From Rhizobiales bacterium Y(2018) (GTDB lineage: Bacteria > Pseudomonadota > Alphaproteobacteria > Rhizobiales > Aestuariivirgaceae): a DNA stretch of 64,000 nucleotides. Every line of letters begins with the position of its first letter. Position 1 is the stretch's first letter. The notes below the pieces were generated by a model. The model saw nothing but the letters and a program-made list of their open reading frames with translations, was not told the DNA's origin and made no database searches. The stretch is from the NCBI GenBank assembly GCA_005502925.1, contig SCPD01000012.1:1-64000 (forward strand). Reading direction: 5' to 3'. Position numbers and translations under genes: made by a program. Shown here piece by piece: positions 1 to 64,000 of the stretch.

Positions 1-247
1 GATCGGGTGTGGGAACGGTAGCCATAATGGAACAACGTCCGTGCCTTGACGTGGTTCCGCGCTCATTCGGCCGGCTTGCGCTTGACGCGGCGCGAGACTT
101 GGATTTAACTCTCCACAGAGGGCGATGTTGCGCAGAAAGCGCGTGCGAAATGCACGAGCGCGCTTCACAGGAAGCGCCGGCGCGTCGCTCGGTCATCAGA
201 CAATGAGCCGAAACGGAATGCGCCGCGATGCCATTCAGGGTGATCAC
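1..247. other. Left edge, no supported gene
   Basis: I see no convincing gene here. A 65-codon frame starting at 9 has no recognisable domain and no clear ribosome binding site. In-frame ATGs at 125 and 203 could extend the metallopeptidase that starts at 248, but they lack its AGGG motif. The stretch probably holds that gene's promoter. Confidence 0.4.
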
Positions 248-2005
248 ATGCGACCCAAATCGACCAAGGCAAAAAAGAGCAGCAAGCCCAAATCGAGGCG
301 TCGGACGGAAGCGTCCAGGGGACCCGTGACGAATACCGGCTTGCGCGGTTTCGCTATCGACGTTTCGGAAAAATCCGGCCAGAAGGCTCTGGCGCGCGTC
401 GAAGCAGCGCCCGGCGGCGCCAGATCGGTGGCGTCGACTCTCGGCGTCGATCTGAAGAAGCTCGATCCCGAGACGGCGGCCAGGACTCATCTCGACCAGG
501 CGCTGGCGAGCAACGAGCTCGAGGCATTTTCGCGTCCGCGGACCGAAAGTGCGGACAGCGAATTCAAGAGCCTTGGCACCGAAGCGATGCCGCTCACCGG
601 TACGGTCATGGTGAAATTCTGCCAGAGATTTCATAAGATCCCGGTCTATGGATCGCTGGTGACGGTCGAACTCGACAAGGACAACGGCCTGCTTGGGATC
701 AATTCAACGATGGGCTCCCCGAGCGGGGTCAGTCATGTCGCGAAGGTATCACCCGCCAAGGCCCTGGCGGTGGCGGCGAAAGCGGCCGGCGCCAAGGCGA
801 GCTCCCTGGAGCAGACGCCGCGCCTCTATTATTACTTCGACCAGAACGCCAGCAAATGGCGACTGGCTTACATCATCGAGAATGTCACGGTGAAGCGGCC
901 GCGCGCCAGCGAGGTCGGCCACAGCGATGCGGCGCTCAAGGACTACGTCGTCGACGCGCAGACGGGTAAGCTCCTCGCCGAGTTGCCGCGGATCGCGACA
1001 ATGGCCCGCAAGGTCGACCAGGCGCGGGACAGTAATGACAAGGTCAGGCAGATCGTGGTCGAAGCGGCCAGCGGCAAGCGGTCGATGCGCGATCTCGACC
1101 TCAATGTCACGACCTATGGGTTCGACTTCAAGGACCCGAGCCGGCAGTCGGCGCTGTTGCCCGGCGCGCTCTACACCAACCCGCCCAATCCGTGGCCGTC
1201 AGAAGCGGTCGATGCCCATGCCAATGGCGCGGAAGTCGCCCGCTTCCTGCGCGACGTCGTCAAGCGCAGCAATATCGACGGGCGTGGCGGCGAGATGATC
1301 TCGACGGTGAATTGCTGGGATCGCGGCGATGGGGTGACGCCGGCACGTGAATGGAAGAACGCCTATTGGAACGGCGACCAGATGGTCTATGGGCAGATCA
1401 AGTTCCCCAATCAGACCTTCTATTCGGTGGCGGCGATGCTCGACGTCGTCGGCCATGAGATGTTCCACGGCGTCACCGACTATACGTCGCGCCTGGAATA
1501 CCGCACGCAGCCGGGCGCCTTGAACGAATCCTATTCTGACATCTTCGGCGTGATCATTGCCAATTTCGCCAAGCCGATCGGCAGATGGTCGTGGCAGATC
1601 GGTGTCGGCTTCGAAGGCCCCGGCAAGGCCCTGCGCGACCTGGCCGATCCGACACGGCACGACCAGCCCAAGCATATGCGCGACTTCCGCACCGCCACGC
1701 CGCCTTATACCTATGAACGCAACGACTATGGCTGGGTGCATGACAATAGCGGCATCCATAATTTCGCCGCTTACAAGATCATGACGGCGAAAGCGGCCGG
1801 CCGCTATGTGTTCAGCAAGAACGATATCGCCGGCATGTTCTTTCTCGCGCTGACGACACAGCTTTCTCGCACGTCCAATTTCGCGGACAGCCGTCGTGGC
1901 GTCATTCAGGCGGCGCGTTCGCTGTTCCGCAGCCAGAGTGCCGCGGTGCTGGCGCGGAAGATCAAGGCAATCGAGGATGGCTTCGCTGCGGCGGGGATCA
2001 CGTGA
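248..2005 (+). CDS. M4 (thermolysin-family) zinc metallopeptidase
   Basis: A zinc endopeptidase of the thermolysin family. The zinc-binding HEMFH is at residues 403-407 and the third ligand Glu, in LNESYSD, is at 427; the 20-residue step from the second His to the Glu is the thermolysin spacing. The later catalytic His lies in WVHDNSGIHN near residue 498. Residues of about 110-270 resemble the FTP/PepSY propeptide that precedes M4 catalytic domains. No signal peptide is visible: residues 2-20 are rich in Lys, Arg and Ser, which is unusual for a normally secreted family, so export may be non-classical or the enzyme may stay inside. The start at 248 has AGGG seven bases upstream; in-frame ATGs at 203 and 125 are alternatives. 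The family call is firm; substrate and location are unknown. Confidence 0.9.
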   Translation: MRPKSTKAKKSSKPKSRRRTEASRGPVTNTGLRGFAIDVSEKSGQKALARVEAAPGGARSVASTLGVDLKKLDPETAARTHLDQALASNELEAFSRPRTESADSEFKSLGTEAMPLTGTVMVKFCQRFHKIPVYGSLVTVELDKDNGLLGINSTMGSPSGVSHVAKVSPAKALAVAAKAAGAKASSLEQTPRLYYYFDQNASKWRLAYIIENVTVKRPRASEVGHSDAALKDYVVDAQTGKLLAELPRIATMARKVDQARDSNDKVRQIVVEAASGKRSMRDLDLNVTTYGFDFKDPSRQSALLPGALYTNPPNPWPSEAVDAHANGAEVARFLRDVVKRSNIDGRGGEMISTVNCWDRGDGVTPAREWKNAYWNGDQMVYGQIKFPNQTFYSVAAMLDVVGHEMFHGVTDYTSRLEYRTQPGALNESYSDIFGVIIANFAKPIGRWSWQIGVGFEGPGKALRDLADPTRHDQPKHMRDFRTATPPYTYERNDYGWVHDNSGIHNFAAYKIMTAKAAGRYVFSKNDIAGMFFLALTTQLSRTSNFADSRRGVIQAARSLFRSQSAAVLARKIKAIEDGFAAAGIT

Positions 2006-2137
2006 CGACGATGTGACTTGTCTGCGAAGACGCACGCAACCGCGGATTGATCGCCGGAAACTGCCGCTCCGACCGTCTTGCCTTTGATGGCCATGGCCAA
2101 TATGGGTTAGGGCATTCCAGGCGCCGCGGGAGGTTCA

Positions 2138-2542
2138 ATGCATTCGAGAATTGTCGGGCTGATTTCCGCAACGATTGTTGCAAGTTTATCATCTGCATCC
2201 GTTCTGGCGCTGGATGACGGCCGCCTCAAGGGACAGTTGATGAAACTCGATCCGCAGACCCGGCTCGAGCAGACCTGCGATGCCGAGGTCCTGCTGCGCA
2301 TCAATCGGGATCGCGCCTCCTTCAATGTCGAGAAGGTCGTCGCCTATACGTTCGATGAGCCGGTCGTCGGAGAGAACTCGATAGCCGCGCATGGCGCGGC
2401 GTTCCGCAGCGGCGGCAACTGGTATCATCTTTCTTATGACTGCGTGACGGGCCCGCGCCATCTCGATGCGCATGAGCTGCATTACGAAATCGGCGCCAAG
2501 ATCCCGAAAGGCGACTGGGCGAAATACGATCTTTATGATTGA
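2138..2542 (+). CDS. Small exported protein, DUF930-like
   Basis: A 134-residue protein whose first ~25 residues form a typical Sec signal peptide (a hydrophobic run ending SSASVLA). The mature part contains LDPQTRLEQTCDAE, which resembles the DUF930 family known mainly from rhizobia; that family has no established biochemical role. GGAGG sits five bases before the ATG. It stands alone between the metallopeptidase and a dispersed repeat. The family name is from memory of its motif and has not been searched. Confidence 0.7.
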   Translation: MHSRIVGLISATIVASLSSASVLALDDGRLKGQLMKLDPQTRLEQTCDAEVLLRINRDRASFNVEKVVAYTFDEPVVGENSIAAHGAAFRSGGNWYHLSYDCVTGPRHLDAHELHYEIGAKIPKGDWAKYDLYD

Positions 2543-2546
2543 GGCT

Positions 2547-2650
2547 TAGAGCGCCGGGAGTTCTCATAGAATCGCGCCGGCGCTCTATCTCTTTGATTGC
2601 GCATCGGGTTATCCGAAAACCGCTTCGCACTTTTCGGCCCGATGCTCTAG
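2547..2650. repeat. Dispersed two-hairpin intergenic repeat, copy 1
   Basis: Two adjacent inverted repeats. The first has 11-base perfect arms (TAGAGCGCCGG at 2547-2557 against 2577-2587). The second runs from GCATCGGG to CCCGATGC with an inner CCGAAAA/TTTTCGG stem, and ends in CTCTAG. The second half is closely matched at 46353-46456 and the design is repeated at 56404-56520, while the first-hairpin sequences differ between copies. Such mosaic palindromes are common between genes in Hyphomicrobiales. It lies between convergent genes and may also help end transcription. Confidence 0.8.
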
Positions 2651-2657
2651 ACCACGA

Positions 2658-3332
2658 TCAATTCAGGACGCCGGTCGCCTCGACATAGCGCGCGAAAGCT
2701 TCGATCTCGCCCTCGAGCGGCTCGCGGCCGGTGAAGCTGCGCAGATAGGCCGGCACCAGCGATAGCCGGTGGGCCGCGGGCTCGACGATCTCAAGCGAAT
2801 AATAGCCGATCTGCATGAAATAGAGGACACGGGCCCGGACGAAGGCGTCTTCCTGGCTGTAGCCATAACGGGCGAACATGTCGCCTATGGCCAGGACGCG
2901 CTCATTATCGGCGGCATCGATGATCTCGTGCACGAAGGTCGAGCTTCTCGCCCAGGTACGGATGGCGAAATCGAGTCGCGGATTGAACAGATTCGTGTCC
3001 ACCCAGCATTCGAAGACATTGAGCACGGCCTGCGTGATCGTGGGGGCCGGGCGCTTGGCGCGCTCGATGATGAAGCGGGTGTTCTTGTTGCGCCAGTATT
3101 CCAGCAGCTGGTCGAGAAGATCCTGGCGGCTTTCGAAATACCAATAGAAGCTCGAGCGCGACACGCCGAGCTTCTGACCAAGCGCCAGGATACGCACGCC
3201 CTCCACGCCGTCGGAAATGAGGGTTTCGAGGGCGAGATCGAGCCAGTCCTCGCGGGTGACCTTGATATTGCCGGCCGGGCCCGAGCGCGGCGCTTCCGGT
3301 TTCGTCATGCTGCGGTGAGTTTGCCTGGCCAT
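2658..3332 (-). CDS. TetR/AcrR-family regulator of the sox operon
   Basis: A 224-residue TetR-type repressor. The helix-turn-helix is at residues ~30-75 (LGQKLGVSRSSFYWYF), followed by a helical ligand-binding domain. It is the last gene of the minus-strand run dimethylglycine dehydrogenase-soxB-soxD-soxA-soxG, six bases after soxG. It is therefore probably co-transcribed with its targets, and the duplicated motif at 10737-10822 is a candidate operator. The start at 3332 has AGGAG just upstream; a second ATG at 3308 has none. The inducer is not visible from the sequence; a methylated glycine is a guess from context. Confidence 0.85.
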   Translation of the reverse strand: MARQTHRSMTKPEAPRSGPAGNIKVTREDWLDLALETLISDGVEGVRILALGQKLGVSRSSFYWYFESRQDLLDQLLEYWRNKNTRFIIERAKRPAPTITQAVLNVFECWVDTNLFNPRLDFAIRTWARSSTFVHEIIDAADNERVLAIGDMFARYGYSQEDAFVRARVLYFMQIGYYSLEIVEPAAHRLSLVPAYLRSFTGREPLEGEIEAFARYVEATGVLN

Positions 3333-3338
3333 TCGCTC

Positions 3339-3863
3339 CTACGCCACAATCGCCTGTTCAAGCCATTTCCAGAGATAGGGCGCCAAAGCGCGGTCGACAT
3401 GTAATCGCAGGCGGTCGGCATGGCCGTGACGGTAGCACAAAACATTGGCGCCGGCGAAGAGGAGGGCGGCGCTGGCGGTCTCACCCGCGGGATCGAGCGT
3501 CGTCGCACGCGCGAACAGGGAGGACATGTCCGGTCCTTCGATTTCGATCATATGCAGGCCGGCATCGAAGGTGCTGACGGCAAATCCCGACGCGCGCCAG
3601 CCCGGCTCGATGCCGAAGGGTGTTTCCGATACCGCCAGAATGCGGTCACGGGCGACGCGTAAGGCATAACGTTCGCCCTGCGCGACGGAGAGGGCGCCGA
3701 CTGCGGCTGCGTCCATATCTGTCCGCCTGGACCAGGCGGCGAGGTCGCCGCTCACCAGATATTGAGTGAAGCCGGTCAGCGAGCGGATCACGAGGCCCGG
3801 CGTTTGCAAGGTGGCGGTCCGCCAGTCGGGTGCGGGCGACCATTTTTCGGCGAGATTACGCAT
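3339..3863 (-). CDS. soxG: Sarcosine oxidase gamma subunit
   Basis: The gamma subunit of heterotetrameric sarcosine oxidase, which oxidises N-methylglycine to glycine with formation of 5,10-methylene-tetrahydrofolate and hydrogen peroxide. The 174-residue length and the position directly after soxA fit; gamma subunits are poorly conserved and resemble GcvT-fold proteins. The gene overlaps the end of soxA by eight bases, which suggests translational coupling. The call rests partly on the complete soxB-D-A-G order. Confidence 0.85.
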   Translation of the reverse strand: MRNLAEKWSPAPDWRTATLQTPGLVIRSLTGFTQYLVSGDLAAWSRRTDMDAAAVGALSVAQGERYALRVARDRILAVSETPFGIEPGWRASGFAVSTFDAGLHMIEIEGPDMSSLFARATTLDPAGETASAALLFAGANVLCYRHGHADRLRLHVDRALAPYLWKWLEQAIVA

Positions 3864-6711
3864 TGAACCGTGCTCCCGAAGGATCGAAGGCGCAGGGCGC
3901 GGTGATCGTGGCGCGCCGCTTCTGCCCCAGATGCTGCATGTCGATCGTCTCGCCTTGGCGGGCGGCGCCCCGCTCGATGAGACCGAGCGCGATGGGGCGC
4001 TCCAAGACCGGGCTCAGATAGCTCGAGGTCACGAAGCCCTGGCTGCGGAGCTTGGGGCCGTCCTGCAGGATTCCGTGAGCGCCGGGGGCCAGCGGTGGCT
4101 CGTCTTCCCGGACGGCAAGGCCGACGAGCTGGAGGCGATTGGGGGCTTGAGCGACCTCGGTGAAAAGCGAGCGGCGGCCGACATAGTCGGTCTGCCGTTT
4201 GGCGCGCGGGCCATCGACGCCCAGATCCTGCGGCATGGTGGTGCCGTCGGTGTCCTTGCCGATGACGATGTAGCCTTTTTCGGCACGCAGGATCATCAAG
4301 GCCTCGAGGCCGAGCGTCACTGCGTCGAAGGCCTTGCCGGCCTGCCGCAGGCTCCGCCACAGCGTTTCGGCCCGGTCGGCGCGGATCGACAATTCATAGC
4401 TGCGGTCGCCGGTGAAGCTGACGCGCGCGACGCGCAAGAGATCGCCGGCGAAACGGCCTTCGCCGATCGCCATATGCGGAAGATCGGCATCGTCGAGCGA
4501 GAGGCCGAGATCGAGCGTCGCGAGAAGCTGCTTCGAAGCAGGCCCTGAGACGGTCAGGGTCGCCATCTCGGAAGTGGCGTTGTGGATATAGACCGCGTCG
4601 CGCCCGAAACGGTCCTGCCGCCATTCCTCGAGACGCGCATGGACCGCGGCGACATGCGAGGTCGAGCAGGAGACGATGAAGCGATGCTCATCGAGGCGGA
4701 CGAGAATGCCGTCATCGAAGACGACACCGTTTTCCGACAGCATGAAGCCATAGCGGCAGCGGCCGGGTTTCAAGGTCGACATGGTGTTGTAATAGATGAA
4801 GTCGACGAAGGCGGCAGCCTGAGGTCCGATCACTTCGATCTTGCCCAGCGTCGAGCCGTCGAAAAGGGCGACCGACTGGCGGGCGCGCCGCGCCTCGTCC
4901 TGGATGGCGCGCTCGGCGTCGGCGCCGCCATAAAATGCCGGGCGCAGCCAGCCGCCATATTCCTGGAATACCGCCCCTTGAGCGCGGTGCAGGTTCTCGA
5001 GCGGCAGCCGGCGCACCGGCGCCATCAGCTCGCCGCTGCGGGGACCTGCGAAGCTCGTCAAGGGAACCGGCGTGAAAGGCGGGCGATAGGTAGTGGTGCC
5101 GGTCTCGGCGATCGAACGGCCCGAGACGCCGGCCAGCAAAGCGAGGCCCAAGAGATTCGAGGTCTTGCCCTGATCGGTCGCCATGCCGAGCGTGGTGTAA
5201 CGCTTGAGATGCTCGACCGAGACGAAGTTCTCGCGCGCCGCGAGCTCGACATCCTTGGCGGTCACATCGCTCTGATAGTCGATCCAGATACGGCCCTTGG
5301 CGCCGGCAATCGGCCATGCCGGAACGACGCCGCCCGATGCCTCGCGACCGGTGCTGATGGGAGGAGGCGACGACGTCGCGCGTGCCACATCGGCGAAGAC
5401 CTCGGACAGCGAGACCGCGCCATTGGCGGCGCCCGCGACCGCTATTCCCTCCACCGGATCGCCCGGCAGGAAGACGGCGCGTTTCTCGCTCCAGGCGAGC
5501 TTGCCGCGCGCCTGGCCGAAGAGATGAAGGGTCGGCGTCCAGCCGCCGGAAACGAGCACGCTGTCCACGGTGAGTTTTGTGCCGTCATCGAGCGTCACGC
5601 TTTCGACGCGTGACTTGCCTTGCGCTGAAGCGATCATCCGTCCGGGCAGAATCGTGACGCCCTTCGGCGCGGAAGGAAGGTCATGCTGGCGCATATCGAT
5701 CAAGGTGACCGTGGCGCCGGCATCGGTGAGCGCTTCCGCCACTTCATAGGCGCTGTCATTATTGGTGGCGATGACAATGCGGCGGCCGACGCGCACGGCA
5801 TAACAACGCAAATAAACGAGTGCCGCGTCGGCCGACATGATGCCCGGCAGGTCGTTGTCGGCGAAAGGCAAGGGTCGCTCGAGAGCGCCGGTGGCGAGAA
5901 TGATCCGTCGCGGCCTGACCCGCCACAGCGTGTCGGGCCGACCGTCCTGATGGCGCTGGTTCAGGGCCACCAGATTATGGTCATAGATGCCGAAGGCGGT
6001 CGTGGCGGGGAGGAACAGATGGCCAGCGCCGGTGAGCGCCGACAGGCTTTCGGTGATCCATTGGGCCGATGGCTTGCCGTCTATCCCGCCGTCGCGGTGG
6101 CGGAGCGAGCCGCCGGGTACCATCCGCTCATCGACCAGGAGCACCGACTTGCCGTCATGCGCTGCGATGCGCGCGGCTGTAAGGCCCGCGGGGCCGGCGC
6201 CGACGACCAGCACATCGCAATGATGGTTGATCTGGTCGGCCGCTTCAGGCGCGGTCCAGGCGGGATCGACCTTGCCGAGGCCCGCCATGGCGCGGATGCG
6301 CGGCTCGAAGCGATGCCAGTCCGGCCACATGAAGGTCTTGTAGTAGAAGGCGGCCGGGATGAAGCGCGCGAAACGATCGAGAAAGGCGCTGCGGTCGTGT
6401 GCGGCGTCGGGCGAGGCGTTGACGCTCAGCGCGACGAGCCCTTGCCGGGCAAGCTCTGTCGTGGCGCGCATATTGGGGCCACGGCCGGCTATATCGACGA
6501 GGGCATTCGGTTCTTCGACGCCCGAGCCCCAGACCCCGCGCGGCCGGTGATATTTGAAGCTGCGGCCGACAACCGCGACGTCGTTGGCGAGGAGCGCCGC
6601 AGCGATCGTGTCGCCGACAAAGGCCTCGACCTTGCGGCCATCGAAGCTGAAGGTGAGGGGGCGGGCGCGGTCGATGGCGCTGCCGCCGGTATTGAGGCGC
6701 TCGGCGCTCAT
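3856..6711 (-). CDS. soxA: Sarcosine oxidase alpha subunit
   Basis: The large subunit (951 residues) of heterotetrameric sarcosine oxidase. Residues ~15-100 form the ferredoxin-like N-terminal domain. A dinucleotide-binding motif GAGPAG lies at residues 171-176, with an FAD/NAD domain to about residue 500. The C-terminal ~380 residues are a GcvT-type aminomethyltransferase domain that hands the one-carbon unit to tetrahydrofolate. The length is normal for the family. Its ATG overlaps the soxD stop codon (ATGA), indicating tight coupling. Confidence 0.95.
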   Translation of the reverse strand: MSAERLNTGGSAIDRARPLTFSFDGRKVEAFVGDTIAAALLANDVAVVGRSFKYHRPRGVWGSGVEEPNALVDIAGRGPNMRATTELARQGLVALSVNASPDAAHDRSAFLDRFARFIPAAFYYKTFMWPDWHRFEPRIRAMAGLGKVDPAWTAPEAADQINHHCDVLVVGAGPAGLTAARIAAHDGKSVLLVDERMVPGGSLRHRDGGIDGKPSAQWITESLSALTGAGHLFLPATTAFGIYDHNLVALNQRHQDGRPDTLWRVRPRRIILATGALERPLPFADNDLPGIMSADAALVYLRCYAVRVGRRIVIATNNDSAYEVAEALTDAGATVTLIDMRQHDLPSAPKGVTILPGRMIASAQGKSRVESVTLDDGTKLTVDSVLVSGGWTPTLHLFGQARGKLAWSEKRAVFLPGDPVEGIAVAGAANGAVSLSEVFADVARATSSPPPISTGREASGGVVPAWPIAGAKGRIWIDYQSDVTAKDVELAARENFVSVEHLKRYTTLGMATDQGKTSNLLGLALLAGVSGRSIAETGTTTYRPPFTPVPLTSFAGPRSGELMAPVRRLPLENLHRAQGAVFQEYGGWLRPAFYGGADAERAIQDEARRARQSVALFDGSTLGKIEVIGPQAAAFVDFIYYNTMSTLKPGRCRYGFMLSENGVVFDDGILVRLDEHRFIVSCSTSHVAAVHARLEEWRQDRFGRDAVYIHNATSEMATLTVSGPASKQLLATLDLGLSLDDADLPHMAIGEGRFAGDLLRVARVSFTGDRSYELSIRADRAETLWRSLRQAGKAFDAVTLGLEALMILRAEKGYIVIGKDTDGTTMPQDLGVDGPRAKRQTDYVGRRSLFTEVAQAPNRLQLVGLAVREDEPPLAPGAHGILQDGPKLRSQGFVTSSYLSPVLERPIALGLIERGAARQGETIDMQHLGQKRRATITAPCAFDPSGARFNA

Positions 6712-6977
6712 TCGGATTTCTCTGCGCCGCCGAGTGGGTGTGACGCCGCGACTTTGTGGCCGACGCTGTCGCGCTCCATGATGAAGAACTCGCCGCAGGT
6801 CATATGGACCCAGACCTCGCTTGTGGCGCCTTTCGGGTTGGCGCGCATATAGAGATAGCGGGCCCAGCGCTCAGCCGGCACATCGGCGCCGTCGGGGCGT
6901 GTATTGCCGGCCTCGCCGCCAAAATGGAATTCGCTTTCATCGCGCGGGCCACAAAAGGGACAAGTGAAGATCTGCAT
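6708..6977 (-). CDS. soxD: Sarcosine oxidase delta subunit
   Basis: An 89-residue zinc-binding subunit of sarcosine oxidase. The expected ligands are visible: CPFCG with Cys6 and Cys9, then VHMTCG with His58 and Cys61. It lies between soxB (14-base gap) and soxA (4-base overlap), the standard order. The small size and Cys pattern match the delta subunit closely. Confidence 0.95.
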   Translation of the reverse strand: MQIFTCPFCGPRDESEFHFGGEAGNTRPDGADVPAERWARYLYMRANPKGATSEVWVHMTCGEFFIMERDSVGHKVAASHPLGGAEKSE

Positions 6978-6991
6978 TGTCTATTCAAACC

Positions 6992-8245
6992 CTAATGTGC
7001 GATGCCCGAACCCGCCGCCTCGTCGATGAGCCGGCCGGTAACGAAACGGTCGAGATCGAAGGGACGGCTGATATCATTGTGCTTGCCGGTGGCGAGCAGA
7101 TGCGCCAGCAGCGTGCCGCCCGCCGGTATCGCCTTGAAGCCGCCGGTGCCCCAGCCGCAATTGAGGAATAGGCCGGGCAAGGGCGATTCACCGATGATGG
7201 GCGAGGAGTCGGGCACCACATCGACGATGCCGGCCCATTGCCGCATCAGCTTGAGCTGGCCGAAGGCGGGGAACATTTCAAGGAGCCCTGAAATCACACC
7301 CTCGAGCGTCGGCAGATTACCGCGCTGGCCGTAAGAGGGGATGCGGTCGAGCGCACCGCCGATGACCATCTCACCCTTGTCGGACTGGCTGACATAAACG
7401 CCGGTGCCGGGCGACAGCACGACCGTGTCTAGGATCGGCTTCACCGGCTCCGACACGCAAGCCTGCAAGGCGTAGGAGTTGATCGGCAAATGAAAGCCGG
7501 CCTTGGCGGCGAGCACCGAGGAATGTCCGGCGACCGCCATGCCGATGCGCTCAGCCCGCATCTCGCCGCGGGTGGTCACGACACCGCGGCAGCGCCCGTC
7601 GGCGATGATGAAATCGGTGACTTCGCAATTCTGGATGATGTCGACGCCAAGCCCGCTCGCGGCACGCGCATAACCCCAGGCGACAGCGTCATGACGCGCC
7701 GTGCCGGCCCGGCCTTGCCAGACGCCGCCGAAGACCGGATAGCGCGCTTGGGCGGAGAAATTGTAGATCGGCGCCACCCGGCGCACATCGTCAACCGAAT
7801 AAAGCTCGGCATCGATGCCGCTGATCTGCATGGCATTGACGGTGCGGGCGGCGATCTCCATCTCGATGGCGCTATGGCAAAGCGAGATCATGCCGCGCTG
7901 CGAGAGCATCACGTTGTAGTTCAGGTCCTGACCCAGGCCTTCATAGAGCCGATGCGCCAGGCCATAGAGCGCGACGCTTTCAGGGTAATAGTAGTTGGAG
8001 CGCACGACGGTGGTGTTGCGGCCGGTATTGCCGCCGCCGATCCAGCCCTTTTCCAGCACCGCGACATTGGTGACGCCATGGGTCTTGGCGAGATAATAGG
8101 CGGTGGCGAGACCGTGGCCGCCGCCGCCGATGATGATCGCGTCATAGGATTTCCTAGGGGAGGGCGAGCGCCAGGCGGGCTCCCAGCCCGTCTGGCCGGC
8201 GAGCCCTTCCTTGAACAGCGAGAAAGCGGAATAGCGGCGTGTCAT
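6992..8245 (-). CDS. soxB: Sarcosine oxidase beta subunit
   Basis: The 417-residue FAD-dependent catalytic subunit of sarcosine oxidase. The Rossmann motif IIIGGGGHGLATAYYLAK spans residues ~37-54, and GGGNTGRNTTVVRSNYYYP follows, the family's flavin-contact stretch. The subunit oxidises sarcosine and passes electrons to the FMN held at the alpha-beta interface. It is the first sox gene, 43 bases after the dehydrogenase-like gene on the same strand. This cluster does not contain the glyA, purU or folD genes that often accompany soxBDAG. Confidence 0.95.
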   Translation of the reverse strand: MTRRYSAFSLFKEGLAGQTGWEPAWRSPSPRKSYDAIIIGGGGHGLATAYYLAKTHGVTNVAVLEKGWIGGGNTGRNTTVVRSNYYYPESVALYGLAHRLYEGLGQDLNYNVMLSQRGMISLCHSAIEMEIAARTVNAMQISGIDAELYSVDDVRRVAPIYNFSAQARYPVFGGVWQGRAGTARHDAVAWGYARAASGLGVDIIQNCEVTDFIIADGRCRGVVTTRGEMRAERIGMAVAGHSSVLAAKAGFHLPINSYALQACVSEPVKPILDTVVLSPGTGVYVSQSDKGEMVIGGALDRIPSYGQRGNLPTLEGVISGLLEMFPAFGQLKLMRQWAGIVDVVPDSSPIIGESPLPGLFLNCGWGTGGFKAIPAGGTLLAHLLATGKHNDISRPFDLDRFVTGRLIDEAAGSGIAH

Positions 8246-8288
8246 GTTTGGCCGCTATAGCCGGGCCGTGTCATGAAAGACAAGGTGG

Positions 8289-10703
8289 TCATGCCCGCAT
8301 CTTCCTTCCGTCCGGATCATAAGGGGAGGTGGGAATGATCCGTGCGGCCCGCTCGACGCCGACGATATGCGTGGAAAGCTCGGTACCGGCTTCGGCGACA
8401 TCGCGATCGACGAGCGCCAGAGCGAGGCTCTTGCCGATCGTGTGGCCGAAGCCGCCAGATGTAATGAAGCCGACCCGCCGGCCCTGGTGCCAGACCGGCT
8501 CATAGCCGCCGGCATCGGCATCCACGGCATCGATCGCGAGCGTGACGAGGGTTCGCCGCGGCCCGCCATCTTCCTTCTCCTTCAGCGCGGCGGCGCGGCC
8601 GGTGAAGTCGCCCTTGTCGAAAGCGATCCAGCGGTCCATGCCGGTTTCGGCGGCGGTGTAGCCTTGGGTGAATTCGCGCGACCAGATGCCGAAGCTCTTT
8701 TCGAGCCGGAGCGCATTGACGGCGCCAAAGCCATATTCGACGAGGCCCAGGTCGCGGCCGGCGTCGAGCAACGTCCGCCTGAGCGTCGCGTGCTCATTCG
8801 CCCGGCAGTTGATCTCATAACCCAACTCACCCACGACCGAGAGGCGGCCGACCTTGGCGCGGATGAGCCCGACATCGAGGGTGCGGCAGGCAAGGAAGCC
8901 GAAGGATTTGTGCGACACGTCCGCCTGCGTCACGCGTTCGAGCATCTGGCGCGCGGCGGGCCCGGCCAGCGAGAAGCCGACGACGTCGTCAGAGATGTCG
9001 CGCACCGCGACATCGGCCGGCAGATGCCGCTCGAACCAGCGCATATGCCATTGCCGGAGATAGTAGGAGCCCATGATCCACCAGGTGCCGTCGCCCCAGT
9101 TGAAAAGAGTGAGATCGCCCTTGAGCTTGCCGTTGTCGCCGAGCATCGGTGCCAGCCTGGCGCGGCCGGGCTTGGGCAATGCGCAGGCGACGAGACGGTC
9201 GAGCCAGCGCTCGGCGCCTTTGCCGGTCACCTCGTAGCGCGAGAAGGCGCTGATATCGAGGAGGCCCACGCCCGAACGCACCTTGCGGCATTCCTCGCCG
9301 ACGATGGCGAAGGCTGTGGAACGTTTGAGCGTCGGCGGTTCCTCAAAGGCTTTCGGCGCGAAATAGAGCGGCACCTCGATGCCCCAGGAATTGCCCCAGC
9401 GAGCGCCGGCTTCGGTCATCGCATCGTAAGCGCCGGCGGTCTTGAGCGGGCGTCCCGCCGGCAGTTGCTCGTTGGGATAGCTCATGACGAAGCGGCGGGA
9501 ATAGAACTGGCCGGTGGTCTGGCGGATATATTCGCGGTTCGAGGCGAAGTCGCCATAACGGGCGATGTCCATGCCGTAGACGTCAGCTTCGGGCTCGCCA
9601 TGGATCATCCATTCGGCGAGCGATTTTCCCACGCCGCCGCCTTGCAGGAAACCCGCCATGACACCACAGGCGACCCAGTAATTGGGCACGCCGCGCACCG
9701 GCCCGACCAGCGGATTGCCGTCGGGCGAGAAGGTGAAGGCGCCATTCACCCAGCGCTTGATGCCGGCTGTCTCGAGACACGGATATCGGCTGAAGCCGAG
9801 AGCCAGCTCGTCGGCGATGCGGTCCTTGTCTTCCTGGATCAGCTCGATGCCATAATCCCACGGCGCACCGTCCATATTCCAATGCTTGTGATTGACCTCA
9901 TAGATGCCGAGCAGCATGCCCTTCTGCTCCTGGCGCATATAGGTGAAGCCCTCGAGATCGGCGATCATCGGCAGCTCCTTGGTGAGCGCCTTGATCTCGG
10001 GGAGGGCTTCGGTGACGAGATAGTGATGCTCCATCGGCGAGACCGGCAAGTCGATGCCCGCCATGCGCCCGACCTTCTTGGCCCAGAGGCCACCGGCATT
10101 GACGACATGCTCCGCCGTGATCGTGCCTTTCTCCGTCACGACATCCCACTGGCCGTCGGGGCGGGATCCGAGCTCCAGCACGCGATTGTGTTCGATCACT
10201 TCGGCGCCGCGCCGCTTCGCCGCCTTGGCATAGGCATGGACGGTGCCGGATGGGTCGATATGACCCTCGCGGTCGGCATACAGGCCGCCGATGATGCCGT
10301 CGGTGTTAAGGATGGGGCAGAGCTCGCGGATCTCATCGACGCCGACGAGACGCGCATCCTCGATGCCTATGGTCTGGAAGGTGCGGTAGGCGGCCTTCAG
10401 CCATTCCCAGCGCTCCGGCGCCGAGGCGATGGCGATTCCGCCCGTCATATGCATGCCGATATCCTGCCCCGATTCCTTCTCGATCTCGGAGAGGAGATCG
10501 ATCGTATAGGCCTGGAGCGCCGCAATATTGGGATCGGAGTTGAGCGCGTGAAAGCCGCCGGCGGCGTGCCAGCTCGAACCCGCCGTCAGCACGTCGCGCT
10601 CGATCAGCACGATGTCGGTCCAGCCGAATTTCGCCAGATGATAGAGGACCGAGGCCCCGACCACGCCGCCGCCGATCACCACTGCCCGATAATGCGATTT
10701 CAT
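8289..10703 (-). CDS. Dimethylglycine/sarcosine dehydrogenase-like flavoprotein
   Basis: An 804-residue two-domain enzyme: an N-terminal FAD-dependent amine oxidase domain (VVIGGGVVGASVLYHLAK near residues 8-25) and a C-terminal GcvT aminomethyltransferase domain from about residue 430. This is the architecture of dimethylglycine and sarcosine dehydrogenases, which demethylate N-methyl glycines and load the one-carbon unit on tetrahydrofolate. The start at 10703 has AAGGAG seven bases upstream; a GTG 15 bases further upstream would put that site inside the gene. It heads the sox operon, so a dimethylglycine to sarcosine to glycine path is likely. Exact substrate is inferred. Confidence 0.88.
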   Translation of the reverse strand: MKSHYRAVVIGGGVVGASVLYHLAKFGWTDIVLIERDVLTAGSSWHAAGGFHALNSDPNIAALQAYTIDLLSEIEKESGQDIGMHMTGGIAIASAPERWEWLKAAYRTFQTIGIEDARLVGVDEIRELCPILNTDGIIGGLYADREGHIDPSGTVHAYAKAAKRRGAEVIEHNRVLELGSRPDGQWDVVTEKGTITAEHVVNAGGLWAKKVGRMAGIDLPVSPMEHHYLVTEALPEIKALTKELPMIADLEGFTYMRQEQKGMLLGIYEVNHKHWNMDGAPWDYGIELIQEDKDRIADELALGFSRYPCLETAGIKRWVNGAFTFSPDGNPLVGPVRGVPNYWVACGVMAGFLQGGGVGKSLAEWMIHGEPEADVYGMDIARYGDFASNREYIRQTTGQFYSRRFVMSYPNEQLPAGRPLKTAGAYDAMTEAGARWGNSWGIEVPLYFAPKAFEEPPTLKRSTAFAIVGEECRKVRSGVGLLDISAFSRYEVTGKGAERWLDRLVACALPKPGRARLAPMLGDNGKLKGDLTLFNWGDGTWWIMGSYYLRQWHMRWFERHLPADVAVRDISDDVVGFSLAGPAARQMLERVTQADVSHKSFGFLACRTLDVGLIRAKVGRLSVVGELGYEINCRANEHATLRRTLLDAGRDLGLVEYGFGAVNALRLEKSFGIWSREFTQGYTAAETGMDRWIAFDKGDFTGRAAALKEKEDGGPRRTLVTLAIDAVDADAGGYEPVWHQGRRVGFITSGGFGHTIGKSLALALVDRDVAEAGTELSTHIVGVERAARIIPTSPYDPDGRKMRA

Positions 10704-10736
10704 GCCGTTCTCCTTCACCAGAAGGTCAAAATAAAC

Positions 10737-10822
10737 TAATGTACATATATGTCCAGCAACCTTCTTCGCACTTGCAATATGCGATACAGGGCCGCCGGTA
10801 CTTAATGTACATTCTTGTCTAG
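10737..10822. promoter_or_regulatory. Duplicated operator-like motif between divergent operons
   Basis: Two 20-base direct repeats, TAATGTACATATATGTCCAG at 10737-10756 and TAATGTACATTCTTGTCTAG at 10803-10822, share 16 of 20 bases and start 66 bases apart, about six helical turns. The first contains the perfect palindrome ACATATATGT; the second keeps ACA-N4-TGT. They lie between the dimethylglycine dehydrogenase-like gene and the divergent peptide-type importer, so one regulator could control both. The TetR protein at 2658-3332 is the obvious but unproven candidate. Confidence 0.65.
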
Positions 10823-10887
10823 TTCTGATTGTTGAGTTAGCCTTGGCTTAGCCACCGGTCGGCAAGACCGCAAAACAAAGGGAGTGA

Positions 10888-12558
10888 ATGATGAGTGACG
10901 TCGCCGATGACATGCCAGCAGCTTCGCTCAATCGCCGGGATCTTCTGCGCACCGGCAGCCTGCTTGGTCTTACTCTGCCCTTCGCCGGCGCCCTGACGGG
11001 GCTTGGCGCCACGCCAGCGGCAGCGGCTGCCGCCGGCCAGCTGGTGATCGGCGTCACCCAGGAGGCGGTGAATTTCAACCCGCTCCTTTATGTCAATACC
11101 GGCGTCGAAACCTCGGTCGAATACATCGTCTTCGACGCGTTGTGGAAGTTTGATCCCGCCGGCAAGCTCATCGCCAATCTCGCCGCCGAGATCCCCTCAG
11201 CGGAGAATGGCGGCATTTCGGCCGACGGCCTCACGTGGACGATCAAGCTCAGGCAAGGCGTCAAATGGCATGACGGCAAGCCCTTCACCTCCGCCGACGT
11301 GGTCTTCACGCTCGACGTGCTGCGCGATCCGAAGGTGGTGGTGCGCAGCCGCAACGGCCATGACCATGCCGAAAGCTACGAAGCGGTCGATGACCATACC
11401 GTGCGTATCAAGCTCAAGGAGAGCTACGCGCCTTATATCGTGTCGTGGCAGAAGACCAGCATCATCCCCAAGCACATCTTGAGCGGCATCGACATCAACA
11501 CGGCACCCTTCAACACTTCGCCCATCGGCACCGGGCCCTTCAAGTTCAAGAACCGGGTGGCCGGCAGCCATATCGAGTTCGAGCCCAATCCCGACTATCA
11601 CGGCGGCGCGCCGAAGCTCACCACGCTGGTGCAGAAATACGTGCCGGATCAGCAGACGCTTTACGCCCAGTTCCAGACCGGCGAGGTCGACATCTATGAG
11701 CTGCAGGGCATTCCGCCCTTGCTCTACGCCAAGGCCAAGGCGCTGCCCAACTGCAAGGTCGAGCCGAGCGCCTCGCCCTTCGTCGAGTTCATCTATTTCA
11801 ACTGCGGCAAGCCGCAGTTCCAGGACAAGCGGGTGCGCAAGGCGATCTACATGGCGATCGACAAGAAGGGCTGGATCGACGCCGTCTATTACGGCGTGCC
11901 GATCCCGACCTTGAGCTACCTGCCGCCCAATCACTGGGCTTACAACAGCAAGCTGGTCGAGCCCGGTTTCGATCCGACGAAGGCCGGGGCGCTTCTTGAT
12001 GAAGCGGGCTGGAAAGCCGGCGACGACGGCGTCAGGGCCAAGGACGGCGTACGTCTCTCCTTCACCATGTCGACGACCGCCGGCAACAAGGCGCGCGAGC
12101 AGGCGCAGCAACTCGTCCAGCAGAACCTCAAGAAGGTCGGCGTCGAGATGACGATCAAGAACATGCCGGCCTCGGTGGTGTGGGGCGATTACACGGTGAA
12201 AAGCGAGTTCGACACGCTCATGGTCGGCTGGGATACGCTGCTTTATCCCGATCCCGATTATGGTGACCGCATCGTCTCGACGGCGATCCCGGCCAAGGGC
12301 GGCAGCGGCTCCAACTATGTCCAGTACCAGAACCCGGAGATCGACGAGCTCTCCGCCAAGGGCGCCAAGACGGTCGGGCAGGAGGAGCGCAAGGCCATCT
12401 ATGACCGCATCCAGGAAATCCTCCTGGACGAGATGCCCTTCGCGCCGATCTTCGCCTATCAGACGATCGTCGGGGTGAGGGACCGGGTCAGCGGCTTCGT
12501 GCTCAATCCCTATACGCCGATCAATACCTGGAATCCGGCGGATTGGACGACGAGTTGA
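10888..12558 (+). CDS. Peptide/opine-type ABC importer, solute-binding protein (Tat signal)
   Basis: A family 5 (DppA/OppA-type) periplasmic binding protein of 556 residues. The N-terminus carries a twin-arginine signal (NRRDLL, Arg at 16-17), a hydrophobic stretch and a likely cleavage near residue 45 after an alanine run, so it should be exported folded. AGGGAG precedes the ATG at 10888. The protein heads an intact five-gene importer operon. Family 5 proteins bind peptides, but also opines, nickel complexes and sugars; here the neighbouring sox operon hints at a methylated glycine derivative, which is inference only. Confidence 0.92.
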   Translation: MMSDVADDMPAASLNRRDLLRTGSLLGLTLPFAGALTGLGATPAAAAAAGQLVIGVTQEAVNFNPLLYVNTGVETSVEYIVFDALWKFDPAGKLIANLAAEIPSAENGGISADGLTWTIKLRQGVKWHDGKPFTSADVVFTLDVLRDPKVVVRSRNGHDHAESYEAVDDHTVRIKLKESYAPYIVSWQKTSIIPKHILSGIDINTAPFNTSPIGTGPFKFKNRVAGSHIEFEPNPDYHGGAPKLTTLVQKYVPDQQTLYAQFQTGEVDIYELQGIPPLLYAKAKALPNCKVEPSASPFVEFIYFNCGKPQFQDKRVRKAIYMAIDKKGWIDAVYYGVPIPTLSYLPPNHWAYNSKLVEPGFDPTKAGALLDEAGWKAGDDGVRAKDGVRLSFTMSTTAGNKAREQAQQLVQQNLKKVGVEMTIKNMPASVVWGDYTVKSEFDTLMVGWDTLLYPDPDYGDRIVSTAIPAKGGSGSNYVQYQNPEIDELSAKGAKTVGQEERKAIYDRIQEILLDEMPFAPIFAYQTIVGVRDRVSGFVLNPYTPINTWNPADWTTS

Positions 12559-12590
12559 CCTGAGCCGAGCGAAACCAGATTATCCGGGGA

Positions 12591-13547
12591 ATGGCCCGTT
12601 TCCTGATCAACCGGCTCATCCAGTCGACGGTTCTCCTCTTCGGAGTCTCGATCGTCGGCTTCGCGCTGATGCATCTGGCGCCGGGAGGACCGCTGGCGGT
12701 CTATACTTTGAACCCGACGGTCACCGCTCAGGATATCGAGCGGATCAAGGTGTTGTTCGGCCTCGATCAGCCCGTCTATGTCCAGTATTTCAAATGGGCC
12801 GGCGGGCTTCTCAGCGGCAACTGGGGCTACAGCTTCTTCGGCGGCCAGCAGGTGCGCGAGATCGTGCTCGACCGCCTGCCGGCCACCTTTCTGCTGATGG
12901 GGACGAGCCTTGCTCTGGCGCTCGTCATCGGTGTCGCCATCGGCACGCTGGCGGCGGTCAAGCGCAATTCGGTCTTCGACTATGCGACCGCGATCGGCGC
13001 CATGATCGCTCTGTCGCTGCCGACCTTCTGGTTCGGCCTTCTCGCCATCTTCTTCTTTGCGCAGACGCTTGGCTGGTTTCCGGCCGGCGGTATGGTGAGC
13101 ATCGGCGATAGCAGTCTGCTCGACCGGCTGCATCATCTGGTGCTGCCGGTCGTCGTGCTGGCGCTGGTGCTGGTGGCGCAATGGAGCCGCTATACGCGCT
13201 CCTCGATGATCGACATCCTCGACCAGGATTTCGTGCGCACGGCGCGCGCCAAGGGCATCAGTCCGTCGCGCGTGCTGGTCAATCACGGGCTCAGGGCGGC
13301 GCTGGTGCCGCTGGTGGCGCTGGCCGGGCTGCAATTGCCGCTCCTCGTCGGCGGCGCGCTGGTGACGGAGACCGTATTCAGCTGGCCCGGCATGGGGCTC
13401 CTGTTCATCTCTGTGCTCAGCACCCGCGACTATCCGGTCCTCATGGCGATCCTGATGGTCGGCGCCGTCGTCGTCGTGCTGGGCAATCTCCTGGCCGACA
13501 TCGTCGTCGCTCTTGTCGATCCGCGGGTGAAGCTCCATGACGAGTGA
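12591..13547 (+). CDS. Peptide-type ABC importer permease (DppB-like)
   Basis: A 318-residue inner-membrane permease with about six transmembrane helices and the cytoplasmic EAA loop near RTARAKGISPSRVLVNHGLR that contacts the ATPases. The N-terminal RFLINRLIQSTVLLFGVS start is typical of DppB/OppB. It lies 32 bases after the binding-protein gene and overlaps the next permease by 11 bases. Confidence 0.93.
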   Translation: MARFLINRLIQSTVLLFGVSIVGFALMHLAPGGPLAVYTLNPTVTAQDIERIKVLFGLDQPVYVQYFKWAGGLLSGNWGYSFFGGQQVREIVLDRLPATFLLMGTSLALALVIGVAIGTLAAVKRNSVFDYATAIGAMIALSLPTFWFGLLAIFFFAQTLGWFPAGGMVSIGDSSLLDRLHHLVLPVVVLALVLVAQWSRYTRSSMIDILDQDFVRTARAKGISPSRVLVNHGLRAALVPLVALAGLQLPLLVGGALVTETVFSWPGMGLLFISVLSTRDYPVLMAILMVGAVVVVLGNLLADIVVALVDPRVKLHDE

Positions 13548-14421
13548 GGCCGTCTTCGATATCCAGGCCGCCGCACCGCCGCGCCGCGTTAGCGCCTTCC
13601 GGCGGCTCCTGCGCCATCGCCTGGCGCTGCTGGCGCTGATCATCCTCGCCGTCCTGGTCATCGGCTCGGCCGGTGCGCCGTGGCTGGCGCCCCATGATCC
13701 GGAAGAGCTCGACATCGCCAACCGCTACGCGCCGCCGCTGAGCGAAGGCCATATTCTCGGCAGCGACGATCTCGGCCGCGATGTACTGACAAGGCTCATG
13801 TATGCCGGCCAGATCTCGCTGTCGGTCGGCATCGCGGCGATGCTGGTGACGGTGATGGTCGGTTTTTCGGTCGGCGCCTTCGCCGCCTATTATGGCGGCT
13901 GGATCGGCACCATCCTGATGCGGCTCACCGACATCATGCTGTGTTTTCCGAGCGTGTTCCTGCTGCTGTTCGTCGCCGCCTTCGTGACGCCGAGCCTCGC
14001 CTCGATGGCGCTGATGATCGGGCTCACCTGCTGGATGGAGATCGCGCGTATCGTCTATTCGCAGATCCTGGTGCTGAAATCGGCCGACTTCATCGCAGCG
14101 GCGCGGATGATCGGCACGCCATCCTGGCGCATCATCCTGCGCCAGATCCTGCCCAATACGCTGGCGCCGGTCCTGGTCGCGGCGACCCTCAACACGGCGA
14201 ACGCCATCCTGCTCGAAAGCTATATCAGCTTTCTCGGCTATGGCATCCAGCCGCCCGCGGCGAGCTGGGGCAATATGCTGACCAATGCGCAGAGCGATTT
14301 CCAGGTCGATCCGTGGCTCGCCGTGTTTCCCGGCCTCGCCATCACGCTGGCGGTGACCAGCTTCAACTTCCTCGGCGACGGACTGCGCGATGCGCTCGAT
14401 CCGCGGATCCGCGACAAATGA
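13537..14421 (+). CDS. Peptide-type ABC importer permease (DppC-like)
   Basis: A 294-residue second permease of the importer. It has the long first periplasmic segment typical of DppC, with HILGSDDLGRDVLTRLMYAG after the first helix, and an EAA loop around AARMIGTPSWRIILRQILPN. Its TGA overlaps the ATG of the following ATPase gene (ATGA), so expression of the two is coupled. Confidence 0.93.
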   Translation: MTSEAVFDIQAAAPPRRVSAFRRLLRHRLALLALIILAVLVIGSAGAPWLAPHDPEELDIANRYAPPLSEGHILGSDDLGRDVLTRLMYAGQISLSVGIAAMLVTVMVGFSVGAFAAYYGGWIGTILMRLTDIMLCFPSVFLLLFVAAFVTPSLASMALMIGLTCWMEIARIVYSQILVLKSADFIAAARMIGTPSWRIILRQILPNTLAPVLVAATLNTANAILLESYISFLGYGIQPPAASWGNMLTNAQSDFQVDPWLAVFPGLAITLAVTSFNFLGDGLRDALDPRIRDK

Positions 14422-15374
14422 CGGGTGAAGCATCCACGCCGCTGCTCAAGGTCGAGAACCTCCTGGTGGCGTTCGGCCGCGCCAAGGCGGTGGACGGCAT
14501 TTCCTTCGACGTCGCGCCGGGCGAGATGCTGGGCCTCGTCGGGGAGTCGGGTTGCGGCAAGTCGACGACGGCGCTGGCGCTGATGCGGCTCATCCGCGAT
14601 GCCGAGATCGGTGGAACCGCTCATCTCAACGGCGTCGAGCTTCTCGGGCTCGACGAAGCGGCGATGCGGGCACGGCGCGGCGCCGACATCGCGATGATCT
14701 TCCAGGATCCGGGGACGGCGCTGCATCCGATGATCCGGGTCGGCGACCAGATCGTCGAAGCGCTGACGGCGCATCTCAATATCTCGCACCGGGAGGCGCG
14801 TAAGCGCGCCATCGATCTCCTGCGCAAGGTCGGCATCGCCGCACCCGAGGAGCGTTTCGCCGTCTATCCGCATGAAATGTCGGGCGGCATGTGCCAGCGC
14901 GTGGTGATCGCCATGGCGATGGCCTGCGCGCCGCGGCTGCTCCTGGCGGACGAGCCGACGACGGCGCTCGACGTCACCGTGCAGGCGCAGATCCTCGAAC
15001 TGCTCCAGGGGCTCGTGCGCGAAGAGGGGATGGGCGTCATCCTCATCACGCATGATCTGGGTGTCGTCGCCGGCATGACCGACCGCGTCGCCGTCATGTA
15101 TGCGGGGGCGATCGTCGAAATGGCGGCGACGGAAGAGCTGTTCGCCCGGCCTCTGCATCCTTACACGCATGGGCTCCTGCGCTCGATCCCGCAGCTCGAC
15201 AGCGGCTGGGACGAGCCGGTGCCGACCATTCCCGGCAGCGTGCAAGGCGCGGAGCTTCAGGCGGGGTGCCGCTTCGCGCCGCGTTGCGCCAAAGCCAGTG
15301 AAGTCTGCCGCACACCACCGGCGCTGCGCGAAATCGGTGAAAACCACTTCGTTTCGTGCTGGAACACGCCATGA
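14418..15374 (+). CDS. Peptide-type ABC importer ATPase (DppD-like)
   Basis: A 318-residue ATPase. Walker A is GESGCGKST, the signature is SGGMCQRV and Walker B is [12 protein letters not shown]. The C-terminal oligopeptide-transporter extension holds several cysteines ([15 protein letters not shown]), as in DppD and DppF. The frame stays open far upstream, but the ATGA overlap at 14418 and the conserved N-terminus ([11 protein letters not shown]) fix the start. The signature carries a Cys where other members often have Arg or Gln. Confidence 0.93.
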
Positions 15375-16327
15375 CCCAGATGCTGATCGAAGCGAAGGGC
15401 CTGGCGCGCCACTATCGCATCAGCCGGCATCGCATTCTGCATGCGCTCGACGGCGTCGATCTCGGCGTGGCGCGCGGCGCGACGCTGGGCCTCGTCGGTG
15501 AATCGGGCAGCGGCAAGAGCACGCTCGGGCGCACGCTGGTCGGGCTGCAGAAGCCGAGCCTGGGCCAGGTGCTGTTCGAAGGCAAAGACACGGCGGCGCC
15601 CGAGCCGTCGTTCATGGCGCGTCTGCGGCGTGAGCGGCAGATCATCTTCCAGGATCCGTCCGGCGCCCTCAATCCGCGCATGACGATCGGCGCCACGGTG
15701 GTGGAACATCTGCGTGTCCAGGGCTGGTCGCGCGCTGATGCCCAAAGCCAGGCCGCGGCGGCGATCGAGCAGGCGGGCCTCGCCACCACCTTCCTGTCGC
15801 GTTATCCGCATGAGATCTCGGGCGGCCAGCGCCAGCGCGCCGTCATCGCGCGCGCCATCAGCACCGATCCGGCCTTCATCGTGGCCGACGAGCCGGTCTC
15901 GGCGCTCGACGTCTCAATCCGGGCACAGATCATGAATCTGCTGCACCAGCTCCAGAGAGAGCGCGGGCTCACGATGCTGTTCATCAGCCACGATCTGAGC
16001 GTCGTCGCGCATATGTGCAGCGACGTGGCGGTCATGCATCTGGGCCGCATCGTCGAGCGGGCGCCGCGCGCGGCGCTGTTCAAGACACCGCGTCATCCCT
16101 ATACCGGCGCCTTGCTGTCGGCGATCCCGATCCCCGATCCGGCGCGTGAGCGCCAGCGCATGCGCATCATCCTCAAGGGTGAGGTGCCCAATCCGGCCAA
16201 CAAGCCGAGCGGCTGCAGCTTCCATACACGGTGCCCGCGGGCCACCGAGCTATGCCGCAGTGTCGATCCACCGCTGCGGCCCATCGGCACGGAACATCAG
16301 ATCGCCTGCCATCATCCCCTCGAATAG
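15371..16327 (+). CDS. Peptide-type ABC importer ATPase (DppF-like)
   Basis: A 318-residue partner ATPase. Walker A is GESGSGKST, the signature SGGQRQRAVIARA, Walker B FIVADEPVSALD, and the C-terminal Cys-rich extension contains GCSFHTRCPRATELC. An ATGA overlap with the preceding gene gives the start at 15371 rather than 15356. It is the last gene of the importer operon and ends seven bases from the convergent ornithine cyclodeaminase homologue, with no room for a separate terminator. Confidence 0.93.
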   Translation: MTQMLIEAKGLARHYRISRHRILHALDGVDLGVARGATLGLVGESGSGKSTLGRTLVGLQKPSLGQVLFEGKDTAAPEPSFMARLRRERQIIFQDPSGALNPRMTIGATVVEHLRVQGWSRADAQSQAAAAIEQAGLATTFLSRYPHEISGGQRQRAVIARAISTDPAFIVADEPVSALDVSIRAQIMNLLHQLQRERGLTMLFISHDLSVVAHMCSDVAVMHLGRIVERAPRAALFKTPRHPYTGALLSAIPIPDPARERQRMRIILKGEVPNPANKPSGCSFHTRCPRATELCRSVDPPLRPIGTEHQIACHHPLE

Positions 16328-16334
16328 GAGGCCG

Positions 16335-17288
16335 TCAGGCAACCGGCGCCAAACGCGCCAGCAAATGGCGCGCGGTGAAGAGATCGAGATGGCTGCCGCC
16401 GACATTCTTGTACATCGTGACCTGCTCGTCCGACGAGCGCCCGGAATGCCGGCCGGTGCATAGATCGAAAAGATCGGCGATGATGTCTTCCCGCGTGACG
16501 AGCCCGTGGGCCAGGGGCGCCGCAATCTCCCCCGATCCTTCGCAGTTCGTCCGGGTATCGACAAAAATCTGACCGGCGCGGCGGACGACGTCGTCATCAG
16601 CCTCGCGCATCTCGGGCAGATAAGCGCCGATCAGGTCGACATGGGCTCCAGGCTTGAGCTGCCGGCCCAGCACCAGGGGCTCGGTCGCCATGGTTACGCA
16701 GGAGACGATGTCGGCCTCGGGCAGGGACGCACGCAGATCGGGAGCGACAGTGAGCTCGGCCGGCAGATTTCGCAGGCTTCTGACCAGGTTCTCGGCTCTC
16801 GCGAGAGTACGGTTCCAGACGAGGACCCGTGTGATGGACGGCCGGACCGCCAGATGCGCGGCGATGACATGCGGCGCCAGCCCGCCGGCGCCGATCACCA
16901 TGAGCGTATTTGCATCGCGGCGCGCCAGGAAATCGGCGGCCAGGGCCGAATCCGCCGCTGTCTTGCGGAAGGTGAGCGCCGCGCCATCAGCCGTGAGAAG
17001 CGGCGCGCCCGTCCTGCCGCTGATCAGCGCAACCATCCCCTGCACCGAGGGTTGCGGAGGATTGAGCGCCAGATTGCCCGGAAAGACCCCGACGAGCTTG
17101 ACGGCGATGAGATCGCCGCTCGCCCAGGCGATAAGCGAGACGAATTTGTTGGCGTCGTCGTGATCATCGCTCATCACCTCGACACGGCTCTGCGGCATCA
17201 GATCGGCGCGATGGGCGGCGCGCAGCGCTTCGATCAGGCCCCGATAGTCGAGCAGGCGGTCGACGGTTTCGGCATCGGCATGCATCAT
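16335..17288 (-). CDS. Ornithine cyclodeaminase / mu-crystallin family protein
   Basis: A 317-residue NAD(P)-dependent enzyme of the ornithine cyclodeaminase family. It has the substrate-side KLVGVFPGN stretch near residue 65 and a Rossmann motif VIGAGGLAPHVIAAHLA near residue 130. Members deaminate ornithine to proline, reduce imines or use lysine and other amino acids. It is the last gene of the polar amino-acid importer operon (12-base gap after the ATPase), so it probably acts on an amino acid imported or released there. Specificity cannot be read from the sequence. ATG at 17288 or 17285. Confidence 0.85.
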   Translation of the reverse strand: MMHADAETVDRLLDYRGLIEALRAAHRADLMPQSRVEVMSDDHDDANKFVSLIAWASGDLIAVKLVGVFPGNLALNPPQPSVQGMVALISGRTGAPLLTADGAALTFRKTAADSALAADFLARRDANTLMVIGAGGLAPHVIAAHLAVRPSITRVLVWNRTLARAENLVRSLRNLPAELTVAPDLRASLPEADIVSCVTMATEPLVLGRQLKPGAHVDLIGAYLPEMREADDDVVRRAGQIFVDTRTNCEGSGEIAAPLAHGLVTREDIIADLFDLCTGRHSGRSSDEQVTMYKNVGGSHLDLFTARHLLARLAPVA

Positions 17289-17300
17289 GGTGCATCCAGT

Positions 17301-18071
17301 TCAGATGACACGGGCGAGAAAAGTCTTGGTGCGGCTGTGCCGCGGATGGCTGAGCACGTCCCTGGGATGGCCTTCCTCCACGATGACACCCTGATCCATG
17401 AAGACCAGGTGATCGGCGACGTCGCGGGCGAAGCTCATCTCGTGGGTGACCACCACCATGGTCATGCCGTCCTCGGCGAGCGCGCGCATCACCGCCAGCA
17501 CTTCGCCGACGAGCTCGGGATCGAGCGCCGAGGTCGGCTCGTCGAAGAGCATCAGCGCCGGCTGCATGGCGAGCGAGCGGGCGATGGCGACGCGTTGCTG
17601 CTGGCCGCCGGAGAGCTGCCTCGGATAATAATGCGCTCGGTCCGCCAGCCCGACCTTTTCGAGAAGCGCTTCCGCCTCGGTGATCGCCTCCGCCTTCTTC
17701 TTGCGCTTCACCACGATCGGCGCTTCGATGACGTTCTCGAGCGCGGTCTTGTGCGGGAACAGGTTGAAGCTCTGGAAGACCATGCCCATGCGCTGGCGCT
17801 GCACCGCAAGCTCGTTGAAGGACATCTCATAGAGCGTCGAGCCCCGCCATCTGACCCCGACCGGCTCGCCGGCGAGAAAGACGGCGCCTGAATCCGGCGT
17901 CTCGAGATAATTGAGGCAGCGCAGCAGCGTGCTCTTGCCCGAGCCGGAAGGACCGACGATGCACATGACCTCGCCAGTCTCGATCGCGAGGTCGATATTG
18001 CGCAACACCTGGTGGGTGCCGAAGCTCTTCGACAGCCTCTCCACCTTGAGCAGGGGCGTGGCCGCGGTCAC
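17301..18071 (-). CDS. Polar amino-acid ABC importer ATPase
   Basis: A 256-residue ATPase of the HisP/GlnQ group. Walker A is GPSGSGKST, the signature [14 protein letters not shown] and Walker [13 protein letters not shown]. It overlaps the upstream permease gene by four bases. An insertion of basic residues (VVKRKKKAE) lies in the helical domain, not unusual in this group. It energises the importer whose promoter carries the LacI-type operator at 19997-20012. Confidence 0.93.
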
Positions 18072-18997
18072 GAGCGGGCCTCATGCCGGCGCAGTGACCA
18101 GAATTTGCTCTTGAAGAGCGAGCTCAGGACGGCGCTCAGGGCCAGCGGCCGGCCATTGAGGCGATGTTCGATATAATGCTCGGCGAAAGTCAGCACGGTG
18201 GAGAGGATCAGATACCAGATGGTGGCGACGATGAGGAGCGGAATGGTCTGATAGGTCCGGGAATAGATCATCTGCGCCGAATAGAGAAGATCGGGCAGCG
18301 CCAGCACGCTGACCAGCGAAGTGAATTTCAGCATCGAGATCGTGTCATTGCCGATCGGCGGGATGAGGATCCGAAGCGCTTGCGGCAGGACGATGCGCCG
18401 CAGGATCTGCGCACGCGTCATGCCGAGTGTTGCCGCCGCCTCGGTCTGGCCGACGCTGATCGCCTGGATGCCGGCGCGGATCATCTCGGAGGCATAAGCG
18501 CTTTCGGTGAGCGCGAGACCGAGGATCGCGGCGCTGAAGGGCGTGATCAGCTGATTGGTGCTGGCCTCCCAGAATTGCGGGCCGAAGGGAATGCCGATGG
18601 AGACGGTCGGGATGAGGAGGGCGAGATTGTACCAGAAGACAAGCTGGACCAGAGGCGGCACGCCGCGGAAGAACCATATCCACAGCCAGCTCGCCGCCTG
18701 GAAGACCGGATTGCTCGAAAGCCGCATGACCGCCAGCACGACGCCGATGGCGAGCCCGAAGATCATGGCGAGGAATGTGAGCAGTAGCGTGCGCCCGAGG
18801 CCTTTGAGGATCTCGGGGCTCAGCATGTAATGCGCCACCACCGGCCATTGCAGATTCTCGTTGGTGACGAGGAGGCGGACAAAGAGAAAGACGAAGAGGA
18901 AAAGCGCCGCCCCGCCGATCCAGCGTGCCGGATGCCGGACCGGTACCGGCCTGGTAGCGTGGATATCGGGGCGGGACGACGGTGATGATTGGCCCAT
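18068..18997 (-). CDS. Polar amino-acid ABC importer permease
   Basis: A 309-residue HisM/GltK-type permease. Membrane helices start near [12 protein letters not shown], with the family motif [19 protein letters not shown] and the EAA-like loop [22 protein letters not shown]. The start at 18997 has GGAG six bases upstream and avoids the overlap with the binding-protein gene that an upstream start at 19069 would create. Only one permease gene is present, so it presumably works as a homodimer. Confidence 0.9.
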
Positions 18998-19037
18998 GCG
19001 GCACTCCGGGCTGGATGGACCTTGCGGAAGGCCGGTG

Positions 19038-19916
19038 TTACTTCGGATCGGGATGAGCCTGGTCGACAAGGACCGCCTTGTCCAGCATCCCGCTGCCGTC
19101 GACGCCCCACTTGGCCATCAGCTGCTTGTAGCTTCCATCATCCATCATAGACTGAAGCGCATCCCTCAGAACAGGTCCGATCGGATCGCCGCGGCGCACG
19201 CCGATGCCGTTGTAGACGGCGTTGCTGACAAAGGTGGAAACGTCGAAGGTTCCGGTCTGCTTGGCCATGTATTGCAATTTGGCGGAACCGGCGGCGACGA
19301 GTTCGACGCGCCCCGAGGAGACCGCGAGCTCGGCTGCGTTCTGTGTCGTGAATTGCTGCAGGTCGATGGGCTTGGCCCCCTGGCAGGTCTCAGCGCTCAC
19401 CTTCGTCAGATACTGGAAGTCCCAGGCCCCGGTCAGCACGGCGACACTGTGGCCGCACAGATCCTTCTCGTTCTGGATGTTGAAGTTCTTGCCCTTGAGC
19501 GAGGCATAGGCCGTGCCCTCCCGGCGCTGGGGCACGAAATCGAGCGACTGCAGGCGCTCCTCGGTGACGCCGAAAGAAGAGAAGCCGGCATCGAAGCGCT
19601 TGCTGACGAGGCCCGGAATGATGATCTCGAAGCTCGTCGCCTCGAATTTGAAGGGGACGCCGAGTTTTTCGGACATGGCCTTGGCCATGTCGACGCTCCA
19701 GCCCTTGAGCTCGCCATTCTCGACGAATTCGTCCGGAGGCCAGTCATTGAAGACGGCGACATTGACGCCATTGGTCTTGTACTGGTCGGGCAGGGCGTCG
19801 TGCAGTTTCTGGTCGACGCCGCCGGCCACCGCCGCGGTGGTTGCGATGGCGATGATGGCGCCGGCGGCGAGCATGGCGCTGCCGCAGTTGCGCAAGGTCT
19901 GCATGCCGTAGGTCAT
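19038..19916 (-). CDS. Polar amino-acid-type ABC importer binding protein
   Basis: A 292-residue family 3 periplasmic binding protein. A signal peptide covers about residues 1-32 (hydrophobic AMLAAGAIIAIATTAAVAGG). The mature protein shows VNVAVFNDWPPDEFVENGELKGWSVDMAKA, typical of amino-acid and opine binders. It is the first gene of the importer operon and lies behind operator-like sites recognised by the divergent LacI regulator. Context suggests fructosyl-amino acids as ligand, by inference. Confidence 0.92.
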   Translation of the reverse strand: MTYGMQTLRNCGSAMLAAGAIIAIATTAAVAGGVDQKLHDALPDQYKTNGVNVAVFNDWPPDEFVENGELKGWSVDMAKAMSEKLGVPFKFEATSFEIIIPGLVSKRFDAGFSSFGVTEERLQSLDFVPQRREGTAYASLKGKNFNIQNEKDLCGHSVAVLTGAWDFQYLTKVSAETCQGAKPIDLQQFTTQNAAELAVSSGRVELVAAGSAKLQYMAKQTGTFDVSTFVSNAVYNGIGVRRGDPIGPVLRDALQSMMDDGSYKQLMAKWGVDGSGMLDKAVLVDQAHPDPK

Positions 19917-19996
19917 GACGTTCTCCCTCTTGCTTGAGCCTGTTCTTTTCGCGCCGGACAGGAGCCGGTACGAGACTGTTGCTCGCCGCGGCTCGA

Positions 19997-20012
19997 TGTG
20001 CGAACGTTCTCA
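19997..20012. promoter_or_regulatory. LacI-type operator upstream of the importer operon
   Basis: TGTGCGAACGTTCTCA contains the palindromic core GAACGTTC. Its exact reverse complement occurs at 22120-22135 between the kinase and deglycase genes. It sits between the divergent importer and LacI genes. Finding the same 16 bases twice, both in intergenic regions of one gene group, strongly suggests a shared repressor site. Confidence 0.8.
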
Positions 20013-20054
20013 CAATACAAACATGAGCCTAACCATGCCGTCAAGCCTGAAATG

Positions 20055-20066
20055 GAGAAAGTTCTC
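20055..20066. promoter_or_regulatory. Second, weaker LacI-type operator
   Basis: GAGAAAGTTCTC resembles the symmetrical form GAGAACGTTCTC of the site at 19997-20012, differing at one base. The start-to-start distance of about 56 bases could allow paired binding or looping in the importer-regulator intergenic region. It is less certain than the two exact sites. Confidence 0.5.
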
Positions 20067-20156
20067 AGATGCGGGCAAGGGCGTTCCCCTGGTTTGCAGC
20101 CGCCTCTGTCCACGCTAGATGAGAAGTTCCGGCGATTTCAAAGACAACAATGAGCC

Positions 20157-21251
20157 ATGGCTGAGAAACGCACCGACAAAGTGACCATTACCGAAGTCGC
20201 GCTGCTCGCCGGCGTCTCGACCGCGACCGCGGGGCGGGTGCTGGGCGGCTATGGCTATGCGAGCGAAGAGATCAAGAAACGGGTAAAGGCCTCAGCCGAG
20301 CGGCTGGGCTATCGTCCCAATCTCCTGGCCCGTGGCCTCATCACCGGCAAGACCAGGACGATCGGCGTCGTCGCCGGCGACATCCAGAGCCCGTTTTATT
20401 CCAGCATCCTGCGCGGTATTGCCGATGTGGCGCGCGCCGAAGGCTTCGGGGTACTGCTGACGAATAGCGACGAGCTCCTGGCGCGCGAGCTCGAGGCGGT
20501 GCAATTGCTGCTCGAAAAGCAGGTCGACGGCCTGATCGTGGCGCCCTGCGATACCGAGCGTTCCGATCACTTGCGAAAGGCGCTGAAGGGGGGCTGCCCG
20601 ATCGTGCAGTTCGACCGCATGGTCAAGGGACTCGGCGCCGACGCGGTCACCGTCGACAATCGCAAGGCCTCGCGCGAGGCGATATCGAGCCTGATAGATG
20701 CCGGCCATCGGCGCATCGCCATCCTCGCCGAACTGGAGCGTTGGGATTCGGGCGACATCGCTTCCTTCATCGCCCGTGTGACCGCGCGCAGCATCGAACC
20801 CGCCACGCTGTTCCCAAGCTGGCAGCGTCTCTTCGGTTATGTCGAAGCGCATCTTTCGGCCGGGATCGACCTCGATCGCGCGCTCATCGGCCGGGTCGGC
20901 GCCTATTCGCTGGAGGCGGCGCGCCTGCAGGCCTTGCATCTGTTGCGGCTTCCCGACCGGCCCACCGGCTTGTTCAGCGCCGACGGGCTGATGACGGCAG
21001 GGGCGGTCGATGCCATCACCTCGCTGGGTGTGCAGATCCCCGACCAGCTTTCGATGATCGGCTTCGACGATCTCGACTGGATGAGCTTTCTCAAGCCCCA
21101 GATCACGGCGGTGGTGCAGCCGGTGACCGCGATGGGCCAGACAGCGGCGCGCCTGATGCTTGAAAGGATCGCCGGCAGCGACAGTCCGCCCCGTCACGTC
21201 ACGCTCGAGCTGGCGCTCGCCCGTCGCGGGTCGGTTTCAAAGCCTGCTTGA
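20157..21251 (+). CDS. LacI-family transcriptional regulator
   Basis: A 364-residue LacI/GalR regulator. The DNA-binding helices are at residues ~9-30 (VTITEVALLAGVSTATAGRV), followed by the hinge LGYRPNLLARGLITGKTRTIGVV and a periplasmic-binding-like effector domain. It is divergent from the importer operon and convergent with the kinase gene, overlapping its end by 15 bases. The operators at 19997, 20055 and 22120 place the importer, the kinase and the deglycase under its likely control. The effector would be a glycated amino acid or its phosphate, by inference. Confidence 0.92.
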   Translation: MAEKRTDKVTITEVALLAGVSTATAGRVLGGYGYASEEIKKRVKASAERLGYRPNLLARGLITGKTRTIGVVAGDIQSPFYSSILRGIADVARAEGFGVLLTNSDELLARELEAVQLLLEKQVDGLIVAPCDTERSDHLRKALKGGCPIVQFDRMVKGLGADAVTVDNRKASREAISSLIDAGHRRIAILAELERWDSGDIASFIARVTARSIEPATLFPSWQRLFGYVEAHLSAGIDLDRALIGRVGAYSLEAARLQALHLLRLPDRPTGLFSADGLMTAGAVDAITSLGVQIPDQLSMIGFDDLDWMSFLKPQITAVVQPVTAMGQTAARLMLERIAGSDSPPRHVTLELALARRGSVSKPA

Positions 21252-22094
21252 TGACGATATCTTGCGCTTCAAGGCGTCGATATCGGCGGTAATGGCGATC
21301 GGCGCGCCATGGCCCACCGCGCCGAAATAGCGGCATGTGTCGGCGGCGGCACGGGCCGCCGCTGAAAGGATCTCCGGCGGGTCTTCCCCGGCGAGGAGGC
21401 CATAAAGTGTGCGGGCGATGAAGGTGTCGCCGGCGCCCAGCGTGTCGACGGCTTCGATGGGATGGGCTGCGACGTGCCAGCGCTCGGCGTCATGGGCGAG
21501 CATCGCGCCCTGTCGCCCGCGGGTCACCAGCACCCATTGCGCGCCGCCGTCAATGAGCTCTCCACTGACCGCCGCAACCTCATCATCGGAAAGATCGCCG
21601 CCCGACACCGAGGCGAGCAGACAGAAAGGGGCGATGGCGCGGCGATGTTCGCGCTCGCGGCGGATCGAAAAATCGTAGGAGAGGCGAGCCCGTTTCGCGA
21701 TGACCCCCAGATGCGCATCGAGGCCGCTCGACTGACCGACATGCACCGCCGAAAAGGTTTCAAGGAAGGCGAGATCAACGTCATCCGGCGCGAACATCGA
21801 CACGCCGAGGTCGAAACTCAGGAACAGGCGCTCGGCGTTGCGGTGGCCGATCACGCAATAGGCAGTCGGTCCGTCGAGCCGGCGCAAATGGCTGACATCG
21901 ATATCCTCGGCCTCCAGCGCCTGTTGGATAACATCGCCGGCGCGATCTTTGCCGATGGCGCCGATATAGGCGGACAGCGCGCCGAAGCGGCGGGAGAAGA
22001 CCGAGACATTCAGGCAATTGCCGCCCGGGTACATTTCTTCCCGCGACAAATAACAATCGACGACATTGTCTCCCAGCGCGGCAATTTTGATCAT
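21237..22094 (-). CDS. frlD-like: PfkB-family kinase, fructoselysine 6-kinase-like
   Basis: A 285-residue ribokinase-family kinase. N-terminal LGDNVVDCY and MYPGGNCLNVSVF match the fructoselysine kinase (FrlD) group, and DTLGAGDTF at residues ~217-225 holds the anion hole and catalytic Asp223. FrlD phosphorylates fructoselysine on C6 of the sugar. It diverges from the deglycase-like gene, with an operator between them, which supports a shared pathway. Another fructosyl-amino acid is equally possible as substrate. Confidence 0.82.
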   Translation of the reverse strand: MIKIAALGDNVVDCYLSREEMYPGGNCLNVSVFSRRFGALSAYIGAIGKDRAGDVIQQALEAEDIDVSHLRRLDGPTAYCVIGHRNAERLFLSFDLGVSMFAPDDVDLAFLETFSAVHVGQSSGLDAHLGVIAKRARLSYDFSIRREREHRRAIAPFCLLASVSGGDLSDDEVAAVSGELIDGGAQWVLVTRGRQGAMLAHDAERWHVAAHPIEAVDTLGAGDTFIARTLYGLLAGEDPPEILSAAARAAADTCRYFGAVGHGAPIAITADIDALKRKISSSSRL

Positions 22095-22108
22095 GAAGGA
22101 CTTTTACA

Positions 22109-22135
22109 TTGACAATATATGAGAACGTTCGCACA
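22109..22135 (+). promoter_or_regulatory. Promoter element and LacI-type operator before the deglycase gene
   Basis: A perfect -35 box TTGACA lies at 22109-22114 and is followed by the operator TGAGAACGTTCGCACA at 22120-22135, the reverse complement of the site at 19997-20012. A repressor bound there would cover the spacer region. The -10 box is poor. The kinase gene on the other strand starts at 22094, so one site could control both directions. Confidence 0.75.
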
Positions 22136-22165
22136 TTGATTTCAGCCTGTCAATCGAGTGAGAAG

Positions 22166-23167
22166 ATGAAAACTGCCCTGAACCCGGATGTCGAAAGCGC
22201 CCTGCGGCCGCTGTCCGGCCGCGCCATCTCGCATGTGTTTCTCGTAGCCTGCGGCGGCTCTCTGTCGATCATGCAGGGCGGGAAATATTTCATCGACCGC
22301 CATTCGGCGAAATTGTCCTCGGACCTCTTCAACGCCGATGAATTCGTCTGCCGCGACCCGAAAAGACTCGGCCCGGACGCCCTCGTGATCCTGTGCTCGC
22401 AGACCGGAACGACACGCGAGACGGTGGGCGCGGCCGAGCATGCGCGCGGCAAGGGCGCGCTGACCATTGCCATGACGCTCGATCCGGTCTCGCCACTGGC
22501 GAAAGCCTGCGAATTCACCGTCGCCTATCAGGCCTCCTACACGACCGGCATCGCCATCGACGCGGCCGACAGCAACTATGCGGTTCTCTATATGCTGCTG
22601 GCCGGCCTGCTGCGCATCACCGACGGCGTCGACCTGACGGGGCCGTTGCTCACGAGCCTCTCGGCTCTTCAGCCGGCGATCGACAGGGCGCATCAGGTTT
22701 TTGCCGGCCGTTTCGCGTCCTTCGCGCCGCGCTTCAGGGACAAGTCCGCCATCTACGCGCTGGCCAGCGGCCCCGCCTATGGGGCCGCTTATTCCTTTTC
22801 GACCTGCGTGCTCATGGAGATGCAGCGGTACGATTCGCAGGCCATCCACGCGAATGAATTCTTCCACGGGCCGTTCGAAGTCGTCGACGAGAATGCCGCC
22901 TTTATCGTGCTCGTCGGCAGCGACGAGACGCGCCGCCTCGGTGAACGGGCGCGCGATTTCCTGCTCCGCTTCGGTTCGCGTGACAACATTCTCGTCCTCG
23001 ACAGCGATGAGCTCGATCTCGCCGCCATCGATCCGCGCTTCCAGGCCTATCTGCTGCCGCTCGTCTTCTTCGACGCGTTGTGGAAATTCGCCTACCGATT
23101 GGCGGATCTGCGGGGCCGGCCGATGCTCGAAGGCCGCCGCTATATGAAGAAGATCAGCGGCTACTGA
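22166..23167 (+). CDS. frlB-like: SIS-domain deglycase, fructoselysine-6-phosphate deglycase-like
   Basis: A 333-residue protein with two SIS sugar-isomerase domains, close in size to FrlB. SIS motifs include VACGGSLSIMQGGKYF near residue 28 and VILCSQTGTTRETV near 73. The motif AIHANEFFHGPFE near residue 228 is the active-site stretch shared by FrlB-type deglycases. These enzymes split a 6-phosphofructosyl-amino acid into glucose 6-phosphate and the free amino acid. The start at 22166 has GAGTGAGA upstream and leaves the operator outside the gene; a start at 22109 would put it inside. Confidence 0.85.
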   Translation: MKTALNPDVESALRPLSGRAISHVFLVACGGSLSIMQGGKYFIDRHSAKLSSDLFNADEFVCRDPKRLGPDALVILCSQTGTTRETVGAAEHARGKGALTIAMTLDPVSPLAKACEFTVAYQASYTTGIAIDAADSNYAVLYMLLAGLLRITDGVDLTGPLLTSLSALQPAIDRAHQVFAGRFASFAPRFRDKSAIYALASGPAYGAAYSFSTCVLMEMQRYDSQAIHANEFFHGPFEVVDENAAFIVLVGSDETRRLGERARDFLLRFGSRDNILVLDSDELDLAAIDPRFQAYLLPLVFFDALWKFAYRLADLRGRPMLEGRRYMKKISGY

Positions 23168-23191
23168 GGTCGAGCTTGATCCCGAGGCTTA

Positions 23192-23962
23192 TCAAAGCGC
23201 GGTGAACCCACCATCGATCAGGATCGTCTCGCCGCAGACGAGGTCGGAAGCCGGGGAGGCGAGATAGAGCACGAGGTCGGCCACTTCCTGCGGCTTGCCG
23301 AAGCGGCCGAGCGGCAGCTTGTCGAGCATCGGCTTGCCCTTGGCCGGGTCGCCCCAGACCTGCTCGCCCATCGGCGTCAGGATGACGGTCGGGCAGATGG
23401 CGTTGGACTGGATGTTGTGCTTCGCCCATTCGCAGGTCATCGTCTTGGTCAACATGTTGAGACCGCCCTTCGAGGAGGAATAGGCGGCATGCCCGTCGAG
23501 AGCGACGACGCCGGCCTGGGACGAGATGTTGATGATCTTGCCGGAGCGCTGGGCGATCATCTTGGGCGCCAGTTCCCGGGCGAGTAGGAAGGGGGCGCGG
23601 AGATTGACCGCCATGGTCTTGTCCCAGTCCTCGATCGAGGCTTCGAGCAGATTGTCAATCAGCGCAATGCCGGCATTGTTGACCAGGATGTCGATGGTGC
23701 CGAAGCTCTGCAGTGAGGTGCGCGCCGCCGCGACCGGTCCATCGGCGCTGGCGAGATCGGCTTCGATAGTGACGCATTTGCGCCCCAGTGCTTCGACGGC
23801 TTGCTTCACCTCGGCGAGGCCGGCCGCATCGCGCCCGACGGCGGCGATATCGGCGCCGGCATCGGCCAGCACTTTGCAGACATCGAAGCCGATGCCCTTG
23901 GTGGCGCCGGTGACGAGAGCGACCTTGCCGGTGAGCGCGAAGCGTTTGATCCAGTCAGCCAT
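23192..23962 (-). CDS. Short-chain dehydrogenase/reductase
   Basis: A 256-residue classical SDR. The NAD(P) motif GATKGIGFDVCKVLADAGAD starts near residue 18, NNAGIA lies near residue 95, and the catalytic SSQ...YSSSK segment is at about 145-167. It overlaps livM by eight bases and is the last gene of the importer operon, so it probably oxidises or reduces an intermediate of the compound imported. Substrate unknown; similarity to gluconate/3-oxoacyl-ACP reductase types is only general. Confidence 0.88.
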   Translation of the reverse strand: MADWIKRFALTGKVALVTGATKGIGFDVCKVLADAGADIAAVGRDAAGLAEVKQAVEALGRKCVTIEADLASADGPVAAARTSLQSFGTIDILVNNAGIALIDNLLEASIEDWDKTMAVNLRAPFLLARELAPKMIAQRSGKIINISSQAGVVALDGHAAYSSSKGGLNMLTKTMTCEWAKHNIQSNAICPTVILTPMGEQVWGDPAKGKPMLDKLPLGRFGKPQEVADLVLYLASPASDLVCGETILIDGGFTAL

Positions 23963-24923
23963 GAGTCTTGTCTTTGTCCTTGTCGAAAGCGATGCCGGGC
24001 GAACGCTCGGGCAGGAGTCCTGAGCGGTATTTCTGCAGAACGAACTGCAATAATAAGCCGATCAGCAACATGCGGATATAGGACGAACGTGTGGCGAACT
24101 CGGCCGGCAGGCGGTTGGTGACGATTTCGGTCAACGACCAGATGGCCCATACCGACAGCGCGCCGACAATGGCGCCCTTGTTGTTGCCGCTGCCGCCCGC
24201 CATCAGCATCACCCAGACCAGGAAGGTAATGAGGAGCGGCTCGGTCGCCTCAGGCGAGAGGAAGCGGAAGTAATGAGCGCTCAAGGCGCCGGCGACGCCC
24301 ATGAGCGCAGCGCCGATGACGAAGGTTTGCAGTCTGAAGCTGTCCACATCTTTGCCGACGGCGCGCGCGGCGTCTTCATTGTCGCGCACGGCGCGTAACG
24401 TGCGGCCCCAGGGGCTGTCATAAAGCCGGTTGCAGACGAGATAGACGATGGCGACGATCACCCACACGAAAGCCAGAAAGAGAATATCCGCCTCGCGCCC
24501 CTGGAGCAGGCCGTCGAAGGGCCGCGGGATATTGGTGATGCCGAGGCTGCCATTGGTGAGCCAGTCCTCGTTGACGATCACCATGCGCAGGATCTCGGCG
24601 ATGCCGATCGAGGCCATGGCGAGATAATCGCTCTTGAGCCTGATGCAGATTTTGGCGACGGCCCAGCCGGTGAGACCGGCGGTCACGGCGGCGGCGATGA
24701 TGCCGACCAGGACGGGAAGCTCGTAGCCGCCGAGATGCGTCTGCGCCGGGGCGGCGGTGAGGAGTGCCGAGGTATAAGCGCCGACGGCGAAGAAGCCGGC
24801 GATGCCGGCATTGAACAATCCGCCATAGCCCCATTGCACATTGAGGGCGAGACAGAGAATGGCATAGATGCCGGCCATGATGAGAAAGCCGACCAGGAAG
24901 AAAAGAAGGCCTACCGGATCCAT
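23955..24923 (-). CDS. Branched-chain-type ABC importer permease (LivM-like)
   Basis: A 322-residue hydrophobic permease of the LivM group, with YAILCLALNVQWGYGGLFNAGIAGFFAVG-like helices (the first cytoplasmic half) and the conserved loop near SPWGRTLRAVRDNEDAARAVG that docks the ATPases. It shares one base with the upstream livH-like gene and overlaps the SDR gene downstream. These importers take hydrophobic, aromatic or amide-type amino compounds. Confidence 0.92.
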   Translation of the reverse strand: MDPVGLLFFLVGFLIMAGIYAILCLALNVQWGYGGLFNAGIAGFFAVGAYTSALLTAAPAQTHLGGYELPVLVGIIAAAVTAGLTGWAVAKICIRLKSDYLAMASIGIAEILRMVIVNEDWLTNGSLGITNIPRPFDGLLQGREADILFLAFVWVIVAIVYLVCNRLYDSPWGRTLRAVRDNEDAARAVGKDVDSFRLQTFVIGAALMGVAGALSAHYFRFLSPEATEPLLITFLVWVMLMAGGSGNNKGAIVGALSVWAIWSLTEIVTNRLPAEFATRSSYIRMLLIGLLLQFVLQKYRSGLLPERSPGIAFDKDKDKTHG

Positions 24924-25813
24924 CAGAAGAGCCTCCCTTTGAGCAGGCCTTGCGGGCGGAAGATGAGCAGGATCACCATCATCAGGAAGGCGGTCGCGGT
25001 CTTGTAGCTCGGATTGATCAAGGGCTCGTCGGTAAGCCAGGGATAGGATGAGAGCTCCTCGACCAGCCCGATGACCATACCGCCCAAAAGCGCGCCCATG
25101 GGTTTGCCTATGCCGCCTAATATGGCGGCCGCGAACATCGGCAGGATCAGGTTCCAGCCGAGATTGGGCTGGATATTGGTGTCGAGGCCGGCAAGCACGC
25201 CGGCGATGGCCGCGAGGCTGCCGCCGATGATCCAGGTGGCGCGCACGATTTTCTCGGTATCGAGGCCGGCGACGCGGGCGAGCTCGGCATTGTCGGAGAC
25301 GGCGCGCATCGAGCGGCCGGTCTGGGTGCGTGACAGGAAATAATGAAGCGCGATGGCGACCCCGATGATGATCGCAATGGCTTCTAGATGAAGCAGGGAA
25401 ACGCGAATCAAATCAAAGAGAACGACGGGTTTCTGCACGCCGCGGATGAACACCTCGTTCTGCGAGCCCCAGACGAGCTGGATGAGCGAGCGGAAGATCA
25501 GTGCCACGCCGAAGGAGGCGATCACGGTGTAGATGGTCGGCAGTTCGCGCAGCGGCTTGTAGAAGACCTTGTCGACCGCGAGCACCGCCAGCACGGCGAA
25601 TACGATGCCGACCGGCAGCGCCAGCAGCGGATGAAGCCCTGAGACCCAGACGGCGGTCAGTGTGCCATAGGCGCCGAGCGTCATCACATCGCCATGGGCG
25701 AAATGAGCGAAGCGCAAGATGCCGAAGATCATCGAGATGCCGATGGCGCCCAACGCATAGATCGACCCGAGCGCCAGTCCGGGGATCAGGTAGAAATTGA
25801 TGAACTCCATCAT
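24923..25813 (-). CDS. Branched-chain-type ABC importer permease (LivH-like)
   Basis: A 296-residue permease. Motifs include YALGAIGISMIFGILRFAHFAHGD and the ATPase-contact loop TQTGRSMRAVSDNAELARVAG. Two adjacent ATGs (25813 and 25810) fit the LivH N-terminus MMEFINFYLIPG; the longer frame upstream reads into a palindromic repeat and is unlikely to be translated. The repeat separates this gene from the ATPase gene livF. Confidence 0.92.
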   Translation of the reverse strand: MMEFINFYLIPGLALGSIYALGAIGISMIFGILRFAHFAHGDVMTLGAYGTLTAVWVSGLHPLLALPVGIVFAVLAVLAVDKVFYKPLRELPTIYTVIASFGVALIFRSLIQLVWGSQNEVFIRGVQKPVVLFDLIRVSLLHLEAIAIIIGVAIALHYFLSRTQTGRSMRAVSDNAELARVAGLDTEKIVRATWIIGGSLAAIAGVLAGLDTNIQPNLGWNLILPMFAAAILGGIGKPMGALLGGMVIGLVEELSSYPWLTDEPLINPSYKTATAFLMMVILLIFRPQGLLKGRLF

Positions 25814-25832
25814 GACGGGAGCGCTCTCCGAT

Positions 25833-25999
25833 TTTCCCCTTCTCCCGTTGCGAAGCAATGGGAGAGGGTGCCCGAAGGGCGGGTGAGGGCTCTTTGGTTC
25901 AGCAAGACATGTTCTTTGAGATTAGTTTGATGACGCGAAAGAGCCCTCATCCGGCCTGTCGGCCACCTTCTCCCATCCTTCGGACGGGAGAAGGGGAAA
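25833..25999. repeat. Long imperfect inverted repeat inside the liv-type operon
   Basis: A ~167-base palindromic element. The outer arms are TTTCCCCTTCTCCCGT (25833-25848) against ACGGGAGAAGGGGAAA (25984-25999), and an inner pair is TGAGGGCTCTTT (25884-25895) against AAAGAGCCCTCA (25938-25949). Short G/C-rich hairpins lie between. It looks like a non-coding dispersed element, perhaps MITE-like, inserted between livF and livH. The TTCTCCC/GGGAGAAGGGG theme recurs near 29950-30090. Confidence 0.7.
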
Positions 26000-26027
26000 T
26001 TCTGTGTGAGCTTCGCGAAGTCCTTCC

Positions 26028-26750
26028 TCATGACGGGCGGCTGCCTCCCAGGAAAGAGCGGCGGATCTCGTCATTGGCGAGGAGGTTGGCGCCGGTGTCG
26101 GAGGCGAAGTTGCGGCCATTGACCAGCACATAAGCGCGGTCGGCGATGCTGAGCGCCTGCCTGGCATTCTGCTCGACCATCAGGATCGTAATGCCGGTTT
26201 GGCGGATGGCGAGGATCAAATCGAAGATGCGCTCGAGATAAGCCGGCGACAGGCCGGCGGTCGGCTCGTCGAGCAGCAACAATTTGGGCTCGCTCATCAG
26301 GGCGCGGCCGAGCGTCACCATCTGGCGCTGGCCGCCCGACAATTCACCGGCCGGCTGGTTGAGCTTGGCTTTGAGATCGGGGAAGAGGGTGAGCACGCTT
26401 TCCTCGACCTCTGCCCGGTTGCGCGGCGGGGCGGCATAGGTGCCGATATCGAGATTTTCCCTGACGGTGAGCGAGGGAAAGATATTGCGCGTCTGCGGCA
26501 CCGCGCAGATGCCCATCGGCACCAGCTTCTGGGTGGCGATGCCGGCAATTTCCTGGTTCGCGAAGCGGATCGAGCCTGAGAGGATGCTGGTCAGCGCAAA
26601 GACCGATTTGAGCACCGTCGACTTACCGGCCCCATTCGGGCCGATGACGACGATGATCTCCTTAGGCGCCACCAGGAGATTAATGTTGTCGATGATCGGC
26701 AGACCACCATAGCCGGCGGTGAGCCCATCGATGGCGAGGAGGGGGCTCAT
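26028..26750 (-). CDS. Branched-chain-type ABC importer ATPase (LivF-like)
   Basis: A 240-residue ATPase. Walker A is GPNGAGKST, the signature LSGGQRQMVTLGRALM and Walker B LLLLDEPTAGLSP; the size is typical of LivF. It overlaps livG by four bases. About 214 bases, mostly a palindromic repeat, separate it from the permease gene downstream, an unusual break within a liv operon. Confidence 0.93.
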   Translation of the reverse strand: MSPLLAIDGLTAGYGGLPIIDNINLLVAPKEIIVVIGPNGAGKSTVLKSVFALTSILSGSIRFANQEIAGIATQKLVPMGICAVPQTRNIFPSLTVRENLDIGTYAAPPRNRAEVEESVLTLFPDLKAKLNQPAGELSGGQRQMVTLGRALMSEPKLLLLDEPTAGLSPAYLERIFDLILAIRQTGITILMVEQNARQALSIADRAYVLVNGRNFASDTGANLLANDEIRRSFLGGSRPS

Positions 26751-27520
26751 GTGCCGACCTCATATTTACCACCGCCGAAATAGGCCTCGATGACCCGCTC
26801 GTCGTGACGCACCTCGTCAATGGTGCCGCGGGTGAGGACGCGGCCTTGCGCCATCACGATGACATCCGAGCAGAGCTTGGAAACATAATCGAGATCATGC
26901 TCGATGAGGCAGAAGGTGAAGCCGCGCTCCTCATTGAGGCGTTTGATCTTCTCGGCGATCTTGCCGAGCAGCGTGCGGTTGATGCCGGCGCCGATCTCAT
27001 CGAGCAAAATGAGGCGTGGCTCGCGCATCAGGCTGCGGCCAAGCTCGAGCAGCTTCTTCTGGCCGCCCGAGAGATTGCCGGCCTTTTCGCTTTTCACATG
27101 GGAAAGCTCGAGGAAGTCGAGCGTGTCGCGGGCGCGCTCATAGACGGCGCGCTCCTCGCGCAGGAACAGGCCGCGGCGCAGCACGGCGTTGAAGGCGTTC
27201 TCGCCGCGCGATGTGTCGCCGGCGACCATCAGATTTTCGAGTACGGTCAAGGCGCCGAATTCATGCGGGATCTGGAAGGTGCGGGCGAGGCCTTTGTGGC
27301 TGCGCTCATGCGGTGGCAGCCGGGTGATGTCGTCGCCTTCGAGCAGGACGCGGCCGGACGTCGGGAAGAGCCTGCCGGCAATGATGTTGAACAGCGTCGT
27401 CTTGCCGGCGCCATTGGGGCCGATGAGCCCGGTGATGATGCCCTTGCCGATGGCAAAGCTGACATCATCGACGGCCGCGAGGCCGCCGAAGCGCATGACG
27501 ATGTTTTCGAGCGTGATCAC
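26747..27520 (-). CDS. Branched-chain-type ABC importer ATPase (LivG-like)
   Basis: A 257-residue ATPase with Walker A GPNGAGKTT, the LivG-specific RTFQIPHEFGALTVLENLMVA region, the signature NLSGGQKKLLELGRSLM and Walker B LILLDEIGAGIN. The usual Pro after Glu of Walker B is replaced by Ile, which is common in some LivG proteins. It follows the binding-protein gene after a strong hairpin. Confidence 0.93.
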   Translation of the reverse strand: MITLENIVMRFGGLAAVDDVSFAIGKGIITGLIGPNGAGKTTLFNIIAGRLFPTSGRVLLEGDDITRLPPHERSHKGLARTFQIPHEFGALTVLENLMVAGDTSRGENAFNAVLRRGLFLREERAVYERARDTLDFLELSHVKSEKAGNLSGGQKKLLELGRSLMREPRLILLDEIGAGINRTLLGKIAEKIKRLNEERGFTFCLIEHDLDYVSKLCSDVIVMAQGRVLTRGTIDEVRHDERVIEAYFGGGKYEVGT

Positions 27521-27542
27521 AAGCCGTCTGTCTACAGAAAGG

Positions 27543-27572
27543 CGAAGGGCCCCGCTTTGGCGGAGCCCTTCG
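27543..27572 (-). terminator. Hairpin between binding-protein and ATPase genes
   Basis: A stem of eight pairs (CGAAGGGC against GCCCTTCG), one mismatch and four more pairs (CCGC/GCGG) closes on a four-base loop. It lies just after the stop of the binding-protein gene and has no long T tract. Such hairpins often stabilise or partly terminate the message so that the binding protein is made in excess of the membrane subunits; that role is inferred. Confidence 0.6.
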
Positions 27573-27586
27573 GCGCTGATGCATTA

Positions 27587-28789
27587 TTACTGGAAGATGG
27601 CGATCTGCTTGTAGGTCTCGCCGTCGACGACGAACTTGCCGATATAGCCGGTCACATCGCCATTGGCGTCGAACTCGTAAGAGCCGCCGGCACCTTCATA
27701 GTTGATGTCCTTGCCGGCCTTGATCAGCTCCTTGGCCTTGGCCCATTCGCCGGGGCCGATGACGTCGCCAGGGGCTGAGGCGACATCGCGCAGAGCCTGG
27801 CTCATCTTGGTCCGGTCGGTGGAGCCCGCTTTCTCGACGGCAAGGGCCGCGAGGAAGGTCGCATCATAGGTCTGGTCGACGAAAGGCTTGTCGGCGCCTT
27901 CCTTGTATTCGGCGTTGAACATCTCATGCAGCTTCGCCGAGGCGTCGTTCTTGTCGGGTGAGGTCGGGGCCGAGAAGAATGAATCCTTCAGCGCGTCGGC
28001 GCCCACTTCCTTGATGAGCTGGTCGTCGCGCAGGCCGTCGGTGCCGATGAAGCGCGCGAAGAAGCCGCCTTCGATCGCCTGCTTGACGATCTTGGAGCCC
28101 GAGCCCGAGGCATAAGCGATGACCACCAGAGCTTCCGGGCCGTTCTTGGCGAGGGTGGCGATCTCGGAGCGGTAGGAGTTCTTCTTGTCCTCATGCTTCT
28201 CGAATGCCGTCACTTCGCCGCCCGCTTTCTTGAAGGCTTCGTTGAAGGTGGTGGCGATGCCGACGCCATAGTCGTTGTTCACATAGGTGATGGCGACCTT
28301 CTTGATGCCTTCGGCGAGCACGATCTTGGTCAGGACTTCGCCCTGGTAGTTGTCGCTCGGCACGAGACGGAAGAGATGATCACCGTCCTTCATGCCGGTC
28401 ATCGACGGCGAGGTGGCGGTCGGCGAGATCTGCACGACGCCCGCCGGGATGGTCACCGCGGTGGCGGCGGCGATGGTCGAGCCGGAAGCGAGCGCGCCCA
28501 TGACGATCGGCACGTTCTCCACATTGACGAGCTTGTTGGCGGCGTCGACCGCCGGCTGCGAGGCGGCCTGGCTGTCGCCGACCACGAGCACGGCCTTGCC
28601 GGTGAGCAGGCCGCCGCCGTCATTCACATGTTTGATGGCGAAATTGGCGGCGTTCATCAGTGGCGGGATGAAGCTCGCCAAGGGGCCGGTCACATCCATG
28701 AGCGCGCCGACCTTGACGTCCTCCGCCTGCGCCATGGCGGTCGAGGCGAGCAGGCCCGCCACAGCCGCCATTACGATAGATTTCTTCAT
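27587..28789 (-). CDS. Branched-chain-type ABC importer binding protein (LivK-like)
   Basis: A 400-residue periplasmic binding protein of the leucine-binding type I fold. The signal peptide covers residues 1-22 (KKSIVMAAVAGLLASTAMAQA). The mature start DVKVGALMDVTGPLASF and internal SPTATSPSMT are typical of the group. It heads the importer genes, 58 bases after the aminotransferase gene on the same strand. Neighbouring kynureninase and RutA-like genes suggest an aromatic or ring-derived amino compound as ligand. Confidence 0.92.
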   Translation of the reverse strand: MKKSIVMAAVAGLLASTAMAQAEDVKVGALMDVTGPLASFIPPLMNAANFAIKHVNDGGGLLTGKAVLVVGDSQAASQPAVDAANKLVNVENVPIVMGALASGSTIAAATAVTIPAGVVQISPTATSPSMTGMKDGDHLFRLVPSDNYQGEVLTKIVLAEGIKKVAITYVNNDYGVGIATTFNEAFKKAGGEVTAFEKHEDKKNSYRSEIATLAKNGPEALVVIAYASGSGSKIVKQAIEGGFFARFIGTDGLRDDQLIKEVGADALKDSFFSAPTSPDKNDASAKLHEMFNAEYKEGADKPFVDQTYDATFLAALAVEKAGSTDRTKMSQALRDVASAPGDVIGPGEWAKAKELIKAGKDINYEGAGGSYEFDANGDVTGYIGKFVVDGETYKQIAIFQ

Positions 28790-28847
28790 TATTTCCTCCC
28801 TGGTTTTAGGTTGCCCATAGTACTTTGGCCCTGATGAGCCTGTCAGC

Positions 28848-29936
28848 TCATTTCAGGAACCTCTCGAAAAGCCCGATCAGAAGCTCATTTTCGACCCGGC
28901 TGCCGAGGCCGATGCGGCTCCAATTGGGAAAACCCGGCTCACCCACCGGGCGCAGCCATATGCCGGCCTCCCGCATGACGAAGTCAATGAATTTGGCGGC
29001 TGACCGGCTTTCCCCATCGGGGAAGCGAGTCAGTAGGAAATTGCCGTAACCGGGCACGAAGTGAAGCCCGAGACGGGTGTAGTGCCTGGCCATGAAAACC
29101 CGCTCCGCCGTGGTCTCGGCGACCACCCGGTCGACGAAGACCTGGTCGGTGACGGCGGCGGCGGCCGCCGCCTGGGCGATGGCGTTGATATTGCCCACCC
29201 CGCGGAGAAGGTTGAGGCCGGGTGTCGTCCAGTCAGGGGCCAGCGCCCAGCCGACCCTGAGAGCCGCCAACCCATAGGCTTTCGAGAAGGTACGGGTGAT
29301 GACGATATTGGGTTGCTCACCGCCATAGCGCATCAGGCGGGCAAGATCGGCCTTGTCGAGATACTCGCCATAGGCCAGATCGAGGAGGAGGACGACGGTC
29401 GGCGGCAGTTTCTGGTGCAGGCGGACAACCTCGTCCACCGGCAGGAGCACGCCGGTCGGGTTGTTGGGCACGGCGAGAAAGACGAGCTTGGTCTTGTCGC
29501 TCACCAGTGCCAGAAGGGCATCGATATCGGTGACGTAGTCGCGCTCGGGGGCGCGCCGCAAGTCGGCGCCGAGCCGGGCCGCCACGACGGCGAACTGGAA
29601 GAAGCCCGATTGCGACATGATGATCTCATCGCCTTCGCGCACGAACATGCGGGCGACGGCATCGAGCAGCTCTTCCGAACCATTGCCGCAGACGAGACGT
29701 TCGGGGTCGAGATCGAATTGCACGCCGATGGCGCGGCGCAACTCGGCGCTCGAGGGATCGGGATAACGGTTGGGATCGCCGAAACGCGCTTCCGCCGCGG
29801 CCCAGGCCTTGCGCGAGCAGCCATAGGGGCTCTCATTGATGGCGAGCGAAATGAGCTTCTTGCCTTCGGGCGGTGTCGGCAGCACGAAAGGCAGCCGGCG
29901 CGGTGGGTTGAAATAAGCGTGGGGGAGGGCGGTCAT
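28848..29936 (-). CDS. PLP-dependent aminotransferase, histidinol-phosphate type
   Basis: A 362-residue class I/II aminotransferase of the histidinol-phosphate/aromatic group. It has LAINESPYGCS near the N-terminus, CGNGSEELLDAV, AVPNNPTGVLLP, and the PLP lysine in TRTFSKAYGLAALRVGW. The start at 29936 (MTALPHAYFNPPR) is preferred because the upstream extension is repeat DNA. It lies among catabolic genes rather than his genes, so transamination of an imported aromatic or basic amino acid is likelier than histidine synthesis. Confidence 0.85.
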   Translation of the reverse strand: MTALPHAYFNPPRRLPFVLPTPPEGKKLISLAINESPYGCSRKAWAAAEARFGDPNRYPDPSSAELRRAIGVQFDLDPERLVCGNGSEELLDAVARMFVREGDEIIMSQSGFFQFAVVAARLGADLRRAPERDYVTDIDALLALVSDKTKLVFLAVPNNPTGVLLPVDEVVRLHQKLPPTVVLLLDLAYGEYLDKADLARLMRYGGEQPNIVITRTFSKAYGLAALRVGWALAPDWTTPGLNLLRGVGNINAIAQAAAAAAVTDQVFVDRVVAETTAERVFMARHYTRLGLHFVPGYGNFLLTRFPDGESRSAAKFIDFVMREAGIWLRPVGEPGFPNWSRIGLGSRVENELLIGLFERFLK

Positions 29937-29949
29937 GCCGACGCTCTTA

Positions 29950-30090
29950 TACTCTCGCCCCCAACGGGGGAGAGGGAGGGGCCCATTGCGCAGCAATGGG
30001 AAGGTGAGGGGGAACGGGCGTTAGAAGTGACATGTGTGTCCTGCCGGTTCCCCCTCACCCTAACCCTCTCCCCCGCAGGGGGGAGGGGAT
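29950..30090. repeat. G/C-rich palindromic intergenic repeat
   Basis: Short inverted repeats of C and G runs, including AGGTGAGGGGGAAC (30002-30015) against GTTCCCCCTCACC (30047-30059). It fills the gap between the aminotransferase and flavin monooxygenase genes and resembles the element at 25833-25999 in style. No gene is visible. It may be a copy of a dispersed family. Confidence 0.65.
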
Positions 30091-30107
30091 ATCATCTCGC
30101 GTCCCCA

Positions 30108-31199
30108 TCACTTCACCCTGAGCCCCGCCTCGCGCAGCAGAGGCAGCACTTCCTTGGTGAAGAAGGGCAGCTCGTCGAGATAGTTCACGAAGGACACCGT
30201 GGTGCCGGCGAAGCCCGCCTCGTGCATGCGGATCATCTCGTCGACGATCTTGCGCGGCGTGCCGATGAGCGGATAGGTGCCGGCGCCGCCGGCGAAACGC
30301 TTGGCATGAAGGCGGAAGGTCGCCTCGTCATGCGAGCCCGCGAATTTCTGCTTCTGCGTCATGTGATAGTCGACGGCGCCCTTGTCGGCCTCGGTCGCCG
30401 CATACCGCTCATAATAGGCTTCCGCCTCGTCCTGGCTGGCGCGGCAGACGACATGGCTCGTGGCGAAGACGCCGAGGCTGTGGCCGAGCTTCGAGGCGCG
30501 CGCCGTGATGTCGGTGATGTGGCTCTTGCCGGCATCGATGTCGGAGAAGGTGGTGAGCAGGAAGTCGCTCGCCTGCGCGGCGAAATCGCGGCCCGGCGGA
30601 CCGAAGGCGGCATTGAACATCACCGGGCGCGGACGCTGCACCGGTTTCGGCTTCCCCGAGACATTCTTCAGCTGATAATATTTGCCGGCGAAGTCGAAGG
30701 GTTTGTCCTCGAGATAGATCTTGCTGATGATCTGATACCATTCGAGCGCCTGGGCATAACGCTCGGCCTCGGCCGTGATGCCGAACATGGCGAACTCGTC
30801 CGGGTTCCACCCGGCGACGATATTGAGGCCAGCGCGGCCATTGCTCACATGATCGACGGTGGCGAGCGCCTTGGCCGCATAAACGGGATGAACCATCGGC
30901 ACATGGACGGTCGAGAAGATGCCGATCTTGGTCGTGATCGCGGCTAGCGCGGACGCGAAGGTGAAGGTCTCGAAGGAATGCTCGCGCGAATTGGTGGTGC
31001 CGCCGAACCCCTTCCAGCGCGCGATCGGCAGGAAGAATTCGAAGCCGGCATCATCCGCCATGCGGCAGAGCCTGGTGATGTCGCTCCAGCGCGCCTGCCA
31101 GCGCTCAGGGACGGTGGTGAGCGTCAGGCCGCCATCGGCGTTGGCCGAAAAGATACCGAGCTTGAAGGGATTGGGTCCGTAGACCGGATGTGGGCTCAC
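30108..31199 (-). CDS. RutA-like flavin-dependent monooxygenase (luciferase fold)
   Basis: A 363-residue LLM-class flavin monooxygenase. Motifs LPIARWKGFGG, the HPVYAAKALATVDHVSNGR stretch and NIVAGWNPDEFAMFG recall RutA, which opens the uracil ring at an amide bond, and related long-chain or sulfonate monooxygenases. It would need reduced FMN from a separate reductase, which I do not see nearby. Its start overlaps the kynureninase stop (ATGA), so the two are coupled. A ring-opening step on a cyclic amide is plausible but not proven. Confidence 0.85.
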   Translation of the reverse strand: MSPHPVYGPNPFKLGIFSANADGGLTLTTVPERWQARWSDITRLCRMADDAGFEFFLPIARWKGFGGTTNSREHSFETFTFASALAAITTKIGIFSTVHVPMVHPVYAAKALATVDHVSNGRAGLNIVAGWNPDEFAMFGITAEAERYAQALEWYQIISKIYLEDKPFDFAGKYYQLKNVSGKPKPVQRPRPVMFNAAFGPPGRDFAAQASDFLLTTFSDIDAGKSHITDITARASKLGHSLGVFATSHVVCRASQDEAEAYYERYAATEADKGAVDYHMTQKQKFAGSHDEATFRLHAKRFAGGAGTYPLIGTPRKIVDEMIRMHEAGFAGTTVSFVNYLDELPFFTKEVLPLLREAGLRVK

Positions 31200-32437
31200 A
31201 CGGAAACTTTCTTGTATTTGGGCTGAAGCCAGATGTTTTCACCCAGGATACGCTTCAAACGCATGACCGCTTCATGAATGTCGGCATGCGAGATGACAAG
31301 AGGGCTGACCCCGAAGCGGATGGAGTCGGGTTTGCGGAAGGAGGAGACGACACCCAGATCGATCAGCGCCTCGACGACGGAGCCGGCGCCCGGCGAGCGG
31401 AAGGAGACATTGCCGCCGCGCCGTCCATGATCGCGGGGCGAGGTGACCTCGACACCCAAGGGGCCACATTCCTGCTCCAGCAGAGCGATGAGGAAGTCGG
31501 TCAGCGAGCGGTGCCTGGCCCAGAGTTTTTGCGGATCGATCTTCGGCCAGATGTCGAGGATCGGCTTGGCCAGCTCATTGGCGGCGACCGCCGGCGTGCC
31601 GGCGATGAAACGCTTGACGCCCGGATGCGGCACGTAATCGCGCGTGAAGCCGAAGACATCGGCATGGCCCATCCAGCCGGCGAGCCTGGGCCACACGGCA
31701 TCGGCGATCTCGTTGCGGGCGTAAATATAAGCGGGGCCGCCGGGGCCGGTGCACAGATATTTGTAGCCACAGCCCACCGCCATGTCGGTGCCGCTGCCTT
31801 TGAGGTCGACCGGCACGGCGCCGGCCGAATGCGACGTGTCCCACACCGTCAGCACGCCCTTGGCATGGGCGGCGCCGGTGACCCGCTTCATGTCCCAGCG
31901 CTCACCCGAACGGTAATCGACATGGCTCAAAGCGGCGACGGCGACCGTGTCGTCCATGGCGGCGACGGCTTCGTCCTCGGTGTCGATGAAACGCAGGGAG
32001 AGGCGGCCGCCGGAAGCCTCGACCAAAGCCTGGATGACATGCACATCGGTCGGGAAATTGCCGTTCTGGCTCAGAATGACGGAACGCGCGGCATTGATGC
32101 CCAAGCAGTGGCTCACCGCCTTGAACTGGTTGATGGTGGTCGAATCGCACACGACCACGCTGCCCGGATCGGCGCCGATCATGGGGGCGATGGCGTCGCC
32201 GAGCTTCGAGGGCATGTCGAGCCAGTCGCGGCTGGTCCAGCCGCGCCGGCGCAAATTGACCCAGTCATCGAGCAGGCCTTCAGCCGAAGCGCGCACCGTC
32301 CTGGGCATCGGTCCGATCGAATTGGCGTCCATGAAGATGACGCCGGGTTTTGCCTCGAACAGACCGGCAATGCCGGCCAGAGGATCGGCGGCGTCGAGGG
32401 CCTGGGCATCCTTCACGGTGAGCGGCTTGGCGAGCAT
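31196..32437 (-). CDS. kynU: Kynureninase
   Basis: A 413-residue PLP enzyme that cleaves kynurenine or 3-hydroxykynurenine to (hydroxy)anthranilate and alanine. FMDANSIGPMPR lies near residue 35, VWDTSHSAGA holds Asp200 and His203, and the PLP lysine is Lys226 in CGYKYLCTGPGG. The length matches bacterial kynureninases. No tryptophan dioxygenase or formamidase is in this window, so it may act on kynurenine from outside or on an analogue. An inverted repeat lies just upstream of its start. Confidence 0.9.
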   Translation of the reverse strand: MLAKPLTVKDAQALDAADPLAGIAGLFEAKPGVIFMDANSIGPMPRTVRASAEGLLDDWVNLRRRGWTSRDWLDMPSKLGDAIAPMIGADPGSVVVCDSTTINQFKAVSHCLGINAARSVILSQNGNFPTDVHVIQALVEASGGRLSLRFIDTEDEAVAAMDDTVAVAALSHVDYRSGERWDMKRVTGAAHAKGVLTVWDTSHSAGAVPVDLKGSGTDMAVGCGYKYLCTGPGGPAYIYARNEIADAVWPRLAGWMGHADVFGFTRDYVPHPGVKRFIAGTPAVAANELAKPILDIWPKIDPQKLWARHRSLTDFLIALLEQECGPLGVEVTSPRDHGRRGGNVSFRSPGAGSVVEALIDLGVVSSFRKPDSIRFGVSPLVISHADIHEAVMRLKRILGENIWLQPKYKKVSV

Positions 32438-32443
32438 GTCAGG

Positions 32444-32465
32444 ATTATTTCATATCTAAAATAAT
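32444..32465. promoter_or_regulatory. Inverted repeat between kynureninase and hyuA-type genes
   Basis: ATTATTT (32444-32450) and AAATAAT (32459-32465) form a perfect 7-base inverted repeat with an 8-base spacer, starting seven bases upstream of the kynureninase ATG and about 56 bases before the divergent hyuA-type gene. The A/T content stands out in this G/C-rich DNA. It is a likely operator or overlapping promoter; the regulator is not encoded next to it. Confidence 0.55.
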
Positions 32466-32521
32466 GCGGCAACGGGGATTTGCTCTTGCGGAAATCTTCA
32501 GGCCCGAGCTAGGGAAGCTTC

Positions 32522-34612
32522 ATGGCCGCAAAACAAGATATTCGACTTGCCGCCGATATCGGGGGCACGTTCACCGACATCGTCCTGGAAACACCGGGAC
32601 GCCGCTACAGCTGCAAAGTGCTGACGACGACCGCCAGTCCGGAACTCGGCGTTCTGGACGGCATCGGCATCGTGCTCGCCGAAGCGAAGCTCGAGCCCAA
32701 GGCGGTCGATGTCTTCATCCATGGCACGACGCTCGCCACCAATGCGCTGATCGAGCGTAAAGGCGCCAAGACCGCCTTCATCACCACGGAAGGTTTCCGC
32801 GACGTGCTGGAGACCGGCTATGAAAAGCGCTTCGACCATTACGACCTGATGATCGACAAGCCGGCGCCCCTGGTGCCGCGCACGCGCCGCTACACGCTGC
32901 GCGAAAGGCTCGCCGCCAATGGCGATGTGCTGGTGCCGCTCGACGAGACCGCCATTCCCGCATTGGTGAAGCAGTTGCAGGCCGACCAGGTCGGCGCCGT
33001 CGCCATCGGCTTCCTGCATGCCTATGCGCATGACGCGCATGAGAAGCGGGTGCGCGATCTGCTGCAATCGCATCTAGGTGACGTCACCATCTGCCTGTCG
33101 AGCGAGGTGACACCGGAGATCCGCGAATATGAGCGTTTCTCGACGACCTGCGCCAATGCCTATGTGCGGCCGCTGATGGCGGGTTATCTGATGCGCCTGC
33201 GCGATGAGCTGTCGCGGCGCGGGCTCAAGGCGCCGCTCTTCCTCATGATGTCGGGCGGTGGGCTCACCACGCTCGAAACCGCGGCGCGTTTCCCGATCCG
33301 GCTTGTGGAATCGGGGCCGGCCGGCGGCGCTATCCTCGCCAGCACCATCGCGCGGCAGCTGGCGCTCGATGAAGTGCTGTCCTTCGACATGGGCGGCACC
33401 ACCGCCAAGATCTGCCTGCTATCCGATGGCGAGCCGGAGCGGGCGCGCAAATTCGAGATCGCGCGCGCCTATCGCGACATGAAGGGATCGGGCTGGCCGG
33501 TGCGCATTCCGGTCATCGAGATGGTGGAGATCGGCGCCGGCGGCGGCTCGATCGCGCGCGTCGACAAGCTCGGGCGCATCACCGTCGGCCCCGACAGCGC
33601 CGGCTCGACGCCGGGCCCGGTCTGTTATGGCCGCGGCGGCGCCGAGCCCGCGGTGACCGACGCCAATGTGGCGCTGGGCAAGATCGATCCAGCCTATTTC
33701 GCCGGCGGCAAGATGGCGCTCGACGAGGCGGGCGCCAAGGCCGCGCTGCAGAAGGCGATCGGCGATCCACTCAAGCTCGACGGCATCTGGCCGGCAGCGG
33801 GCGTCACCGAGATCGTCGAAGAGAACATGGCCAATGCGGCGCGTGTCCATGCCATCGAGCGCGGCAAGGATATCGGCGCCTGCACGATGATCGCCTTTGG
33901 TGGTGCGGCGCCGCTGCATGCCTGTCCGCTGGCGGAAAAACTCGGCGTCTCGCGCATCATCGTGCCGAGCGGCGCCGGGGTCGGCTCGGCCATCGGCTTC
34001 CTGCAGGCGCCGATCGCTTATGAGATCACCCGGAGCGCCGCGCTCAATCTCGAAAAGTTCGATGCGGCCAAGGCCAATGCGCTGCTGAAGGCGATGGAAC
34101 GCGATGCCCGTGCCGTCGTCGCGCCCGCTACGGCCAAAGAAAAGCTGCGTGTCATCCGTATCGCCGATTTCCGTTATGTGGGACAGGGGCATGAGATCCG
34201 GGTGACGCTGCCCGATGGTGCGCTGAAAGCCACCGACGGACCGAAGCTGCGTCAGGCTTTCGAGAAGCTCTATAAAGTCCTTTACGGCCTGATCATCCCC
34301 AATATGGAGATCGAGGCTGTGACCTGGTCAGTGACGGTCGCGTCGACGCCGCCGAAAGTGGCGCGCGCCGGTAAGCCCAAGGCCGCCAAGGCGCCTAGCC
34401 CACGCAAGCAGCGCCAGGTCTATGATCAGGCGCTCGGCAAGACGGTGACGATGCCGGTCTATTGGCGCTTCGACATGAAGCCCGGCGCCCGCATCAAGGG
34501 GCCGGCGATCATCGCCGAGAACGAAACCTCGACGCTCGTCGGCGCGCATTTCCAGGCGCAGCTCGACAGCCTCGGCTATATCGTCCTCGAACGCGTGAAA
34601 GGAGCCCGCTGA
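32522..34612 (+). CDS. Hydantoinase/oxoprolinase family, subunit A
   Basis: A 696-residue ATP-dependent amidohydrolase subunit of the HyuA/5-oxoprolinase group. The first nucleotide motif DIGGTFTDIVLE is near residues 12-23 and a second FDMGGTTAKICL near 287. Family members open hydantoins, 5-oxoproline or carboxylate acetone-like substrates using ATP. Its stop overlaps the HyuB start (TGATG), so A and B are made together. The neighbouring RutA-like and kynureninase genes suggest a cyclic amide substrate. Confidence 0.9.
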   Translation: MAAKQDIRLAADIGGTFTDIVLETPGRRYSCKVLTTTASPELGVLDGIGIVLAEAKLEPKAVDVFIHGTTLATNALIERKGAKTAFITTEGFRDVLETGYEKRFDHYDLMIDKPAPLVPRTRRYTLRERLAANGDVLVPLDETAIPALVKQLQADQVGAVAIGFLHAYAHDAHEKRVRDLLQSHLGDVTICLSSEVTPEIREYERFSTTCANAYVRPLMAGYLMRLRDELSRRGLKAPLFLMMSGGGLTTLETAARFPIRLVESGPAGGAILASTIARQLALDEVLSFDMGGTTAKICLLSDGEPERARKFEIARAYRDMKGSGWPVRIPVIEMVEIGAGGGSIARVDKLGRITVGPDSAGSTPGPVCYGRGGAEPAVTDANVALGKIDPAYFAGGKMALDEAGAKAALQKAIGDPLKLDGIWPAAGVTEIVEENMANAARVHAIERGKDIGACTMIAFGGAAPLHACPLAEKLGVSRIIVPSGAGVGSAIGFLQAPIAYEITRSAALNLEKFDAAKANALLKAMERDARAVVAPATAKEKLRVIRIADFRYVGQGHEIRVTLPDGALKATDGPKLRQAFEKLYKVLYGLIIPNMEIEAVTWSVTVASTPPKVARAGKPKAAKAPSPRKQRQVYDQALGKTVTMPVYWRFDMKPGARIKGPAIIAENETSTLVGAHFQAQLDSLGYIVLERVKGAR

Positions 34613-36282
34613 TGTCCAAACAGGCCCTCGCCGCGATCCGCACCCAGGTGATGTGGAACCGGCTCATCGCGGTGGTCGAGGAGCAGGCGCAGTCGCTGTT
34701 GCGCACCGCCTTCGGCACCATCACGCGCGAGGCGGGCGATCTCTCCGCCGGCGTCTATGACACCAAGGGGCGCATGCTGGCCCAGGCGATGACCGGCACG
34801 CCCGGCCATGTGAACACCATGGCGACGGCGGTCGAGCATTTCTTCAAATGGTATCCGGTGAAGGACATGAAGCCGGGTGATGTGTTCATCACCAACGACC
34901 CGTGGCTCGGCACCGGCCATCTCTTCGACTATGTGGTGATGACGCCCGTCTTCCTCGGCAAGAAACCGGTGGCGATCTTTGCGTCCACCTGCCATGTCAT
35001 CGATGTCGGCGGCGTCGGCATGTCGGCGAGGGCGTATTCGTCGTTTGAAGAAGGCACTCTCATTCCGCATCTCAAATTGCGTAAAGAGGGCGAGATCAAC
35101 GAAGAGCTGCTGTCGGTCATCCTCGCCAATTCGCGCAACCCGATCGAGGTCAGGGGCGATCTCCTGTCGCTGGTGAGCGCCAATGACACGGGCGCCCGCC
35201 GCCTCATCGACATGATGACGGAATTCAGCCTGAAAGACATCGACAAGCTCGCCGAGCATATTCTCACCCAATCCGAGAAGGCGACGCGCGAAGCGATAAG
35301 AGCGCTGCCACAAGGCGAATGGTCCTATGAGATGCCGCTCGACGGTTATGAGGCGCCGATCGTCATCAAGTCGAAGGTCACCGTCAAAGGCGGCAAGATC
35401 ACCATCGACTTCACCGGCTCATCGCCCGCCTCGACGCGCGGCATCAACAGCCCGCGCACCTATACACATGCCTATTCGGTCTTCGGCCTCAAGGCGGTGA
35501 TCGCGCCGCATGTGCCGAACAATATCGGCTCGCTCTCCTGTTTCGACCTCGTCACCGAAGCCGGCACTTGCGTTGATCCGACCCGGCCGAGCCCGGTCAC
35601 GGCGCGCCATGTCATCGGCCAGATGCTGGCGGACGCGACCTTCGGCTGCCTGGCGCAGGCATTGCCCGGCAAGGTGCAGGCGGAAAGCGCCGGCAGCATC
35701 TGGATCCTGTCGCTGTCGAGCGCGCATGAGCAGGTCTCGGCCAAGGAGACGCAAGGGGCGCAGCGCTTCCAGGTGACCAATGTCGGCCTGGGCGGCATCG
35801 GCGGCAGGCCCGGCAAGGATGGGCTGTCGACCACGGCTTTCCCGTCGGGCATCGGCGCCATCCCGGTCGAAATCACCGAGGCGCAATGCCCGCTCTATTT
35901 CAAGCGCAAGCAGTATCTGCCCGATTCAGGCGGGGCCGGCGAATATCGCGGTGGTCTCGGCCAGATCATCGAGATCGCCAATCGCGAGGACAAGCCCTTC
36001 ATCATCTCGGCGGCGACCTTTGACCGCATCCATAATCCGGCACAGGGCCGCGAGGGCGGCAGCCCGGGGCGCAAGGGCAACGCTTATCTCGGCAGCGGAC
36101 CCAAGCTCAAGGACAAGGGAAACCATGTCGTGCCGGCGCAGGACAGCCTGGTGGTCGAACTGCCGGGTGGCGGCGGCTTCGGCCGGCCGCAGGCCAGGAT
36201 CGAAGCGGCGATCAAGGCCGATATCGCGGCGGGCCTCGTCAGCGACGAGGCGGCCGAGAAGGATTACGGGCTGGCGTCGTGA
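34612..36282 (+). CDS. Hydantoinase/oxoprolinase family, subunit B
   Basis: A 556-residue HyuB-type subunit. ITREAGDLSAGVYDTKGRMLAQ, DPWLGTGHLFDY and the C-terminal GGAGEYRGGLGQ and PGGGGFG motifs are family landmarks. It partners the preceding A subunit; their separate coding resembles bacterial N-methylhydantoinase rather than the fused 5-oxoprolinase. The start at 34612 comes from the TGATG overlap; its frame is open further upstream inside hyuA. Confidence 0.92.
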   Translation: MSKQALAAIRTQVMWNRLIAVVEEQAQSLLRTAFGTITREAGDLSAGVYDTKGRMLAQAMTGTPGHVNTMATAVEHFFKWYPVKDMKPGDVFITNDPWLGTGHLFDYVVMTPVFLGKKPVAIFASTCHVIDVGGVGMSARAYSSFEEGTLIPHLKLRKEGEINEELLSVILANSRNPIEVRGDLLSLVSANDTGARRLIDMMTEFSLKDIDKLAEHILTQSEKATREAIRALPQGEWSYEMPLDGYEAPIVIKSKVTVKGGKITIDFTGSSPASTRGINSPRTYTHAYSVFGLKAVIAPHVPNNIGSLSCFDLVTEAGTCVDPTRPSPVTARHVIGQMLADATFGCLAQALPGKVQAESAGSIWILSLSSAHEQVSAKETQGAQRFQVTNVGLGGIGGRPGKDGLSTTAFPSGIGAIPVEITEAQCPLYFKRKQYLPDSGGAGEYRGGLGQIIEIANREDKPFIISAATFDRIHNPAQGREGGSPGRKGNAYLGSGPKLKDKGNHVVPAQDSLVVELPGGGGFGRPQARIEAAIKADIAAGLVSDEAAEKDYGLAS

Positions 36283-36713
36283 GAGCGGGACAGTCGCATA
36301 TCACCTCGGCGGTGGTGAAGGCTGAAGCCCGCAGCGTCTTCGCCCGCATGGCGGATGAAAAGAATCTGCATCGCTGGTCCTTCGGTACCTGGAAGACCGA
36401 GATCGCCGCCGACGGGCTGGTGCGCGGCACGAGCCTGTTCGACGGCAACAGCATTCACGTGCGCATCGAGACGGACGAGAAGCGCCTCATCATCGATTAC
36501 CATCTGGGTGTCGATCCCCAGAAACTGGTGCCGCGCATCCAGCTGCGCGTGGTGCCGGGCGAGCATGTCGGGCTCGATGGCGGACAGTCAGTGCTGACCT
36601 TCATCGCCTGGCGCGCGGAGGCGATGGACGACGATCGCTGGCGCCGTCTCACTGCCTCGCATGAGATGGAAGTGGTGCTGATCAAGGCGATGATCGAAAG
36701 CGGGCAGTTCTGA
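36279..36713 (+). CDS. START/SRPBCC-like small protein
   Basis: A 144-residue soluble protein that starts with GTG overlapping the HyuB stop (GTGA). The N-terminal VVKAEARSVFARMADEKNLHRW pattern is that of the START/polyketide-cyclase (SRPBCC) fold, which binds hydrophobic or ring-shaped ligands. Its coupling to hyuAB suggests a role with the same substrate, as carrier, sensor or cyclase-like partner. No catalytic residue can be named. Confidence 0.7.
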   Translation: MRAGQSHITSAVVKAEARSVFARMADEKNLHRWSFGTWKTEIAADGLVRGTSLFDGNSIHVRIETDEKRLIIDYHLGVDPQKLVPRIQLRVVPGEHVGLDGGQSVLTFIAWRAEAMDDDRWRRLTASHEMEVVLIKAMIESGQF

Positions 36714-36805
36714 TCGCGCTTGCATGCGATCACGATCCGGAAACGCGATTTCACTTTTGCTTGCTTTGACGTCACAGCGTCAAGGTCATTACGGGTCGGC
36801 CCATC

Positions 36806-37336
36806 ATGAGCTTGGCCGAGACAATACAAATCATCGTTGCCTTCACGCGCGAGAACCAGCAATGGGCGGTTCTCATCGTCGGGCTCCTGGCCTTTGGTGA
36901 ATCGCTGGCGGTGGTCTCGCTGCTTTTGCCGGCGACAGCGATCCTCCTCGGCATCGGCGCGCTGATCGGCGCCGGCGGCGTTGCCTTCTGGCCGGTCTGG
37001 CTGGCCGCATCGTTTGGTGCCTTTTTCGGCGACTGGCTCTCCTATGTCATCGGCCAGAAACTCGGCTGGCGCATCGTCCGGCTCTGGCCGCTGCGACGGC
37101 GGCCCGAGATCGTCATGAACGGCCATGACTTCTTCGAGCGCTGGGGTGTGTGGAGCATCTTCATCGGCCGCTTCTTCGGACCGCTGCGGGCTATCGTTCC
37201 GCTCATCGCCGGCATCTGCCTGATGCCGCGGCTGCCCTTCATGATCGGCAATCTCTTGTCGGCGCTGATCTGGGCCTTCGGCATTCTGGCGCCGGGCGCT
37301 TTCGGCGTCAGATGGCTCGAAGGGTGGTTAGGGTAG
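36806..37336 (+). CDS. DedA-family membrane protein
   Basis: A 176-residue inner-membrane protein of the DedA/SNARE-associated family. It shows FGESLAVVSLLLPATAILLG, GDWLSYVIGQKLGW and GRFFGPLRAIVPLIAG, the family's re-entrant motifs, where the Arg and Pro residues matter for lipid flippase or proton-linked activity. It is slightly short for the family. It stands alone, behind a 92-base gap that may hold a decayed repeat. Confidence 0.88.
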   Translation: MSLAETIQIIVAFTRENQQWAVLIVGLLAFGESLAVVSLLLPATAILLGIGALIGAGGVAFWPVWLAASFGAFFGDWLSYVIGQKLGWRIVRLWPLRRRPEIVMNGHDFFERWGVWSIFIGRFFGPLRAIVPLIAGICLMPRLPFMIGNLLSALIWAFGILAPGAFGVRWLEGWLG

Positions 37337-37344
37337 GTCCCTAT

Positions 37345-38169
37345 TTATAAACGATAGAACTTCGCCGCGGTCTCACCGAAGATCGCGGATTTGCCGGGAC
37401 GATTGCCGACGATGGTCAGTGCGGCCTCGCGCCATGAGTCATAGGTGCCGTTGAGCTCGAGGACGGGCCAGTCGGAGCCCCACATCACACGCGCGGGGCC
37501 GAAGACGTCGATGACATGCTCGGCATAGGGTTTGAGCGTCGCGACGGTCCAGCCGGGCTTCGCTTCGGTGGCGAGGCCCGAAAGCTTGCAGAAAGCTTGC
37601 GTCTCGCGTGCGATCCTCGCGATGCCCTTCGCCCAGTCGTCGAAGGCATCGTCGCGGATGCGCGGTTTCATGCAATGATCGACGACGACGGGCAGCTTCG
37701 GATAACGGGTGAAAAGCTTCAGGAAGTTGTCGAGGTGGATGGGGTAGCCCAGCGCATCGAAAGTGAGATCGAGATCGATGAGCGCCTGGTAGCCCCATTG
37801 CACATCGGGGCGAAACATCCAGTCCGTGTCGGGAATATCCTGGATCATCGGCCGGACGCCGGCGAATTTTCTGTGCCGGGCGAGGCGTTCGAGATGCTTG
37901 CGGTGTGACGGGTTCTCGAAGTCGACCCAGCCGACGACCTTGCCGATCCAGTCGGTGGCGTCCGCCAGACCCAGCATATATTCGGTTTCGTTGACGGTCG
38001 CCGCCGCCTGGACGAGCACGGTCTTGTCGATGCCGTGCTTGGCGCGGAAGGCCTCGAAATGCTGCGGGTGGAAATCGCGGCGCAAGGGCTTGAGCGCGTC
38101 GCCGGTGCCCATCCAGTCGTAGTCGCCGCGCGCCGGGGCCCAGAAATGCTGATGTGAATCGACGATCAT
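37345..38169 (-). CDS. Amidohydrolase-family lactonase (fuconolactonase-like)
   Basis: A 274-residue metal-dependent hydrolase of the COG3618 type. N-terminal DSHQHFW contributes metal-binding His residues, VVVDHCMKPRI holds a further His, and WGSDWPVLEL holds the catalytic Asp. L-fuconolactonase and related sugar lactonases belong here. With the aldo/keto reductase and the UxaA-type dehydratase nearby, it probably hydrolyses a sugar lactone. A 92-base gap with a small palindrome separates it from the reductase gene. Confidence 0.85.
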   Translation of the reverse strand: MIVDSHQHFWAPARGDYDWMGTGDALKPLRRDFHPQHFEAFRAKHGIDKTVLVQAAATVNETEYMLGLADATDWIGKVVGWVDFENPSHRKHLERLARHRKFAGVRPMIQDIPDTDWMFRPDVQWGYQALIDLDLTFDALGYPIHLDNFLKLFTRYPKLPVVVDHCMKPRIRDDAFDDWAKGIARIARETQAFCKLSGLATEAKPGWTVATLKPYAEHVIDVFGPARVMWGSDWPVLELNGTYDSWREAALTIVGNRPGKSAIFGETAAKFYRL

Positions 38170-38203
38170 GGCTGATGCCTAAGTGCGACGGAATGAATTT
38201 TAG

Positions 38204-38227
38204 GGATCCCGGCTTTCGCCGGGATGA
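38204..38227. repeat. Short palindromic dispersed repeat
   Basis: ATCCCGGC (38206-38213), the loop TTTC and GCCGGGAT (38218-38225) form a perfect hairpin. The sequence ATCCCGGCTTTCGCCGGGATGAC is a pattern often scattered in alphaproteobacterial intergenic DNA. It separates the reductase and lactonase genes on the same strand and could weaken read-through. Confidence 0.6.
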
Positions 38228-38261
38228 CGATATTGGGTTGGGTCAGAAATACGCACGATCT

Positions 38262-39287
38262 CTATTTCGGCGCCGGTGCGCGCTCATCAAGGAGGCCCTC
38301 GGCCTTGAGGTCACGCCACAGGGCCTTGGGAATTTTCGCGCCGAGCGTCTTCACGTTGAGCTTGACCTGATCCGGCGTGACGCCGCCCGGGATGACCGAG
38401 ACGACGGAGGGATGGGCGAGGGGGAAGCGCAAGGCGGCTTCGGGTAGCTTCACCTTGTGGCGCTTGCACACCGCCTCGATGCGGCGCACCCGGTCGAGAA
38501 TGCTCTTGGGCGCCTTGCTGTAGTTGTAAACGGCGTTGGCCTTGGCGCCGGTCGCCAGGATGCCGGAATTGTAGGGCCCGCCCAGCACGATGCCGATGCC
38601 GCGCTCCTCGCAGAGCGGCAGCAAGCTGTCGAGCGCCTTCTGCTCGAGCAAGGTGTAGCGGCCGGCGAGCAGGAACAGATCGAAGTCACCGCGCTTCGCC
38701 ATGATCTCGCAGACTTCCCATTCATTGACGCCGCCGCCGAAGGCCTTGATCACCTTCTCGTCGCGTAATTTCACCAGCGCCTTGTAGCCCGACTTCATCA
38801 GCGTCTCGACATGCGCATCGCGCGCCGCGGCGGTGCCGTGGTTGAAGATGTCGATGTCGTGCACGAAGAGGATCTCGACGGAATCGATGCCGAGCCGCTC
38901 CAGTGAGAAGTCGAGCGAGCGCATCACGCCGTCATAGGAGTAGTCATAGATCTCGCGGCGCGATGGGATGTCGAAGAATTTGCCGATGCCGAGCCGCTCG
39001 GCGGGCTTGCAGACCTGGAGCAGGCGGCCGATCTTGGTCGAGACGATATAGTCGGAGCGCTTCTTGCCGCGCAGAAAGTGATTGAGGCGCGTCTCGGAAA
39101 GGCCGGCGCCATAAAGCGGCGCCGTGTCGTAATAGCGCATGCCGGTCTTCCAGGCCGCTTCCAGCGTGTCCTGCGCCGCTTTCTCCGTGACGGTGCCGAG
39201 AAGATTGCCGAGGGGCGCGGTGCCGAAGCCCATTTCGGTGAATTTGATCGTCGCCCCCGAAGGCGCCTTGAAGGTCTTGGTCTTCAT
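38262..39287 (-). CDS. Aldo/keto reductase (aldose dehydrogenase-like)
   Basis: A 341-residue NAD(P)-dependent aldo/keto reductase. It has the TIM-barrel motifs MGFGTAPLGNLLG, RYYDTAPLYGAGLSE with the catalytic Asp and Tyr, and a Lys in IVSTKIGR. It belongs with the L-fucose/D-threo-aldose dehydrogenase-like members. The gene starts at an ATG overlapping the GntR stop (GTGATG), so it is co-transcribed with that regulator. It likely oxidises an aldose to a lactone. Confidence 0.86.
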   Translation of the reverse strand: MKTKTFKAPSGATIKFTEMGFGTAPLGNLLGTVTEKAAQDTLEAAWKTGMRYYDTAPLYGAGLSETRLNHFLRGKKRSDYIVSTKIGRLLQVCKPAERLGIGKFFDIPSRREIYDYSYDGVMRSLDFSLERLGIDSVEILFVHDIDIFNHGTAAARDAHVETLMKSGYKALVKLRDEKVIKAFGGGVNEWEVCEIMAKRGDFDLFLLAGRYTLLEQKALDSLLPLCEERGIGIVLGGPYNSGILATGAKANAVYNYSKAPKSILDRVRRIEAVCKRHKVKLPEAALRFPLAHPSVVSVIPGGVTPDQVKLNVKTLGAKIPKALWRDLKAEGLLDERAPAPK

Positions 39288-40021
39288 CACATCCTGTCCG
39301 TTTTCCAGTCTTGCCAGTCGGTGAAAAGCTCGGGCTCGCGCCTGGCGAAGGACATGAGCTCCTTCATCACCTGGTCGAGGTGATCGCCCATGGCGCGGGC
39401 GGCTTCGGTACCGTCGCGGTGCTCGAGGGCGGCGACGATGCGCTCATGCTCCTCGACGGTCTGGGCGCGGCGCAAAGGCGAGGCGAGGAGGACGCGCACC
39501 CGGTCGAGGGCGAGACGCGCTGATTCGACCACCGCGCGGACGCGCGAAAAGCCGAGCGCCGTGAGCAATATATCGTGGAAGGCGAGATCGAGCTTGTGGA
39601 AGGCGGGCTTGTCGCCGGCCGCCACCGCCAGTTCCTGGGCGGCGAGATTGGCCTTGAGATCAGAGAGAATATGATCGTCGGTGGCGCCGGCCAGCGCCCG
39701 CACCGCCTCCGTCTCCAGCGCCTTGCGCAGAAACATGTTCTCTCGGGCATCCGCCAGCCGGATGAGGGAAACCGTGGTGCCGCGCTGCGGCTGGATATCG
39801 ACCAGGCCCTGGTCCTGCAGGCGGGCGAGGGCCTCGGAGACCGGAAAACGCGATACGCCGAGCTTTTCGCACAACCTGGCCTTGTCGAGCGGCGCTCCCG
39901 GTTCGAATGCGTGCATCACGATGGCGTTGCGCAGCACATCGACGACCCGGGCGGTGGCCCCGCCACGCTTCTCGCCCCGGATATTCTCCAGAAAATCGTA
40001 GGATTTTCCTTTGGCCATCAT
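39287..40021 (-). CDS. GntR-family regulator (FadR/FCD type)
   Basis: A 244-residue regulator. The winged helix at residues ~25-85 includes LCEKLGVSRFPVSEALARLQDQGLVDIQPQRGT, and the helical FCD effector domain has the His and Asp residues (DLAFHDILLTALG) that bind metal and small acids. It diverges from the dehydratase gene, with palindromic sites between them. Sugar acids are common effectors of this subgroup. Start ATG at 40021 or 40018. Confidence 0.9.
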   Translation of the reverse strand: MMAKGKSYDFLENIRGEKRGGATARVVDVLRNAIVMHAFEPGAPLDKARLCEKLGVSRFPVSEALARLQDQGLVDIQPQRGTTVSLIRLADARENMFLRKALETEAVRALAGATDDHILSDLKANLAAQELAVAAGDKPAFHKLDLAFHDILLTALGFSRVRAVVESARLALDRVRVLLASPLRRAQTVEEHERIVAALEHRDGTEAARAMGDHLDQVMKELMSFARREPELFTDWQDWKTDRM

Positions 40022-40022
40022 G

Positions 40023-40081
40023 CTAACATGTTAGTATGGCGGTGGAAACGGTAAGTCAAAGCCTTTTCAAACCACATGTTA
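40023..40081. promoter_or_regulatory. GntR operator candidates
   Basis: A perfect 12-base palindrome CTAACATGTTAG lies at 40023-40034, next to the GntR start. Its right half ACATGTTA recurs at 40074-40081, close to the divergent dehydratase gene. The two sites sit in one 80-base intergenic region, as expected for a regulator that controls itself and a divergent operon. Confidence 0.7.
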
Positions 40082-40102
40082 TCTGATTGAGAATTGCCGG
40101 CC

Positions 40103-41641
40103 ATGAAGATCGTCGAAACCCCAGCTAAAAATCCCCGCGTCATCCGACTCAATTCCGCCGACAATATTGTCGTTGCCGTCGACAATGTCGAGAAGGGCAA
40201 GGAGGCGCATGGCGTCATCGCCACGGCGCGTGTGCCGCGCGGCCACAAGATGGCGGCGCAGGCGATCGCGCAAGGCGAGCCGATCCGCAAATTCGGCCAG
40301 ATCATCGGTTTCGCCAAGGCGCCGATCGGACCCGGCGACTGGGTGCATGAGCATAATGTCGAGATGCATGAGTTCGCCCGCGACTATGCCTATTGCGCCG
40401 ACGCCAAGCCGGAAGCGATCCTCCCCTTGAGCCAGCAGGCGACCTTCGAGGGCTATCGGCGGGCCAATGGCAAGGCCGGCACGCGCAACTATGTCGGCAT
40501 CCTGACGAGCGTGAACTGCTCGGCCTCGGCATCGAAATTCATGGCCGAGGAAATCAACCGCTCCGGCATCCTCAAGGATTATCCCAATATCGACGGCGTC
40601 GTGGCGCTGACCCAGGCCAATGGCTGCGTCATCGACTATCGAGGCGTGATCTTCGACACGCTGAAGCGCACCAGCTGGGGTTATGCGACCAACCCCAATA
40701 TGGGCGGCGTGGTGATGGTGGGCCTGGGCTGCGAGGGTTTCCAGATCCCGCGCTTCAAGGAGGCTTACAACGTCACCGAGAGCGACACGTTCCGCACCAT
40801 GACGATCCAGGAGACCGGCGGCACCAAGAAGACGGTCGATGCCGGCGTCGCGGCGATCCGGGACATGCTGCCCATCGTCAATAATGTGAAACGCGAAACC
40901 ATTCCGGCTTCGGAGCTGCTGCTGGCGCTGCAATGCGGCGGCTCGGACGGCTATTCGGGCATCACCGCCAATCCGGCGTTGGGGGCGGCAGTCGACATTC
41001 TGGTCCGTCATGGCGGCACGGCGATCCTCTCCGAGACGCCGGAAATCTATGGCGCCGAGCATCTGCTCACAAGGCGCGCCGCCAATCGCGAGGTCGGCGA
41101 GAAGCTCGTCGACATCATCCATTGGTGGGAGGACTATACCAAGCGAAACCAGATGGAGATGAACAACAACCCGTCGCCCGGCAACAAGCTGGGCGGGCTC
41201 ACCACCATTCTGGAGAAGTCCTTGGGCGCGGCCGCCAAGGGCGGCTCGACGACGATGACGGCGGTCTATCGGTATGCGGAACCGGTCACCGCCAAGGGCT
41301 TCGTGTTCATGGATACGCCGGGCTACGATCCAGTCTCGGCGACAGGGCAGGTGGCGGGTGGCGCCAATATCCTCGCCTTCACCACCGGACGCGGCTCCGC
41401 CTATGGCTGCAAGCCGACGCCCTCGATCAAGCTCGCCACCAATACGCCGATCTATGAGCGCATGATCGACGACATGGACATCAATTGCGGCGACATCCTC
41501 GACGGCGTCGCGATCGACACGAAGGGGCAGGAGATCTTCGCCAAGATCCTCGAGGTCGCCTCCGGCGAACGCTCGAAATCGGAGCTCCTCGGCTATGGCG
41601 ACAATGAGTATGTGCCCTGGCAGATCGGGGCGACGATGTGA
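40103..41641 (+). CDS. UxaA/altronate-type sugar-acid dehydratase
   Basis: A 512-residue dehydratase of the altronate/galactarate (UxaA/GarD) family. The N-terminal SAF-like part has ARVPRGHKMAAQAIAQGEPIRKFGQ. The C-terminal part contains LQCGGSDGYSGITANPALG, NPSPGNKLGGLTTILEKSLG and the terminal GDNEYVPWQIGA. These iron-dependent enzymes turn sugar acids into 2-keto-3-deoxy acids. Start: ATG at 40103, or TTG at 40094. Its stop overlaps the exporter start (TGATG). Exact substrate is not defined by sequence. Confidence 0.9.
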   Translation: MKIVETPAKNPRVIRLNSADNIVVAVDNVEKGKEAHGVIATARVPRGHKMAAQAIAQGEPIRKFGQIIGFAKAPIGPGDWVHEHNVEMHEFARDYAYCADAKPEAILPLSQQATFEGYRRANGKAGTRNYVGILTSVNCSASASKFMAEEINRSGILKDYPNIDGVVALTQANGCVIDYRGVIFDTLKRTSWGYATNPNMGGVVMVGLGCEGFQIPRFKEAYNVTESDTFRTMTIQETGGTKKTVDAGVAAIRDMLPIVNNVKRETIPASELLLALQCGGSDGYSGITANPALGAAVDILVRHGGTAILSETPEIYGAEHLLTRRAANREVGEKLVDIIHWWEDYTKRNQMEMNNNPSPGNKLGGLTTILEKSLGAAAKGGSTTMTAVYRYAEPVTAKGFVFMDTPGYDPVSATGQVAGGANILAFTTGRGSAYGCKPTPSIKLATNTPIYERMIDDMDINCGDILDGVAIDTKGQEIFAKILEVASGERSKSELLGYGDNEYVPWQIGATM

Positions 41642-42288
41642 TGAGTGAATTCGCGATCATAACGGCCATTCTCGTCACTGTGCTGATCGGCGCCATCAGC
41701 CCCGGCCCGAGCTTCGTGATGGTGCTGCGCACCTCGATCGCTTTGTCGCGCCGCGACGGACTCGCCGCCGCTCTCGGCATGGGGCTGGGCGGTGCCTTGT
41801 TCGGCACGCTGGCGCTTCTCGGCCTGACGGCGCTGCTCGCCCAGGTCGACTGGCTTTATATGGTGCTCAAGCTCGCGGGCGGCGCTTATCTCGCTTATCT
41901 GGCGTTGCGCATCTGGCGCGGCGCGCGTGAGCCGCTGGCCATCCCGCAATCGGCCGCCTTCCAGTCGAAGACGCTCCGGCGCTCCTTCTCGGTGGCGCTG
42001 ATGACCCAGCTCAGCAACCCCAAGACGGCGGTCTCCTATGCCAGCATCTTCGCGGCCCTGCTGCCGCCGCAGGTGCCGGGCTGGATGATCCTCGCTTTGC
42101 CGCCGATGATCTTCGTGGTCGAAACATCGTGGTATGCGACGGTCTCTTTCGTCTTCTCCTCGCAACGCCCGCGCCAGGCCTATGTGAGGGCCAAAGCCTG
42201 GATCGACCGGGTGACCGCCTTCGTCATTGGCGGCCTGGGGCTCCGGCTCATCTATGAGACGGCGAAAGCCCACCGGCTGTGGAGCTGA
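41641..42288 (+). CDS. LysE-family exporter
   Basis: A 215-residue inner-membrane exporter of the LysE/RhtB family with about six helices. The family motif GAISPGPSFVMVLRTSIALSR is near residue 18 and a second LMTQLSNPKTAVSYASIFAAL near 120. Members export amino acids. The TGATG overlap with the dehydratase gene implies joint expression, odd for a sugar-acid pathway, so an overflow function or an amino-sugar acid substrate may be involved. Confidence 0.88.
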   Translation: MSEFAIITAILVTVLIGAISPGPSFVMVLRTSIALSRRDGLAAALGMGLGGALFGTLALLGLTALLAQVDWLYMVLKLAGGAYLAYLALRIWRGAREPLAIPQSAAFQSKTLRRSFSVALMTQLSNPKTAVSYASIFAALLPPQVPGWMILALPPMIFVVETSWYATVSFVFSSQRPRQAYVRAKAWIDRVTAFVIGGLGLRLIYETAKAHRLWS

Positions 42289-42313
42289 GCTTGCAGATCG
42301 CTCGAGGTGATGG

Positions 42314-42730
42314 GTGACGCGAAAGCTGGCGGCGCTCAACTGGCTGTTTGGCGTGATCCTGCTCGCGCTTGCCTATCACTTCTCGCAGATGAAACCTCCG
42401 CCTCCCACCGAGGCCGATCCTGACGGCGTCAAAGTGCTCCTGTTCTTCGTTTACGTCTTTTCGATCGACGCACTATTCAACATTGTGATCGGAACCGGCT
42501 TGTGGTTCAGGTCGCCTGGACTGTGGCGCGTGACGTTCTGGGTCGCCATTCTCGCCATTCTATTCTCCGGTCCGTTGGCCTTCTTTGTCACGGTGTCGCG
42601 CATGCAGGGTATGCTCTATTTGCCGTTTCTGCTGGCGCTGGTCGTGCCGGTCATCTCCGCCTTTCATCTCTATGGTCTGATACACTCATCACGACGACCG
42701 ACCGCGCCGGCGATGCAAGCGGAACTCTAG
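42314..42730 (+). CDS. Small hydrophobic membrane protein, function unknown
   Basis: A 138-residue protein with four likely transmembrane helices (residues ~7-23, 43-63, 71-92 and 98-121). It starts with GTG, 25 bases after the exporter. I do not recognise a family. A proline-rich loop (PPPPTE) follows the first helix. It may be co-transcribed with the exporter. Confidence 0.65.
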   Translation: MTRKLAALNWLFGVILLALAYHFSQMKPPPPTEADPDGVKVLLFFVYVFSIDALFNIVIGTGLWFRSPGLWRVTFWVAILAILFSGPLAFFVTVSRMQGMLYLPFLLALVVPVISAFHLYGLIHSSRRPTAPAMQAEL

Positions 42731-42753
42731 GCCGCTGGAAGCGTTTGTCTTCC

Positions 42754-42873
42754 ATGGCTACCATACCGACACCTCCCCAGCCCGAACCGCCGCCACCCGA
42801 GCCGGCGCCCATCCCGCCGCATGATCCGGTGCCCAATCCCAATCCGCAGCCGACGCCGGGAAAGCCGTTGTAG
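42754..42873 (+). CDS. Possible 39-residue proline-rich small protein
   Basis: A short frame in which about half of the residues are Pro (MATIPTPPQPEPPPPEP and more), with acidic residues and no hydrophobic segment. The coding call is tentative: the ribosome site is weak and composition bias alone could produce it. It may be a periplasm- or wall-spanning spacer or simply non-coding. Confidence 0.35.
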   Translation: MATIPTPPQPEPPPPEPAPIPPHDPVPNPNPQPTPGKPL

Positions 42874-42899
42874 CGGTTCCTTCAAACGTCAAACGGCCT

Positions 42900-43604
42900 T
42901 CACCCGATCAGCCATCTGAAGGCGCGGCGCAGAAATGCCTGACCGTGTTCGGTGACGGGCGTTCCATGCGCCATCAGTACCTTTTCGGCAGGCCAGGTCA
43001 GGATGTGCTCAAGAGCGGCGCGTGCCGCGCGGCGGTCTTTGAAGGCTACTCGAAATTTTCGGGGCACCGATGGTTCCGGGCCAAGCATGAGGTCCCACTT
43101 CGCGACAATCGCCCGCCAGCCGGAGAACCAGCCGGTGGGAAATTGCTGGATGAGATCGGTGAAAATCACGGTGCTGCTCGCGCAGTGAAAGAACACGACC
43201 TCACTCATTATGACGTTGCCCTTCATCACAACATGCTCGATCTCTCCCGACCAAGGCGGGATTGGCGCCGAGTCCAGCTCGTCGTCAAATGTGAGGTCCG
43301 GGCGTTTGCCGCGAAGGCCGGGAGGGGCATAGAGGAGTGCGTCCGGATAGGCCTGTTTCCACTCGGCGATGAACAGGTGATGCAGTGTGTTCGGCGCGAT
43401 CAGATAGCGGACCTTGCCGAGCGCATCGACCTCGATGCGCAGGCCTTCCGTCAGCGCGACCGGCGACCATACGAACAGGTCATCGCCGGGCAATCTGATG
43501 ACAGCCATCCGCGTCGGATAGCGGAATCCAAGCATGGCTACGACCTCGGTGCCTTCCACGGTCCAGATCTCATGACCAAATTGTTTCAGCATGACTGACT
43601 TCAT
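42900..43604 (-). CDS. DUF4336-like protein
   Basis: A 234-residue protein resembling DUF4336, a family with a metallo-beta-lactamase-like fold. It has TPTRMAVIRLPGDDLFVWSPVAL-like start motifs (GTEVVAMLGFRYPTRM), APNTLHHLFIAEW near residue 72 and the C-terminal VLMAHGTPV. The motif His pair and Asp residues could bind metal, but the classical HxHxDH motif is absent. It starts inside the stop of the TetR gene (ATGA), so both are made from one message. Confidence 0.7.
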   Translation of the reverse strand: MKSVMLKQFGHEIWTVEGTEVVAMLGFRYPTRMAVIRLPGDDLFVWSPVALTEGLRIEVDALGKVRYLIAPNTLHHLFIAEWKQAYPDALLYAPPGLRGKRPDLTFDDELDSAPIPPWSGEIEHVVMKGNVIMSEVVFFHCASSTVIFTDLIQQFPTGWFSGWRAIVAKWDLMLGPEPSVPRKFRVAFKDRRAARAALEHILTWPAEKVLMAHGTPVTEHGQAFLRRAFRWLIG

Positions 43605-44194
43605 TTGGGCGGCCGGGGCCGTGCTTGCGCGCCGATGCCTTCAATAACGATACGGATCAGGTGCCTGATGCCGTCGGCGCTGAACGGTCCGCCGGAGAGG
43701 GCGGTGAGCATGGCCTGGCCATAGATCCCAAGCAGGACGAGAGCCATGAAATTGGGGTCGTCATCCGTACGGATCATACCTTGCCGTTGGCCGAGGACGA
43801 GAAGGTCCCGGACGAGGCGCTGAAAGGACGGGCGGTCCGGCGGTGGCTCGAGGGACGGCCGTTCGGCCGGCGCAAGGGCGAGCCGCGCGAGCGAGGGATT
43901 GGCCAGGCACCAGCCCGCGCTATCGAGAAAGACCTTTTCCAGAAGGACCAGGACATCTTCGTTCGCCTTCATTCGCGCGCGGTATATCTCGTCGCCGGCC
44001 TCGACCTGGGCGATGAGGCGCAAAGCGATGTCCTCCTTCGAGCTGAACAGATTGTAGACCGTCTTGCGCGTCAGCCCCGCCCGCGTCGCGATTTCCTCGA
44101 CCGATGTATTGGCGAAACCCAGCTCTCGGAACGCCTTGTCGGCGGCCAGGAGAATGAGATTTCGGGATCGCTCTGTTCGCTTTAAGGGTGTCAT
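43601..44194 (-). CDS. TetR-family regulator
   Basis: A 197-residue TetR repressor. The helix-turn-helix is at residues ~30-55 (EEIATRAGLTRKTVYNLFSSKEDI). It is translationally coupled to the DUF4336-like gene and lies directly behind a perfect palindromic operator at 44195-44214, which overlaps its start region, so autoregulation is very likely. The effector is unknown. Confidence 0.9.
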   Translation of the reverse strand: MTPLKRTERSRNLILLAADKAFRELGFANTSVEEIATRAGLTRKTVYNLFSSKEDIALRLIAQVEAGDEIYRARMKANEDVLVLLEKVFLDSAGWCLANPSLARLALAPAERPSLEPPPDRPSFQRLVRDLLVLGQRQGMIRTDDDPNFMALVLLGIYGQAMLTALSGGPFSADGIRHLIRIVIEGIGAQARPRPPK

Positions 44195-44214
44195 TTTTAT
44201 ACAGTAGTATAAAA
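44195..44214. promoter_or_regulatory. Perfect TetR-type palindromic operator
   Basis: TTTTATACAGTAGTATAAAA has two perfect 8-base arms around AGTA, one base upstream of the TetR start codon. The A/T richness is striking against its surroundings. The size and symmetry are typical of TetR sites. The solo HyuA-type gene starts 141 bases away in the other direction and could also be controlled. Confidence 0.8.
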
Positions 44215-44354
44215 TTACTCATGTGTGAAGTAATGCCGTTTTTTCAAAATTCTGAATCGGCTGAAACACTTGCATCCGTTTGATGAAGTCGCATCTGAGC
44301 CGTGCGGCGGCGTGCATTGACAGGAGGGGGCCCGCTTGTTAGCGGCCTCTCACC

Positions 44355-46355
44355 ATGTCGCAAGCGCCAGAGTCCTATTTCATCGGTGTCGATACCGGCG
44401 GCACCTATACCGATGCCGCGGTCATCGAAGCCGCCAATCATCGCGTCATCGCCTCGGCCAAGGCGATCACCACCAAGGGTGATCTCGCCATCGGCGTGAC
44501 CGAGGCCATCACCAAGGCGGTGGCGAGCCTGCCGCGCGGGCTCAAGCCGGAGGACATCTCGCTCGTCTCGGTGTCGACCACGCTCGCCACCAATGCGGTG
44601 GTCGAGGGCCATGGCAGCGCCGTCGGTGTCGTTCTCTCGGGCTTCGATGCGCAAATGGCCGAGCGTACCGGCATCGCCAAGGCGTTTCCGGGCATGCCGG
44701 TGGAAATGATCGCCGGCGGGCATGACCACAATGGCGATGAGAAGACGGCGCTCGATATCGCCGGGCTCGAAGCGGTACTCGGCCGGATCGGTGGCAAATG
44801 TGACGCCTTCGCCGTCGCCTCCGCCTTCGCGGTGCGCAATCCGGCGCATGAGCACAAGATCCGTGAGATCATCACCGCCCGGACGGGAAAGCCGGTGACA
44901 CTGTCGACCGAGCTTTCATCTTCGCTCGACGCGCCGCGCCGGGCGCTGACCGCCTCTCTCAATGCCAGGCTTATCTCGCGCATCTCCTTCCTGATCGAGG
45001 CGGTGAGCCGCGCCATGGCCGGACTCAAGATCGTCTGTCCCCTGATGATCGTGAAGGGCGACGGCACGCTGGCGCTCGCCGAGACGGTGGCGATGCGGCC
45101 GATCGAGACGGTGCTGTCGGGACCGGCGGCGAGCCTCGTCGGCGCCCGCTGGCTGTCGGGCCTCAGCGACTTCATCATGTCCGATATGGGCGGCACCACC
45201 ACCGATCTTGGCGTCCTCAAGGACGGGCGGCCGCGCGTCACCGAGGAGGGGGCGGAAGTCGGCGGCTGGCGCACCATGGTGAAAGCCATCGATGTGCGCA
45301 CCATCGGGCTCGGCGGCGATTCCGAGATCCATTTCGAAGCCAATGGGAGCTTGAGCGTCGGGCCGCAGCGTATCGTGCCGGTGTCGCTGATCGCCCAGCG
45401 CTTCCCGGAAGTGCTGGCGATGCTCGACAGCGACCTTGCCGATACCGAAGGCGGGTCGATGCATGGCCGTTTCGTGGTGCATCCTTTTGGCGCCGCCAAC
45501 CGGCTCGCGGCGACCGACCTCTCGGCGCGCGAGAAGGAGATTCTCGATCTCGTCACCGACCGGCCGAAGCCGGTGCGCAAGGTGGCGGTGTCGTCGGGCG
45601 CCCAGCGCGCGCTGACGGCGCTCAAGCGGAAAGGCCTCGTGCAGATCTGTGGCTTCACACCGTCGGACGCTGCCCATGTGCTCGATCTCCAGGCCAACTG
45701 GTCGAAGCCCGCGGCCGAGAAGGCAGCGCAGCTCCTGGTGCGTTTCCGCGAGATGAAAATGCCGTCACCCGAGCGGGTGAAAGGCTTCTGCGAGGAAGTG
45801 TGGTCGGATGTGGTCAGGCTGACCGGGCGCGTCATCCTCGACACGGCGCTCGGCCAGAAGACCGGCGGCGACACCTTGCTCGATGCGGTCTGCTCGGGGC
45901 GCGGCGGCATCGGGCTCACCCGCATAGGCTTCAGCCCCACCGTGCCGGTGGTGGCGGTCGGCGGACCGGTGAAGATCTATTATGGCGAAGTGGGCAGGCG
46001 GCTTGGCGCCGAGATCGTCTTCCCGGAGTTCTGCGATGTCGCCAATGCGGTGGGGGCGGCGACCGGTGTCGTGTCGCGCGCCGTGACGATCACGCTCGAA
46101 GGCGACGGCAGTGGGCTGTTTCGCCTGCATGGGCCGGAAGGCACCAGGAGCCTCACCTCCGGCGCCCAGGCGCTCAAGGAAGGCGAAGCCGTGGCGCGTC
46201 AGGCGGCGCTCACCGCCGTCACGCGGATGGGGGCGGGGCGAGCCGAGGTGAAGGTCAGCATCGCCAAGAGCTATCTGCCGGACGCCGTCGATGACAACGG
46301 CCTGCTCAAGGCCGAGATCACCGCTGAGGCCATAGGACGGCCGGAGACGCGCTAA
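44355..46355 (+). CDS. Solo hydantoinase/oxoprolinase family A-type protein
   Basis: A 666-residue HyuA-type protein: GVDTGGTYTDAAV near residues 9-21 and SDMGGTTTDLGVL near 275 are the two ATP-binding landmarks, and STTLATNAVVEG is at about 76. No HyuB partner lies beside it, unlike at 32522-36282. Similar lone members are usually listed only as hydantoinase/oxoprolinase family. A middle segment near residues 395-450 (REKEILDLVTDRPKPVRKV ... LKRKGLVQICG) reads like a helix-rich insertion. Function and substrate are open. Confidence 0.82.
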   Translation: MSQAPESYFIGVDTGGTYTDAAVIEAANHRVIASAKAITTKGDLAIGVTEAITKAVASLPRGLKPEDISLVSVSTTLATNAVVEGHGSAVGVVLSGFDAQMAERTGIAKAFPGMPVEMIAGGHDHNGDEKTALDIAGLEAVLGRIGGKCDAFAVASAFAVRNPAHEHKIREIITARTGKPVTLSTELSSSLDAPRRALTASLNARLISRISFLIEAVSRAMAGLKIVCPLMIVKGDGTLALAETVAMRPIETVLSGPAASLVGARWLSGLSDFIMSDMGGTTTDLGVLKDGRPRVTEEGAEVGGWRTMVKAIDVRTIGLGGDSEIHFEANGSLSVGPQRIVPVSLIAQRFPEVLAMLDSDLADTEGGSMHGRFVVHPFGAANRLAATDLSAREKEILDLVTDRPKPVRKVAVSSGAQRALTALKRKGLVQICGFTPSDAAHVLDLQANWSKPAAEKAAQLLVRFREMKMPSPERVKGFCEEVWSDVVRLTGRVILDTALGQKTGGDTLLDAVCSGRGGIGLTRIGFSPTVPVVAVGGPVKIYYGEVGRRLGAEIVFPEFCDVANAVGAATGVVSRAVTITLEGDGSGLFRLHGPEGTRSLTSGAQALKEGEAVARQAALTAVTRMGAGRAEVKVSIAKSYLPDAVDDNGLLKAEITAEAIGRPETR

Positions 46356-46456
46356 AGCGAGATGGCTTTGGGAAGAGTCGCCATCTCGCTTTATCTTTCT
46401 GTTTGCGCATGATCTTGCCGGAAAACCGCTGCGCACTTTTCCGGATCATGCTCTAG
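46353..46456. repeat. Dispersed two-hairpin intergenic repeat, copy 2
   Basis: It starts at the TAA of the preceding gene. First hairpin: AAAGCGAGATGGC against GCCATCTCGCTTT. Second: GCATGATC...CCGGAAAA against TTTTCCGGATCATGC, ending CTCTAG. The second half is nearly identical to that of 2547-2650, whereas the first hairpin differs, showing that the two halves vary independently. Confidence 0.8.
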
Positions 46457-46479
46457 GGAACTTTTCTGACGATTCTGGG

Positions 46480-47421
46480 TTGACCCTTCTCCAATCGGAG
46501 GGCGGCATCCTGAAAATCGGCGTGGTTCTCAATCGCGACAGCGGTACGCTCCGGGATGGCGATGCCGAAAAGATGGCCGAGACCATCGCCGAGATCATCC
46601 GGAGCCATCACCACAGTCCGGATGTTAAGCTGGTCGGCGGATCAGAGATCCAGGCGGCGCTCGAGGCGGTGCGCGAAAGCCACGATGCCGTGCTGGTGGG
46701 CGGCGGCGATGGGACCGTCTCCACCGCGGCCGCCATCTTTGCCGGTCACAAGACGGCACTCGGCATCCTGCCGCTCGGCACGATGAATCTGTTCGCCCGC
46801 GCGCTGGCCATTCCGCTCAAGCTCGAGGATGCGGTCGCGGCCCTCGTGAACGGTGAGAAACGGTTGATCGATCTCGGCGAGGTAAACGGCGAGATCTTCG
46901 TCCATCATGTGACGCTGGGCCTGCATCCGCGCATCGTGGCGGGGCGCGAGAAGCAAGACTACCGCTCACGGCTCGGCAAGAAGCTCGCAGGGCTTAGGAC
47001 CTGGTGGAAGCTGGTGCGCCAGGCGCCACGCCTGCGGCTCAGGCTCGAGATCGATAAGGAACGCCTCAGCCTCAGGACGGCATCGCTGATCATCGCCAAC
47101 AATCCCTTCATCGAAAAACTGGGCGGCCTTCCGCACAGCGAAGTCCCCGACCAGGGCAAGCTCGCGATCTATGCGGCGCAGACCCGCGACTGGAAGGAAC
47201 TGTTCGCGATGTCGGCCCAGGCGAGCATGGGCAAATGGGAAAGCAACACCAAGCTCGACTTCCTCGAGGGGCGGCAGATCACCCTCCACGCCAAACGCCG
47301 GAAACTTCTGGCCTCGGTCGATGGCGAACTCATCCATCTTTCGACGCCGCTGAAGTTCAGGATCCTGCCCGGATCACTCTGGGTCCTATGTCCGGCACCC
47401 GCCGAGGCGCCTTCCGGCTAA
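46480..47421 (+). CDS. Diacylglycerol/lipid kinase family protein
   Basis: A lipid kinase of up to 313 residues. N-terminal KIGVVLNRDSGTLRDGD, the VGGGDGTVSTAA nucleotide motif near residue 74 and LGILPLGTMNLFAR are diagnostic of the DagK/YegS-type catalytic domain. The start is unclear: TTG at 46480 opens the frame, but a strong GGAGG at 46498-46502 lies inside it and points at CTG 46510 or ATC 46507, with GTG 46522 also possible. A GGAAC-N16-GGTT sequence at 46457-46481 could be an EcfG-type promoter; that would favour a later start. Confidence 0.85.
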   Translation: MTLLQSEGGILKIGVVLNRDSGTLRDGDAEKMAETIAEIIRSHHHSPDVKLVGGSEIQAALEAVRESHDAVLVGGGDGTVSTAAAIFAGHKTALGILPLGTMNLFARALAIPLKLEDAVAALVNGEKRLIDLGEVNGEIFVHHVTLGLHPRIVAGREKQDYRSRLGKKLAGLRTWWKLVRQAPRLRLRLEIDKERLSLRTASLIIANNPFIEKLGGLPHSEVPDQGKLAIYAAQTRDWKELFAMSAQASMGKWESNTKLDFLEGRQITLHAKRRKLLASVDGELIHLSTPLKFRILPGSLWVLCPAPAEAPSG

Positions 47422-47437
47422 AAAGGTTCCCGGTTGC

Positions 47438-47462
47438 GAAACTTTTTCGTCGCCCAACCGTT
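47438..47462 (+). promoter_or_regulatory. EcfG-like stress promoter candidate
   Basis: GAAAC at 47438-47442, a 16-base spacer and CGTT at 47459-47462 match the alphaproteobacterial general-stress promoter (GGAAC-N16/17-CGTT) except for one base. The only gene downstream within 150 bases is the 45-residue membrane protein at 47576, and small membrane proteins are common targets of this sigma factor. Prediction from consensus only. Confidence 0.45.
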
Positions 47463-47575
47463 ACGTGGTCAGGTAGGAGGCCCTCCCGGCCGCCGCCAGG
47501 AGACATGCGGAGCTTCTGGCGGCGGCAATATGCCGGCATTCGTGCCGTGCCCTCCCTTAAGCTGGAGGACTGGTC

Positions 47576-47713
47576 ATGACCCAAGATGATGAAAACGAAG
47601 TCGAAACCGAGCGGGTCCGCTCAGGCATCGAGCTCCACCGTATGCGCTTCGTTCTCGGATTCGGTTTGTTGGGCGCCGGAGCCGCCGTGCTTCTCGCCTG
47701 GGCTTTGTTCTGA
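47576..47713 (+). CDS. 45-residue single-helix membrane protein
   Basis: A small ORF with a clear ribosome site (GGAGG seven bases before ATG). The protein has an acidic N-terminus (MTQDDENEVETERVRSGI) and one C-terminal transmembrane helix (RFVLGFGLLGAGAAVLLAWALF). Nothing is known of a function. The site, the composition and the EcfG-like promoter upstream support it as a real gene, possibly stress-induced. Confidence 0.6.
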   Translation: MTQDDENEVETERVRSGIELHRMRFVLGFGLLGAGAAVLLAWALF

Positions 47714-47793
47714 CGGGCGCATTCTCTTTACAGAATCGCTTTTCTGGCGTCTCTGAGCTCACTTAAGGGGGCGCTCAGAACTAGGAGAAACCG

Positions 47794-48174
47794 ATGACGG
47801 GCGCGGCACGCAATTTCTTTGTCCTGGCACTTCTTTACGGCATCGCCGGGATGCTGCTGGGGCTCTATATGGGGCTGTCGCAGGACCACAGCCAGATGCC
47901 GGTACATGCCCATGCCATGGTGCTGGGCTGGCTGATGTCGGGCTTCTTCGCCTTCTTTTACCATTTCTTCCCGGCGATCGGCCAATCGCGCCTGGCGAGC
48001 GTGCATTTCTGGCTGACTGCGGCGAGCGGCATCGTCATACTGGTGTCATTGTTCTTCGTTCTGTCCGGCAATATCGCGCTCGAACCGGTGACGGGCATCT
48101 CGTCCATGGTGTTCTTCGCCTGTTTCCTGCTGTTCATCTGGATAGCCCGACCGGCCTTCAGCCGCGCCGGCTGA
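47794..48174 (+). CDS. Four-helix membrane protein resembling heme-copper oxidase subunit I
   Basis: A 126-residue integral membrane protein with four helices. The second helix has HSQMPVHAHAMVLGWLMSGFFAFFYHFFPA, where the paired His residues (HAH) recall the N-terminal helices of cbb3-type oxidase subunit I, though the protein is far too small to be an oxidase. AGGAGAAA lies upstream. It may bind heme or a metal, but this is unproven; related proteins are usually listed as hypothetical. Confidence 0.65.
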   Translation: MTGAARNFFVLALLYGIAGMLLGLYMGLSQDHSQMPVHAHAMVLGWLMSGFFAFFYHFFPAIGQSRLASVHFWLTAASGIVILVSLFFVLSGNIALEPVTGISSMVFFACFLLFIWIARPAFSRAG

Positions 48175-48241
48175 CTTTCCGCCTCTTGCGCGCTCCCTGC
48201 TGGGCTGGCAACTAGACGTCAGTCCAGTTGGGGAAATGCAG

Positions 48242-49027
48242 ATGGCCGAATTCTTCACGCCTGAGAATCTGATGACGTTGCTGGTGCTCACCGCGCTGGA
48301 AACGGTGTTGGGCTTCGACAACCTTCTTTACATATCGATCGAGGCGAAGAAGGTTTCACCCGACCGGCAGAAATATGTGCGCCAGGTCGGCATCGTGCTG
48401 GCCATCGGCTTGCGCATCGCGCTGCTTTTCGTCGTCCTCCAGCTCATCAGCGCCTTCCAGGACCCGCTGTTCAGCTTCGACCTCTCGCCGGTGGCGGCAG
48501 GCTCGGTCAACGGCCACAGCATCATCGTGCTCCTGGGTGGTTTCTTCCTGCTCTATACGGCGCTCAAGGAGATCTACCACATGCTGGCGGCGCCCGAGCT
48601 GGGGCATGGCCAGCAAAACGGCCGCGCCAGGCGCAGTGTCGCCTCGGCGCTGATGTGGATCCTGATCATGAACATCGTCTTCTCCTTCGACACGGTGCTG
48701 TCGGCGGTGGCGCTGACCAAGAATTTCTGGGTGATGGCGATCGCCATCATCATTTCGGGCGTGCTGATGGTGGTACTGGCCGAGCGGGTGGCGAGCTTCC
48801 TCGCCAAAAACCGCATGTATGAAGTGCTGGGCCTCTTCGTGCTGCTGCTCGTCGGCGTCATGCTGACGGCGGAAGGCGGCCATATCGCGCATCTGAGCTT
48901 CTTCGGCTATCCGATCGAGCCGATGGCCAAGAGCACCTTCTACTTCGTGGTGATCGCGCTGGTCATCGTCGACATCATCCAGGGCCGCTACCAGAAGAAG
49001 CTCCTGGCCGAGAAGGCGGATCACTGA
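48242..49027 (+). CDS. TerC-family integral membrane protein
   Basis: A 261-residue TerC/Alx-type membrane protein with about seven helices. Landmarks are ALETVLGFDNLLYISIEA and NIVFSFDTVLSAVALT, each with the conserved Asp in a helix. TerC proteins are linked to tellurite resistance and, in recent work, to manganese export. GGGGAA seven bases upstream fits the ATG at 48242 better than the one at 48236. No recognised manganese riboswitch precedes it. Confidence 0.9.
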   Translation: MAEFFTPENLMTLLVLTALETVLGFDNLLYISIEAKKVSPDRQKYVRQVGIVLAIGLRIALLFVVLQLISAFQDPLFSFDLSPVAAGSVNGHSIIVLLGGFFLLYTALKEIYHMLAAPELGHGQQNGRARRSVASALMWILIMNIVFSFDTVLSAVALTKNFWVMAIAIIISGVLMVVLAERVASFLAKNRMYEVLGLFVLLLVGVMLTAEGGHIAHLSFFGYPIEPMAKSTFYFVVIALVIVDIIQGRYQKKLLAEKADH

Positions 49028-49031
49028 GGCT

Positions 49032-49092
49032 CACCCCACCCGGCGCTGCGCGCCACCCTCCCCGCAAAAGCGGGGAGGGAGCAGGTGGGGTG
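49032..49092. repeat. Nested inverted repeat
   Basis: Outer arms CACCCCACC and GGTGGGGTG (49032-49040, 49084-49092) enclose a perfect 10-base hairpin, CCCTCCCCGC-AAAA-GCGGGGAGGG (49056-49079). It is a dispersed-repeat type common in rhizobial genomes and may also end the terC message. Confidence 0.7.
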
Positions 49093-49181
49093 CTCCCGCG
49101 TAAGGGGACGTCCTCATTGCAAGAACCGGCGTGATCGGTTAGAAGCCGGCCCAACTCCATTCATCGACAAGACGGAAAGAG

Positions 49182-50837
49182 ATGGCGCGTCAGTTCATCT
49201 ATCATATGCACGGCCTTTCCAAAGCCTATGCGGGCGGCAAGAAGGTCCTCGACAATGTCAACCTGTCCTTCTACCCGGACGCCAAGATCGGCGTGCTCGG
49301 CCCCAATGGCTCGGGTAAATCGACGCTTCTGCGGGTCATGGCCGGTCTCGACACCGAATTTTCGGGCGAGGCCTGGGTCGCCGAAGGCGCCACCGTCGGC
49401 TATCTCCAGCAGGAACCCCAGCTCGACCCGCAGCTCAATGTGCTGGGCAATGTCATGGAAGGGGTCGCCGCCAAGAAGGCGATCCTCGATGAATATAATG
49501 CCCTGATGGCGGACTACTCGGATGAGAATGCCGAGAAGGCCGCGGCGCTGCAGGACCAGATCGACGCCCAGAATCTGTGGGACCTCGAAAGCCAGGTCGA
49601 GCAGGCGATGGACGCCATGCGCTGCCCGCCGGGTGACGTCATGATCGATAACCTCTCCGGCGGCGAGCGCCGCCGCGTGGCGCTGACTCAGCTGCTTCTG
49701 GCCAAGCCGGATCTGCTGCTCCTCGACGAGCCGACCAACCATCTCGACGCCGAAAGCGTCAACTGGCTCGAGCATCATCTGCGCGACTATCCGGGCGCCA
49801 TCCTGATCGTCACCCATGACCGCTACTTCCTCGACAATGTGACGGGCTGGATCCTCGAGCTCGATCGCGGCCGCAGCATTCCCTATGAGGGCAACTACTC
49901 GGCCTATCTCGGCCAGAAGGCCAAGCGCTTCGCCCAGGAAGCGCGCGAGGATGCGGCGCGCCAGAAGGTGCTGGAGCGCGAGCAGGAATGGATCGCCTCG
50001 TCGCCCAAGGCGCGGCAGGCCAAGTCCAAGGCCCGTTTCAAGGCCTATGACGAACTGGTCACGGCGAACGAGAACCGGCTCAAATCGACGACGGCGCAGA
50101 TCATCATTCCGCCCGGCGAACGGCTCGGCGGCAATGTCATCGATCTCGAGGGCGTGTCCAAGGGCTATGGCGACACGCTTCTCATCGACGATCTCACCAT
50201 CAAGCTGCCGCCCGGCGGCATTGTCGGCGTGATCGGCCCGAACGGCGCCGGCAAAACCACCTTGTTCCGCATGCTGACCGGCCAGGAGCAGCCCGATGCG
50301 GGCGTGGTCAAGATCGGCGAAAGCGTTCATCTGGGCTATGTCGATCAGAGCCGCGATGCTCTCGATCCCAACAAGACGGTATGGGAAGAGATCTCGGGCG
50401 GTAACGACATAATTTACTTGGGTAAGCGTGAATTCAATTCCCGCGCGTATACCGGCGCCTTCAACTTCAAGGGCGCCGACCAGCAGCAGAAAGTGGGCAC
50501 GCTGTCGGGCGGCCAGCGCAACCGCGTGCATCTGGCCAAGATGCTCAAATCAGGCGCCAATGTGCTGCTCCTCGACGAGCCGACCAACGATCTCGACACC
50601 GAAACTCTGGCGGCGCTCGAAGAGGCGCTGGAGGATTTCGCCGGCTGCGCCGTGATCATCAGCCACGACCGCATGTTCCTCGACCGGCTCGCCACCCATA
50701 TGCTGGCCTTCGAAGGCGACAGCCATGTCGAATGGTTCGAGGGCAACTTCCAGGATTATGAGGAAGACAAGAAGCGCCGCCTCGGCGAGGACTCGGTGAT
50801 GCCGAAGCGCATCAAATACAAGCAGTTCACGCGCTGA
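49182..50837 (+). CDS. ettA: Energy-dependent translational throttle protein EttA
   Basis: A 551-residue ABC-F protein that binds the ribosomal E site and gates the first peptide bond depending on ATP/ADP ratio. Two complete ABC domains: Walker A GPNGSGKST at residues 40-48 with the signature LSGGERRRVALTQL, and GPNGAGKTT near 352 with LSGGQRNRVHLAKM. The linker between them (~250-320) is charged and carries the arm-like EQEWIASSPKARQAKSKARF. The length equals E. coli EttA within a few residues. Confidence 0.95.
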   Translation: MARQFIYHMHGLSKAYAGGKKVLDNVNLSFYPDAKIGVLGPNGSGKSTLLRVMAGLDTEFSGEAWVAEGATVGYLQQEPQLDPQLNVLGNVMEGVAAKKAILDEYNALMADYSDENAEKAAALQDQIDAQNLWDLESQVEQAMDAMRCPPGDVMIDNLSGGERRRVALTQLLLAKPDLLLLDEPTNHLDAESVNWLEHHLRDYPGAILIVTHDRYFLDNVTGWILELDRGRSIPYEGNYSAYLGQKAKRFAQEAREDAARQKVLEREQEWIASSPKARQAKSKARFKAYDELVTANENRLKSTTAQIIIPPGERLGGNVIDLEGVSKGYGDTLLIDDLTIKLPPGGIVGVIGPNGAGKTTLFRMLTGQEQPDAGVVKIGESVHLGYVDQSRDALDPNKTVWEEISGGNDIIYLGKREFNSRAYTGAFNFKGADQQQKVGTLSGGQRNRVHLAKMLKSGANVLLLDEPTNDLDTETLAALEEALEDFAGCAVIISHDRMFLDRLATHMLAFEGDSHVEWFEGNFQDYEEDKKRRLGEDSVMPKRIKYKQFTR

Positions 50838-50847
50838 CGAACGACAA

Positions 50848-50877
50848 TCACCCGTTCTGTTGAGACGGAACGGGTGA
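50848..50877 (+). terminator. Hairpin after ettA
   Basis: TCACCCGTTC (50848-50857) pairs with GAACGGGTGA (50868-50877), and three more pairs close on a small loop. It follows the ettA stop by ten bases and is a likely transcript end, though no T run follows. Confidence 0.6.
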
Positions 50878-50883
50878 ATATGC

Positions 50884-50993
50884 CCTCATGCTGAGGTGCG
50901 AGCGTAGCGAGCCTCGAAGCATCATCCAGGTACAGAGGCCTTGCCGGTGGCCCGCCTTCGAGGCCCGCCTTCGGCGGGCACCTCAGGGTGAGG
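50884..50993. repeat. Dispersed repeat with CCTCA...TGAGG ends
   Basis: CCTCATGCTGAGGTG at the left and CACCTCAGGGTGAGG at the right enclose repeated GCCCGCCTTCG units. Repeats of this kind (gaggtgcccgccgaaggcgggcc) are common in Hyphomicrobiales. No gene is visible between ettA and the RidA-like gene on the other strand. Confidence 0.65.
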
Positions 50994-51024
50994 TTGGTGG
51001 CTGGGCCTCGGCCTCAATGCGTTT

Positions 51025-51780
51025 TTAGACCAGCATCTCCAGCGCGATACCGCGGCAGTCCATCTCGAATTCGAGATCGACGATCGGCGGGCGCGTGTAA
51101 TGCCAGGTGAGCCCCGAGCGCGCGGCGCCGCGGCGGACGACCTCATCGGCAAGGAAGGGATGGATATCGTGGATGGTGTAGGCCTGGACGGCGCTCGTCT
51201 CCGTCCAGGAAACGCCGAGACGCGACAGCCGGCGCTCCATCTCGCCCAGCACATAGTGCGCTTTCGCGCGCATACCCTCCGGGCTGATGTCACCCAGACG
51301 CACCGTATGATCGCGATAATTGGCCTTGCCCTCGACGCTTTCGCCGCTGCCGGCGACGACGAAGCCCGGCCGCTCCGCGGGGCGCTCGACGGTGAAGGTG
51401 AAGGCGTGGAAGGAGGGCTCTGACGGCGGATCGATGACCGGGCAGACATTGGTGCGCGCCACCGGATTGGTCTCGCCGTCGGTGATGCCCCAGCGCTTCA
51501 AGGTTTCGACATAGAGCCGGTTGAAGGCGCGGAAACCCGCTTCGTCGAAGGGCGCCGGCGAGCGTAGTTCACAGGCGCAGAAGGAGGTGAGGGGCCGGCC
51601 TTGCTGCTTCAGGAAGGCCTCGATCCGCGCGAAGCCTTCAGCGAGCGGCAGGCTGTCGCGAAAGCGCGCCCGCACCAGATCGAAGCCCTGAGCGGCGATC
51701 ACACCCGCCGAATATTGGAAGACGCCCGGAACGTAGCGATAGCCGCCGGGCGCGAAGAGCGTGGTGTCCTGAGGGGTCAT
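51025..51780 (-). CDS. RidA-like / CnbZ-like protein, function unknown
   Basis: A 251-residue protein. The pattern FNRLYVETLKRWG, then NPVARTNVCPVIDPPSEPSFHAFTF resembles a RidA/YjgF-type domain, and the length suggests two such units. Similar proteins are sometimes named CnbZ, a 2-aminomuconate-type deaminase; I recall this only loosely. It overlaps the polyamine amidohydrolase gene by four bases, so it may deaminate an imine formed downstream of polyamine breakdown. Confidence 0.6.
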   Translation of the reverse strand: MTPQDTTLFAPGGYRYVPGVFQYSAGVIAAQGFDLVRARFRDSLPLAEGFARIEAFLKQQGRPLTSFCACELRSPAPFDEAGFRAFNRLYVETLKRWGITDGETNPVARTNVCPVIDPPSEPSFHAFTFTVERPAERPGFVVAGSGESVEGKANYRDHTVRLGDISPEGMRAKAHYVLGEMERRLSRLGVSWTETSAVQAYTIHDIHPFLADEVVRRGAARSGLTWHYTRPPIVDLEFEMDCRGIALEMLV

Positions 51781-52802
51781 CTGGCTTTCCTGAATGCGGT
51801 GAGGAAGGCGGCGAGATTATCGCCGAGCATCGGCGTGAGATAGCCCCCTTCCTGGACGAGCACGGTCGGCAGGCCGATTTCGGCGATGAGGCGCGCCATC
51901 ACCGTGAAACCTTCGGTGGTGACGGCGCCGCCATTGAGCGGATCCGCCTCATGCGCATCGAGGCCCAGCGCCAAAACGAGGGCGCCAGGCTTGAAATCGG
52001 CAATACGCTTGATCGCTTTTTCGAGGCCTGAGATCCACACGCGGTCATTGCTCTTGACCGGCACCGGCAGGTTCAGGTTGAAACCTTCGCCGTCCTCGTC
52101 ACCTTGTTGCTCGGCATAGCCGTAGTAGAAAGGATAGTACGTAGCCGGATCGGCATGGACCGAGACGGTCAGCACATCGGCGCGGCCATAGAAGATCGCC
52201 TGCGTGCCGTTGCCGTGATGAACGTCGATATCGAGGATCGCCACGCGGTCGTGGCTGCGGCGCAGATATTGCGCGGCGAGTGCCGAATTGTTGAGATAGC
52301 AGAAGCCGCCGGCGCGCTCGCCATAGGCATGATGGCCGGGCGGGCGGCAAAGAGCATAGGCCGAGTCCGTGCCCGAGGCGACGAGATCGGCCGCGGTGAG
52401 GGCGCTCATCGCCGAGGAATGCACGGTGTCCCAAGTGTCGGCGGTGACGGCGCCGGCAAAATCCATGATGTGCCAGCCGGCGCGGCCCAGTATGTGAGAA
52501 GGATAGGCGGATGGCGCCTCGACCGGGCGGATGCTCGGCATGATCTCAGGGAATGCGCCCGGCAGCTTCATCCATTCGGCATGGCCGTTTTCGAGAAAGT
52601 CGAGATAACGCGCGGGATGCACACCCTCGAAATGGCGCGCATCGAACGATCGGGGTTCGCTGAGCTCGAGCTCGGCCTTGAGCGCACCGGCGATCAGGCG
52701 GCGGACCCGTTCCGGGCTCTCGGGGTAATCGACCAAAGCGCCGTGACGCAAATAACGGGTCGGCGAATGCGCGTTCTGCTTCTCGCTGAAGATGACTTTC
52801 AT
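51777..52802 (-). CDS. Acetylpolyamine amidohydrolase (histone-deacetylase family)
   Basis: A 341-residue zinc deacetylase, the length of the known acetylpolyamine amidohydrolase. RPPGHHAYGERAGGFCYLNN holds the catalytic His157-His158, DIDVHHGNGT at 191-200 gives zinc ligands Asp193 and His195, and LGLDAHEADPL supplies the second Asp. It removes acetyl groups from acetylputrescine-like amines. It starts upstream of and is coupled to the RidA-like gene. Confidence 0.9.
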   Translation of the reverse strand: MKVIFSEKQNAHSPTRYLRHGALVDYPESPERVRRLIAGALKAELELSEPRSFDARHFEGVHPARYLDFLENGHAEWMKLPGAFPEIMPSIRPVEAPSAYPSHILGRAGWHIMDFAGAVTADTWDTVHSSAMSALTAADLVASGTDSAYALCRPPGHHAYGERAGGFCYLNNSALAAQYLRRSHDRVAILDIDVHHGNGTQAIFYGRADVLTVSVHADPATYYPFYYGYAEQQGDEDGEGFNLNLPVPVKSNDRVWISGLEKAIKRIADFKPGALVLALGLDAHEADPLNGGAVTTEGFTVMARLIAEIGLPTVLVQEGGYLTPMLGDNLAAFLTAFRKAR

Positions 52803-52823
52803 CAGATCCTGTCCGGTTGCGAC

Positions 52824-54827
52824 TCAAATTTCTATGGAGACATCGCCCAAAGGCGTGGCCTGGCACAAGAGCACATAACCATGCGCGGGCTCGACGTCGA
52901 CATCCGGCGGATAGGCCACTTCACCGGCGGTCAGGCGCTGGGCGCAGGACTGGCAGTCGCCCTGGCGGCAGACATAGGGCGTGTCGACGCCTTTACTCAG
53001 AATAAGGTCGAGCAATGGACCGTCGGCGGGCGTCCAGGTGAGTTTCATGCCGGTGCGGGCGAGCGTCACGGTGGCGGGCGGCGCATCGGACTGATGTGCG
53101 CCCGTGCCGCCCGAGGCCCCAAAGATTTCCAGCTTTATCTGATTGTCCGGCACGCCCTGTGCGATGAGCTGGCGCTTGAGATTCATCATGAAGTCGTTGG
53201 GACCGCAGAGATAGAAATCGGTGCCGGGCAGATCCAGCCGTTCCTCAAGCGTCGCGATGTCGATGCGACCGTGCTGGTCGTAGTCGCGGCCGATCCGGTC
53301 CTGCAAGCGGGGCTGCGAATAGGCGATATGAGTGCACAGACGCGGATGCGCCAGAGCGCGCAGCTCGTTGCGCATCGGATGTGTGCCGCCGTCGCGCACG
53401 CCATGAAAGAACCAGACAAGGCGATCTTGCGCTGTCGACTTCAGGTGAAGGAGCATCGACATCATCGGGGTCACGCCGACGCCGGCGCTGACCAAGGCGA
53501 CGGGTCGTGAAGATTGATCGTCGAGGCGGAAGCGCCCCCGCGGCGCGCCGAGCAGCAGCATTGCTTCCGGCTTTACCTCATCATGGAGCCAGCGGGAGAC
53601 GGCGCCCTGGTCATGGCGCTTGACGGTGATGCGGAAAAAATCGCCCACGGGGGCGCTGGAGAGGGAATAACAGCGCTCGAGCGCGCGGCCATTCACCTCA
53701 GGGCCTGATACAGTGACATACTGGCCGGCCTGAAAGCTTTCGAGCGGCGCGTCATCGGCCGGCGCCAGCAGGAATGAGACCACACCCTGCGCCTCGTCGC
53801 GTCTTTCGCGGCAGATGAATTCGCGCTTGCCGTTCCAGGCGAGGCGTGGCCGCCAGATGCGCGAGCGCACAAAAGAATTCGAGCAATGAAGAAACATCTC
53901 GCTGGTTTCGACGCGGATGTGTCCGTCTTTCGGCACTGGTTCGCCGACGACGCCGTTGAGACGGAGCGATTCCGGCATTCCCGGACGGACGAACAGGCCG
54001 CCGACGGTGCCGCTCGGCGCGGCGCCGGCGCGCGTCAGAAGTTGGCGCTCATCGCATTGGCTGGCAAAACCGGTCTCGCCGCCGATGAACGTGATATCCA
54101 GCTCATCGTTTTCATCACAGAAGGCGAGGACGGCGAAACGGGTCGACGCCAGGAAGGCCGATGTGTGCGGATCGAAAGCGGCAAAGGCCTTGCGGCGCAC
54201 GTAGTGGCTCGTGGGCTTGTAGGCATTGGACAGGCCGTTGCCTTCGAGAATGGTCTGTGCGGAGGGCTGCTGCGGTTCGGGCACGACACCTCGCTCGGCA
54301 TGATAAGCGAGCTGATCCTTGATCATGGCGAAGAGATCGAGCGGCATCAGATTTGTGGCGGCGGGCGACCAGAATTGCGCCCGCCGGAATGAGTCGGTCG
54401 TGACGAAGTCGCAGGACGTGATGGTCAGCCTGGCGACGTTGAGCGGCGCCTGACCGCGAATGTCGAAAGGCGCCAGGTCTCCGGGCGCCACTGAGACCGC
54501 CGATGTGGCCCGGATGCGCAGGAAGCGGTCTTCGCCGGGATTGAGCACGGCGAGACAGACTTTCGGCTCGGCCAGCATGTTGCCGACCGTATCCAGCCGG
54601 TTGTTGCCCGGCCGGTCGGGCATGATCAGCGTGTCGGGGGAGACGACGGTGAGAACAAAGGGCAAGTCGCCCCGTGGCGACACGTCAATCCTGTCGCCGG
54701 CCCGGCTGGCGATGAACAGAAAGGGCGAGGTCCTGACGAAATCCAGGGCTTCCGGGCTGAGCAAGGGGGGCTCCTGCGGTCGGGGGTGCGGCGCCAGACA
54801 TTTGACAAGAGGCTGGCTGGCCCGCAT
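52824..54827 (-). CDS. PPOX-ferredoxin reductase-ferredoxin fusion protein
   Basis: A 667-residue protein in three parts. Residues ~20-320 resemble the pyridoxamine-phosphate-oxidase (FMN-binding) fold, starting ALDFVRTSPFLFIASRAGDR. A ferredoxin-NADP-reductase-like unit follows (~330-575: RCYSLSSAPVGDFFRITVKR, ALVSAGVGVTPMMSMLLHL). A plant-type 2Fe-2S domain closes it with CRQGDCQSC and a later Cys in LLCQA. Electrons should flow NAD(P)H-FAD-FeS to FMN or to an acceptor. Start ATG 54827, or TTG 54842. The AraC gene lies just upstream on the same strand. Confidence 0.85.
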   Translation of the reverse strand: MRASQPLVKCLAPHPRPQEPPLLSPEALDFVRTSPFLFIASRAGDRIDVSPRGDLPFVLTVVSPDTLIMPDRPGNNRLDTVGNMLAEPKVCLAVLNPGEDRFLRIRATSAVSVAPGDLAPFDIRGQAPLNVARLTITSCDFVTTDSFRRAQFWSPAATNLMPLDLFAMIKDQLAYHAERGVVPEPQQPSAQTILEGNGLSNAYKPTSHYVRRKAFAAFDPHTSAFLASTRFAVLAFCDENDELDITFIGGETGFASQCDERQLLTRAGAAPSGTVGGLFVRPGMPESLRLNGVVGEPVPKDGHIRVETSEMFLHCSNSFVRSRIWRPRLAWNGKREFICRERRDEAQGVVSFLLAPADDAPLESFQAGQYVTVSGPEVNGRALERCYSLSSAPVGDFFRITVKRHDQGAVSRWLHDEVKPEAMLLLGAPRGRFRLDDQSSRPVALVSAGVGVTPMMSMLLHLKSTAQDRLVWFFHGVRDGGTHPMRNELRALAHPRLCTHIAYSQPRLQDRIGRDYDQHGRIDIATLEERLDLPGTDFYLCGPNDFMMNLKRQLIAQGVPDNQIKLEIFGASGGTGAHQSDAPPATVTLARTGMKLTWTPADGPLLDLILSKGVDTPYVCRQGDCQSCAQRLTAGEVAYPPDVDVEPAHGYVLLCQATPLGDVSIEI

Positions 54828-54864
54828 TCCGAAGATGGCCAAGTTTCGTCGAATTCAGGCCAAA

Positions 54865-55647
54865 TTATCCGCGCGGCCGGTATTTCGAGGGTGGTGCCCC
54901 GAGATTGCTGGCGAAGGCGGCGGTGAAGGCGCTGGGGCTGTGATAGCCGGCATCGAGCGCCGCCCCGGTGACGGACTGCCCGGTGACGATGCGGGAAAGA
55001 CCTTCCAGCAGCCGCAATTGCTGTCGCCACTCACCGAAACCCATGCCGGTTTCGGCGCGGAAGCGGCGGGTGAGCGTCCTGCGTGCCATGCCGGCCCGGC
55101 GCGCCCATTGATCGAGATCGCTCCGGTCGCCGGGATCTTCGAGCAAAGCGGCGCAGACGCGGCGCAACCGCCGGTCGGCCGGCATCACCAGGTTCAAGGG
55201 CAGGATCGGCATGCGCTGGAGCTCGTCGAGGATCAAGGTCATGATGCGGCCGTCGCGACCGTCCCGGTCATATTCGAGCGGAAGGGCGATCGCCTCGAGG
55301 ATGAGCTCGGTGAGGAGGTCCGACACGGCGACGGCCTGCGCCTGTTTCGGCAGCGCCACACCGGCCGCCGCCTCATCTATATAGAGTGTGCGGAAGGACA
55401 CATCGCCCCGGCAGCGCACATCATGGACGGTGAAGGCCGGCAGCCATAAAGCGCGGCCAGGCGGGATGATCCAGCTGGCGGCGTCGGTGGTGATCTGCAT
55501 CATCCCGCTGGTGGCGTGGAGCAGCTGGGCGCGCGGATGCGCATGCGGCGGCTCGAATGTGCTGGCCTTGTAGTCCAGCGCCATGGCGGCGACTGGACGC
55601 GCCACGGTCTGATGGTCGGCGGAGGTGATGTTGCGGCCCTCTGGCAT
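54865..55647 (-). CDS. AraC-family regulator
   Basis: A 260-residue regulator. The N-terminal cupin domain has HAHPRAQLLHATSGM and IIPPGRALWLP. The C-terminal double helix-turn-helix is at ~165-255 (LDQWARRAGMARRTLTRRFRAETG, ending DAGYHSPSAFTAAFASNLG). It is 37 bases upstream of the fusion oxidoreductase in the same direction and divergent from the PaiB-like gene, so it could control either or both. Confidence 0.92.
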   Translation of the reverse strand: MPEGRNITSADHQTVARPVAAMALDYKASTFEPPHAHPRAQLLHATSGMMQITTDAASWIIPPGRALWLPAFTVHDVRCRGDVSFRTLYIDEAAAGVALPKQAQAVAVSDLLTELILEAIALPLEYDRDGRDGRIMTLILDELQRMPILPLNLVMPADRRLRRVCAALLEDPGDRSDLDQWARRAGMARRTLTRRFRAETGMGFGEWRQQLRLLEGLSRIVTGQSVTGAALDAGYHSPSAFTAAFASNLGAPPSKYRPRG

Positions 55648-55785
55648 CTCACGTGCATCATCCTCAGATTACAAGGAAAATCAAGCAGATCGGCGATTGA
55701 GTGGACTGCCTCAATTTTCAGAAACTGGAGAGTTCAGGCGGTCCACTTTCGCGGTAAGCTTCCTGGAAACCCAAGGATCTTTCCG

Positions 55786-56463
55786 ATGTATATCCCTCCC
55801 GCCTTTCGTGAAGACGACCCGTCGATCCTGCGTGAGCTGATGCGCGGGGCAGGGCTCGCCAATCTGGTGACGGCGACGGCCGTTGGTCCGATCGCCACGC
55901 CGCTGCCACTCGTGCTCGCCCCGGATGAAGGCGAGCAGGGTGTGCTCTACGGCCATCTCGCCAAAGCCAATATGCAATGGAAGACGCCGGTGATCGGCGA
56001 GGCGCTTGCCCTCTTCATGGGGCCCGACGCCTATGTGACGCCCTCCTGGTATGCGGCGAAGGCCGAGCATGGCAAGGTCGTGCCGACCTGGAATTATGTG
56101 GCGGTGCATGCCTATGGGCCGATCGAATTCTTCGAGGACGAGGCACGGCTTCTCGCGGCGGTCAAACGCGTCACCGAATTGCACGAAGGACCGCGTACGA
56201 CGCCCTGGCAGGTGAGCGATGCGCCCGAGGCCTATATCGAGTCGCAGCTGCGCGGCATTGTCGGCCTGCGCCTGCCGATCACCCGGCTCGAGGGCAAGCG
56301 CAAGATGAGCCAGAACCGCAGCGCCGCCGACCGCATCGGCGTCGCCGAGGGCCTTGCCGACAGTGACAAGGCGACGGACCGGCTCGTGGCCGGTCTCATC
56401 CCCCTAGATCACGATGAGTTTGGGTTGAATCAACCCAAACTCATAAACGTGATCGATTCCTAA
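55786..56463 (+). CDS. PaiB-like FMN-binding protein with repeat-derived C-terminus
   Basis: A 225-residue PaiB family protein (FMN-binding split-barrel, a proposed negative regulator of sporulation and protease genes in Bacillus; function elsewhere unclear). It has MYIPPAFREDDPS at the start, LYGHLAKANMQW, PTWNYVAVHAYG and KMSQNRSAADRIGV. AAGGA nine bases upstream fixes the ATG. The last ~17 residues (LDHDEFGLNQPKLINVIDS) are encoded by the palindromic repeat at 56404-56520, which also supplies the stop codon. Confidence 0.85.
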   Translation: MYIPPAFREDDPSILRELMRGAGLANLVTATAVGPIATPLPLVLAPDEGEQGVLYGHLAKANMQWKTPVIGEALALFMGPDAYVTPSWYAAKAEHGKVVPTWNYVAVHAYGPIEFFEDEARLLAAVKRVTELHEGPRTTPWQVSDAPEAYIESQLRGIVGLRLPITRLEGKRKMSQNRSAADRIGVAEGLADSDKATDRLVAGLIPLDHDEFGLNQPKLINVIDS

Positions 56464-56520
56464 TATTAGCGCGGGATTCTCGCGAAAAACCGGCATCCAC
56501 TTTTTCGCATCCCGCGCTAG
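56404..56520. repeat. Dispersed two-hairpin repeat, copy 3, overlapping a gene end
   Basis: First hairpin: ATGAGTTTGGGTTGA against TCAACCCAAACTCAT within a GATCACG/CGTGATC outer stem. Second: AGCGCGGGAT...CGCGAAAAA against TTTTTCGCATCCCGCGCT, ending CTAG. It has the same two-part plan as 2547-2650 and 46353-46456 but a different sequence. The first 60 bases are translated as the end of the PaiB-like gene. Confidence 0.8.
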
Positions 56521-56528
56521 TGGACTGA

Positions 56529-57233
56529 TCAGGCGGCCCGCGCGTCGGACCGGCTCTTTTCCTTGGCGAAGGGGCTGAGGCCCAGCCATATCTGCATGGA
56601 GCGCGCGATCACCGGATCGCCGGCGAGATCGAGAGCGCCTGCCTCCACTTCCTTCGCGACGGTCGAGAGACCCATCCAGATCGCCGTCATGGCGCGCAGC
56701 GATCCGGTGACGGCGAGGTCTATCTCATGGCCGGGATCGACGAGGCAGAGATCGACCATGCCATTGTCGATGACCAGCCACCAGCGCTGCCGTGCGATTT
56801 CAAGCTCGGGATATTCGAACTGAATGGTGCAGCGCTTCTCGGGTAGCGGTGTCGGGTCGAGATGCCGGCGCATGTCCCACATCAAAAGCGACGGATCGAG
56901 ATTCTTGAGCGAGAGGCTCGATTCGACCCAACGCTGCCCCCAATTGCCGAGCGACATCACCAGAGGCCGCAGATCCTCGCCGGCACTGGTCAGGACATAA
57001 TCGACGCCGCTCGACTGCTGCGACGGGCGCGTATAGATGATGCCCGCTTTCTTGAGCTCCTTCAGACGCTTGGACAAGAGGGTCGGCGACATGCGCGGCA
57101 CGCCGCGCCTTATGTCGTTGAACCTCGTGCTCCCGCATAGGACTTCGCGCAGAACCAGCGCCGTCCACCGTGTACAAAAAACTTCCGCCGCCATCGCGAC
57201 TGGACAGAACTGCCCGTAACTGCCTTGCTCCAC
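56529..57233 (-). CDS. HxlR-family regulator with C-terminal extra domain
   Basis: A 234-residue regulator. The HxlR winged helix occupies residues ~8-100, with CPVAMAAEVFCTRWTALVLRE and RMSPTLLSKRLKELKKAGII. The remaining ~130 residues, ending near a SCP2-like stretch (ARQRWWLVIDNGMVDLC...), are unusual for HxlR proteins, which are often only ~110-150 residues, and may bind a lipid or acyl ligand. It is divergent from the acyl-CoA-dehydrogenase-fold gene. Cys10 may be redox-sensitive as in some relatives. Confidence 0.86.
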   Translation of the reverse strand: MEQGSYGQFCPVAMAAEVFCTRWTALVLREVLCGSTRFNDIRRGVPRMSPTLLSKRLKELKKAGIIYTRPSQQSSGVDYVLTSAGEDLRPLVMSLGNWGQRWVESSLSLKNLDPSLLMWDMRRHLDPTPLPEKRCTIQFEYPELEIARQRWWLVIDNGMVDLCLVDPGHEIDLAVTGSLRAMTAIWMGLSTVAKEVEAGALDLAGDPVIARSMQIWLGLSPFAKEKSRSDARAA

Positions 57234-57428
57234 GCTGATCTCCTGTGGCCAGGCCCTCGGGCGCGGAAGCTACGCCAAAGGATCGGGCCAAGTCCAGTAC
57301 AGTTTTGCAAGCCGTGAGGGAGCTGTTCCGCTCCTCTGTCGCCGGTCCGGTACACTTCCTTGACTAGAGCCGCGGATAATATCCGTGGAATGATCATCGC
57401 GGGTGCGCATATTGCAGTGGAGATAGAC

Positions 57429-58565
57429 ATGGATCAGTCACAGGGCCTCCGTACCATGAAGGAAAAGAGTTTCATCGAGATCGCCGACAGGCTGGGCCAG
57501 AGCTTCGCCGCGACTTCGCTCGAGGACGAAGATCATTTCGTTGCCGACAATATTAAAGCCTTAAAAGAGGCCGGGCTCGTCGAGGCCGGCGTTCCCGTCG
57601 AGCTTGGCGGCGGCGGCGCCACGATCGACGAGCTGGCCGAAATGCTGCGCGTGCTGGCGCATCATTGCGGTTCGACGGCGCTCGCTTTCTCGATGCACAC
57701 GCATCAGGTGGCGATCCCGGCCTGGCGCTTCACGCATCAGAAGGTCGCCGCGGTCGAACCGCTGCTCAAGCGGATCGCCAAGGAGCGAATCATCCTTCTG
57801 TCGAGCGGCGGCTCCGACTGGATCGCGGGCTCGGGCAAGGCCGAGAAGGTCGAAGGCGGCTATCGCATCACGGCGCGCAAGGTCTTCACCTCGGCGGCGC
57901 CGATCGGCGATCTCCTGATGACCGGCGCGGTCGACGAGGCCACGAACGAGGTGCTGCATTTCGGCATTCCGATGAATTCGCCGCATGTGAAGGTGCTCGA
58001 TACCTGGCATACGCTCGGCATGCGCGGCACCGGCTCGCATGACGTGATGATCGACGGCCATGTGGTGCCGGACGCAGCGATCGCGCTTCGGCGCAAGGCA
58101 GGGCAGTGGCATCCGCTGTTCCAGATCATCGCGACGATCGCTTTCCCGCTCGTCTATTCGGTCTATCTGGGCGTCGCCGAAAGCGCCCGCGACATCGCCG
58201 TGGGCCTGGCCAAGAAGCGGAAGCCGGACAGCCATGTGCTCAAGCTCGTCGGCGAGATGGACACCGCCTTGCGGGCGGCGCAGCTGGCGCGCCGGTCGAT
58301 GCTGGAGGCGGTGGCGCGCAACGCGCCGTCGGCCGAGAGCATCAATGAGGTGATGATCGGGCGTCAGCTCGTCGGGCAGAATGCGATCCGCGCGGTCGAG
58401 CTCGCCATGGAGGCTTCGGGCGGCGCCGGCTTCTACCGGGCGCAGGGGCTGGAGCGGCGCTTCCGCGACATCCAGGGCGCCCGTTATCATCCGCTGCAAA
58501 GTGGTCCGCAGGCGGAATATGCCGGCGCCATGGCGCTGGGCCTGCCGATCGACACGATATTCTGA
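57429..58565 (+). CDS. Acyl-CoA-dehydrogenase-fold flavoenzyme
   Basis: A 378-residue protein with the three-domain acyl-CoA dehydrogenase fold: N-terminal helices, the SSGGSDWIAGSGKAEKVEGGYRITARKVFTSAA beta domain and a C-terminal helical domain with ASGGAGFYRAQGLERRFRDIQG. GGAGA seven bases before the ATG at 57429 fixes the start. The usual YEGT region with the catalytic Glu reads YHPLQSG instead, so it may be a flavin monooxygenase of the DszC/group D kind. The HxlR regulator is divergent. Confidence 0.82.
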   Translation: MDQSQGLRTMKEKSFIEIADRLGQSFAATSLEDEDHFVADNIKALKEAGLVEAGVPVELGGGGATIDELAEMLRVLAHHCGSTALAFSMHTHQVAIPAWRFTHQKVAAVEPLLKRIAKERIILLSSGGSDWIAGSGKAEKVEGGYRITARKVFTSAAPIGDLLMTGAVDEATNEVLHFGIPMNSPHVKVLDTWHTLGMRGTGSHDVMIDGHVVPDAAIALRRKAGQWHPLFQIIATIAFPLVYSVYLGVAESARDIAVGLAKKRKPDSHVLKLVGEMDTALRAAQLARRSMLEAVARNAPSAESINEVMIGRQLVGQNAIRAVELAMEASGGAGFYRAQGLERRFRDIQGARYHPLQSGPQAEYAGAMALGLPIDTIF

Positions 58566-58620
58566 TCCTGTGTGATCTCGCCGCTTCTTTGGTCCGGATC
58601 AGCCATGCCATAATCGTGGC

Positions 58621-59385
58621 ATGGCTGACTGGTCTCCGACACAATATCTCAAATTCGCCGATGAGCGCACGCGCGCAGCGCGTGATCTCCTGGCGCAGGT
58701 CCCGCTCGCGCAAGCGCGCAAGGTCTATGATCTGGGCTGCGGGCCCGGCAATTCGACCGCGCTCCTGATCGAGCGTTTCCCCGCGGCGGAAATCATCGGT
58801 GTCGATTCATCGCCGAGCATGCTGGAAGAAGCGCGCAGGGCGTATCCGCAGCTGAATTTCGTCGAAGGTGATCTCAGCGGCTGGTTGCCGGAAGAGGGCG
58901 CCGATCTTCTGTTCGCCAATGCCTTGTTCCAATGGGTGCCGGAGCATTTGAAAGTGCTGCAGCGCCTCGTGGCGGCGCTGCCGACAGGCGGCGTTCTCGC
59001 CGTGCAGATGCCGGACAATCTCGACGAGCCCTCGCATGTGGCGATGCGCGAAACCGCCGTGTCGGGACCGTGGGCAAGCAAGATCAAACAAATCGGGCGC
59101 GCGCTTCTGCCGGCGCCGATGGTCTATTACAATGCGCTCAAGCCCCATGCGGCGCGCGTCGATATCTGGCACACGATCTACAATCACCCGATCGACGGCG
59201 CCAAAGGCATCGTCGAATGGGTGAAAGGCACGGGGCTCAGGCCCTATATCGATCCTCTCGATATGACCGAGCGCCGGGATTTCCTCGCCGCTTATGAAGC
59301 GCGCATCGCCAAGGCCTATCCCCTGGCCCATGACGGTAAGACGCTCCTGCGCTTTCCGCGCCTCTTCATCCTGTGCGTGAAGTAG
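58621..59385 (+). CDS. tam: Trans-aconitate 2-methyltransferase
   Basis: A 254-residue SAM-dependent methyltransferase. The SAM motif VYDLGCGPGNST is at residues ~38-49, and the WSPTQYLKFADERTRAARDLL start and NALFQWVPEH are characteristic of Tam. It methylates trans-aconitate, an inhibitor formed spontaneously from the citric-acid-cycle intermediate. Its 3' end overlaps the convergent YggS-family gene by 20 bases. Confidence 0.92.
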   Translation: MADWSPTQYLKFADERTRAARDLLAQVPLAQARKVYDLGCGPGNSTALLIERFPAAEIIGVDSSPSMLEEARRAYPQLNFVEGDLSGWLPEEGADLLFANALFQWVPEHLKVLQRLVAALPTGGVLAVQMPDNLDEPSHVAMRETAVSGPWASKIKQIGRALLPAPMVYYNALKPHAARVDIWHTIYNHPIDGAKGIVEWVKGTGLRPYIDPLDMTERRDFLAAYEARIAKAYPLAHDGKTLLRFPRLFILCVK

Positions 59386-60103
59386 CGTCCGGCCAGTAAT
59401 AGGAATCGGGTAAAGGCCGCGGTCCGAATACGGCCTGGCCGACACGCACGATGGTGGCGCCTTCCTCGATCGCCGTCTCATAGTCACCTGACATGCCCAT
59501 CGAGAGATGGCGCAGCGCCTCGCCTTGCGGGGCATCATTGAGGGCGCGGTCGCGGATCTCGCGTAGTACGCGGAAGCAGCGGCGCACTTCAGTCTCGTCG
59601 GGTGTAAAACGCGCGAGCGTCATGAAGCCTTTGGGACGGAGCGTCTCGAAGGAGGTCAACTCCTTGAGAAAGTTCGGCACGTCTTCCGGCGTGAGACCAT
59701 ATTTGCTGGCCTCGTTCGACGTGTTGACTTGAACGAGCACGTCGAGGCTCTGTCCGAGGAACTGAAGCCGCTTTTCGAGCGCGGCCGCCAAGGACAGCCG
59801 GTCGAGGGATTGCACCTCAGCGGCGAATTTCAGCACGTCCTTGACTTTGTTGCTCTGCAGATGGCCGATCATCGACCAGCGGATAGGCTCGCCGGTGAGG
59901 GCTTCGGCCTTCCTGCCGCCTTCCTGGACTTTGTTCTCGCCGAGATCGGTCTGGCCGGCGTGGATGGCTTCGCGCACGCGGTCGGGGGCAACCGTCTTGG
60001 TGACGAGCACGAGCCGCACCGCATCCGCTGTTCGTCCCGATCGTGCCGCGGCCGCGGCGATCCGGTCGCGCAGGCGGGCGAGATTGGCGGCAATTTCGGT
60101 CAT
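59366..60103 (-). CDS. YggS-family PLP homeostasis protein
   Basis: A 245-residue PLP-binding protein of the YggS/PROSC family, which keeps free PLP and vitamin B6 in balance. LVTKTVAPDRVREAIHAGQTDLGENKVQEG contains the PLP lysine (in TK) and the conserved GENKVQE; WSMIGHLQSNKVK and LSMGMSGDYETAI follow. AAGGAG nine bases upstream supports the start at 60103 rather than 60127. Confidence 0.93.
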   Translation of the reverse strand: MTEIAANLARLRDRIAAAAARSGRTADAVRLVLVTKTVAPDRVREAIHAGQTDLGENKVQEGGRKAEALTGEPIRWSMIGHLQSNKVKDVLKFAAEVQSLDRLSLAAALEKRLQFLGQSLDVLVQVNTSNEASKYGLTPEDVPNFLKELTSFETLRPKGFMTLARFTPDETEVRRCFRVLREIRDRALNDAPQGEALRHLSMGMSGDYETAIEEGATIVRVGQAVFGPRPLPDSYYWPDATSRTG

Positions 60104-60210
60104 GGGCTGTTCTCCTTGCCCGTGCATAGGTGCACTCCGACTTGTTCAGAAGGGCCAGTTTCTCGAAAATGGTGCAGACCGGATGATCGCGCGGCGGCGA
60201 AGGCGGCCAG

Positions 60211-61134
60211 TCAATCCTCGTCCTTCGGCACCCAGCGGGTGAAATCGCGCAGGTGATGATCGGGCTTGGCGCCTTTTATGTCGCCGGGCTTGGCCAGCGC
60301 GAAAGTACGCCGGCGCAGATCCTTCACCAATTGGACGCGATCCTCGATATGAGCGAGCTCACCGCGGGTGATGGGAGCACCGACCCTGAGAATGAGGCTC
60401 GTGCCGATGCGGCGCGCCGTCTCGCGGAAGACCAGCGAGGCTCTCAACGTGTCGCTGACATGGCTCGCGAGATGGAACAGCCGGCTGTTCTGGCCGACGA
60501 AGAAGATCGGAATGATGGTGGCGCCAGAGGCGCGGATCAGCTTGGCGGTGAAGGGGGCCCAAGGGAGTTCGACCGCCGGGCCCTTATGCGGGCGCTCGCT
60601 GGTCGACACGCCACCGCCCGGAAATATGCCGATGGAATGGCCGGAGCGCAGCCAGGACATCGCGGTCAGCCGCGAGCGCACATTGGTCTCGCGCGCCGTA
60701 CGGGTGCCGGCGAAGTCCACGGGGAGGAGATTGTCGCGCGCTTCCGGGATGTGGCAGAGCACCGAATTGGACAGCACCTTGGTGTCGGGCCTGACCAGCA
60801 TCGCGGCCCAGGCGAGGCTGATGCCGTCGAGGACGCCATAAGGGTGATTGGCGATGAAGACGACCGGCCCTTCCCTGGGGCAGAGATCGAGGGCGGCGCG
60901 ATCGATTTCGATATTGATCTTCAAGAGCCTGAGGGCGGTGCCGAAAAAGCTCTCGCCGGGTTCGCGCTCATTGCGGCGGTCATAGAGCTTCTTGAGCTTG
61001 GCCTGGCCGCCGATCTTCTCGATCGCCTGGATGACGGTGCGCTGGAGAAGAGGCTGGTCGGCGGTCGAATAGGTGAATCTGACCGGCCCGTCGCCGTCGG
61101 GCCGGTTCTTTTCCTTACTGCTGCGTTTGCTCAT
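60211..61134 (-). CDS. Lysophospholipid acyltransferase-like (PlsC superfamily)
   Basis: A 307-residue acyltransferase. NHPYGVLDG contains the HX4D catalytic pair and GIFPGGGVSTSE the second glycerolipid motif. Such enzymes acylate lysophosphatidic acid, ornithine lipid precursors or related lipids; which one is not clear. The start at 61134 (MSKRSSKEKNR) has GGCGGA upstream; the frame is open to 61248 without a better site. Charged N-terminal ~35 residues. Confidence 0.85.
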   Translation of the reverse strand: MSKRSSKEKNRPDGDGPVRFTYSTADQPLLQRTVIQAIEKIGGQAKLKKLYDRRNEREPGESFFGTALRLLKINIEIDRAALDLCPREGPVVFIANHPYGVLDGISLAWAAMLVRPDTKVLSNSVLCHIPEARDNLLPVDFAGTRTARETNVRSRLTAMSWLRSGHSIGIFPGGGVSTSERPHKGPAVELPWAPFTAKLIRASGATIIPIFFVGQNSRLFHLASHVSDTLRASLVFRETARRIGTSLILRVGAPITRGELAHIEDRVQLVKDLRRRTFALAKPGDIKGAKPDHHLRDFTRWVPKDED

Positions 61135-61246
61135 GGTCCGCCAGATCCCCCGCGCCAATTTCAAACGCCCATGCATCACAAGCAAGTGACTTTTCCAGCG
61201 GGAGGGTGGAAAACTAGCCCCGCGACAACAAAACAGGGGAGTTCGC

Positions 61247-61885
61247 ATGTACAGGCTTTATGGGCGCCCGGGTTCGGGTTCGGTAGTGGTCGAGGCGGTG
61301 CTCGAGGCGGCGGAAGCGCCTTACGAGGTCGAGCTCATCGAGCGGTCTCCGGATGGCCGTGTCCCGGAAAAGCTGGCGCGCGTCAATCCCTTGGGGCAGG
61401 TGCCGGCGCTGACCCTCCCCAACGGCACGGTCATGACCGAGTCGGCGGCGATCTCTCTCTACCTGGCCGACAAATATCCCAAGGCCGACCTGGCGCCGGC
61501 GCCCAATGCGGCCGAGCGCCCTGCCTATCTGCGCTGGCTCGTCTTCCTCGCCACCAATATCTATATGACGGATCTGCGCGCCTATTATCCGGACCGCTAT
61601 ACGTCCGACCAGAATGGCGGCAAATGCGTCAAGGCGGCGGCACTCGCGCGCATGGCGCAGGAATGGGAAGTCTATGCCGCGGCGCTCGGCGACAAGCCTT
61701 TCATCCTCGGCGACAAGATGTGCGTGGCGGATGTCTATGCCGCGATGCTCGCAACCTGGAATCTCGATGTCCCCAGCTTCTTCAAGAAGCACCCCAATGT
61801 GCGCGCGATGTATGACCGCGTGACGGCCAATCCCGCCATCGCCCGCGCCTGGGGACGCAATGAGATGGAGGATTGGAAGAACTAG
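61247..61885 (+). CDS. Glutathione S-transferase
   Basis: A 212-residue GST. The N-terminal thioredoxin-like domain has YGRPGSGSVVVEAVLEAA, then NPLGQVPALTLPNG with the cis-proline and TESAAISLYLAD. The C-terminal helical domain follows with PFILGDKMCVADVYAAMLATW. The class is uncertain. It diverges from the acyltransferase gene with a short gap. Confidence 0.92.
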   Translation: MYRLYGRPGSGSVVVEAVLEAAEAPYEVELIERSPDGRVPEKLARVNPLGQVPALTLPNGTVMTESAAISLYLADKYPKADLAPAPNAAERPAYLRWLVFLATNIYMTDLRAYYPDRYTSDQNGGKCVKAAALARMAQEWEVYAAALGDKPFILGDKMCVADVYAAMLATWNLDVPSFFKKHPNVRAMYDRVTANPAIARAWGRNEMEDWKN

Positions 61886-61901
61886 CGGGTTACGCCGAAA
61901 C

Positions 61902-62768
61902 TCACGCGGCTTCCGCCTGTTCGCCGAGACCCACGACCCGGCAGATCGCATAAACGAGATCGGCGCGGTTCAGCGTATAGAAGTGGAAGCTGTTGACGCC
62001 TTCGCGGCGCAGGAAGTCGACCTGCTCGGCCGCCACCATGGCGGCCACCAGATTGCGCGTCTCGGGGTCCTGATCGAGACCGTGGAAACGTTGGGCCAGG
62101 GCGGGCGGTAGGAAGGCGCCGCATTTGGCGGCGAATTCCTTGACCCGCGCGAAATTGGTGATCGGCAGGATGCCGGGCACCAGCTCGATATCGATGCCTC
62201 TCGCGAAGACGCGGTCGCGGAAGCGCAGGAAGGCGGCATTGTTGAAGAAGAACTGCGACAGCGCCCGGGTGGCGCCGTGCTCGGCCTTGTCGGCGAGGAA
62301 GGCCAAATCTTCCTCGATCGATACGGCTTCAGGATGCTTTTCCGGATAGGCCGAGACCGAGATCTCGAAGGGCGCGATCTCGCGGATGCCACGCACCAGA
62401 TCGGCGGCGTTGCGATAGCCTTCAGGATGCGGCACGAAACGGCCACCGACGCCGCCCGGCGGATCGCCGCGCAACGCCACGATATGGCGGATGCCGGCTT
62501 CCCAATAGCCGCGCACCACCTTGTCGACGTCTTCACGTGGTGCGCCGACGCAAGTGAGATGGGCGGCGGGAATGAGCGAGGTGCGCTCGCGGATCGCATT
62601 CACGGTGCCGAGCGTGCGCTCCTGCGTCGTGCCGCCGGCGCCATAGGTCACCGAGACGAAGTGCGGCTTCATCTCCTCGAGCTTGGTGATGACCTTCCAG
62701 AAATTCTCGGAGGCCTCGGCCTTCGGCGGAAAGAATTCGAAAGATACTTTGAGCTCGGGCTTACTCAT
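61902..62768 (-). CDS. metF: Methylenetetrahydrofolate reductase
   Basis: A 288-residue FAD-dependent MetF that reduces 5,10-methylene-tetrahydrofolate to 5-methyl-tetrahydrofolate for methionine synthesis. SFEFFPPKAEASENFW, FVSVTYGAGGTTQERT and HIVALRGDPP are diagnostic. Its ATG overlaps the stop of the ArsR-methyltransferase gene upstream (ATGA), so translation is coupled to that regulator. Confidence 0.95.
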   Translation of the reverse strand: MSKPELKVSFEFFPPKAEASENFWKVITKLEEMKPHFVSVTYGAGGTTQERTLGTVNAIRERTSLIPAAHLTCVGAPREDVDKVVRGYWEAGIRHIVALRGDPPGGVGGRFVPHPEGYRNAADLVRGIREIAPFEISVSAYPEKHPEAVSIEEDLAFLADKAEHGATRALSQFFFNNAAFLRFRDRVFARGIDIELVPGILPITNFARVKEFAAKCGAFLPPALAQRFHGLDQDPETRNLVAAMVAAEQVDFLRREGVNSFHFYTLNRADLVYAICRVVGLGEQAEAA

Positions 62769-63781
62769 CACGCCAAATTTCCTTCTACGCGATTCTTCGC
62801 GACCTGTTCTTTTTGTGCAACATTCGCGGCCGGGCGCTCGGCCAGCCACAGCGAAACGGTGAGCCCGGAGCCGTTGGTCCTGGGCGGCGGCAAGGTCCTT
62901 TCGCGGACCAGACGGAGATCAGCGCGCTTCAGCCAGGAGCTGATGGCGTCGGGCGCGATGCCGAGACGGCGATGGGCGTGCTGGTCGCGCAGATGCTCAA
63001 GCTCATGCGGGGCGAAATCGACGATCAGCAGGCGGCCGCCCGGCTTGAGCACGCGCGCCGCTTCGGTGAGGGCGCGGGCCGGGTCGTCGAGATAATGCAG
63101 CACCTGGTGGATGGTGATGAAATCGGCGGCGGCATTGGGGAGCGGCAAAGCGTAGATGTCGCCCTGGCGTACTTGCGCCTGGCGCAAGCCCGCCGCCTCC
63201 AGATTGGCGCGTGCCACGCCCAGCATCTCGCGGCTCTGGTCGATGCCGATCGCTTGCGCGGCGCGCCCGGCGAAGAGCGACAGGATGCGCCCGGTCCCGG
63301 TGCCGAGATCGAGGAAATTGCCGAGATCGCCCCCTCCGGCCAAGTCGACCATGGCGGCTTCGACGTCGCCCTCGCTGACATAGAGCGAGCGCAGCTTTTC
63401 CCAGTTCGCGGCATTGGTACCGAAATAGAGGGCGGCAGCCTCGGCGCGCTGGCGGCGTATCTCCTCGAGCCGGGCAATGTCGCTGACCAGCACCGAATCA
63501 GAGCCGGGGAGGAGGTCGACGATCGCACGGGCGAGGGCGGCGCCACGGGTCTGCTCGCTCAGGCGGAACAGGACCCAGCTGCCTTCCTTGTAACGCGACA
63601 AAAGGCCCGCCTCCGCCATCAGCTTGAGGTGGCGGCTGACGCGCGGCTGGCTTTGGCCTAGAATCTGCGTCAATTCGCTGACATTGAATTCGCCATGCGA
63701 CAGGACGAAAAGCAGCCTGAGCCGCGTCGTCTCGGCGATGGCCCGCATTCCGGCTAGAAGTTCGTCCATAGGCTGTTCCAT
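62768..63781 (-). CDS. ArsR-family regulator fused to a methyltransferase domain
   Basis: A ~337-residue fusion. Residues ~1-90 form an ArsR winged helix (LTQILGQSQPRVSRHLKLMAEAGLL) and the rest a SAM-dependent methyltransferase with FLDLGTGTGRIL near residue 157 and VLHYLDDPARAL. The metal-binding Cys motif of arsenic-type ArsR is absent. Coupling to metF suggests that it senses SAM or SAH rather than metals. Several starts are possible (GTG 63793, ATG 63787, 63781, 63769). A 20-base palindrome overlaps the region. Confidence 0.88.
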   Translation of the reverse strand: MEQPMDELLAGMRAIAETTRLRLLFVLSHGEFNVSELTQILGQSQPRVSRHLKLMAEAGLLSRYKEGSWVLFRLSEQTRGAALARAIVDLLPGSDSVLVSDIARLEEIRRQRAEAAALYFGTNAANWEKLRSLYVSEGDVEAAMVDLAGGGDLGNFLDLGTGTGRILSLFAGRAAQAIGIDQSREMLGVARANLEAAGLRQAQVRQGDIYALPLPNAAADFITIHQVLHYLDDPARALTEAARVLKPGGRLLIVDFAPHELEHLRDQHAHRRLGIAPDAISSWLKRADLRLVRERTLPPPRTNGSGLTVSLWLAERPAANVAQKEQVAKNRVEGNLA

Positions 63782-63791
63782 TGACATGCTC

Positions 63792-63811
63792 ACATAAACA
63801 TATCTTTATGT
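63792..63811. promoter_or_regulatory. Palindrome over the ArsR-methyltransferase start
   Basis: ACATAAACATATCTTTATGT has perfect 7-base arms (ACATAAA/TTTATGT) around a 6-base spacer. Its position over or just upstream of the start codons suggests autoregulation of the ArsR-metF operon. The spacing fits an ArsR-type dimer site. Confidence 0.65.
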
Positions 63812-63942
63812 CGAAATCAACGTTAGGCTGGTCTTAACCTAAAAAAGGCCTTAGTCAGGCCTATGCTGCAATGAACAGTCACCTATTTTCTGGTCGTACT
63901 TTGGAAAAAATGCGCTAAGGTACACAGAGCAGGGGAGTCCAG

Positions 63943-64000
63943 ATGAGCCGGGCGAATAGCGGAGTAAGGAGCGTTCATATGCGGCGCATGATGGCATGCG
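63943..64000 (+). CDS. Start of an unidentified gene, cut by the window edge
   Basis: An open frame starts at ATG 63943 behind AGGGGAG, and a second in-frame ATG at 63979 has AAGGAG seven bases upstream. It runs open to the window edge with a basic N-terminus (MSRANSGVRSVHMRRMMAC). Too little is present to assign a family. Confidence 0.45.
   Translation, partial: MSRANSGVRSVHMRRMMAC

Follow-up and report, generated by a model that had tools for sequence, protein, structure and literature searches.

The locus examined here brings together an amino-acid-type ABC importer, a gene of the ornithine cyclodeaminase (OCD) superfamily, a LacI-family regulator and a putative kinase/deglycase pair, and raises the question of whether these genes form one regulon and, if so, for which compounds. 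It lies in a window of 64,000 nucleotides from Rhizobiales bacterium Y(2018), a soil bacterium (contig SCPD01000012.1), in which the following features were identified. The first-pass annotation had called the genes correctly in kind.

16335–17288, minus strand: OCD-superfamily gene that closes the importer operon; putative imine (ketimine) reductase using NADPH
17301–18071, minus strand: ATPase of a polar-amino-acid-type (PAAT) ABC importer; 53% identity to the ATPase part of SocB
18068–19069, minus strand: single permease of the PAAT importer; its true start may lie downstream of the listed TTG
19038–19916, minus strand: periplasmic binding protein (SBP_bac_3, gene sbp); Arg121 kept, Gly210 at the canonical amine-binding Asp position
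19997–20012, plus strand: operator 1, between sbp and lacI; exact 16-mer (palindrome 19999–20012)
20054–20067, plus strand: weaker second operator copy, two mismatches; the congeners L034 and L035 likewise have a two-mismatch copy at this position
20157–21251, plus strand: LacI-family regulator with helix-turn-helix and ligand domains; recognition helix VSTATAGRVLG
21237–22094, minus strand: FrlD-like PfkB kinase; top NCBIfam match fructoselysine 6-kinase
22118–22135, minus strand: operator 2, between the divergent frlD and frlB (exact 16-mer 22120–22135)
22166–23167, plus strand: FrlB-like SIS deglycase, start ATG 22166; solved relative 3eua, Glu/His pair of FraB

The candidate operator was the starting point for linking these genes. 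The 16-mer TGTGCGAACGTTCTCA occurs exactly on the plus strand at 19997–20012 and on the minus strand at 22120–22135, and with up to three mismatches it gives four matches in the window against 0.40 expected, these being the two sites, each counted on both strands. The core GAGAAAGTTCTC is read directly at 20055–20066, within a 14-mer (20054–20067) that differs from TGAGAACGTTCTCA at two positions. Both exact copies and the one-mismatch core at 20055 had been reported in the first-pass annotation and are confirmed, and the genome scan that it called for found exact copies of the 16-mer only at the two cluster sites in 7,103,066 bases. The listed frlB ORF, starting from TTG 22109, would span operator 2; since six close homologues align from about ATG 22166, operator 2 itself most likely lies between the genes. 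The idea that the operator is dispersed over the genome is rejected: with up to two mismatches the 16-mer has a single other place (C11:742380, within an ORF that is OppA-like by eye), the 14-mer at one mismatch has one extra place (C37:216301, within an ORF that is RidA-like by eye), and these sole off-cluster near-matches in the source genome sit within ORFs of other kinds. The 14-mer has three more places outside the cluster in genomes G001 and G003. Promoter scans found no sigma-70-like promoter at either operator, which we count against the explanation favored below.

The operator was next compared across the loci of relatives, the homologue listing covering the best 80 of 95 relatives. 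One locus that was too short (L112), four doubles (L081, L099, L114 and L115, of L027, L031, L034 and L035, respectively) and four loci of other kinds (L032, L033, L116 and L117) were left out before 83 loci were counted; protein recounts excluding the doubles L081 and L099 comprised 65 OCD proteins, 49 binding proteins and 86 regulators. Gene neighborhoods were tabulated for the 68 of 82 loci in which frlB is flanked by 6 kb or more in each direction. Several loci are near-identical (e.g., L060–L063), and no count represents independent events. The 83 loci hold 168 sites that match TGAGAACGTTCTCA with at most one mismatch, whereas 200 permuted palindromes gave 0.165 sites on average and never more than 2. 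With up to two mismatches, the operator lies upstream of frlB/frlD in 80 of these loci and upstream of sbp in 49 of 50, the exception being L077, where the gene is cut at the contig end. No operator was found at frlB/frlD in the remaining three loci (L072, L105 and L107), a result that speaks against the favored explanation.

The recognition helix of the LacI proteins and the center of the operator also covary. Where an AACGTT operator stands directly upstream of the regulator gene, the helix reads VSTATAGRVLG in 49/50 cases, and where the operator is of the ACCGGT type it reads VSKATAARVLG in 7/8, one case in each group being unparsed. Likewise, the socR promoter of the Agrobacterium plasmid pAtC58 has TGAGACCGGTCTCA, and the SocR helix reads VSKATAAR. 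On the unfavorable side, 28 of the 86 regulators, nine of them with the helix seen in the window, have no operator in the stretch searched directly upstream of their own gene. As expected of a local regulon of LacI type, the regulator is encoded beside its predicted target genes, and a palindrome with a central CG, kept across orthologues, lies at their putative promoters. The idea of a shared operator thus passes a strong comparative test at the sequence level, and both its conservation and the covariation of helix and operator support the earlier proposal of a single LacI regulon joining the importer to FrlB and FrlD.

Which compounds would such a regulon serve? Among solved structures, the SIS protein matches 3eua best (283 bits, 100 bits over the next), a putative fructose-amino-acid-6-phosphate deglycase, which we take to be Bacillus subtilis FrlB. 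Its Glu218 and His234, invariant in 7/7 proteins, align exactly with Glu214 and His230 of FraB, presumably the conserved general acid/base pair of FrlB/FraB deglycases; an annotated FraB with the same pair is 37.5% identical. The protein is nevertheless a relative of fructoselysine-6-phosphate deglycase and not that equivalog, scoring 112.9 bits against an NCBIfam cut-off of 430. The kinase scores 114.3 bits for PfkB and, with its best NCBIfam model (FrlD, fructoselysine 6-kinase), 152.6 bits against a cut-off of 247. As both enzymes fall well under the fructoselysine cut-offs, naming an exact substrate would be tentative, and we count this against our explanation as well. It is also one reason for considering that the cluster might handle another phosphosugar, such as an amino sugar, its likeness to FrlB and FrlD being only family-level: SIS and PfkB families are broad, and the solved proteins that match the kinase best are, at low scores, sugar kinases of different types. 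We regard this as unlikely in view of the lead of 3eua, the match to the FraB pair, and the company that the genes keep. An FrlC-like gene is present in 22/68 neighborhoods, SocA-, SocB-, SocC- and SocD-like genes occur in or beside some clusters, and Mesorhizobium clusters combine the same operator and FrlB/FrlD with a SocA-type importer, whose binding protein scores 406 bits against the solved deoxyfructosyl-amino-acid-binding protein. The assignment to Amadori compounds, already suggested by the first-pass annotation, is therefore well supported by the nearest solved relative, the Glu/His pair and the soc-type genes in or near the clusters, all of them sequence criteria.

The last gene of the importer operon requires a different reading from the one first given. 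Its protein matches the Pfam family OCD_Mu_crystall (162.5 bits), and it had been described as an ornithine cyclodeaminase homologue. However, the cyclodeaminase Asp, presumably equivalent to the catalytic Asp228 of the Pseudomonas putida enzyme, is absent in the window protein, which has Tyr there, and in 65/65 orthologues (Tyr in 64, Trp in 1). The Asp is present in 6/6 readable proteins that exceed the cut-off of the OCD model, one of them from the source genome (a seventh reference protein, L123, was left out of this comparison), and the window type is only 24–26% identical to these six. With the ornithine cyclodeaminase model NF005762 itself, the window protein scores 93.1 bits against a cut-off of 350. 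Its top NCBIfam model is instead NF004793 (pyrroline-/piperideine-2-carboxylate reductase; 316.9 bits, cut-off 322), which matches 27/27 members scanned, and it carries an NADPH-type loop with the cofactor motif WNR, of which Asn-Arg recurs in 65/65 orthologues. Of eight cluster orthologues scanned singly, one exceeds the NF004793 cut-off (L041, 328); this low share and the window protein's score just below the cut-off count against our explanation. The protein is thus probably an imine reductase and not a cyclodeaminase, as judged from its residues and family. A true cyclodeaminase turning released ornithine into proline, as the name of the Pfam family and the annotations on plasmids would have it, is highly improbable given the missing Asp, the distance from the six reference proteins and the NADPH-type loop. 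Other members of the nearest family have been characterized: NADPH-dependent Δ1-pyrroline-2-carboxylate (Pyr2C) reductase activity was assayed for 16 OCD-superfamily proteins (PMC4113996), which, unlike the window gene, were identified via proline racemase-superfamily neighborhoods, with no deglycation mentioned in the available part of that paper.

The OCD gene could also be a mere passenger of the importer operon with no role in the pathway. Relatives with 44–66% identity occur in the absence of FrlB in the stretch examined, and some of these, including a paralogue in the source genome, adjoin an OYE-type and a GlpD-like gene (the OCD search spanned 397 genomes, with at most five candidates scored in each). 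We consider this improbable, since the gene is found in 57/68 neighborhoods in varied orders and operons, and in all 13 of those that have only a TRAP importer. The combination of ABC importer and OCD homologue, which had seemed unusual at first, turns out to be common: the window-type importer accompanies the OCD gene in 44/68 neighborhoods, and the existing annotation of Agrobacterium tumefaciens F2 names the genes ocd, frlR and frlC, next to "deoxyfructosyl-amino acid" genes. Importer and enzyme swap jointly, PAAT or TRAP importers occurring with OCD, and SocA/SocB with SocD in a form lacking OCD that was seen in one genus, Mesorhizobium; LacI, the operator and FrlB/FrlD stay constant across these swaps.

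Close kinship of the window binding protein with SocA was expected but not found (22% identity), which we again count against the favored explanation. The amine-binding Asp, present in SocA, is absent in 49/49 window-type orthologues. This difference bears on whether the substrate might be a plant-tumor opine (mannopine or deoxyfructosyl-glutamine) and not the Amadori compounds of decaying plants generally. The pAtC58 soc genes serve deoxyfructosyl-glutamine, according to the available part of PMC4231840, and among the best 40 of 662 records 19 plasmid records, mostly from Rhizobiaceae, match FrlB at 53–65% identity. However, some Rhodobacterales, Oceanicola and Nioella for example, also carry the cluster (among the best 80 of 95 relatives). 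These genera live in marine habitats. Together with the lack of likeness to SocA, this makes an opine a rather unlikely substrate.

We consider it likely that the locus is a local LacI-type regulon by which alpha-glycated amino acids (Amadori compounds) are taken up and degraded, and in which the OCD protein acts as an NADPH-dependent imine reductase. Operator conservation, the protein families, the active-site residues and the gene linkage are established at the sequence level. From these we infer the binding and repression by LacI, the inducer, the identity of the substrate and the reaction of the reductase. The regulator would bind a palindrome with an approximate consensus of TGTGAGAACGTTCKCACA in the sbp–lacI and frlD–frlB spacers, and expression of importer, regulator and enzymes would stay repressed unless a fructosyl-amino acid or its phosphate appears. 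The Amadori compound would enter through the PAAT importer, the FrlD-like kinase would phosphorylate its sugar, and the FrlB-like enzyme would split the product into glucose 6-phosphate and an amino acid. The imine reductase would act on the amino-acid side, on a substrate class carried by both PAAT and TRAP importers.

A bolder extension, which we put forward only tentatively and think rather doubtful, is that window-type regulons serve an Amadori or N-alkyl class outside the known Frl and Soc range, for which the best candidates are cyclic imino acid conjugates (fructosyl-proline, -pipecolate or -hydroxyproline), with the reductase as an undescribed obligatory step. Four hints point this way: the binding-protein orthologues have throughout lost the Asp by which a free alpha-amine is held, pyrroline- and piperideine-2-carboxylate are the substrates of the reductase family, a pipecolate-oxidase-like gene is found in 8/68 neighborhoods, and importer and enzyme swap jointly while the rest of the system is constant. 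Should this extension hold, the TRAP systems of these clusters would add a new type to the known importers of Amadori compounds.

Under the favored explanation, rhizobia, agrobacteria and Rhodobacterales share a regulon for sugar-conjugated amino acids, marked by a strong phylogenetic footprint, in which the kinase/deglycase route of Bacillus type is linked to importers of the amino-acid and TRAP types. The operator motif should be usable for predicting the regulon genome by genome, and a group of genes annotated as ornithine cyclodeaminases is flagged as probable imine reductases with a putative role in deglycation.

We found no description of a LacI/FrlB/FrlD/OCD regulon in the literature searched, where subscription journals were mostly outside and an earlier description is possible. 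The B. subtilis importer FrlONM is a sugar-type ABC system and its FrlR is GntR-type, unlike the PAAT importer and LacI regulator of the window, and we know of no OCD-superfamily gene in the frl operon. Escherichia coli frl and Salmonella fra (FraB) share the chemistry of kinase and SIS deglycase but act on fructoselysine or fructose-asparagine, and their transporters and regulators are other than those of the window. ABC uptake of Amadori compounds is already known from FrlONM, and the frlBONMD-frlP genes resemble the window in having FrlB and FrlD, an ABC importer, a dedicated repressor and alpha-glycated amino acids as substrates (available part of PMC12632257). The available main text of a LacI-regulon paper (PMC4052901) makes no mention of frl/fructoselysine, Amadori, ornithine or opine. 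A further parallel is socR-socABCD of pAtC58, which likewise pairs an amino-acid-type ABC importer with a LacI regulator for an Amadori compound, has a related operator, and encodes a regulator with 39% identity to that of the window. It differs in its fused permease and ATPase and in its binding protein. The socAB genes are said to have a role in uptake of the Amadori compound, and the system reportedly (Baek 2003) relies on SocC and the FAD amadoriase SocD where the window cluster has kinase and deglycase.

The genes at 16335-23167 very probably constitute a genuine LacI regulon for Amadori compounds, as judged from sequence comparison. Its general type is known; the new features are an operator that is widely conserved, importers that are interchangeable among the polar-amino-acid ABC (PAAT), TRAP and Soc types (Soc being the deoxyfructosyl-glutamine system of pAtC58), and a predicted reductase of the ornithine cyclodeaminase (OCD) superfamily as a regular member. 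The importer genes and the OCD-like gene form a minus-strand operon from which lacI diverges, and beyond lacI lie a kinase gene and an SIS gene, mutually divergent:

16335..17288, minus strand, OCD-superfamily gene
up to 19916, minus strand, PAAT importer (binding protein gene sbp, single permease, ATPase)
19997-20012, plus strand, first 16-mer, between sbp and lacI
20157..21251, plus strand, lacI
21237..22094, minus strand, frlD, FrlD-like PfkB kinase
22120-22135, minus strand, second 16-mer, between frlD and frlB
22166..23167, plus strand, frlB, FrlB-like SIS deglycase

Aestuariivirga sp. YIM B02566 (FrlB 97% identical) and Taklimakanibacter lacteus (83%) are close relatives of this genome. 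On one side of the cluster lies an oligopeptide-type ABC importer (10888-16327), on the other an SDR gene and a branched-chain-type ABC importer (23192-28789); the SDR match was found in one congener locus (L034) and not in another (L035).

The first-pass annotation had reported a shared 16-base operator, and an exact match search confirms the sequence at both positions, on opposite strands; the genome scan that it proposed returned no further mismatch-free copy in the 7.1-Mb genome. Within the 16-mer lies the near-perfect palindrome TG(A/C)GAACGTTCTCA. At a distance of 55 bases from the first site is a weaker copy with the core GAGAAAGTTCTC; in both congeners, the matching position holds a copy with two mismatches. 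The second site is most likely intergenic between frlD and frlB, given an frlB start at ATG 22166 rather than at the TTG from the automatic ORF call; the six close FrlB homologues in our alignment start within two residues of this ATG.

The footprint was followed across FrlB relatives, the best 80 of 95 found in genome contigs plus six on plasmids; 83 loci, with doubles left out, were scored. Allowing a single mismatch, the palindrome occurs 168 times in 1.6 Mb, spread over 77 loci, compared with a mean of 0.165 and a maximum of 2 for 200 half-site-permuted palindromes. Upstream of an frlD, frlB, sbp or lacI match stand 149 of the 168 sites, and 19 lie elsewhere. Some of the latter precede an frlC-like gene (L028:6309, L075:8315, L083:8313 and similar places), which is probably a regulon member where present. 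At up to two mismatches, a site is found upstream of frlB or frlD in 80/83 loci and upstream of the window-type sbp gene in 49/50, the sole miss (L077) being cut by a contig end. A GlpD-like gene, where divergent from frlB, has its site in common with frlB. Gene order varies widely among the loci, and the sites have therefore stayed at their genes through rearrangement. The aligned sites give a consensus of about TGTGAGAACGTTCKCACA. In a second SIS/PfkB pair of the same genome (29-33% identical; C33:28000-44000), which has two permease-like matches nearby, no operator copy with three or fewer mismatches was found.

We read 86 regulators after removing double loci. The recognition helix is VSTATAGRVLG in 49 of the 50 with an AACGTT operator directly upstream, and VSKATAARVLG in seven of the eight with ACCGGT (one unparsed in each group). 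No such site occurs within the stretch searched upstream of the other 28: nine are of the Mesorhizobium form (VSSATAGRVLG), with their sites at frlD/frlB, nine have VSTATAGRVLG, mostly with a different gene order, and the remainder have VSRATAARALN (4), VGTATAGRVLG (3), VSVATASRVLG (2) or VSTATTGRVLG (1). By position only, the VSRATAARALN regulators are near TGAGATCGATCTCA sites preceding a second SIS gene. The socR promoter of pAtC58 contains TGAGACCGGTCTCA, and the SocR helix is VSKATAAR. The operator centre thus shifts with the helix residues, as expected for a direct regulator-operator pair. Klebsiella pneumoniae plasmid p578-2 (L118:2803-9101) carries a LacI gene (44% identical) with SIS, PfkB, PAAT importer and TIM-barrel genes, as well as the palindrome TGATAACGTTATCA and a related site beside lacI; no OCD match was found in this stretch. 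By its sequence, this cluster is a gammaproteobacterial cousin of the regulon.

The best solved relative of FrlB is 3eua, a "putative fructose-aminoacid-6-phosphate deglycase" (283 bits; next 183), and Glu218 and His234 line up with FraB Glu214 and His230, which we take to be the general acid/base pair. A general acid and base common to FraB and FrlB are described in PMC9609667. Kinase and deglycase both score below the equivalog cut-offs that NCBIfam sets for fructoselysine enzymes. In A. tumefaciens F2, the annotation next to the cluster names a deoxyfructosyl-amino acid transporter and a fructosyl amino acid oxidase; these genes match genes beside repABC on pAtC58, given as socR-socABCD in PMC4231840. 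In the Mesorhizobium form, FrlB/FrlD, the operator and a LacI from the same cluster are combined with a binding protein of SocA type (68% identity to SocA and 406 bits to a solved deoxyfructosyl-amino-acid-binding protein at L046), a fusion resembling SocB (72-73% in the two checked) and an oxidase resembling SocD (60-62% in the three checked). Within 10 kb adjoining an frl-like cluster, a Microvirga sp. VF16 plasmid (L160:2039-11085) carries genes for a TRAP importer, an OCD protein, another LacI, an FAD oxidoreductase, an ABC binding protein and a permease/ATPase fusion; several Amadori systems are apparently piled up on this one plasmid.

In HisJ/LAO-type proteins, an Arg holds the ligand carboxylate and an Asp the free amine. 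All 49 window-type binding proteins retain the Arg, and at the Asp position have Gly (41), Ala (6) or Ser (2); the Asp is retained in SocA and 16/16 SocA-like proteins. SocA, whose ligand is an Amadori compound, retains the Asp, so loss of this residue is no sign of Amadori binding in itself; it suggests a ligand lacking the usual free amine, perhaps an imino-acid conjugate.

The last gene of the operon had been taken for an ornithine cyclodeaminase homologue, and the sequence contradicts cyclodeaminase identity. The position of the cyclodeaminase Asp is Tyr or Trp in 65/65 orthologues, and the cofactor loop is Asn-Arg in all 65. The Asp is present in all six readable proteins above the OCD model cut-off, one of them from the same genome, to which the window protein is 24-26% identical. 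NF004793 (pyrroline-/piperideine-2-carboxylate reductase) matches 27/27 members scanned and is the top model for the window protein, which falls just under its cut-off; one of eight orthologues scanned singly lies over it. For 16 proteins of the OCD superfamily, PMC4113996 reports the kinetics of an NADPH-dependent Pyr2C reductase activity.

Of the 68 neighbourhoods that extend 6 kb or more to either side, 57 contain the OCD-like gene, and these make up all but one of the 58 loci with a window-type PAAT or TRAP importer; the exception, L031, has an OCD gene and TRAP importer about 12 kb away in the same record. Nine loci, all Mesorhizobium, have only a SocA-type importer (OCD 0/9, SocD-like gene 8/9), so this absence may reflect a single event. 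At L050, importer, OCD and SocD-like enzyme were all unrecognised. Fourteen stretches hold relatives of the OCD gene at 44-66% identity. One (L150) has the full cluster; in the other 13, FrlB was not found within the stretch, some being shortened by contig ends. Among these, L146 has a TRAP/OCD/pipecolate-oxidase-like/LacI set, on a contig equal in length to that of L037, where an FrlB/FrlD pair is present, and six (L148, L149, L151, L154, L156, L158) have an OYE-type match (30-50%) nearby, four of them also a GlpD-like match. OCD relatives thus occur away from FrlB/FrlD as well, and the gene resembles a module that is linked with the regulon but not restricted to it. In L154:3896-9164 (contig C5 of the same genome), the gene immediately after the OYE-type one encodes a second reductase of OCD type (48-50% identical), and a gene for a GlpD-like flavoprotein is close by; some other genomes show comparable groupings, with no FrlB within the stretch.
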